Of a DNA stretch of 34,534 nt, positions 1 through 34,534 are shown in pieces. The DNA is from Paracamarosporium sp. OC-R06-R3 (Eukaryota > Ascomycota > Dothideomycetes > Pleosporales > Didymosphaeriaceae). How positions within the stretch are numbered: position 1 is the stretch's first letter; the number at the start of each line of letters is the position of its first letter. The translations under genes and the position numbers were made by a program. Under the pieces are notes generated by a model, which was not told the DNA's origin, made no database searches, and was given only the letters and a program-made list of their open reading frames with translations. The stretch lies in the NCBI GenBank assembly GCA_019828545.1, contig JACVRA010000716.1, positions 1-34,534 of the forward strand, in the 5' to 3' direction.

Positions 1-71
1 GGGTGTCCGGATGACTGGTGGAACACGTTAACTATCTGTACGCTACTTGCTTAACCCTCCTTTGTCTTCCC

Positions 72-1310
72 TCACACTGCCCGTAAGCCGGCTCTCAACC
101 CCCGCTCGATCGATCCCATCAAAGCATCGACATCTTTTAGATTGTTGTAGAAACCAAACGATATGCGCACTCCATCTCGATAATGCGAGACATACACTTT
201 GTCCGCCTCAAAATGCTCTCTCCAACCCTCATCGAATAGTTTCAGAACATACAGATGCGGCGCTCTATGTTCTGCGGTACGACTACCAACAACCTCGACT
301 CCTGCTTTATCGCACCGCAGCAACAGTTCATATCCGAGACCCCGAAGGTGCTGCTCAACGCGTGCCACATTCACTTCATATAGCAGGAAGCTGAGCGACG
401 CTTCAAGAGCTGCTATCCCAATCAGACTGACGTTGAGATGTTCGTATCTTTGAATCGTGTTGTGATACTGAATGTCTGGCTTCGCTAGAAGTGTGCTCTC
501 CAAATTTGAGATTGCTCCAGCGCCAACTATGGGAGGCGTGGGCTTCAAGTCCGGCAATACATCAGGATCAATGTACAGCGCACCTAGACCCGTTGGGCAT
601 CCAAGTCCCTTGTGGCAGCCGAATGCTGCAGCCGATACGTTCCAAGCTTTTGGGTCAATCGAGGCAACGCCCACGTGTTGGGTGATGTCAACTAGGACAT
701 GTATGTTCTTTGGGCGAAACGCGGCACTGATGTCTCGAACATCATTTAGTTGGCCGTTATGAAACATTATGCTTGAGATACCGATCGCGATTGTCTTATC
801 ATCGACGTGTGGTTGAAAGGTAGATGCGTCGGCATATCCTTTGTCACCAGGCGGTATACGTCGGACCTCGAGGCCTTGCTCAACAAGCGCGAGCCATCCA
901 TAGACGTGATTAGGGTGTTCAGTATCCAGTACGACCACGTTTGCCCCAGGGTGCCACTTCAAGGAGCGCTGAAAAAGGTTCAAGCCTTCAGTCGTATCGC
1001 GTGTGAATGCCAGGGTCTCATCGCCCACATTTAGATATTTAGCAAGAAGCTTTCTTGCTTTTTGTGTTGTCTTCTGCCATTCCGGCTTTGGGTGCGAGTG
1101 GTTTGTAGCTTCGTCGAAGAATTGGTCAACGGCAGCTTTTACTCGCACATTCATAGGAGGTTGAAAAGACGCATTGGCGTAAGTAATGTCGGAGTTGGCG
1201 ACCACAGGGACGAAAGATCGATATGTTGATAAGTCGGAGATTCTTTTGAACCGCGAATCAGTGACCTTCACTGCAGCGTCTCCGATACCGTTCGCAGCAT
1301 TTCGACCCAT
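72..1310 (-). CDS. Class V PLP-dependent aminotransferase (isopenicillin N epimerase-like)
   Basis: Intact intronless frame of 412 residues from an ATG at 1310. It has the fold-type I aminotransferase pattern: TRDTTEGLN (about 103-111) for the phosphate-binding turn, D208 in VDITQHVG for the pyridine nitrogen with Q211 beside it, and the Schiff-base lysine K234 in GCHKGLGCPTG. This layout matches class V enzymes (cysteine desulfurase, isopenicillin N epimerase and related lyases), which are near 400 residues, so the gene looks complete and functional. No signal peptide is visible, so it is probably cytosolic. The substrate cannot be told from sequence; fungal relatives occur both in primary metabolism and in secondary-metabolite clusters. 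It is transcribed away from the amino-acid permease, whose ATG lies 424 bases off, and the two may be co-regulated. Family is firm, reaction is not. Confidence 0.9.
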   Translation of the reverse strand: MGRNAANGIGDAAVKVTDSRFKRISDLSTYRSFVPVVANSDITYANASFQPPMNVRVKAAVDQFFDEATNHSHPKPEWQKTTQKARKLLAKYLNVGDETLAFTRDTTEGLNLFQRSLKWHPGANVVVLDTEHPNHVYGWLALVEQGLEVRRIPPGDKGYADASTFQPHVDDKTIAIGISSIMFHNGQLNDVRDISAAFRPKNIHVLVDITQHVGVASIDPKAWNVSAAAFGCHKGLGCPTGLGALYIDPDVLPDLKPTPPIVGAGAISNLESTLLAKPDIQYHNTIQRYEHLNVSLIGIAALEASLSFLLYEVNVARVEQHLRGLGYELLLRCDKAGVEVVGSRTAEHRAPHLYVLKLFDEGWREHFEADKVYVSHYRDGVRISFGFYNNLKDVDALMGSIERGLRAGLRAV

Positions 1311-1734
1311 GTTGTAGCTTGAAGTAACGAAACCACGAAGATAACGGTAAAAAATCTTGTTTATCTCGTGCCATTGTTATCAGTTGGCGTCGACTGATGC
1401 CGTTTTGTATTGCCTCATTGCGGGCTTCGTACTTGAGGTTTCTCCACTCCCTTAGCCGCGCGGGCTTCGTCCTCCGCGCGCTAGCGCCACACTACAACGG
1501 CCCGATTGACACAGCGGACATCGTCCACCGCCTTGTTATAGAGTGAGTGATAATGGAGAAACTAAATCGGAGGATAGATGCCGCCGTTTATCTTTCTATC
1601 TTATCGCGCTCCCCAGAACGCGCTAATCCCGCAAAACATCATCCAGGATCCACCCGTTCGGTCACATATAAGATACATTGAGCACACGTTCGTCATTCAA
1701 ACTTTCTCAACTTTTTATTTGCCCTGGATTTGAA
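1311..1734. promoter_or_regulatory. Shared divergent promoter with GATA motifs and a TATA-like box
   Basis: The 424 bases between the two divergent ATGs contain GATAAC at 1340-1345, TTATCT at 1361-1366, TTATC at 1588-1592 and CTTATC (GATAAG on the other strand) at 1600-1605. A TATAAG lies at 1667-1672, about 65 bases before the permease ATG, a plausible TATA box. GATA motifs are the recognition core of AreA/Nit2-type nitrogen regulators in fungi, and amino-acid permeases are classic targets. Nitrogen control of this pair is therefore a reasonable inference, though single GATA cores occur often by chance. Confidence 0.45.
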
Positions 1735-3631
1735 ATGGAGAATAAGGAATGTGAGCTTGCTCCGACGGTCTCCACCACGGAGGGCGAGATGACCGTCACA
1801 AATCCTAGCCAGAATCTCAAAAGAGAATTCAAGTCACGGCAGGTTAACATGCTTGCTATCGCTGGTGCTATCGGCACAGGTCTTATTATCGGGTCAGGAC
1901 AAGGGCTTGCAAGAGGTGGCCCGGCCAGCCTATTCCTCGCTTACAGTATCACCGGTGCGGTGATCTATTTTGTCATGACTGCATTAGGCGAGATGTCGTC
2001 TTTCCTTCCCATGGACCAAGGTTTTAGTGGATATGCGGTATGTGATCTCCAAGCGTCAAGCAAACTTTTCCTATATGTAGATATCCCATCATCCCTTCCG
2101 AAGTAATTCCAATCATTTCAAGCTTTACTGACTTTGTACTCGCGTTTCTAGGACCGCTTTGTTGATCCTGCACTGAGGTAAATTCGAGATTCCTTGCAAA
2201 TTCCATGACGCTAACTTCGCAATGCAGTTTCGCAACGGGTTGGAATTATTTCTTCAAGTACGCCATTGTGCTCGCTAACAACCTCACTGCTGCCGGCCTT
2301 ATCATACAATATTGGCGACCGGACCTCAACGTTGCAATTTGGGTTACTGTCTTTGCCGTGGTCATCATCTCCATCAACCTTCTGCATGTCGGTTCGTTCG
2401 GCGAATCCGAGTTCATATTATCATCTGTCAAAATTATCACGCTCCTCATCGTCATGCTCACCTGCCTCGTCATTGCTCTCGGCGGGGGTCCAAATCACGA
2501 TAGACTCGGATTTAGGTACTGGAATACACCTGGAGCCTTCGCCGAATACTTACAGCCCGGGCCTCTTGGGCGTTTCCTTGGCTTTTGGGCTTGCATGGTG
2601 CAAAGCTGCTTTGCCTACACGGGCACAGAGGTCGTTGGCGCGGCTTTCGGCGAGACACCCAATCCAAGGAAGAACATCCCTAGGGCAATTCGACAGACTT
2701 TATGGCGCATCTGCATATTCTACATTCTAGGTGTGATACTACTTGGCATGGTCGTTCCTTATGACAATGGCCGGCTGGTTGGAGCAACGAAAGCAAAAAC
2801 AAGCGCGGCCGCTTCGCCGTATGTCATCGCAATTCAACTTGCTGGTATCAAGGTCTTGCCGGATATTATCAACGCTTGTCTTTTAGTTTTTGTAATCTCT
2901 GCTGCTAACACAGGTAAGTGCTATTGATTATCAAATGGATATGAAGGTCTCACTAACATTTATAGACATCTACGTCGGCGCCAGAACTCTCTACTCCCTC
3001 GCCAAATCCCACCAAGCACCAGCCATCTTCCTTAAAACTACCAACAATGGAGTACCCATATATGGCGTTGCTGCAACATCTGTATTTGCTCTTTTGGCAT
3101 ATATGAATGTGTCATCGGCTGCCTCCACAGTCTTTGGCTACTTCGTTAGCTTGGTCACCGTATTCGGCACGCTCAATTGGATCAACATTTTGGTGTCTTA
3201 CATCAGTTTCACGCGCGGCATGAAAGCGCAAGGTATTTCAAGGTCGGAACTCGCCTATCGAGGGCCGCTGCAGCCGTATGGTGCGTGGTTTGCACTGGGC
3301 ATGACGGTGCTGATTACATTTTTCAATGGTATGTGTCTCCTCAAATCAACGTTCTCAATATGCTAGCTGAGGCTGACATCAATGCAAAGGGTACAACGCC
3401 TTCATACCGCACTTTCGAATCAGCACCTTTATGACGTGTTATATTGGCATAGTAGTCTACCTCGTCAACATATTTGCATGGAAATTGATCCATCGCACTC
3501 GTAGAGTTAAAGCTACAGAGATGGATCTGTATACCGACCGTCGTAGATTCGAGGAAGTGCAGGAGGAAGAGGCAGCTGCTTCGGATAGCTCTAGAAGCTT
3601 CCTTACCAAGCTAAAGACGAGGAAGTCGTGA
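1735..3631 (+). CDS. Amino-acid permease (fungal AAT/YAT type, APC superfamily)
   Basis: Five exons: 1735-2037, 2152-2177, 2228-2913, 2966-3328 and 3390-3631, giving 539 residues. All junctions are GT..AG, and the tiny second exon restores the family motif RFVDPALSFATGWNYFF. The N-terminus has the signature FKSRQVNMLAIAGAIGTGLIIGSG at the first helix, with the GAIGTG turn that binds the amino-acid backbone; about twelve hydrophobic helices follow, then a charged cytoplasmic tail rich in E and K. Length and motifs match plasma-membrane amino-acid permeases (general, proline or arginine type); specificity cannot be read. The frame is open from 1678, but that position is TTG, so the ATG at 1735 is the start. 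GATA motifs upstream suggest nitrogen regulation. It may supply substrate to the divergent aminotransferase. Confidence 0.93.
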
Positions 3632-4711
3632 ACTATTCTAAGCTATGGCAGAATACTGTGTATTTATCCTGAAAACTTAACACGAAGTCGAGTTTGATGC
3701 AAACGGAGTACACAACCAATGTTGCAGGGAACACGATGGTTAATTGCACATGAACGCTTTCAGCCCATCTTGCTCCGCCAGAAATCCACCGAAGTCCCTA
3801 GGCTTGCATCCAATAATGCCACGTAGATCTGTTAGTTCAAAACAATGGTGTGCCGAAGTCTCAAAAATCGGGAAAAGACGGCTGCTTGGGGTTCATAATT
3901 TAATACATAGGCATTTAAAGCCTCCTCCTCGAACGCGACGCCCGCCTCGGCAAATCATAGCACCAGAGCTAGTAAAGCGTCATGCTCCTGTTTCACTACA
4001 AAAAACCTAGGAATCTTACAGCAGCTTAGTGTAGTCAATGGACAGCCCCCGCTCTTGCTAGAAGCATGTTAATGCCATCAGCAAGATTACAAGTTAGCGT
4101 AAACAACCTCATCAGACTACGTCTCTTATTATCTTCATACAAAGTTAGTATCTGGATGCATCTTCAGCTAACCGCTTGCGGGGAGTGGAGTTCACAAGTT
4201 CAGATATCAGGTGTCAAGCAAAAGTTCCTACACCCAAGAGGCCAAGAGGTGGGGGACACAGCATAGAACGAATCAGCGATGGGTGGCAAATAGCGTGACA
4301 CTTGGACTACTAGCGCGCTTAATAACAAAATCCTCACGTAGCGCCTGATTGGCGCATTAATGCGACGATCAAAGCTCGGAGATTGTTAGATAAGATGATC
4401 AGATAAGATTATACCCTTCTATGGTACGTTCCCGTGCCTCCATCCTAGCCTTACATTTGCCCATACTGCCCAAGATGGAAAGAATCTGGGCGCAGGTCCC
4501 CGAGACCTTTTATTATTCGTGAACGTCTTTTCTGCACTACGGGTATTCCACAATTGGGTACCCGATAGAATCAATAATTTAAGCTAGAGGCTGCTCTTCC
4601 CACACATGGCGTTTACTGGTGTTTGTGAAATCCTCAACATTGGTTGAGCGTTTGATCTTTCCAGATTACCTGCCTTTTCTATCTCATCTTTTCATATATT
4701 AGGAAGGCAGA
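3632..4711. other. Intergenic region between permease and monooxygenase
   Basis: About 1.1 kb without a convincing gene. Small open frames here start mid-sequence and show no family resemblance or splice signals. The only feature I can support is the GATA pair at 4389-4407, described separately. Confidence 0.6.
4389..4407 (+). promoter_or_regulatory. Pair of GATAAG motifs upstream of the monooxygenase
   Basis: Two identical AGATAAGAT stretches place GATAAG at 4389-4394 and 4402-4407, 13 bases apart and in the same orientation, about 305-320 bases before the monooxygenase ATG. Close GATA pairs are the preferred arrangement for AreA/Nit2-type fungal nitrogen regulators. The divergent promoter at 1311-1734 has similar motifs, so these neighbours may share a nitrogen input. 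Confidence 0.4.
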
Positions 4712-6620
4712 ATGGACGGAACACTGCTCCCGGAACTACCAGATCTCAAGCTTCACGAAAACGTCAAGAAAGAGGAGGTAGACGCCAGAAAGGTGATCAC
4801 GGATTGGCTGTCCGCATTGGAGAATCGTTTCGCATCAAATTCATTCTCGAATCTATCCGAACTATTCATCGATAACTGCTGGTGGCGAGATATTGTCGGG
4901 CTTACCTGGGACTTCTCCTGCAAACAGGGACATGAAGCGATCAGTACGTTCCTCGTGACGGCAGAGCATGGGCTATCGGAAATTCATCCGAATATATTCG
5001 GCGGGTTGCAACCGCAAGTTGTGGAATTTGGAGGGCAGGTCTGGGTTCAATCGGGCTTCACATTTAGGACGCCGTGTGGAGAGGGCAAAGGTCTACTGAA
5101 GCTAACAAATGTCGGGATAGGGCACTGGAAGGCTTGGACAATGTACACGCAGCTGGAGGAATTAGACTATGTGAAAGAGATGGCGAGGAAGAAGGCATAT
5201 GGCGTGCCGCCAGCGCTGGTGCCTGCTGTGAACGGAGTTGATGCCGTTGGGGTTGAGGAACCTCAAGTTTTGATTGTGGGGGCTGGTATGTAATATCTCC
5301 ACTGATAGAATCTGATACTGACGCTTCATAGCACAAGCAGGTCTCATGCTCGGCGCACGACTCCAACACATGGGCATCAAAACACTTCTTCTAGAACGCA
5401 ATGCCCACCTGGGCGAATCATGGCGCCAGAGATACCAAACCGTCACGCTCCATACCCCAACGTATACAGATCACTGGGCGTACATGAAGATCCCCGAGAC
5501 ATGGCCAAAGTACCTTATTGGGAACAAAGTTTCTGAGTTCATGGAGCACTATGGACATCTCATGGGTCTTGACATCCAGTACAACACCGAGGTCCAAAAA
5601 ACGACCTATGATGAGGCCACTAAGAAACATTTAGTTCATGTCATGACACCTGAGGGAGCTAAAACACTTTCAGCAAGGCACGTAGTACTAGCCACGGGCC
5701 TCTTTGGCGACGAGCCAATCATGCCCACTTTCCCGGGGCAAGAGTCCTTTAAGGGTCAAATATACCACTCCAAATACCACACCTCAGCCGCCTCTATCCC
5801 AGACCTAGCTCACAAGAAGATCGCAATTATCGGCGCAGCGACCAGCGGTCACGACATCGCCGCAGATTTCGTCCTACACGGCTCCCCTTCCGTCACCATG
5901 GTCCAACGGCACCCAATATTTTCCATTTCCCGCGATGCATGGGAGACGTTCATGCTTTCATTGTGGAATCTGCCTGGCCTTAGCACCGAGGAAGCAGATC
6001 TACTGGGTAATGCGTTCCCCTTGGCCGTTATCCGAAAGATGAGTATAGGATTGACAAAAGCAATGGCCGAACATGACAAAGTTGTACATGATGGGTTGAA
6101 AAAAGCTGGAATGGGATTGAAGGATGGGGGTGATGGCTATGGGCTAGCGGATTACCAACTCATCAAAGGAGGCCAATATTACATTGACCAAGGTGCGAAC
6201 GATATGATCATCGACAAGCGGATCAAGATCGCCCGATGCGAGCAGGGCATCGAAGAATTTACTGAGAAAGGCCTTGTACTTGCTGATGGAACGAAGATCG
6301 AGGCTGACGTTGTGGTGCTTGCGACCGGATTCCAGAAAGAAACAATGACGATTGAGAAGTTGATGGGTGCAGATGTGTTGAAGAAGCTGCACTCCAAGTT
6401 TGGAAAGCTGGACGAGGAGCAGGAGAGAGCAGGGGTAAGTCGAAACTTCTCAAGGACAATATATACTGACTATGTGTAGTGGTGGAGACCAACCGGCATT
6501 CCTGGATTCTGGTACATGACCGGAAGCTTTATGTACTGTCGACAGTTCTCGTTGCCATTGGCGTTGCAAATTGCTGCCATTGAGAAAGGATTGAAAAAGT
6601 CGAATATGTCATGTATGTAA
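4712..6620 (+). CDS. FAD-dependent monooxygenase with N-terminal NTF2-like domain
   Basis: Three exons: 4712-5285, 5332-6434 and 6480-6620, giving 605 residues. Residues ~25-165 look like an NTF2/SnoaL-type cone, with WWRDIVGLTWDF followed by a beta-rich stretch. The flavin monooxygenase part begins with the FAD fingerprint LIVGAAQAG (190-195), then ATG at ~311, an FMO-type signature FKGQIYHSKYH (331-341), the NADPH fingerprint IIGAATSG (359-364) and LATGF (521-525). Relatives are the fungal YUCCA-like and 4-hydroxyacetophenone-type monooxygenases, which hydroxylate carbon or nitrogen or insert oxygen next to a ketone. The middle glycine of the FAD GxGxxG is alanine in this splice model. Moving the acceptor to 5340 would keep frame but delete the AQA triplet. 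Likely cytosolic; substrate unknown. Confidence 0.88.
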
Positions 6621-6835
6621 GTATGAGGAGTGAATGCTAAAAACTTACCCTTGGAACAAGCGCTAGGATAGAATTAAATGGCTATAGATTCAATAGTGCA
6701 AAATCAAACTGCTCTTTGACTGAACCTACTGTGCACCGAGACTAAATGTGAGGTCACTGTTTAAGTTACTCTAGGATACCTCTAATCGTTCGTACTACGC
6801 TGGGGGTCTTGGATGTGTCTATATAAAATAGCGAC
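6621..6835. other. Short intergenic segment
   Basis: About 215 bases between the monooxygenase stop and the esterase remnant. No gene or structured element is visible; a run of AT-rich sequence probably serves as 3' untranslated DNA. Confidence 0.5.
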
Positions 6836-7113
6836 TCAAAGGCCAAACCAGTCAATATCAAGCTCTTTATGCACAGGAACCGTGTGTCCTACACCCGTAG
6901 CCGAGTACCCAAGCAATTTCTGACCATCACCGTGTACCATCTGGGTGTAGTTCTGTTTAGGTGTGGTAGTGTTGCTCTTCATAAACTGAAGCCCATTACT
7001 GTTGCACTGTTCCAATGTCTCCGATAGGTATCTGTACGACACCATCTTGCAGCATCACCATGTCACACCAATATCTTCAAGTACTTTCCTTTATATCCTG
7101 GGTACATTTCCCC
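6836..7113 (-). pseudogene. Remnant of an acetylxylan esterase (CE1) C-terminus
   Basis: On the minus strand, MYPGYKGKY (starting at 7107) is followed by an in-frame TGA (7063-7065) and HGDAA, then after a frame change near 7035-7060 by NYTQMVHGDG and the ending GVGHTVPVHKELDIDWFGL. This order (MYPGY, HGDAD, YTQMVxGDG, GVGHTVP, DLxWFGL) is that of secreted fungal acetylxylan and feruloyl esterases of carbohydrate esterase family 1, where the HTVP histidine belongs to the catalytic triad. Only the last ~95 residues are recognisable. The signal peptide, the GxSxG serine motif and most of the enzyme are absent from the DNA upstream, which soon runs into the next gene. It is a dead fragment, not a gene. 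Confidence 0.8.
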
Positions 7114-7255
7114 TACTGACCTGGCTCATTCAACACCTTTCTTTGTGCCGTTGCGTACGCAGCGATCACCTCCTATTGAAATAGATTGTTTCTGTTGTAA
7201 CAGTTCAGATCTTACAATTCCCGAAGCGGTAGTCGTACCGGTAGGTGACTAATTC

Positions 7256-8520
7256 ATGCAAGCGCCATACCGACTACGCCGCCTCCTGTCATCAAACATC
7301 ACCTCTCTTAAACTCGAACTATCCTGCGAAGTCCACCTTCTATTCCGCGCAATCTTAGGTTTATCAACCTTTTTCTTCTTCGTTCACTCTCGCCCTGTCG
7401 CCATGTTTTCTAGCGCCTCGAAATTTTGGCGGGCCATCGCTGGCCTGCCATTTATTGGTCTTATGGTTTTGTGTTTTCGGACAATGGATATTAAGAAAAT
7501 GGTAGCTCACCAGCAATCATTCTTAGACTCTGGGAAGATCGAATGGAGCGGCGGATCTATCCCCATACTCTCTCGCTTCCATTACGTACAGTTTCTTGAC
7601 GAGGTTTGGCGCGGCACGACAGCATCCTTTTCCCCTTCCACAATAGGATACGATGCCGTAAGCTCGTGGCAAATGTTTTCATTTTTGAACGATCTGGGTC
7701 CGCTGTATGCTGTATGGTTTTTGGAGTCGAGCCGCAGAGGCAATGTATGGTCACCGGCATATATGTAAGTCAGCAACAGGATTGAGATAACATAAGCTCA
7801 CCAAGTACTAAGAACATAATCAGACCAACGGTTTTCACCTTTCTAGGCCAAATTCTAGGACTTGGATGCGTCGCGCCGTCGTTCTACTTTCTCAGCTTTA
7901 CCTTCGGGCCATCCGCCTCGGACTTTACTCGGTCGGCTCCGCAGAAGAAAATAGTGTCGGAGCACTGTGCTGCGCTGCTTCCGCTTATCCTACTCCTTCA
8001 TACATCTGAGGTATTCGCTGCGTATCTGGCTTTTGATCCGCTGACGAGACATTACTGGACTTGGGCCTGGCAGATGACTCCCCTATGGTTGGGTGTTGCT
8101 AACTTCGCCATCTCCAGGTTGTTTAACAGATATCCAATGAAGGCTGGTTGGATAGTGTCTCCGAAAACTCTCCTCGGCGTTATGAGTCTCATCTCTTCTG
8201 GAGTCTGGCTATACACAGTCGTAAGCTGCGAGTATCCCCTACCAACGGTGTTCCTGCCCGAAACGTCAATTCAGTCAGAGTTCGTGCCGCACATGCGACG
8301 CGCCCTTCAATTTGATGAGATCTGCACATTTGCGAGCTCATTCCTCTGGCTTGCATATTTATTCTTTGATCTCCACTCGGCTGGACTGGTGGGGAATGGG
8401 TGGCTGATCCCAGTCGCAATTCTCCCAGTCGCTTCGGTGTTGATTGGCCCGGGGGCAGCAATTGCAGCGGGATGGTACTGGAGGGAGGGCAAACTTCAAC
8501 TCAACCAGTCGAAAGACTGA
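7256..8520 (+). CDS. Polytopic membrane protein, PaxA/AtmA/AscI-like (candidate terpene cyclase)
   Basis: Two exons, 7256-7764 and 7824-8520, giving 401 residues. A second in-frame ATG at 7403 would give 352 residues, and family members I know of are nearer that length, so the start is uncertain. Several hydrophobic helices are spaced along the chain. The central motif SSWQMFSFLNDLGPLYAVWFLESSRRGN, followed by IPTVFTFLGQILGLGCVAPSFYFL, resembles the fungal membrane-protein family found in indole-diterpene and meroterpenoid clusters (PaxA/AtmA, AscI/AscF, MacJ-like), some members of which cyclise epoxidised prenyl chains. It would act in the endoplasmic reticulum membrane. Its neighbour downstream is a UbiA-type membrane enzyme in the same orientation, which supports a terpenoid role. 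Gene is firm, cyclase function is inference. Confidence 0.8.
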
Positions 8521-9263
8521 GAGCTTCTCGGCTAGTAGATATGACGTGATAGCGCTTGAGATCGCTTGCTAGCGAGCTCGATTCTGGTTTCATCGGTGCG
8601 CCAGTATGGGTATGACGTAGACTGGCTTTTTGTTGAGGCAAAAGGCGAACGCCTTTATTCTCGTATACAAAGACTATTTTCTGCAACACCTTTCCTTTTA
8701 GGGAAATTTTCCTGTAGTGGCGGCTTACCACCCCTCCTAGATTAACGAATCTGCAATCTTTTGCCTTTAAAATACGTGAGCCTGGTCATGCATATGCAGT
8801 AAGCAGACCGAATTTTAGCATGCGCAGTTGGTTTTGGAATACCCGGAGAATTTATAGGCCTGCCTCAATACTGCATGTCTGCCCGCGGACAGAGGATAAA
8901 TAAATTCAGTTCCAATGTCTTACGCACGTCATACGCGCCATTTCAGTCTTTTCTCCTTATGTGTCACTAAGAGTATTCTGCTTTGGGCCACAACATCGTA
9001 TAGGCCCCTAGCTTCTGCCTTTCTTATGACTGGACTTCTGCCTTGATTTTTCTCTTTAAAGATCTGACACTGACGCATCGGTCTTGGCTCACGCGTATCT
9101 TGCGGCTCATCCAATACAAATGTCAATTGATCCCTTTGACCCACTATTACGACTCCGGTCAGTACATAACTAGTGGATACCAATATAGAGGTTCTCAGCA
9201 TATAAGACAAAGTGTGAAGCATAGGAGGTGGTAAGAACGAGAACCACCACAAAGGTCTCTGAA
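8521..9263. other. Intergenic region between the two membrane-enzyme genes
   Basis: About 740 bases. It holds the perfect inverted repeat at 8641-8656 and, near its end, a CT-rich and AT-rich stretch expected of the promoter of the UbiA-type gene. Open frames on the minus strand here begin at TTG and show no family resemblance. Confidence 0.5.
8641..8656. repeat. Perfect 7-base inverted repeat downstream of the membrane-protein gene
   Basis: AAAGGCG, a two-base AA spacer, then CGCCTTT, about 120 bases after the stop codon of the gene at 7256-8520. It could form a small stem in the 3' untranslated RNA or serve as a symmetrical protein site. Nothing else links it to a function. Confidence 0.4.
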
Positions 9264-10232
9264 ATGCGCAAGGTCAGTAACAAGCCAATCCTCTCAGCCT
9301 ATCCACACTCTCTGACAAAATGCTAGTTACTTGAATCAGGACTCTTTCACTTGCGAACGCTGTGGCTTTTCACCAAAAGTGACCTCAAAACTGTCATATT
9401 CCCCCAAGCTGCGTTCGGGTTAGTCATTGCGCTCTCGGGGCCCCTTCTCACCACTAACCATACTCCCGGGCTTCTCGAAGTCTTAAAGAACCTTCCTAAG
9501 GTTTCTTTCTGGCTTTGGATCAATCTTCTCAACGAAGTCATTTCGAACCAACGCCTGTCAGGCTCTATTGCTGAGGATAGAATTAATAAACCATGGCGGC
9601 CTCTTCCAAGCCAACGGATTACACCAGAGTCAGCAAAGCACCTGCTCCTCTACGTGATCTCCACGATATATTCTACAAGCCTCATAGCCGGAGGGTCAGA
9701 GGCTGCTGTCACCTTGATAGTATTTTCGCATATGTACAACGAGCTCGACGGGGCAAATGAGAATTGGCTTGTCCGCAACGCGCTTAACGCGTGCGGGCTC
9801 TCGTGTTTCAGCATTGGTGCTGCGATTGTGGCTACCGGATTTGATAAACACTTGGTTCTGGACGAAATATACACCTGGATAGGCCTGCTCGCTGTCGTCA
9901 TCACCACCACCGTGCAGATGCAAGACCTACCAGATATGGAAGGGGATAGGGCGAGAAATCGAAAGACACTGCCATTATTATATGGGCACTGGATCACAAG
10001 GTGGTCAGTCGCTATTCTGGTCGTGTTTTGGTCTATTTCATGTTGCTACTACTGGCAGTTGGAAGCTGTGTGGTACCTTCCTTATGTGTTAGTCGGAGCA
10101 TATATGGCAGTAAGAGTGTTGCTGATGAGGACGAAGGACTCAGATGAAACGACATGGAAACTTTGGTGTTTGTGGATGATGATTTTATATTCCTTGCCAC
10201 TGATGAAGAGGGTCTCAGGTCTCGAGAGTTGA
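9264..10232 (+). CDS. UbiA-superfamily membrane enzyme (prenyltransferase or Fma-TC/EriG-like terpene cyclase)
   Basis: Model: 13-base first exon 9264-9276, intron 9277-9339 (donor GTAACA, branch CTGAC at 9312-9316, acceptor CAG), second exon 9340-10232; 301 residues. The main frame opens at TTG, so an upstream exon is required; this short one is the only ATG I found that fits phase. Family marks: TLWLFTKSDLKT, then SNQRLSGSIAEDRINKPWRPLPS (residues ~73-95) where UbiA proteins have NDxxDxxxD, and QDLPDMEGDRARNRKTLP (199-216), a well-kept second Asp motif (D200, D203, D207). Seven to nine helices, membrane-bound. The altered first motif is of the kind seen in the fungal UbiA group that includes the fumagillin bergamotene synthase and the cyathane cyclase EriG, so it may cyclise rather than transfer a prenyl chain. 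Confidence 0.85.
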
Positions 10233-10407
10233 AAATAGTGTTAATCCGCGTTATCTGTTCCCTGGATGCTTCCGACGTTTGCAAAACAATTCGGTGCCGA
10301 GAGCCGCCTTCCTTGATATCGAAAGGGCATAAAATGACAGTATTACCCTCACAGGTTCATTGGATCTCATAATATGTGTTGTGCTTGCGGCACCTATCCT
10401 TCAGCCA

Positions 10408-11150
10408 CTAGTATGATGACGTCAGTTTACATTCCACGTGCATCAGCATTACCCAAGATCTCAAGCTCTCCAAAGGTTGGAGACACTTAAAAGCGGAAAT
10501 AACAGAATTGTAAATAACGACGCATAGCCCACGGCTTATGAGAGAAGAAGTTGCAGGTTGAGAGGAAGCAATAGTAAGAAGCTGCTCGGTCACTTGAGCA
10601 GCTGAAGCATTTTCATCAGGAGATATCGTACAATTCTTGAAATCCTGAGCCGATCTAATCAATCACTCTGTAAAATTTCTATGGCTCGTTTGGATGCCTT
10701 CAGCCCACGCCAAAAGTCTCCTAGCGCATCTATCTACGTGCACATTGCCATAAGCATTCCATCTTCCTTTTGCAACAGTCTGGACATCCCGAAGGACATA
10801 CCACATGTGGGTTGAAAGGTGATCCTCTCGTGTCCACACTATCATCTTCGTCCCAGTTTCGCTACACACCGGCTTTTGTCTTGAAATGCCGCACACAAGA
10901 ATAGCCGCAAAGAGGAATGTTTCATGTCGTCGATGCCTCAACACAGACAGGGCTTGCAACGCAGCCGTGACAGGTCCGTCGAGAGATCTATGGCAAGCGT
11001 ACGCCTCCCGAAAATGAAGACCTATATGTTCATAGCAGCAATTATCTCCTAATCTAACCTGCTTCTGTGTGAAATAAGCTAGGGATCCATATCGTATCGT
11101 ACAGGGAATACAAGGTATAATATAAAAGGGTAAAGCACAGTATCGCGGGC
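10408..11150 (-). other. Possible degraded coding region, family unknown
   Basis: Reading the minus strand from about 11150 to 10663 gives one open frame of some 160 codons with a protein-like composition (for example HFREAYACHRSLDGPVTAAL and RHETFLFAAILVC), but no ATG near its beginning. A second frame continues from 10662 to 10408 after a stop at the junction. The helix-rich pattern, with a block like LxALSxLRxxRHE and WYVLRDVQTVAKG, vaguely recalls the C-terminal half of short fungal zinc-cluster transcription factors. I cannot defend that assignment, and no Zn2Cys6 motif is present. It may be a decayed gene or chance. Confidence 0.25.
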
Positions 11151-11436
11151 GGTGACTTTCCCTAAAACGGCTAGCGTCTACTAGTGTCTTAGCAACAGTC
11201 CGTATCTTGTAGGGCCTGCCTAGCCTTAGGTTACTTACTCCTCATAGCAGTAGTTTAGACATTTAACTAGGTAATAAAATTCGTTAAAACTTTTCCCCAG
11301 ATTAGATTGCGTACCTTCACAAGAAAAATTAGGCGTATGAAATTTTACTTCACTCAACCTGTATCGGCGCAGGTAATCAAGACTCCGGATTCGGTGTGAC
11401 TCGATGCAGAGGCATATGGGAGTGCGTGTAGAGAAA

Positions 11437-11494
11437 NNNNNNNNNNNNNNNNNNNNNNNNNNNNNNNNNNNNNNNNNNNNNNNNNNNNNNNNNN
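11437..11494. other. Assembly gap (58 N)
   Basis: Fifty-eight undetermined bases. The true length of missing sequence is not known, so any gene crossing this point would be cut, and distances across it should not be trusted. Confidence 0.99.
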
Positions 11495-11782
11495 ATATGA
11501 TCAGTGAGTCCCAAGCCTCGTTACACAACCCTTTTAGGGTTAGTTTAGGAAAAAGCTCTACTATATGCAGTGAGACTGCAGATACATGGGACCATGCAGT
11601 CAGATATCAAATATAGGAAGGTGAATGGTTCTTCTGTCGCATAAGCGCACTGTCCGGCGTTCATCCCAACCACGCCGCGAAATTAAAACTGTAATAAAGC
11701 CATTCGTACATGCAGAATCCTTGATAGTGCGTGGGCTGACACCGGTAATCTTGGGTTATTCTGTGCAATGTTGATATTGCAG

Positions 11783-11968
11783 TCAGAATGATTCGTCGCT
11801 AGACCACCTCCATTGGCAAGCCACCAGCTCCTCGAATGGGATAGTTGACACGTTTAGCAGACTATATGCAGTGTGCCTCGCACCGTCTTCCAATGAACCT
11901 AATGCAGGTGTGATAATTTTGCCGTTACTGCCGAGTCCCTTGGTTTGGATGACGACTGGATCCAACAT
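11783..11968 (-). other. Short open frame divergent from the FAD oxidase
   Basis: A 61-codon frame with an ATG at 11968, containing GSNGKIITPALGSLEDGARH and ending in ACQWRWSSDESF. The composition is protein-like, but I recognise no family and see no splice partner. It begins only 68 bases from the ATG of the FAD oxidase on the opposite strand, so it would share that promoter. It may be a fragment of a former gene. Confidence 0.2.
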
Positions 11969-12029
11969 TCATAAATCACTCCTTCTGTTCATTACTCCTT
12001 TCCCTCTCTTTTCGATCTTGTCGACTAGC

Positions 12030-12047
12030 ATGAATTATGGATACTGA
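12030..12047 (+). promoter_or_regulatory. Upstream ORF overlapping the FAD-oxidase start
   Basis: An ATG at 12030 opens a five-codon frame (MNYGY) ending in TGA at 12045-12047. It overlaps the main ATG at 12037 in another frame. Because it is the first AUG after a CT-rich leader (about 11985-12020), scanning ribosomes would meet it before the main start, so it could reduce translation. This assumes transcription begins upstream of 12030, which is not shown by the sequence. Confidence 0.4.
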
Positions 12048-13540
12048 CGACCTATTTCTGCGTGAGCAGATTAATGCGGCAGGGTTGCAGGAGTTGGTCA
12101 TATTTCCTGAGTCCGATGCATACGCTGCCCGCGAGGCTTCTTATTGGGCCGGAAACGCTCCGTTACACCCCAACTGCATCATCCAGCCACGCACAACGAA
12201 CGATGTAGCTATTGTAATTAAGGCTCTCGGACGATTTGATGGACCTGTCGCGCTTCGAAGTGGTGGCCATACTCAGTGGACAGGCTCTAACGATGTCAAC
12301 AACGGTGTTACAATTGACCTGGGCCAGATGAGGAATGTGACTTACGACGCCCAGTCCAAACTTGCCTCCATTCAACCTGGCCAGCGCTGGGGTGACGTCT
12401 ACTTGGAGCTTTTAAAATACGATGTCTGTGTTACTGGCGGTCGTGATGGAAACGTGGGAGTCGGAGGGTTCCTGACCGGTGGTGGTAACTCATACTATAC
12501 AGGACTCCATGGTTGGGCTTGCGATAATGTTGCAAACTTTGAAGTCGTACTTGCTAACGGGGATATTGTCAATGCAAACGCCACTTCACACTCTGATCTC
12601 TGGACTGCTCTGAAGGGCGGTTCAGGAAATTTCGGCATTGTGACACGGTTCGACATGTACACATTCCCGGCTAGAGACCTATGGGGTGGAATGCGAGCTT
12701 CGATTAGGAAAGAGGGAGATGCGCTTGCGCAGACGATGGTTGACTTCACAAACAACAACGAGAAGAATCCCGAAGATGCATTCATTATCAACTACACCTT
12801 CAATCCCAAATCATCGTCCGATGTTCTTGTTGCCTACGTTATAGTTAATACTCATGGTGTGGCCAATGCATCGGCCTTCGATAGGATTCTAGAAGTACCA
12901 GCTATTATCGAAGATGTCAAGAAAAGAACCATCCGAAACATGGCTAACAGTTACCTACTTCCAAGCCGGCAACAGTAGGTGTACCCTAGGCTGTCACTTT
13001 TCTGTGCATTCTACATTTCATTCAACTAACTAAATCAGGCAAGTTTGGTTCACGCTTAGCTTTAAGAATGACATTAGAGTTATCCGAAAGGCGGCTGAAT
13101 TGCACGACAAGCTAGTTAAAGAACTCAAAGAGTTGATCCCCGCTGGTGATTTTTCCACCCAGTGTCTTTTCCAGCCAGTCCCGACTCTCTTCACGAAACA
13201 CTCTGTCCAGCGGAGAGGCAATATGCTGGGTCTAGACAAAGTCAAAGACAATTCACTGTTGTGGCTAATAACTGGTGCCTCCGAGACTCCCCAACAACAA
13301 GAGATTATGCGAGAAAAGCTAACGGCGCTTACTTCCACCCTCGACCGATTTGCACAATCTGAAACACTCAAAATCGATTGGCAGTATTTGAATTATGTCG
13401 ATCAAACGCAAAACCCTTTGGCGAGCTACGGACAAGAAAATATTGACTTTATCAGGAAAGTCGCGAAAAGATATGACCCATCGGGCTTGTTTCAAAAGAA
13501 GCTGGTAACAGGTTGGAAGATTTCTAGAGTCTCTGAATAA
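12037..13540 (+). CDS. FAD-linked oxidase, berberine-bridge enzyme type (AA7/PCMH fold)
   Basis: Two exons, 12037-12974 and 13039-13540, giving 479 residues. The intron (donor GTAGGT, acceptor CAG after CTAAC) removes an in-frame TAG and joins SRQ to QVWFTLSFKND. The FAD domain shows PRTTNDVAIVIK, then RSGGHT with H78 placed for covalent histidyl-FAD, VGVGGFLTGGGNSYY (140-154), GWACDNVANFEVVLANG and LKGGSGNFGIVTRFD. The C-terminus has the BBE ending RYDPSGLFQ. The second covalent anchor, a cysteine just before the VGVGG loop in bicovalent members, is absent (RDGN), so flavin is probably held by one bond. No signal peptide is seen, unlike many secreted members, so the enzyme is likely intracellular. 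Such oxidases close rings or oxidise alcohols in secondary pathways; the substrate is unknown. A short uORF overlaps its start. Confidence 0.92.
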
Positions 13541-14093
13541 TACGAAAGAGATACTTTTGGATATGACTTGATATTATGTGTGGAACGAACAATTTGGAAT
13601 AAAGTGGATGGTTTTGCGCATGTAAGCGCATATATGATGTTTCGGGACTGATCTGGTCACGATGAACGGGGTATATCTTAGGTTAGGTATTCACAGTCTC
13701 ATCGAAACATCCGTGTAAAGCTTGAATGTGATCTGTTCGTGACTCATTCGTCGAAAAGCGACGTGCGCCCACCTTCTCATGGCTAATCTAACAATAGAGT
13801 TTCTTTGTGGTACTGCAATATCCAGATGCTGAACGATTCTCAATTTGAGCCGAAATATTCGTGCAATCTACGTGTAGTCTAGAATTCGCTTTAGGGGAAC
13901 TGCTGTCGGACAAGGATTTCGGACCGGTTGGCTGTAGTGGCACAACCAGGCAATTGGGCATGAGTGTCTGCCTCACCTAATAGCTATTGAGACCTTGAGC
14001 CTTGTGGCTTAGCGCGACCGCGGCACGTTCACTCAGGGTAATATATCTTGCGGCTTTCCGCCAAGAATAGTTTCATGTGTTCAATGCAAAATC
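13541..14093. other. Intergenic region
   Basis: About 550 bases between the FAD oxidase and the broken dehydrogenase. I see no gene or repeat in it; open frames are short and without family resemblance. Confidence 0.5.
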
Positions 14094-14869
14094 ATGGCGG
14101 AAAATATCACTGTCTTGATAACCGGACTGAACCGAGGTATTTCTATGCTGCTAAGCATAGGTGACATAGAAGCTGATCTCTTTAGGGATTGACTGCGCAC
14201 TGCTCGAGCTATACGTTGGTCAAACTAATACCATCGTTGTCGCTGGCGTTCGAAATCCCGCCACCCAAATATCTCAGGGATTAAGAGACATACCTACCGC
14301 GCAAGGCAGCAGTCTCGTGCTCGTACAAATTGACAGTGCTGTCGACGAAGATGCCCACACAGCTATCACTGAGATCCAATTCACTCATGGCATTAATCAT
14401 TTGGATGTAGTAATTGCCAATGTATGGGCGAACATCCTGGGTCGGTTTCGGCAACCTTTCCGATAACGTCCGGAACCGTTTGAACGTTAACATCAGAGGC
14501 GTCCTGGCTTTGTTTCAAGCAACGGAGTACTTGTTACGGAGATCCAATGATCCTAAGTATTTCACTATGTCTACAAATTTGGGGAGTCTTGGGATCATGG
14601 AATATGCTCCTTGGCCTTGATATCCCTACGGGATATCGAAAGCCGCACTCAACTATTTGACTCGCAATACCCATTTCGAGAATGAGTGGTTGACAGCGGT
14701 CGTGCTCAGTCCGGGCTGGGTACAGACAGATATCGGTCAGTGTGCAGCGGACGTAGTAGGCCTCGGGGTCGCTCCTCCAAAGCTGGAAGATAGCGTAAGA
14801 GGTCTCATACAAGTTATAAGTAAAGAGATTCTACATGAGAATGGTGAAGGTCCGATTTATTCTAATTGA
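14094..14869 (+). pseudogene. Broken short-chain dehydrogenase/reductase (SDR)
   Basis: Starts well with an ATG at 14094 and a good intron (14137-14185), giving ITVLITGLNRGID, the cofactor loop of classical SDRs (TGxxxGIG, here GID), then VVAGVRNP and LDVVIANVW, where ANAG is expected. Between about 14418 and 14462 the frame shifts, and the family blocks NVRNRLNVNIRGVLALFQ and FTMSTNLGS continue in another frame. That frame is then cut by TGA at 14618-14620, just before the catalytic YGISK and the late motif SPGWVQTDIG. No GT..AG pair can remove the shift without also removing conserved residues. The relatives are fungal ketoreductase-like SDRs about 250 residues long. It was probably once part of the neighbouring metabolic set and is now dead, unless the shift is a sequencing error. 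Confidence 0.82.
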
Positions 14870-14910
14870 AACGTAAATCGACCAAGCCTCCCATGACGCG
14901 ACTTCGGGAA

Positions 14911-15027
14911 CGTTCATGTCATATATTCTAAAGATAGTTCCATGGTAGGGCCGCTCTGAGAACACCTTCACAAGGCTTCATAGGAAACCTGAAAGACGCC
15001 TATAGAATATCTATTGTGCCGTATTGT
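14911..15027 (+). repeat. Degenerate dispersed repeat, copy A
   Basis: This stretch aligns by eye with 16441-16557 in the same orientation and almost without gaps. Shared blocks include AGTTCCATGG, ACACYTTCACAAKGCTTCA and RAATMTCTATT. Similarity is roughly two bases in three overall and higher in the blocks. It lies just after the broken dehydrogenase. It could be an old small transposon (MITE-like) or the edge of a larger element; no terminal inverted repeats are evident. Confidence 0.5.
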
Positions 15028-15205
15028 AGAGGATTGTAGATGGACTTGATTTAGTGTGAGGGTTTCAATATATAAAGATGGTTTTTATAAGTGATGCACT
15101 TGAAGATACTAAGAGAGCAATATTAAAGCTAACCTAGACACACCTACAGTCCACATAATTGCATGATAATGTTAAACATTAAAGTAGCGCACCAGCCTTA
15201 AGCTG

Positions 15206-15971
15206 TCACGCATTCGCAAGAGCAGGGACTTTAGCAGCCCACTTACACGCCTCCAACTCCTCCAGAACCCACTCAGCAAGGCCTTTCCTCTCTAACTGCA
15301 CGCCGACATCGCCTACCATCCCGGCCTTAACCGGCTTAGCTTCTCCATCCTTCAACATTGGCACCCGAAACACCGTCCAATTCATCTCACTTGGAAGTGT
15401 GACCATCTGAAGCGTCATCGCATTGATTTCGGCGTACGCAGCGTGGACGAATAGATAAACAAACAATACCATGAGAGAGTAGACGATGGAGAAACGGTCT
15501 TGCGGTGCGGAGTAGGAAGCTGTGCTCACGAACATCGTACGCGTATATGAGTACTTTTGGAGGAGTGGGAGAATAATACGGTAACCGTCGGCGATGGGCT
15601 GTACGCGATTAGCTTGCTGGTGCTTATAGGACGCGAAAGGAAAGTAAGAGATAGAAAGTACCGTTGAGCCTTTCTTCACGTCACCTAGTACAGGTCCGAG
15701 GAAGGATACACACGTTGTTGCGCCACAGGCCACGGCTTTGTCGATGGCTGTAGCGTCGGTGAGCTGGCCCGTGTGGATTGTGACATTGTTTGCGATTTCA
15801 GAGGGTAGTTTGGAGGGATTTCGAACGTAGAGAGTTAGAGTGTGACCGTCTCTAAGAGCGGCGAGAGAGAAATCTTTTCCGGCAGGGCCTTTGTGTGGTT
15901 AGCATGGGAGAGAGATGTTAAATCTTGAACAACGTACTAGTTCCGCCAAGAACGAGTATATGCCGGGGCAT
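15206..15971 (-). CDS. NmrA-like NAD(P)-binding protein (atypical SDR)
   Basis: Three exons on the minus strand: 15971-15938, 15888-15662 and 15598-15206, giving 217 residues. The first exon is only 34 bases and supplies the Rossmann start MPRHILVLGGTSPAGKDF, where families have GGTGxxG. The open frame continues through 15599-15661, but that 63-base piece has GTACTT..ACAG ends and would insert 21 odd residues between LGDVKKGST and PIADGYRIIL; I treat it as an in-frame intron. Such proteins are NmrA/HSCARG-like sensors or reductases that bind NAD(P)H; the SDR tyrosine-lysine pair is not in its usual place. Relation to the neighbouring metabolic genes is possible but unproven. Likely cytosolic. 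Confidence 0.8.
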
Positions 15972-16413
15972 CTTTGAATATTCATAAAACAAAAGCGATC
16001 TATGAATGTTGAGGTTATAATTATGAGATGTGCACGTTGCTTTACGCATAGCGGTCATACAACAAGGCGACTATATGTGCAACCAGACACGGCGCCAAGA
16101 TCTTAGCGCAGGACGAAAGCCCCAATAATTGGAACACGGACAAAATGCGGAGCTGCTTCGAAATTGATCCCACGACTTCCCAGATTACAAATTACAATGT
16201 CTGGGTGGTCTCCGAACCCGGGCGAGACGACCCTCACTGGCTCATCTGCCGTGTTGTGTAAAAACTACTTATCTTCTTGTTTGCTTGAGCTCAGCCCTGC
16301 TACTTCGCTCCTACAAGGCATCAATGGGTATCAATATTTTGTTACATTGTTGGCTGCCTGTCGAAGCTATAAGTCAGATGTGCTTATAATACATTGAGAG
16401 GTATACCATGGAG

Positions 16414-16436
16414 TACGAGCATGCTAAGAACGGCTG
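16414..16436 (+). repeat. 23-base direct repeat, left of the 853-residue gene
   Basis: TACGAGCATGCTAAGAACGG followed by CTG; the second copy at 19383-19405 differs at three positions. The pair lies on both sides of the long gene at 16670-19231, about 3 kb apart, in the same orientation. It directly precedes copy B of the dispersed repeat. Confidence 0.5.
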
Positions 16437-16440
16437 CCAA

Positions 16441-16557
16441 CATTCGCATCATACGATAGATAAGTAGTTCCATGGCCGGATAGGTCTGTCGACACTTTCA
16501 CAATGCTTCAAAGAGCACTTCGAAGTTGTCTACAGAAATCTATTACGTCGTAGTAAT
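16441..16557 (+). repeat. Degenerate dispersed repeat, copy B
   Basis: Second copy of the repeat at 14911-15027, in direct orientation, with the best-kept part at 16466-16520. A weaker third match begins at about 19587 (AGTACCATGG). Together with the 23-base repeat this marks both flanks of the gene at 16670-19231. Confidence 0.5.
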
Positions 16558-16669
16558 CGATCACCACGACCAATATCGGCATGATGATACCTAGCGACGA
16601 CTGACGGCCAGATTCAAAAGGAAGCTCACTAAGTTAAAAAAGAAGGTCGTTACTGGCCAGTTACAGTTC

Positions 16670-19231
16670 CTATTCCTTCTTCTTGACGAACATACCACCC
16701 TCCCACCCATAAGCTTTATACAGCCTCCTCCCAATCCTTCTTGCAACCACATACCTGAGTTTTCCACTTGGATGCGGTTCGTGGAATTGGATGCCTCGCT
16801 CCACATCGAGGTCTGTAGGCACAAACTGCCATACACTTCCATATAGCTTCTCTACTTGGAAACCAGTCGATGCCATAGCATATAGGAAATCTGTCCAAGC
16901 AATTTCCCCAGGAGTCGCAGAGAGCGATGGCGTGTAGAAAAGTGCGCGGAATACTTTGAATGCACGGGAATCGAGGTGAAATGTGGGCTGAAGATCTAAC
17001 TGCGGAGATAAGTCTTGCATATCCGCTATTAGAGCGTCTGCTGCAGGTTTGCGCCGTGTCTTAGTCTTTGTGGTTGGAGCATGTGATGTGGAATTCCGGT
17101 CGAGAGTACTTTCTGTACGTTGCTGAAGGTCAAAGTATAATTCTGAAAGGGGCTTCGTGATGATCGTGGCCTCGGATTGCGCCTCTGGTTTCTTCTGATA
17201 CGTGGGTTCCACCCATTGGGCGGTTCGTGCTAAGATTCTAGACTGTGATAACAACTGGAACAACGCCGTCTCTTCGAGCTCTGTGCCATATTGATCACGC
17301 ATGTTCTGATCGACAGTTGCCCAGAATTGGTCGAGATTTTCCTCGGCGGACCGCATCGCTTCCACATTCTCTTGTGTCCGACGCTTGTCGACGGGATGGT
17401 GGAACTTCCGTCCTTCGGGCTGGCCAAGGTGTACAATCTTCGTCTTTCTGGGTCCATCTATAGCGGCCGCGAGCATGTGCCAATTCCTCGTGGTCTGGGC
17501 AAACTCCCCTTGGATTTGCTTTTCTCTGTCGGCCAGTAACATTTCGAAGGTCTTCGCCCATGGCTGAAAGCTTTCAAGCTGTCTCAAGCCCTCGGTAAGG
17601 ATAGAGAGGTCACCAATTACATTGGCAATGAACGAGGAAATCATCTGATTCGCAGTATCTTCACTTTGAATAAGACGCTCGAGCTCATCCACAACATTTG
17701 TCATTCCAATGAAGAACAGAGTATTTTCGTCTTCCATGAGGGTCTGTAGTAACCAAAAGAATTCTGCTTGTATCTTATCGAGCTTGATTCCAGGTTTAGG
17801 TTGCACCTTAATCCTCGGCATGTTTGCATCTCTCAGTGGGCTCCGCACAAAGTGGGCACGTAAAGGTGGAGAGGCATGCACGTGCAGTTTGAGTCGCCCA
17901 ATTGGGCCTTTGGCGGCTTGTTTCAAATAGTGTTTAAACTTGAGTATGGCATCCAAAAAGTCTTCCGGGAGATCTCCATCTGGTCGAATGTTGCTTGCAT
18001 GTTCGGTCCAGAGTGTCTGGAGTTTCTCAACCTGCGCATGCAGCTCGCTCCACATCTCGAGTGATTCGTGGGCATCCGCAACCACATTTCCGATAACTTG
18101 ATGCCAGAGAACATCTTCGTGTCCTGAAGTTAAGCATGGATGAATGTGTCCGTGCGTGTCCTTGAGCATTTCTTGCCGGTGCTCTCTGTTCTCGAGGATT
18201 GTGTCTGCGAAATATCCGGGATCCTCACGTAACTCCCAGATATGATCTTCTGCTGCTGACTTCCTGGCTGCAATGAGAGAAACAAGCCGTGCTAAATCCA
18301 TGTTCGCGGGCAGCCTATATGGCGTTTCCCTTGCCATGACTACGAGCGAAGCGAAACCATCGGTTATGTGGGGCGACAGGACCATCGGTGGCTGAATCAC
18401 ATACTTATCGCTCGAAAGATCTTCGAACGGAATGTCGTGCATTATGCGCTTACAACATTCCACCAGAAAACGATAGAGGCGTTCTTGTATCTCAAGGACC
18501 ACAAGTCCATGTCCAGGGAGCATTCCCTTACCGGATAACGTCCACCTAAAAGCATCATCATTATCTTCCCAAGAGATGAGTTCTCCATACTCAACTGGGG
18601 TTCTGCGATTAGTGAACATCATAGTGTGCATATTAAGAAATGCGGGTACGATAGCTTTAGTAACGAGTCCGAGTTGAATGGCTTCGCTATCCGCGAACGC
18701 AAAACTGTCTGGCGTATTGCGAGCGCGTGAATGTAGTAAGAGCGGAAAAATCTTTTGCTTAGAGAGGTCTTCAAGATTGATATACGGCCACAGATATGCT
18801 TCACGATACTTAGTGCCAGCGTCTCTCTTTTGCTGAGCTTCCTTCTTCAAAGCTTGAAAGTCTGGTCGATGAGTAACAGCCATGTTGGGCCATGCTGACA
18901 GCAATATTGCATGCTTTTGCTTCTTAGTCTTCTTCGTCCAGCGTTTTTGAATAGTGGATTCGTGTCGATCTAGGATAGCCCTCAACAGCTCGAAGTTTTT
19001 GAATATTTGAAGAGAATGTTGTGTAGCCTGTCTCTTCGTATGATCTGCAGAGATCAACTCAGGAATCCGTATGTTCGATCCAGGACCGCCAATGCCGAGT
19101 GCACGGAATGCCTCCCACGGATTATTCCAATCGATGTACGAAAGGTCGTTGTCAGAAGGATTGTCCGTGGGCTCGGGGTTGAAAGGGTCAAAGTGAGAAT
19201 TGACGACAGGTGAGGCGGGTGAGGGAGGCAT
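16670..19231 (-). CDS. Large fungal protein of unknown function with HicA-like C-terminus
   Basis: One uninterrupted exon of 853 codons from an ATG at 19231. It belongs to a family often labelled ipa protein in ascomycete genomes, whose function is unknown. The N-terminus is proline-rich and acidic (DWNNPWEAF at ~35). A basic helical stretch (RWTKKTKKQKHAILLSAWPNM, ~97-117) and a long alpha-helical middle follow. Residues ~785-853 have the order WTDFLYAMASTGF, GSVWQF, FHEPHPSGKL and ARRIGRRL, which resembles the small HicA double-stranded-RNA-binding fold (hydrophobic helix, GS-turn, beta strands, histidine before the last strand, final helix). That likeness is my inference. No signal peptide or membrane helix. 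Degenerate repeats on both sides suggest an accessory locus. Confidence 0.85.
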   Translation of the reverse strand: MPPSPASPVVNSHFDPFNPEPTDNPSDNDLSYIDWNNPWEAFRALGIGGPGSNIRIPELISADHTKRQATQHSLQIFKNFELLRAILDRHESTIQKRWTKKTKKQKHAILLSAWPNMAVTHRPDFQALKKEAQQKRDAGTKYREAYLWPYINLEDLSKQKIFPLLLHSRARNTPDSFAFADSEAIQLGLVTKAIVPAFLNMHTMMFTNRRTPVEYGELISWEDNDDAFRWTLSGKGMLPGHGLVVLEIQERLYRFLVECCKRIMHDIPFEDLSSDKYVIQPPMVLSPHITDGFASLVVMARETPYRLPANMDLARLVSLIAARKSAAEDHIWELREDPGYFADTILENREHRQEMLKDTHGHIHPCLTSGHEDVLWHQVIGNVVADAHESLEMWSELHAQVEKLQTLWTEHASNIRPDGDLPEDFLDAILKFKHYLKQAAKGPIGRLKLHVHASPPLRAHFVRSPLRDANMPRIKVQPKPGIKLDKIQAEFFWLLQTLMEDENTLFFIGMTNVVDELERLIQSEDTANQMISSFIANVIGDLSILTEGLRQLESFQPWAKTFEMLLADREKQIQGEFAQTTRNWHMLAAAIDGPRKTKIVHLGQPEGRKFHHPVDKRRTQENVEAMRSAEENLDQFWATVDQNMRDQYGTELEETALFQLLSQSRILARTAQWVEPTYQKKPEAQSEATIITKPLSELYFDLQQRTESTLDRNSTSHAPTTKTKTRRKPAADALIADMQDLSPQLDLQPTFHLDSRAFKVFRALFYTPSLSATPGEIAWTDFLYAMASTGFQVEKLYGSVWQFVPTDLDVERGIQFHEPHPSGKLRYVVARRIGRRLYKAYGWEGGMFVKKKE

Positions 19232-19774
19232 GTTTATGCTCTAAACATTAGTCTTACGAATGGAATGAGGGTATGGAGGGAATATAATGAAGGGAGTGGA
19301 GTGCTTATTACGCATTGGCATTCTGCCAAGCCTATTAAACCATGTTGGGTACAGGGCCAGCGTGAACATGCGTATCACACAATACAAGCATGCCAAGAAC
19401 CGCTGTTGCGCGCTCAACGCTAGCGATACTATATCTCGGAAAGGATATTACCACTGCTCACAACGGGTTAGGAATCCCGGCAGGTATATTATTCAGACGC
19501 GCAGCCATGCTGCCTAAAGAAATGGTGTAGAAGACAGCTATGGATGGGCTGTAGGCCAGGATCATGCGCATGAGGCGAAACTAGGAAGTACCATGGAATT
19601 TTCATGGGTTGTCACAACGCCAATCTAGAATCCATTCGGTATTCTATTGAATCTTCAGGAGAAAGGAGCCCCGCACTTTCTAGACGCACCGTCATTATGA
19701 TGAGCCGTCATGCGCTGCTATCATCAAAAACAACCTATTTACGATCTCTATAGACATACTCTACATCTCGATTT
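19232..19774. other. Intergenic region upstream of the 853-residue gene
   Basis: About 540 bases containing the promoter of the minus-strand gene, the second copy of the 23-base repeat (19383-19405), and a weak third match to the dispersed repeat near 19587. No gene is seen. Confidence 0.5.
19383..19405 (+). repeat. 23-base direct repeat, right of the 853-residue gene
   Basis: Matches 16414-16436 at 20 of 23 positions. It lies about 150 bases upstream of the gene's ATG and together with the left copy brackets the gene. Confidence 0.5.
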
Positions 19775-20200
19775 CTACGAGATCGGAGCGTGAAAGCTGA
19801 AACTTCCGTTCGGATCGTACTTATTCTTGAGCTCGTGTAACTTATCTTGACGCCACTACTCAAAATCGTACCAATTTTCTACAGTCTCTTCCCTACATGC
19901 GTAATTGATATGTGTTTAGAATTCTTGTATACCACTATCTCGAAATCTCACCCAAACCTCTAGCTTGTTTATTGAGCTCATTCCCGTCCTCCTCATAGAT
20001 AATGAGTGATGCCAATAGGAGATGGTTATCGCGGAACGGATAGGGTATAGAGTCGTTCGGGATGACCGGCATCTCCTGCAGCGAATATCCCTCGATCAGG
20101 AACAGTTATTTATTCAAGGCAGGCCATCTACGACCATCATCAATCAACTCTTGCTAGCGACTCATCTACCGTGCAGACACATGCTTCAGCCTTACTTCCA
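19775..20200 (-). pseudogene. Remnant of an FAD-linked (berberine-bridge-like) oxidase gene
   Basis: On the minus strand one frame gives IPYPFRDNHLLLASLIIY and EEDGNELNKQARGLGEISR before a stop. After a frame change near 19900-19920 another frame gives INYACREETVENWYDFE, a TAG stop, then WRQDKLHELKNKYDPNG and a terminal stop at 19775-19777. The last block is the typical C-terminal end of FAD-linked oxidases (W..R..KL..LK..YDPNG.F), and INYA precedes it in the family. The stop between DFE and WRQ could come from a glutamine codon by one C-to-T change. The N-terminal FAD domain is not recognisable upstream. It is a second, dead oxidase about 6 kb from the intact one at 12037-13540. Confidence 0.75.
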
Positions 20201-20272
20201 GGTCTCCAGCTTATATACATTACCTCCAATTAGCCATTTGCGCAAAATGGCAAAGATCTGAGTGATACAGCA

Positions 20273-20524
20273 ACACGCGTGGTTGTGGAGAAGCTAGTAA
20301 AGCTACTATTCCTGCCGTCCGAACAGTTCAATAGCAAGGAAGAATTTCAAAGCTTTGGGATTGGTACTATGTTGAGTACTAAACTTCGAACTTGGCTGAG
20401 CTAGGTATTTTAGTTAGACATCGGCTTTTCTGAGCTAATGATGAAGGGTGTCACGGCAGAATGGATCGCTAGTCGAGTTATGGATGCTCTTGTAAGGCCA
20501 GAAACGTATAAAAACATCTTTTAA
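20273..20524 (+). pseudogene. Short decayed reading frame, family unknown
   Basis: A plus-strand frame of 84 codons is interrupted by two close TAG codons (after RTWLS). Either side looks protein-like: VEKLVKLLFLPSEQFNSKEE before, and IGFSELMMKGVTAEWIASRV then RPETYKNIF and a TAA after. No ATG opens it, and I recognise no family. It runs opposite to the FAD-oxidase remnant and begins about 70 bases from where that fades out, so the two may have been neighbours once. Confidence 0.3.
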
Positions 20525-21074
20525 CGACTTTTGCGGAAGATGGCTGTCACCTTTTCATTCTTTTCAATGTACTACTATAGGAAACTCTTCTTTGCGCCTC
20601 AGTTGCATTGTCCAGTAGATGAACTATTAGTGAATTCTTTTTTTTTGAACCGTCAAAACCATAATAGCAACCCAATAGTCCTCGTTAATAAAAACATTAA
20701 ATGAATTTTAATGAACAATATTCAATATAATTAGCTGAAGCTGATTTCATAGTTTTCTGTAGTAGGTGAATCACGACTCCTCAGTACCACTCCAACAACT
20801 CATCTACGACGCTATCGACCTATGACGGCAATATAGTAGTCCTAGTCAACGGAGATGTTAAATAACATTGACCGAATAATAATCGGTCGTGTATTATCTA
20901 ATCTGATTCCGTGGTTTCTCGTACTAGGAGAACAATCCCACACCCCAACGCATTAGTCAAAAATTGGGCACCGTGAAAATTCAATCTGCCAAATTATGAC
21001 CTTCTGTTACTATCTATGTCTCTACGAGCAACCTCTAGACTAGTGTCCATCTACGACTCTACACAATTCAACGA
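20525..21074. other. AT-rich intergenic region
   Basis: About 550 bases, with the most AT-rich part at 20630-20750 including a run of nine or more T. A 19-base imperfect palindrome with arms GACCGA and TCGGTC lies at 20870-20888. No gene is visible. It forms the 3' side of the oligopeptide transporter gene. Confidence 0.5.
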
Positions 21075-23753
21075 TTACCACTTCCATATCTTCGGGCCAA
21101 AAGTCTCTCCATCCGCAACAAGCTTTCGCACGGCAGTGCCGGCGCCATCAACAGTCCTACCGATGATCGTGGTGCCCCAGTAATCAGGCATCGTTCCCCC
21201 AGGAAGCTGGACACAGAAGAAAAGGACAATAGCGCAGAGCGCGAGGCCAACGTCGAGGGCGGCAGAGGTGATGTAGTTGTACTGCATCCACCAACCGAGA
21301 TACCTTGAACGGATGTACTTGTTGAACACGTAACCGAAGAGACACCAAGCGAGCTGTAGCGTAGTTAGTCATCTGATAAACATTGGTAGGAATGCATCTG
21401 TTATCACTTACAATGTTCATGGAAGAGTACGGGGGTACGTAGCCCATACTACCGAAGATGAGCGGCCAGCTCGCCTTGCGGATCCAAGAAATCTTGGGAA
21501 ACATGCGCGCAAGCCCGTACACGAGGAACGGAGCGGCAATGCCGACAAGCCAGAAGTACTGCAGGTCCTTGTAGACTGCGTCGCCGGAGAAGAGATGCTT
21601 GGGGCCGATGGCGCCCCAAATGACACTGGCGTTGTAGAAGGTCTTGACATAGGCGCAGGTGAAGAAGCCAGAAGCTTCTGATGTGCAGACGTTCTTGATG
21701 GCGCCTAAGGCCCACTGCACGGTGGCAAGCTGGCAGAGACAGGACCAGACTGTAGCGACCAATTGGGCGAAGAAGAGTGAGCGTTGCGGAACGTGCATGT
21801 AATGGCCTAGCTTTAGGTCCTGGCAGAAGTACAGGGCTTGTGTCATGACGATATAGCCGAAGGTTTTGAAGAGCATCATGGCGATGGGGTGACCCGGTTG
21901 GACGTAGCCGATGATGAACTCGGTGAAGACGTTGAGACCGAGTTGGATGTTGGTGAAGGCTTGGATGATTCCGATGGGAATGGTCCATGTGGCAGCGATA
22001 ACCAGCGATAGGATGACTGAGTACCAGGCCATATTGGTTGGGTAGCAGAGAGCCGACACGAAAGCAAAAACGATCATAACGGCCAATAGCGCTAGGTACC
22101 ACCAGGTAGGAACGAGCTTGTACTTGCGCATGATCTTCATGTGGATGTCGTCGAGCTCGCCTCGGGACGCTTTCCAGCGGCGCCAGATCTCGGGGCCGTG
22201 GAACAGGTATGTTTGGCTAATGAGGGCAGCGATAGAAGCGAAGTTCATGCCGTAGGAGAGCGCAAAGGATGTGGAGAGGAACAGAGGCGAGTAAGATTCA
22301 TACGCGACGGGGTCCACGACATGCTCGGGAGTGAGAATCCTTGAGGTGTTGTATACAGCACCGGTGTTGTCGAGAATGCTGTTTTGTAGAATCGGAAGGT
22401 AGTCGGAATACCACACACCCGAGTAGTGAAGAGCCGGGACTACGATCCAGACAAAGAAAACGATACCAAAAGCTGTATTGGCATGCGCTGTATGTATAGT
22501 CAGCATCTGCATCATGTGCACTTCGGAAACGCAAACTTACCGTGCCAAGGGCTAATTAAAGGACTGTTATAGAATCCATTGATTTGGGCCCAGTCGAGTG
22601 TGAAACCTGTGAATGGGAATCCAAGTGCGATACCCGTGCTTTGCCCAAAGAGCTGATTGACGATGATGTTGTCGGGCTTGATCCAGGTTACCCAGGCAAA
22701 GTAACTGAATGCGGGAATGATGTAATCCGGGAACCAGTGCCAGACGAACGTACATGCCATGACGATCATGAACAATCTATAACGAGAGATTGACCAGCCA
22801 TTGGTCTTGGACGGGTCACTCGGGCTATGGTCATGCAGAGCATACATGAAACCGACATTGACCAAAGCACCCGGCCAGATCATTGCTGCAGGTTCGACAA
22901 GGAACTTCCTCACGGAGCCTGCTAAACCGAAGCCGAGACATTGAGTGGATAAGGCGAAGAGAATATTGAAGCCCCAACCGAACTGGCTGGTATCGAACTT
23001 GTAGAACTTCCTGAGCGAGACCACGGTGTCAAGGAAGTAACCAGCACCACCTCCAAACGCGGCATTAGCCATCGCAACGATGATGACATGTTCCTTGGTG
23101 TTGAATGGTCCGGGGTTGAGATTGGCCGTCCTTCCAAAGATCTTAAACTCTTTATTAGGAAGGAATCTTGCAGCAGCGATACCGATTGGGTAAGCTAGCA
23201 GAAGCACGACGTAAGGCCCAATGAAGATAATGGGGTAACGTAGCAAGAAGAGTGCGTTGACTCCAGAACAAATGGTGGTCATAAGCAGACCGATGATCCA
23301 TGCTCGGAGGGTTCCTGCTGGTACATCCTGGTCATAGTTTCGAACAACAGCGCGGACCTGGAGGATTAGCAAAGAACAGAAGAATATGGAAGATTCACTT
23401 ACTTCTGGGTACGGAGAATTCTCAATCACTTCCCCAACCAGCTGCGCCTCGCCTTTGTGGTCGTGTGCCGCAGTTACGTCGTCTACCGTGTCGATGGTTT
23501 CGTCTGGCATGTTTGGGTCCCATTTGTGGTCCTGGCGAAAGACAGCGAGACGATGGTTTGCCTCTGTCTCGCTGATGTCGCGAACGACCTCATCGATGAC
23601 CGCATTCGCATCGCCATGGCCGGCCACTATCTTTGCAGTGCCGGATCCTTCTCCATTGCTCTCGAGCTGGGACAGCTCAGCGACGGTGACAGGCTCTTGA
23701 TCAGTATTTGTTCTCCTGAAGCCCAGCCTCTTACCGAAAGCTTTGTGGGCCAT
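21075..23753 (-). CDS. Oligopeptide transporter, OPT family
   Basis: Four exons on the minus strand: 23753-23403, 23357-22541, 22487-21412 and 21353-21075, giving 840 residues, normal for OPT proteins. The frame is open up to 23876, but that codon is GTG, so the ATG at 23753 is taken. The first intron is 45 bases and in frame; removing it restores the family signature SPYPEVRAVV. Other marks: LRAWIIG, NLNPGPFNTKEH, FNILFALSTQCLGFG, then PWHAHANTAFG rebuilt by the second intron, and NILAWCLFGYVFNKYI rebuilt by the third. About 14-16 hydrophobic helices follow an acidic cytosolic N-terminus. These are plasma-membrane proton-coupled importers of small peptides or related compounds such as glutathione; specificity cannot be read. 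Palindromes upstream may be regulatory. Confidence 0.95.
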
Positions 23754-23870
23754 CCTTGCGATGTTGTGCAGTGATGTTGCGCAAGAGAAAGGGGAAGAGT
23801 TGATCCACGCGCAGAAGATAAATAGTGACGGGGGCACAGAGGACCCTAGTTGAGGTGTCGGGCCAATGCC

Positions 23871-23886
23871 TATCACTCAAGTGATA
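23871..23886. promoter_or_regulatory. Palindrome upstream of the transporter (site 1)
   Basis: TATCACT, spacer CA, AGTGATA: a perfect seven-base inverted repeat 118 bases before the transporter ATG. Its core CACTCAAGTG recurs nearly unchanged at 24099-24108 and 24431-24440. Symmetry and recurrence suggest a site for a dimeric regulator. Confidence 0.4.
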
Positions 23887-24098
23887 CGGCCGGAGCATAC
23901 TGCGATAACGTCGCACTGACCATGAAGGCAATTTGGGGCTAACAGAGACGGCCCTCAATCGCTTACCGAGAAACCTTGGACCGAGGATCTCATTATCAGC
24001 GCCACAAGCATTGCTTCACTCAGTGTGGTAGCAAGAGGGTCTTAGTTTTGATGTTGCGGCTCGTCCTTCGCTGGAATGATTGGGCACTCGACTCCGGA

Positions 24099-24108
24099 CA
24101 CTCGAGTG
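24099..24108. promoter_or_regulatory. Palindrome CACTCGAGTG upstream of the transporter (site 2)
   Basis: A perfect ten-base palindrome about 345 bases before the transporter ATG. A half copy CACTCGA lies 14 bases to its left (24085-24091). It shares nine of ten bases with site 1. Confidence 0.35.
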
Positions 24109-24430
24109 ATTGACCCCATTGTAGATCGCTTTGTGTCTGTCACTGGCGAAGCGTGCGTCATCTTACAGATGATTGACAGTACTGCGCAGTGTATCGTATC
24201 GAAAGTCTCGATAGCTTCATCATAGATGTGGCGACCTTGTTCATCTTGGTGCGTTGCACTGGCTGGTTTAGCGATACTTGTGATTAATTAAGCAACATAT
24301 ACAGATGACCTTTAGCCAAGATAGGAAGGTGTCAATTTTGTATGAACATCGAACGTGCTCTGCCGCACCACTCCCCCGCTTTCCACTAGCTTTGCATGTC
24401 TAGTGTCCGCGGCTTGCTTTTCTTTGCGAT

Positions 24431-24440
24431 CACTCGAGTC
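24431..24440. promoter_or_regulatory. CACTCGAGTC, near match to the palindrome (site 3)
   Basis: Differs from site 2 only in the last base. It lies about 680 bases from the transporter ATG and may be a chance match. Confidence 0.25.
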
Positions 24441-25674
24441 GGCAGCCTTGCCCAGGCTCCTGGTGGTTGTTTAATGTTAGCTAAGCTTCGGGAAGTGGGA
24501 CCAATGAGGCTACGGCATGCTTGACGAGGCTTGGTCGAGCGCCGAGGTCGAACTGGCTCGCGCAGGCGCGCCAGGCCACACGGGTGGCCGCGTGATCTTT
24601 CAGGCAGGTAGATAGGAGATGAGCTACGTGTTATCTCACACGGCGGTTCTTCCTCTTTCCCTGCCGAGATGGGTTTGCGGCGTGGCTTTGACGCCGAGTA
24701 CCTTAAAAAGCTTGGTTCGCGACTTGGTTGGTTTGGCACCGGGATCTAGCCTGTGTCGGATAAGCATCCCTGCTTCTTCATGACGCACGTCTTATCTCCA
24801 GGGCAGCGCTCGTGGGACACAAACAATTGATACCGGGCGTTTGGTCCTCAGCTCGACCTCACGCACGCAGTGTTACCCAGAGTCCGGAAGGATGCGCATC
24901 CGAAAAGAACTCAGAAATAGGTGGCCTTACCTGAGGCGCTCAGTGGCGGGTTCTACGTGGCCATCACAACTTTGTGGCCGAATGCTGAGAATTCCAATTC
25001 ATATTGACGTATCAGTGAATTCGATAAAGAGGCACAGAGGTGTGCCGCAAATCTTTGCTTAACCGATGAATCCTTCCAGAAGAATCAAACAGCTGCCGAA
25101 TCGGTTTAGGGCGTCGATTGTTGGTGGATGCTCGCTACCGACTGCTTCGACGGATGCATGTGCCGCATTCCTCCCTGCACTCCGTGGTCTACCCTGTACG
25201 CGGATCAGCGAGCATGTGTAATTATGTGCACGTCGTAATCTAGCCAATAGCTACCACCGTACCTTTACCATCAATTTGATTGGTTTCAACGGAATGTGGG
25301 TACGCAGTGCTACCATGCCCACTGCGTCCAGCAAGCCTTGTACTCCTTTGTGAGACGGAGGTTCTTCACTACCTTTCTACAACGATAGAACTTTTCCTTT
25401 CAGAGACTTCAATCAGCGATGGTAGACGTCAATTTTTAGCTCACAAGTACCCTGCCCGTTAGATTTCTAGCGTTGCTCAGCATTCTCAGTCGCTTAACGA
25501 AAGGACGTCTCAAAGATAATCTTATCATTCCATCCCCTGCTCGTCGCCTGGGACGTGTCAGCATAAGACCGGAGGAACCTCTCCCAGAAGTTGGTATCCG
25601 TTTCGATTCACGATTTGTATCTATAGGATCAATTAGCATCGTAAAATCCTTCCTTATATACGCTATGTAGTTAG

Positions 25675-26373
25675 GCCCACAGTGAGACTCCGTGTCAGCT
25701 TACGCTCAGATAACGCACTCGGCAAGATCTGCCTTTACTACGACAACCTGCATACGGGTCGTACGTTTAGCTTCACCCTTACGATTATGACTGCACAGCT
25801 CGTGATACAGACCCTTCCTATATTCTTTCCATACAGAGGCTGAAAATGCACTTCGATTCCGGCCTAAAAAACCCTAACACGAAGAGATAATCGGAAGAGG
25901 AGGATCGAATCGAACGAGATCTGGTTGAGGCACAAACGACATTGTCCTCAACCATGGTCCAAGCCGTATCTAACACTAAACTCAGTAGGCCGTTGACCGC
26001 CGTAGACGATAATATCCAATCTTCCATCATCTCTAGCCCTTGTCCATCACATCTTTATCCATCGAAATCGTCTACCGAAGAGCACACGAAACTATGATTC
26101 CCTATAGCACAGATATCCGAAGCCGATACAGGGATTCCACAACCAATAGAGAGACGCGCAATTCCAACCTCCTCGACCTCTGTCAGAGCTTACAGACTTG
26201 ATGAACTCTAGACATAGCTTTCTCGAGAAACGGACAAAAGGTTTGCAGAACTACAAACCGAGCTCGCCAGGGTGAGGGTGGAGGCGAGTTTGATGATGCT
26301 GATAAGGTTAGAAGAGGAGGAGCAGAGAATTGTCAATGAGATTGTACAATTGGAATCACGGAGACCTACTTGA
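25675..26373 (+). pseudogene. Decayed reading frame of about 230 codons, probably mutated by RIP
   Basis: A single plus-strand frame stays protein-like from 25675 to the TGA at 26371-26373 although six stop codons interrupt it. Pieces in order include LTLR, RTRQDLPLLRQPAYGSYV, LHPYDYDCTARDTDPSYI, SEEEDRIERDLVEAQTT, FPIAQISEADTGIPQPIERR and the coiled-coil end TDKRFAELQTELARVRVEAS with RLEEEEQRIVNEIVQLESRR. Every stop is TAA, TAG or TGA where CAA, CAG or CGA would complete the sense, all explained by C-to-T change, and there is no frameshift. That is the expected mark of repeat-induced point mutation in a duplicated sequence. Perhaps the tail of a transposable-element protein or a duplicated gene; I do not recognise the family. 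Confidence 0.6.
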
Positions 26374-26427
26374 GGAAGTTGTATGTTCGTAAACTTGTAT
26401 TTATATGCACCGATAGTCCTACAGGAT

Positions 26428-28470
26428 TTAACTGTAAACCTCAACAGGGCGTTCCTCTACTGGCAGTTCCACGACTTCGTTATCCACTGCAGTCACTTCC
26501 AGCGCGCCTTCTTCAACTGGTAACTCATTGACCTCACCATGAACACCTGCTTCATGCGAGATATCTACTCTTTTAACTGCTGTATTTCCAAGCTCAGGCT
26601 TGTGAAATTGTGTATCTCCTGGTTTTCTGGTCGCTCTTTTACGACGCAGGACAATAAGCACGCCCCCAAGAACGAGAGTGGCGAATATGATCACACCTAT
26701 TCCTATTCCGGCTTTTGCTGCTATAGAAAGGGTTGAATTGGGCGGTCCATTGCTTGTTGGTGGACTGCCAGGAGTTGTGAAGGAGATGGGATTGACCGTA
26801 CGCTCGCCATCTGCACTAGCTTTCTCGAGAAGTATGCTGCATTCAGGGTACGGAGGCGGCTTTGCGTCGCGAAACTGAGTTCCATTTAGGTTACATGATC
26901 CGTTCCCATGACGTCGCCAGTACCTGTCAGCAGCAAAAGAGTATGTGATGGATTCATTACACATGCTAGAGCTGTCGTCAAGAATATCCTGTAGAATACA
27001 TAAATCGGAAGGGTACGCACCTATAGGCGCCGTAATGGCCCTTCGTTGTGTCAGACAGTATTCCAAAACAGTTTGCTGTCCGATCGTTGTCACATGCTTT
27101 GTCGAACAGCTCAGATGGATATTCCGTCATGTTTCCCACACACCTTAATGTGGCCTCCATACATGAGCAAAGCTCTTGGTAGGGCTGAGGTGGTAATTCA
27201 AGGCTAACATTTAATGCGTTGTGCGTTGCGCAAGCTGGGATCGTAGCTGTCGCGGCAGATTTGGTCAAGACGAGCGGCGTTGGTTTAGCGGCAGCAAATG
27301 CAGATGATAAAGCAAGAAATCCAGGCATAGTTCCGTTGAGCGTGACCGTTTGGCCATCCGATATCACCCTCGGATCAGGCTTCATATCAATATAGACACC
27401 TTGGCATTATCGCGTCAGCGATCCAATAACTTTCTGAATGAAATGAACTAACCATGGTGGTCGAAGTCGGCATCATCTGCAAGTAAATTTTCCACAACAA
27501 CCCCACTCAATTCGTTTGGAGTGTCATTTACCATGCTCGCGAACACGCGAGAGACGAAGTCATATTTTCGGGAGTCGCCAATGAACTGTCCGGTCTCATT
27601 ATTGATTGTGGTGTTCTCGTAAGCAAGGAAAGCTCTCACGATAAAGATCGGAATAGGGAGATTCAGAGCGTGAGGGATGAAAACATCAATGTCTTCCGTG
27701 TGGGTGTCGTAACGCTCTCCTTCAAGGGGACCTTTATCTGTCCTCCTTTCCCAGACTCCAAGGAAATCTGCATGAAGGTCGCCACAAGATAAACAGTCGA
27801 GAATTCCGCCAAACAAAGCGTTCTCATTGGGCCAATCAAGGACAGCGTATAGGCCAATTGGTATATCTCGATAGCCCTTATCGTGGTTGTGGATTTTCAA
27901 GTCGCGAATTGCTGCTTTGTATAGAGGCCCTGCACGGGACTCGCCAGATTTGTTGAACGTGGTCGTGGCCTGAAGTCCGCCAATGGTGAACCCCATAATG
28001 GCATCGTGGCCGCCATATGAGTCCATGATCGAGGATGAATGAAGAAATGTCTCCTCGTTCCACCCATCATATAAAGACAGGTCTACACCGATGTACACGT
28101 AGATACTAGCTTCCGCTAGCTTGTCGAGGCATTCGATATGTGACCGATTACTCATATTATCAACTGCTAGTACGTTTACACCCAGTGCTTTGAGGGTATG
28201 TACAACAGCTGTACACGCCTCCACGTTTAGGAGTGGATCGAGTATATCCACGAGCGTTGACTGCATCCTGAACCTAATACCACGAATCTGATCTCTTATC
28301 ATCATTGGCCTGTAACAGCGGTAGATGATATGACTCACATAAAAGACCGTTCTATTGGACATATGGACGAACCGTGAACCCTCAATCACTAGGGGTTCAA
28401 TGGAAGCACCACTCGTCTCCAGAAATAGCAAAAAGCACTGAAGTAATTTGAAATACTTCCAGATGTTCAT
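26428..28470 (-). CDS. GH72-like protein with CBM43 and transmembrane tail, catalytic residues lost
   Basis: Four exons on the minus strand: 28470-28339, 28287-27453, 27399-27021 and 26971-26428; 629 residues. The first intron (51 bases, in frame) restores FYIRGI, and the third rebuilds YGAYSSSMCN. Residues 1-22 are a signal peptide. The GH72 fold (Gas/Gel/Phr beta-1,3-glucanosyltransferases of the cell wall) is visible in LVIEGSRFVH, DPLLNVEAC, ECLDKLAEASIYV, YKAAIRD and CLSCGDLHADFLGV. Yet the acid-base motif GNEV is GGLQ (E to L149) and the nucleophile motif FFSEYG is FIVRAF (E to R262), so transferase activity is not expected. A CBM43/X8 domain (about 397-485) with its cysteines follows. 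A transmembrane helix (~535-557) and a 72-residue tail with ELPVEE repeated replace the usual GPI signal. Confidence 0.88.
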
Positions 28471-28572
28471 GTTGAGTGGATTAGAAAAAGGATCGGGGTG
28501 TGTAATGCCGCAGTACTAAATTTTTCCGACAGCTCGAAACTAAAATAGTGTTAAAAGAAAAGGCGATACCAT

Positions 28573-28902
28573 TTAGCGCGAGGAAAATGGCGATTCCAAG
28601 AGATCTCCGGGTAAATGACTTCGCCTGGTGGACATACAATTTACTATAACAAGGCAACAAGGCAGCGAACCGAGGAGCTGGATTAGCCGCTGGATGAAGT
28701 TGTATATAGAGGTGATCAACGAGGCTAGTTAGTCCCAAGCGCACCTCAAATGCATTTTACCTGACTCACTTTCGTCGACTTTTTTATTGCTCTGATTGAA
28801 GACAAGCTGCTGACCAATCGGACGTCGGTCAAGTATTTGTCCAAGGTACTCAATCTCCCTCCTGGCCGTGGTATGGTAATGGGATGCAATCGAACGTCTC
28901 AT
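28573..28902 (-). CDS. Possible small spliced gene, 94 residues, unknown function
   Basis: Two exons on the minus strand, 28902-28770 and 28724-28573, joined by a 45-base intron with strong signals (donor GTGAGT, branch CTAAC, acceptor TAG). The predicted 94-residue protein starts MRRSIASHYHTTARREIEYL, has LDRRPIGQQLVFN in the middle, and after the junction a hydrophobic stretch (IQRLIQLLGSLPCCLVIVNC) that could be a membrane segment. No family is recognised. It ends about 100 bases before the GH72-like gene begins on the same strand. The splice signals favour a real gene, but the ATG is one of several possibilities and no homology backs it. Confidence 0.35.
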
Positions 28903-29908
28903 GTTGGTTAAATTGGTCGTCACAAGTCTGAGTGTGGCATTTCGTCTGCCGGCTGTGTCTGTCTAACTATAACACTAACATTTGATATACCGGTGGATGT
29001 CTTGCTAGCTACTTCCGGGAGGGATCGCAAGTAGCGACCTTGTGGTCAATATGAATGATTCTAGTATCTTGCACAATGCGTTGCGTTCAGCAACCATTTC
29101 CTAAATCTTTCGCATGCTCTCACGAGCTACCTGGACGTCATCCGCCAACCCCCTGCACTGAACTCATTTCGTCGTCATCTGCCAATAGAGCGTCTAATTC
29201 CTACCACTATACGGGGTTGAAGGCGTTATCTAGACCTGCAATCAAGAGAATGATATAGCTCCTAGTTGTAGAGAAGAAAACATTCTTCAGCGGGGTAAGA
29301 TCCTTAACAGATGTGCCAGAAGACGAGCGCAAATCGTAGAGATATCAAGCATGGCTCGCGTGCCGGGACCATAGCGCGATCCCGCTAGAAGTCTAAGAAC
29401 GGGCTCGCACACACCGTCTCGCTCTTTCGTATTATCGGGCAGTTCTGTTTGGACCAGCTTCAATCCAATGTTCATGGTGAACTTAGTGCTATGCATCTGT
29501 ATGACCCTATAGAGGGCCAAGATGCATGATATGCAAGACAACTTCGATTTAACTTGGTAACAATGGCTTGAATAATCTTTACTAGCGCTTAGAAGAATCA
29601 CTGCATCATTCATTTGAGGCAGCGGTCTGGGTATACCAGCAGGGGAAGCAACCGTTACTGCGTTGGAACGGTGGCGCCCTACGCATTAGTATCTCAAGGA
29701 TCGTCAATATAGGTCAAATGAATAAATTATCAAGAAATTCTTTTAAGAGAAGGTGGTTAACTTGTCCGTAGCAGGAATACTACACCGCACTCAATCGAAT
29801 AGTCGTCAGTCATCACAGGTTCCGGACACGCGCACTCACGTGATATACGGTTTCGGCGCGACGTAGCCACGGACGATAAGCGATTAGAGCACCCCTCGAC
29901 GCCACTAA
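28903..29908. other. Intergenic region with one unsupported open frame
   Basis: About 1 kb. A minus-strand frame of 108 codons with an ATG at 29613 (to 29287) begins MNDAVILLSASKDYSS and ends in CARLLAHLLRILPR. It has no recognisable motif or splice partner, so I list it here rather than as a gene. Nothing else is seen. Confidence 0.4.
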
Positions 29909-30350
29909 TACCAGCCATCCACCGCCGCTATAATCCTAGAAAGCTGCAAAGTAGAGCAGGATTACCATTCGTCGCGGCACCGTCCCGCCTGGCCCTGTCC
30001 TCCACTCTTTCATAACATCTTCTATGAAGACCTTGTCGAAGCATCCCGCTTACAACGAAAGCTCGAAGACAGGTACTACGACACTCACGGTACTAATGTC
30101 GCCGACTCGCATGTCTTGCATACCCCCGACGAAGTCTGTCCCCAGCACAACTACGCATAGCTGCGTTTCATCGTTTACGTAGTGATGGATGACTCTACGC
30201 CAAGCATTCTAGATACTCACCGATAGGCCTGCTGTGATACCTGAGAATGCTGTGATAGTCAGCAAAAAGCTCAAGCGAGAAGAAGAAGACGACAACACCA
30301 CTGATATTCAGTCCAAGCCAGCTCCGAGAGCAGCTAAACCTATACCTTAA
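29909..30350 (+). pseudogene. Decayed reading frame, family unknown
   Basis: The plus strand carries a protein-like frame from 29909: YQPSTAAIILESCKVEQDY, then FHNIFYEDLVEASRLQRKLE, YYDTHGTNVADSHVLHTPDE and CPQHNYA before a TAG, then LRFIVYVVMDDSTPSILD. After a +1 change near 30215 another frame continues with ILTDRPAVIPENAVIVSKKL, KREEEDDNTTDIQSKPAPRA and AKPIP to TAA at 30348-30350. Further TAG and TGA codons fit CAG or CGA ancestors. I do not recognise the family. Composition suggests a former nuclear or mobile-element protein with a basic tail. Confidence 0.45.
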
Positions 30351-31411
30351 GCGCACGCTGGACAGTCAAGCGGATCCAAAACAAAAACCTGATGGAACCA
30401 CAAAGAATCGAATAGATAGAACCTCTGGCTGTCAGTATGCACTAGTTGCATCTACATGCATAGCATGTTCTGGCCTTCAAATGTCCCACTTTACCCTATC
30501 TTTGATATCTGAAGCGGCCCTCAAGAGGGATGGTCTAGGTGGACGTTATGATAGGATTAGGATAGCACAGCACGAGAGTGATTCAGGCGCGAATTATCTT
30601 CGTATCACGGAGATCAGCTGCCGGGTCAAAACTTGCAGATACAAAGCGCTTTCTCGTTATAGATGCGAATCGCTATGTTAGCTTTTACTCACCCTTCCCT
30701 TTTCACCATCACCATTCTACATACTCATACCCTTACTGACAGTTCATTCCTTTCCCTTTCCCAGCCCCGTCGTTGGGTACCTCAAAAAGTCAATGCGATA
30801 CAGCTCTAGTCTCACCCCACAAGTTTTCGGGCTTGATACGATCTGTAAAAGCACATCAAGGCCATAAGCCAAAGGAAAAGCCCGCAAGATAAATCTTAGG
30901 CTTGGCCGGCTGAGAACTTAATCAAGTTAATGATGATGATTATCTGCATACTTGAAAGTGATTATACTTCACACGTTGGTGATAGGCTGTATACAAAATT
31001 AGGTACGTATAGAGCGAGCTCAGTACTCCCGTAGGTACTAACACAGAATAACAAGCCCCTTTAATCGTGGCCCATATCCGAAGAGTAGTATCGATAGGCC
31101 ACCTGCTGCAAACGAAGGGGTCGAAAGTCCTTGAGACATTAAGTGAACACCGATCCATTCTGCAACTCTTTGAACGATATTTTCGAGTTTAGATATTCAG
31201 TGTAAATAACAGTTTAACTGAGTTGAACGAGAGGATCTCCTGCATCCGGCCGGCCCCCCACCTTCATATAGAAGGTCAACATGATCTCATGGAGCACTAG
31301 GCTACACCCATCAACGTTGATGCGCAGCCCGACCTTAACACCGAAACAGCAGTACTCATGTTAATGTCTTCGGGAAAGGAATCTTCTTACTGCCGAATTG
31401 TTACCAGAGCT
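30351..31411. other. Intergenic region
   Basis: About 1.06 kb. A 66-codon plus-strand frame with an ATG at 30481 has no family resemblance and is not accepted. Short pyrimidine-rich stretches occur at 30690-30770. I see no gene here. Confidence 0.5.
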
Positions 31412-34131
31412 CTATTCGTCATTCCTGATTTCATCATCGCTCCCTCTATCATCACTCTCTTCATCATGGCACTCTGTCTGACTATTATCTCTACCATCGC
31501 TAGCATTCTCACCATCTTCATCCGATGTCTCAACATCAGAGTCGAACTCACTGGAGTCTAAGTCATGGTAACACTTGAAGACGTCTTCCCAGTCATCCGC
31601 GAGCAACCACTCTCTTCCCTCAGCCTGTAATACCTCTTCAATCTCCTTACCACTGTCTTGTAATGCCCGGCACCATAAGGGCCACCAGTCGTAACATCTT
31701 GCCATCATGGAAGGCGTCCATTTCTTATAGTCAAGCGCATGGATATTGGCTCCAGCTTTCACATATGCGTAGAGGAGGTCTTCAAACGCCTCGAACCACT
31801 TCTCTCCGGGATAATCAAGGTAGTCGTCCATTAGCCGCGGTATTCGCTCCAGTCTCCAGTCTTCCTCAGATATATTGGCGCCGGCTTCAACAAGAACCAA
31901 TATTAATCTACAGAGTGTCTGTCGATTCCATCGGATATTATCGTGGTCTGGAATGTCCTGTAATCTGAATTCAGCGCAGGGGTAGCCTTCATCATGCAAG
32001 TCCGTAAGGTACTGATTCAGAAGTTGTAATTTTTCGTTACGAACATAAGGGCGGCCGTAATACTCGTGAATCAAATCTAGGGTCATACTCGCAAGAATAG
32101 CCGTGGAATCGTATAATAGATGTCGACAATACTGGAAAGTTGACATAATGTTGTCTTCCGGATTGGTGCCATTGGGCCATGTATCAAGAGCCGCTTCAAG
32201 TCCATCGTATATACTCTCGTCCCCACTATTAACTGTAAGCTTGTAGGAAGGGATATGGAGGTAATAGCTTACCGAAGACCGGTGATCCCTATGCCCTGGT
32301 TCTCCAGGTACTGCAGTACATCAACTCGACCTTCTTCGGCTGCCTCCTACGGCAAGAGCATTAGTTGGACCGTGAATATGTGTATAATATGCGAACAGCT
32401 TCACCTACGCTAAGGATGAGATTATATCCTCTCCAATCCAAGTGATAAGGGGATATAGTTCCTCGTCTGATTTCGTGGTCGATATCCTTGATGGTAGGAT
32501 TGCGTTGGAAAAGCTTCCAGTACGCGTCCCGCTGTATACCAAAGACGAAGGTGAAAACGTTTAAATGGGTATATATTCGCGGACGCGTTTGGTGGACGAA
32601 AGACCTAACAAATCGGATGTCAACAACAGCGGACGAGTGTGCGCAGTTAGTGAATGATAATCTAGATTCACAGCTGTTCTGAGTACTGGATCCTGTTGGT
32701 TGGTTGGAAACGAGAAGCTGGAGTGTCCCTGATTTCGTCTTAAAGGAGAGGGATTGCACCTTCCTGTTGGCTTGTTTCCTCATTTGTTGTGGATCTTGCA
32801 CTTTGCTGCCCGGGCCGACCATGACTCCCCTAACCTGCGTGTAATGTTCTTCATCTTTACCAGAACTTGTTCCCGACCCAGCGGTATTACCAGGATAATG
32901 CCATTCATCGAATGAGGTGGCTGTAGACATTGGGTACCGGGCTGCTTCTTCTTGCGCTGCCGAGCCTAGAAGTCGTTGGAACTCCTCGCGAAGAAAGAGT
33001 AGTTCCTGGATCGGTATCCCATGATGGGATTGAGTCAGAAGCTTATCCAATATGGGAATGAGCTCGTTTTTGATTGGAAACAAGTGAGCCATAACCATGT
33101 CAGTCCGTTCTCCGCGGAAATACACTTGATTGCCGGTCTTCTTCGTATGCATAGGACCTTTTTCCAGCGTATTCTGGAGTCTTTCGAACCCGTCCTTTAG
33201 AAGATTCCTCGTCCTGCAGTGATCTTTTACGGACTGATGATTCGCCCTTTGTACCCCTCTCTCTAGTAGAGCTGTTCTCTTATCGGTCCGCTTCTGACGA
33301 AGGGTAAGGTTCGTTTGATTCAACTGTACTTGAGAGATTCCTTGCTGGAGCTGATCGCTGATTACTAATTGCTGCTGCTGGTGGGCACGAAGATGCGATT
33401 GCAGTGCTTGTTGGTGAGCGTCTAGCTTGTCCAAGCTATGTTGTCCATGGTCATCTAGTCTGGCCTTGATACCTTCATGGTGCATGTGCAGTGAGGATTC
33501 CATGGTTTGACCAATGGCATCTGCCTTTTTGCTGACTTCGGTGACGAGCATGGAGACATGATGGAAATTCGACGCCGAAGATTCCCTTTGCAACTTGGAT
33601 CAGCTCAAAAACCTAGAATATGGCAAAAAATACATAAAAGGAATAGAAACAGATAGCTGAAGGAATAACAGCGCCTTGAGTGCATTAGATGGCTCGAATC
33701 AAAGAACGTAGTCCATACCCGTACATGATTGTTAATGAATTTACGAGAAGAGATTTAGACCGTTCCAGGTTTTCTAACGCTTTCGCAATCTTCCGATCAT
33801 CCAAGGCATACTTGATTTTACCCCAGGTTGCCTTAGCATCCTTGAATTTCGCCAGACTGAGCCTAATACTCTGCAACTCGCGGTTCAGAGCTTTGACGGC
33901 CGTCTGAACGGACGCTACGATGTCGGCATCGACATTGGCTTGAGCACGATTTCTTAGCGCATCGACTAACAAGATAGTCTCCCGAATGCATTCGTTCAGT
34001 TTCTGTACTTCATTGGGCGCTCCTGAAACGTCGCAAAGAAAGCGATAAAGCTCCCGACCAGTCCAAATGACCACGTCTGCTACGCCTACAACGGCGAATG
34101 CGCCAGCCGCGGTTTCCAAAGCACCAGACAT
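31412..34131 (-). CDS. NLR/STAND-like protein: fungal N-terminal domain, coiled coil, ankyrin-like repeats, no NACHT
   Basis: Model of four exons on the minus strand: 34131-33725, 33585-32409, 32346-32273 and 32225-31412; 823 residues. Residues 1-135 (ALETAAGAFAVVGVADVVIW, ELYRFLCDVSGAPNEVQKLN) match the helical N-terminal domain of fungal STAND and HeLo-like proteins used in self/non-self recognition. A Q/H-rich coiled coil follows (HQQALQSHLRAHQQQQL, ~190). Then comes a linker with VYFRGERTDMV, and the block RIYTHLNVFTFVF that usually precedes ankyrins in such proteins. Ankyrin-like units are built across exons 2-3 (LSEAAEEGRVDVLQYLENQG, ~527-546) and later (LVLVEAGANI, YVKAGANIHALDYKKWTP). 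The tail is strongly acidic. No P-loop NTPase lies between. Introns 1 and 3 use less certain acceptors (33586 and 32226). Confidence 0.75.
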
Positions 34132-34534
34132 ATATCTTGAGAGGTGACGAGTAGATCTTCGTGAGAGGGGTCGTATGTGTTGAATACATGAGTGTTGTCA
34201 AAAGATGGGCCCAGGCTGAGATCGTGGTCGAGGTGGGGTGTGGCTGCTTGCGCGGCCTGAGTTGTGGCGCAGCAAGGCTATTTGCGCTTTCTCAAACGGG
34301 GCATGAGCACCCTCGAGACTGCCTTGAAGGCTGTCTCGGGCACTACTGGCTAATGATGTTAACAGAGTTAGTAGAAACTAGTCATGGATTTAGCAAGTGG
34401 GTCCTCAAGCATTTATTCCCATTGTATCTACTAGGGCCTAAGCGATTCTGTGTCTCCTAGGCCAGACCGCAAGGCTCTGCAGCTGGCATAGAATATTTGT
34501 GAGGACGAGCTCAGTCTCCTGTATCAAGGGTAGT
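34132..34534. other. Upstream region of the STAND-like gene, window end
   Basis: About 400 bases. It should hold the promoter of the minus-strand gene starting at 34131. A plus-strand open frame at 34161-34460 starts at GTG and has no family resemblance. I see no other element. Confidence 0.45.

Follow-up and report, generated by a model that had tools for sequence, protein, structure and literature searches.

The locus described here raises the question of whether two membrane proteins encoded side by side form the core of a small fungal terpenoid pathway, and how far such a pathway would extend into the surrounding genes. The analysed stretch of DNA (the window) is an entire contig, C303, of 34,534 bases from a 43 Mb genome in 337 contigs, and any cluster here may be truncated at either contig edge. 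A preliminary description of the sequence had proposed a terpenoid or meroterpenoid cluster of eight genes within 16 kb, built around the two membrane proteins.

Gene content of the window

Most of the functional assignments made previously for the genes in Table 1 were borne out by Pfam: the class V aminotransferase matched with 126.7 bits, the amino-acid permease with 411.9, the FAD monooxygenase with 82.6 (Pyr_redox_3) and 52.4 (FMO-like), the UbiA protein with 73.6 against a cut-off of 34.2, and the NmrA-like reductase with 48.6 (NAD(P)H-binding). The BBE-type oxidase was recovered in part: its FAD_binding_4 domain scored 83.4, and the BBE domain in exon 2 scored 16.0, below the cut-off of 20.6. 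The SDR is indeed broken, as is evident from the frame switch and the in-frame stop in the window sequence alone. The membrane-protein and UbiA genes do adjoin each other, on the same strand and with 743 bp between the gene models, the first UbiA exon being inferred. The start of the membrane-protein gene, previously placed at 7256, most likely lies at 7403, because most homologues begin there.

Table 1. Genes in the left part of the window and their predicted structure
Feature	Position	Strand	Structure and remarks
Class V PLP enzyme (aminotransferase/desulfurase superfamily)	72..1310	-	single exon; Pfam
Amino-acid permease	1735..3631	+	five exons; Pfam
Flavin monooxygenase, 605 aa	4712..6620	+	exons 4712-5285, 5332-6434, 6480-6620
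Domainless polytopic membrane protein, 352 aa	7403..8520	+	exons 7403-7764, 7824-8520; one phase-2 intron
UbiA-type (class I, intramembrane) terpene synthase, putative, 304 aa	9264..10232	+	exons 9264-9272 (inferred), 9327-10232
BBE-type FAD oxidase	12037..13540	+	two exons; frame break near 12.95 kb
SDR, reads as pseudogene	14094..14869	+	frame switch near 14.43 kb, stop near 14.62 kb
NmrA-like NAD(P)H-binding reductase	15206..15971	-	apparently intact, with introns

The Pfam scan covered the 16 larger frames of the window (10 + 6) and revealed among them no PKS, NRPS, DMATS or prenyl-diphosphate synthase, as described before, and no P450. Four polyprenyl-synthase matches were found in the genome, none of them on C303. 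Of the earlier proposal, the part supported is a gene pair of terpenoid type, standing without a PKS, NRPS or soluble synthase in the scanned frames, but not a wider cluster.

The flavin monooxygenase, located directly upstream of the membrane-protein gene, is a possible pathway oxidase and a candidate member; its nearest solved chain is 8acs_A (248.3 bits over positions 33-598), and both the BVMO and the classical FMO fingerprints, as tested, were absent from it. The BBE gene changes frame, unlike its own-genome paralogue on contig C19, which is single-frame up to the splice donor; the change may be a draft-assembly error. Relatives of this gene gave 44 exon-level matches genome-wide, the window's own included. 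A run of 58 N lies near the BBE frame break on the same contig. The BBE oxidase and the NmrA-like reductase are candidate members only. The class V PLP enzyme, which distantly resembles cysteine desulfurases and C-S lyases, and the amino-acid permease are probably not part of the pathway; the earlier hint of a nitrogen-containing product had adjacency as its sole basis, and nothing ties either protein to the pair. Of the eight-gene cluster what stood was the two-gene core, whereas the larger cluster was not established, two of its supposed tailoring genes being broken.

The UbiA-type protein

The window UbiA protein has the UbiA fold and carries motif II as QDLPDMEGD at positions 202-210, in agreement with the QDxxDxxxD of UbiA-type terpene synthases given in the accessible part of PMC9835599. 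The printed formula of motif I, NXXX(G/A)XXXD, is matched literally neither by the window protein nor by Pb_BisA as printed; the respective stretches, NQRLSGSIAED and NQRHPGSVAED, both read N-x4-G-x4-D, so that the Pb_BisA motif resembles that of the window in letters and spacing. The pattern N-x4-[GA]-x4-D was present in 11 of 42 UbiA rows, and NQ-x8-D in 41 of the 42. A tyrosine, Y140, lies between motifs I and II, and the protein shares 44-46% identity with database entries whose sources label them bergamotene synthase. With these terpene-synthase motifs, it is a putative cyclase of a linear prenyl diphosphate. The UbiA fold, motif II, a Tyr between the motifs and oxidoreductase genes nearby are shared with fungal UbiA-type class I terpene synthases as a group (Fma-TC, Tps1A/Tps2A, Pb_BisA); however, the neighbours in tps1 are a P450 and a methyltransferase, in contrast to the domainless membrane protein found here.

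The genome contained 13 UbiA Pfam matches; the comparison covered all but those on C83 and C167, and the tree also omitted the one on C231, which we take to be COX10-like. The prenyltransferase motif NDxxDxxxD was present in both presumed own-genome prenyltransferases (C234 and C196) and absent from the window protein and from all 42 UbiA rows, and the synthase-type and prenyltransferase-type groups were separated in the tree at 100/100. This bears upon a different reading of the locus, in which the UbiA protein would prenylate an aromatic acceptor and the membrane protein would cyclise the prenyl chain in a small meroterpenoid pathway. Such an arrangement has a precedent in the mos cluster, which, as far as it is described in the accessible part of PMC11109268, is similar in outline (a UbiA-like prenyltransferase, a Pyr4-family membrane cyclase and flavin enzymes) and remained undetected by antiSMASH. 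A membrane protein, a UbiA enzyme and a flavin enzyme are common to mos, the Pyr4/PaxB systems and the present locus, but the mos UbiA enzyme is prenyltransferase-like and the one here is synthase-type, while PaxB has 243 aa against 352 aa here. Moreover, the WExx(Y/F) motif ascribed to the Pyr4/PaxB family in the available portion of PMC3760044 is absent from the window membrane protein and from all of its 37 aligned homologues. With the prenyltransferase motif missing, the terpene-synthase motifs present and the two groups clearly split, we regard a mos-like meroterpenoid pathway as rather improbable.

The domainless membrane protein

The window membrane protein had no Pfam match, and none of 37 homologues matched a Pfam family above the cut-off, three weak families appearing in one member each. 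Sequence search produced at least 55 homologues and a 37-member profile at least 74, each from approximately 8,000 scored candidates; among the matches listed they were widespread across many fungi, and none had a name pointing to a tested function or was named AscI, CtvD or AurD. The AF2 model of homologue P0001, 70% identical to the window protein, had a pLDDT of 93.6 and a pTM of 0.91, and no solved structures resembling it were found. In the 37-member alignment D97 was invariant and E108 and D285 were at least 90% conserved; all three are present in the window protein. Located in predicted helices, these acidic residues look catalytic, and the protein is a candidate membrane epoxide-opening or heterocyclising enzyme.

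The PaxA/AscI label attached to it in the preliminary description is to be taken as a lead only; if it is correct, epoxide opening is the likelier chemistry. AscI, CtvD and AurD, compared by description and not by sequence, resemble the window protein in their conserved acidic residues, and in CtvC/CtvD and AurC/AurD a flavin monooxygenase gene adjoins the membrane gene, as it does here. CtvD is also listed as domainless, like the window protein, in the part of PMC11109268 available. AscI, however, acts on a meroterpenoid and CtvD and AurD on polyenes, whereas the partner here is a UbiA-type synthase. The epoxide expandase DovD of deoxyverrucosidin, likened here by description and not by sequence, belongs to a polyketide pathway; it is a predicted transmembrane protein partnering a flavin monooxygenase on an epoxide, according to the accessible text of PMC12312803.

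Another possibility is that the membrane protein belongs to the pathway without catalysing a step, serving membrane enzymes as an accessory, carrier or scaffold in the manner of PaxA. According to the accessible sections of PMC3760044, PaxA is required in P. paxilli, yet paxilline was produced in A. oryzae without it; the same sections give a length of 356 aa (352 aa here), no domain hits and a single intron at nt 345-404, i.e. after 344 nt in phase 2. The intron of the window gene, also in phase 2, follows nt 362; judged by eye, a donor in the corresponding position and phase is present in the paralogue that the same genome carries on C73. This likeness to PaxA in size and intron position, obtained without comparing the sequences, is suggestive only, and the catalytic appearance of the conserved acidic residues speaks against a purely accessory protein. 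PaxA occurs together with a GGPP synthase and with PaxM and PaxB; none of the three was seen at this locus. An accessory role is, in our estimate, unlikely, albeit somewhat less so than a mos-like pathway.

Linkage of the pair in relatives

Linkage in other records was taken from identical "longest_contig" values of a membrane-protein and a UbiA record, distance and orientation in the relatives not being covered by this measure. Comparison of 101 distinct membrane-protein homologues with 119 UbiA rows with values (from the best 120 of 378) produced three exact coincidences, against a chance expectation of 0.10: 348,186 (both Lentithecium fluviatile), 79,969 and 18,849 (both JGI, which we read as metagenome contigs). 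Seven near-coincidences, 1-25 bases apart, were all on contigs below 15 kb. The conserved co-location anticipated for the two genes thus recurs in three records, as far as the longest_contig values tell.

The linked UbiA members share 68, 66 and 65% identity with the window UbiA protein; P0056 and P0059 fall inside its seven-member clade at 99/94, and P0086, a 204-aa piece, was not included in the tree. The linked membrane-protein members are P0001, P0034 (58% identical to the window protein) and the short P0221, recovered by the profile search alone. The first two join the window protein in a seven-member group supported at 87/85, and P0221, with 34% of columns filled, falls outside this group.

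It might be argued that the two genes are ordinary neighbours, inherited together without functioning together, in 16 kb of unrelated and partly decaying genes. The SDR pseudogene, the BBE frame break and the abundance of BBE-family matches in the genome agree with this, and the contig is cut at both ends. Among the listed UbiA rows of at least 60% identity, moreover, three of eight were linked and five were not; four of the unlinked five are on contigs below 32 kb, and the remaining one, P0057 of Periconia digitata, is on a 3-Mb contig, no membrane-protein homologue of this fungus being present among the matches listed. On the other hand, both core genes are open, with two nearby genes broken, and their linkage was found in three other records. 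By chance, approximately 6.5e-4 such pairs no more than 1 kb apart would be expected in this genome (calculated with 2 membrane-family loci, 7 UbiA-TPS-like loci and 43 Mb). We therefore consider mere neighbourhood improbable, to about the same degree as the mos-like pathway.

The remaining 98 of the 101 distinct membrane-protein homologues shared no longest_contig value with the 119 UbiA rows (from the best 120 of 378). Since the homologues occur in many fungi and 98 of them are without a UbiA link, the membrane-protein family may possibly have a role outside terpenoids.

Proposed pathway

The reading that we prefer, at roughly even chances, is that the core of the locus is a two-gene terpenoid module, in which a UbiA-type synthase is followed, after an oxidation step, by the domainless membrane enzyme. 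Its observed basis comprises the motifs, the UbiA fold, the conserved residues and the shared longest_contig values in relatives; the substrate, the product, the order of the steps, the part of the flavin enzyme and catalysis by the second protein are proposed. The synthase would ionise a prenyl diphosphate, most likely farnesyl diphosphate, within the membrane and cyclise it to a hydrocarbon, using Mg2+ bound at motifs I and II. A monooxygenase, perhaps the upstream flavin enzyme, would then oxidise or epoxidise the lipophilic product, on which the domainless protein would act in the membrane, most likely by protonation and opening of an epoxide by D97, E108 and D285 to give an oxygen heterocycle or a diol. 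More tentatively, and in our view with less than an even chance, the module may be a membrane-only one, in which the hydrocarbon is epoxidised and then undergoes a further cyclisation by a dedicated polytopic enzyme that has no solved relative, to give an oxygen-bridged terpenoid with a new skeleton.

Significance

UbiA-type synthases within clusters are already known, and so is a small cluster missed by antiSMASH with a membrane cyclase, a UbiA-like enzyme and flavin enzymes (mos; accessible part of PMC11109268). Among the open-licence literature searched, no paper was found in which a UbiA-type synthase is combined with a protein of the AscI/CtvD/PaxA type. If the membrane-only module is real, its coupling of the two enzyme kinds would represent a pathway logic that is new and retained by several related fungi, and that finders searching for soluble synthases would not detect. 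Domainless enzymes are a recognised blind spot in fungal genome mining (PMC11109268, in the part available), and SMURF leaves UbiA-like enzymes out of consideration according to the accessible text of a survey (PMC4205913); standard cluster finders may overlook the proposed small terpenoid pathway. The combination of a UbiA-type synthase with a domainless membrane protein, found repeatedly, could act as a search handle, and it would offer a defined terpene substrate for testing the role of a membrane-protein family widespread in fungi.

Genomic context of the UbiA-type and membrane-protein genes

Seven UbiA-terpene-synthase-like genes were counted in the genome of Paracamarosporium sp. OC-R06-R3, including that of the window and leaving out the UbiA matches on contigs C83 and C167. 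The six others are located on contigs C65, C76 (two genes), C282, C32 and C211, and the motif check detected QDxxDxxxD in five of them. The gene on C65 has a BBE-type match approximately 6 kb away, a neighborhood resembling the window, where the gene of the BBE-type FAD oxidase is also close to the UbiA gene. An assembly gap, a run of 58 N, falls between these two window genes. Further along the window, a decayed sequence includes a frame that by eye looks like a BBE oxidase C terminus; a search with the exons of the window's BBE gene gave no match there.

The polytopic membrane protein has a sole paralogue in its own genome (locus L021 on contig C73), 32–43% identical and located near NmrA-like and FtsJ-like genes; none of the Pfam UbiA matches in the genome fell on this contig. 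The remaining window frames are listed below; the Pfam scan of the 854-aa frame produced zero matches.

Coordinates of the features
Feature	Location	Strand	Basis
58-N run	window 11437-11494		
854-aa open frame	window 16673-19234	minus	Pfam (no match)
BBE-like decayed sequence	window 19785-19850	minus	likeness by eye
OPT oligopeptide transporter	window 21184-23753	minus	Pfam
Glycoside hydrolase family 72 frame	window 26428-28515	minus	Pfam
BBE-type match and UbiA-type gene	G000 (own genome), C65: 224785-225105 and 230969-231853		
Membrane-protein paralogue	L021 7098-8287		

Membrane-protein homologue in Histoplasma

A homologue of the membrane protein with 60% identity to the window's copy (P0002) is present in Histoplasma capsulatum, which belongs to a different class of fungi from the source of the window. 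The membrane-protein tree places it in one group (87/85) with the window's protein and those of Lentithecium, Bimuria and Massarina. It may have arrived by horizontal transfer.
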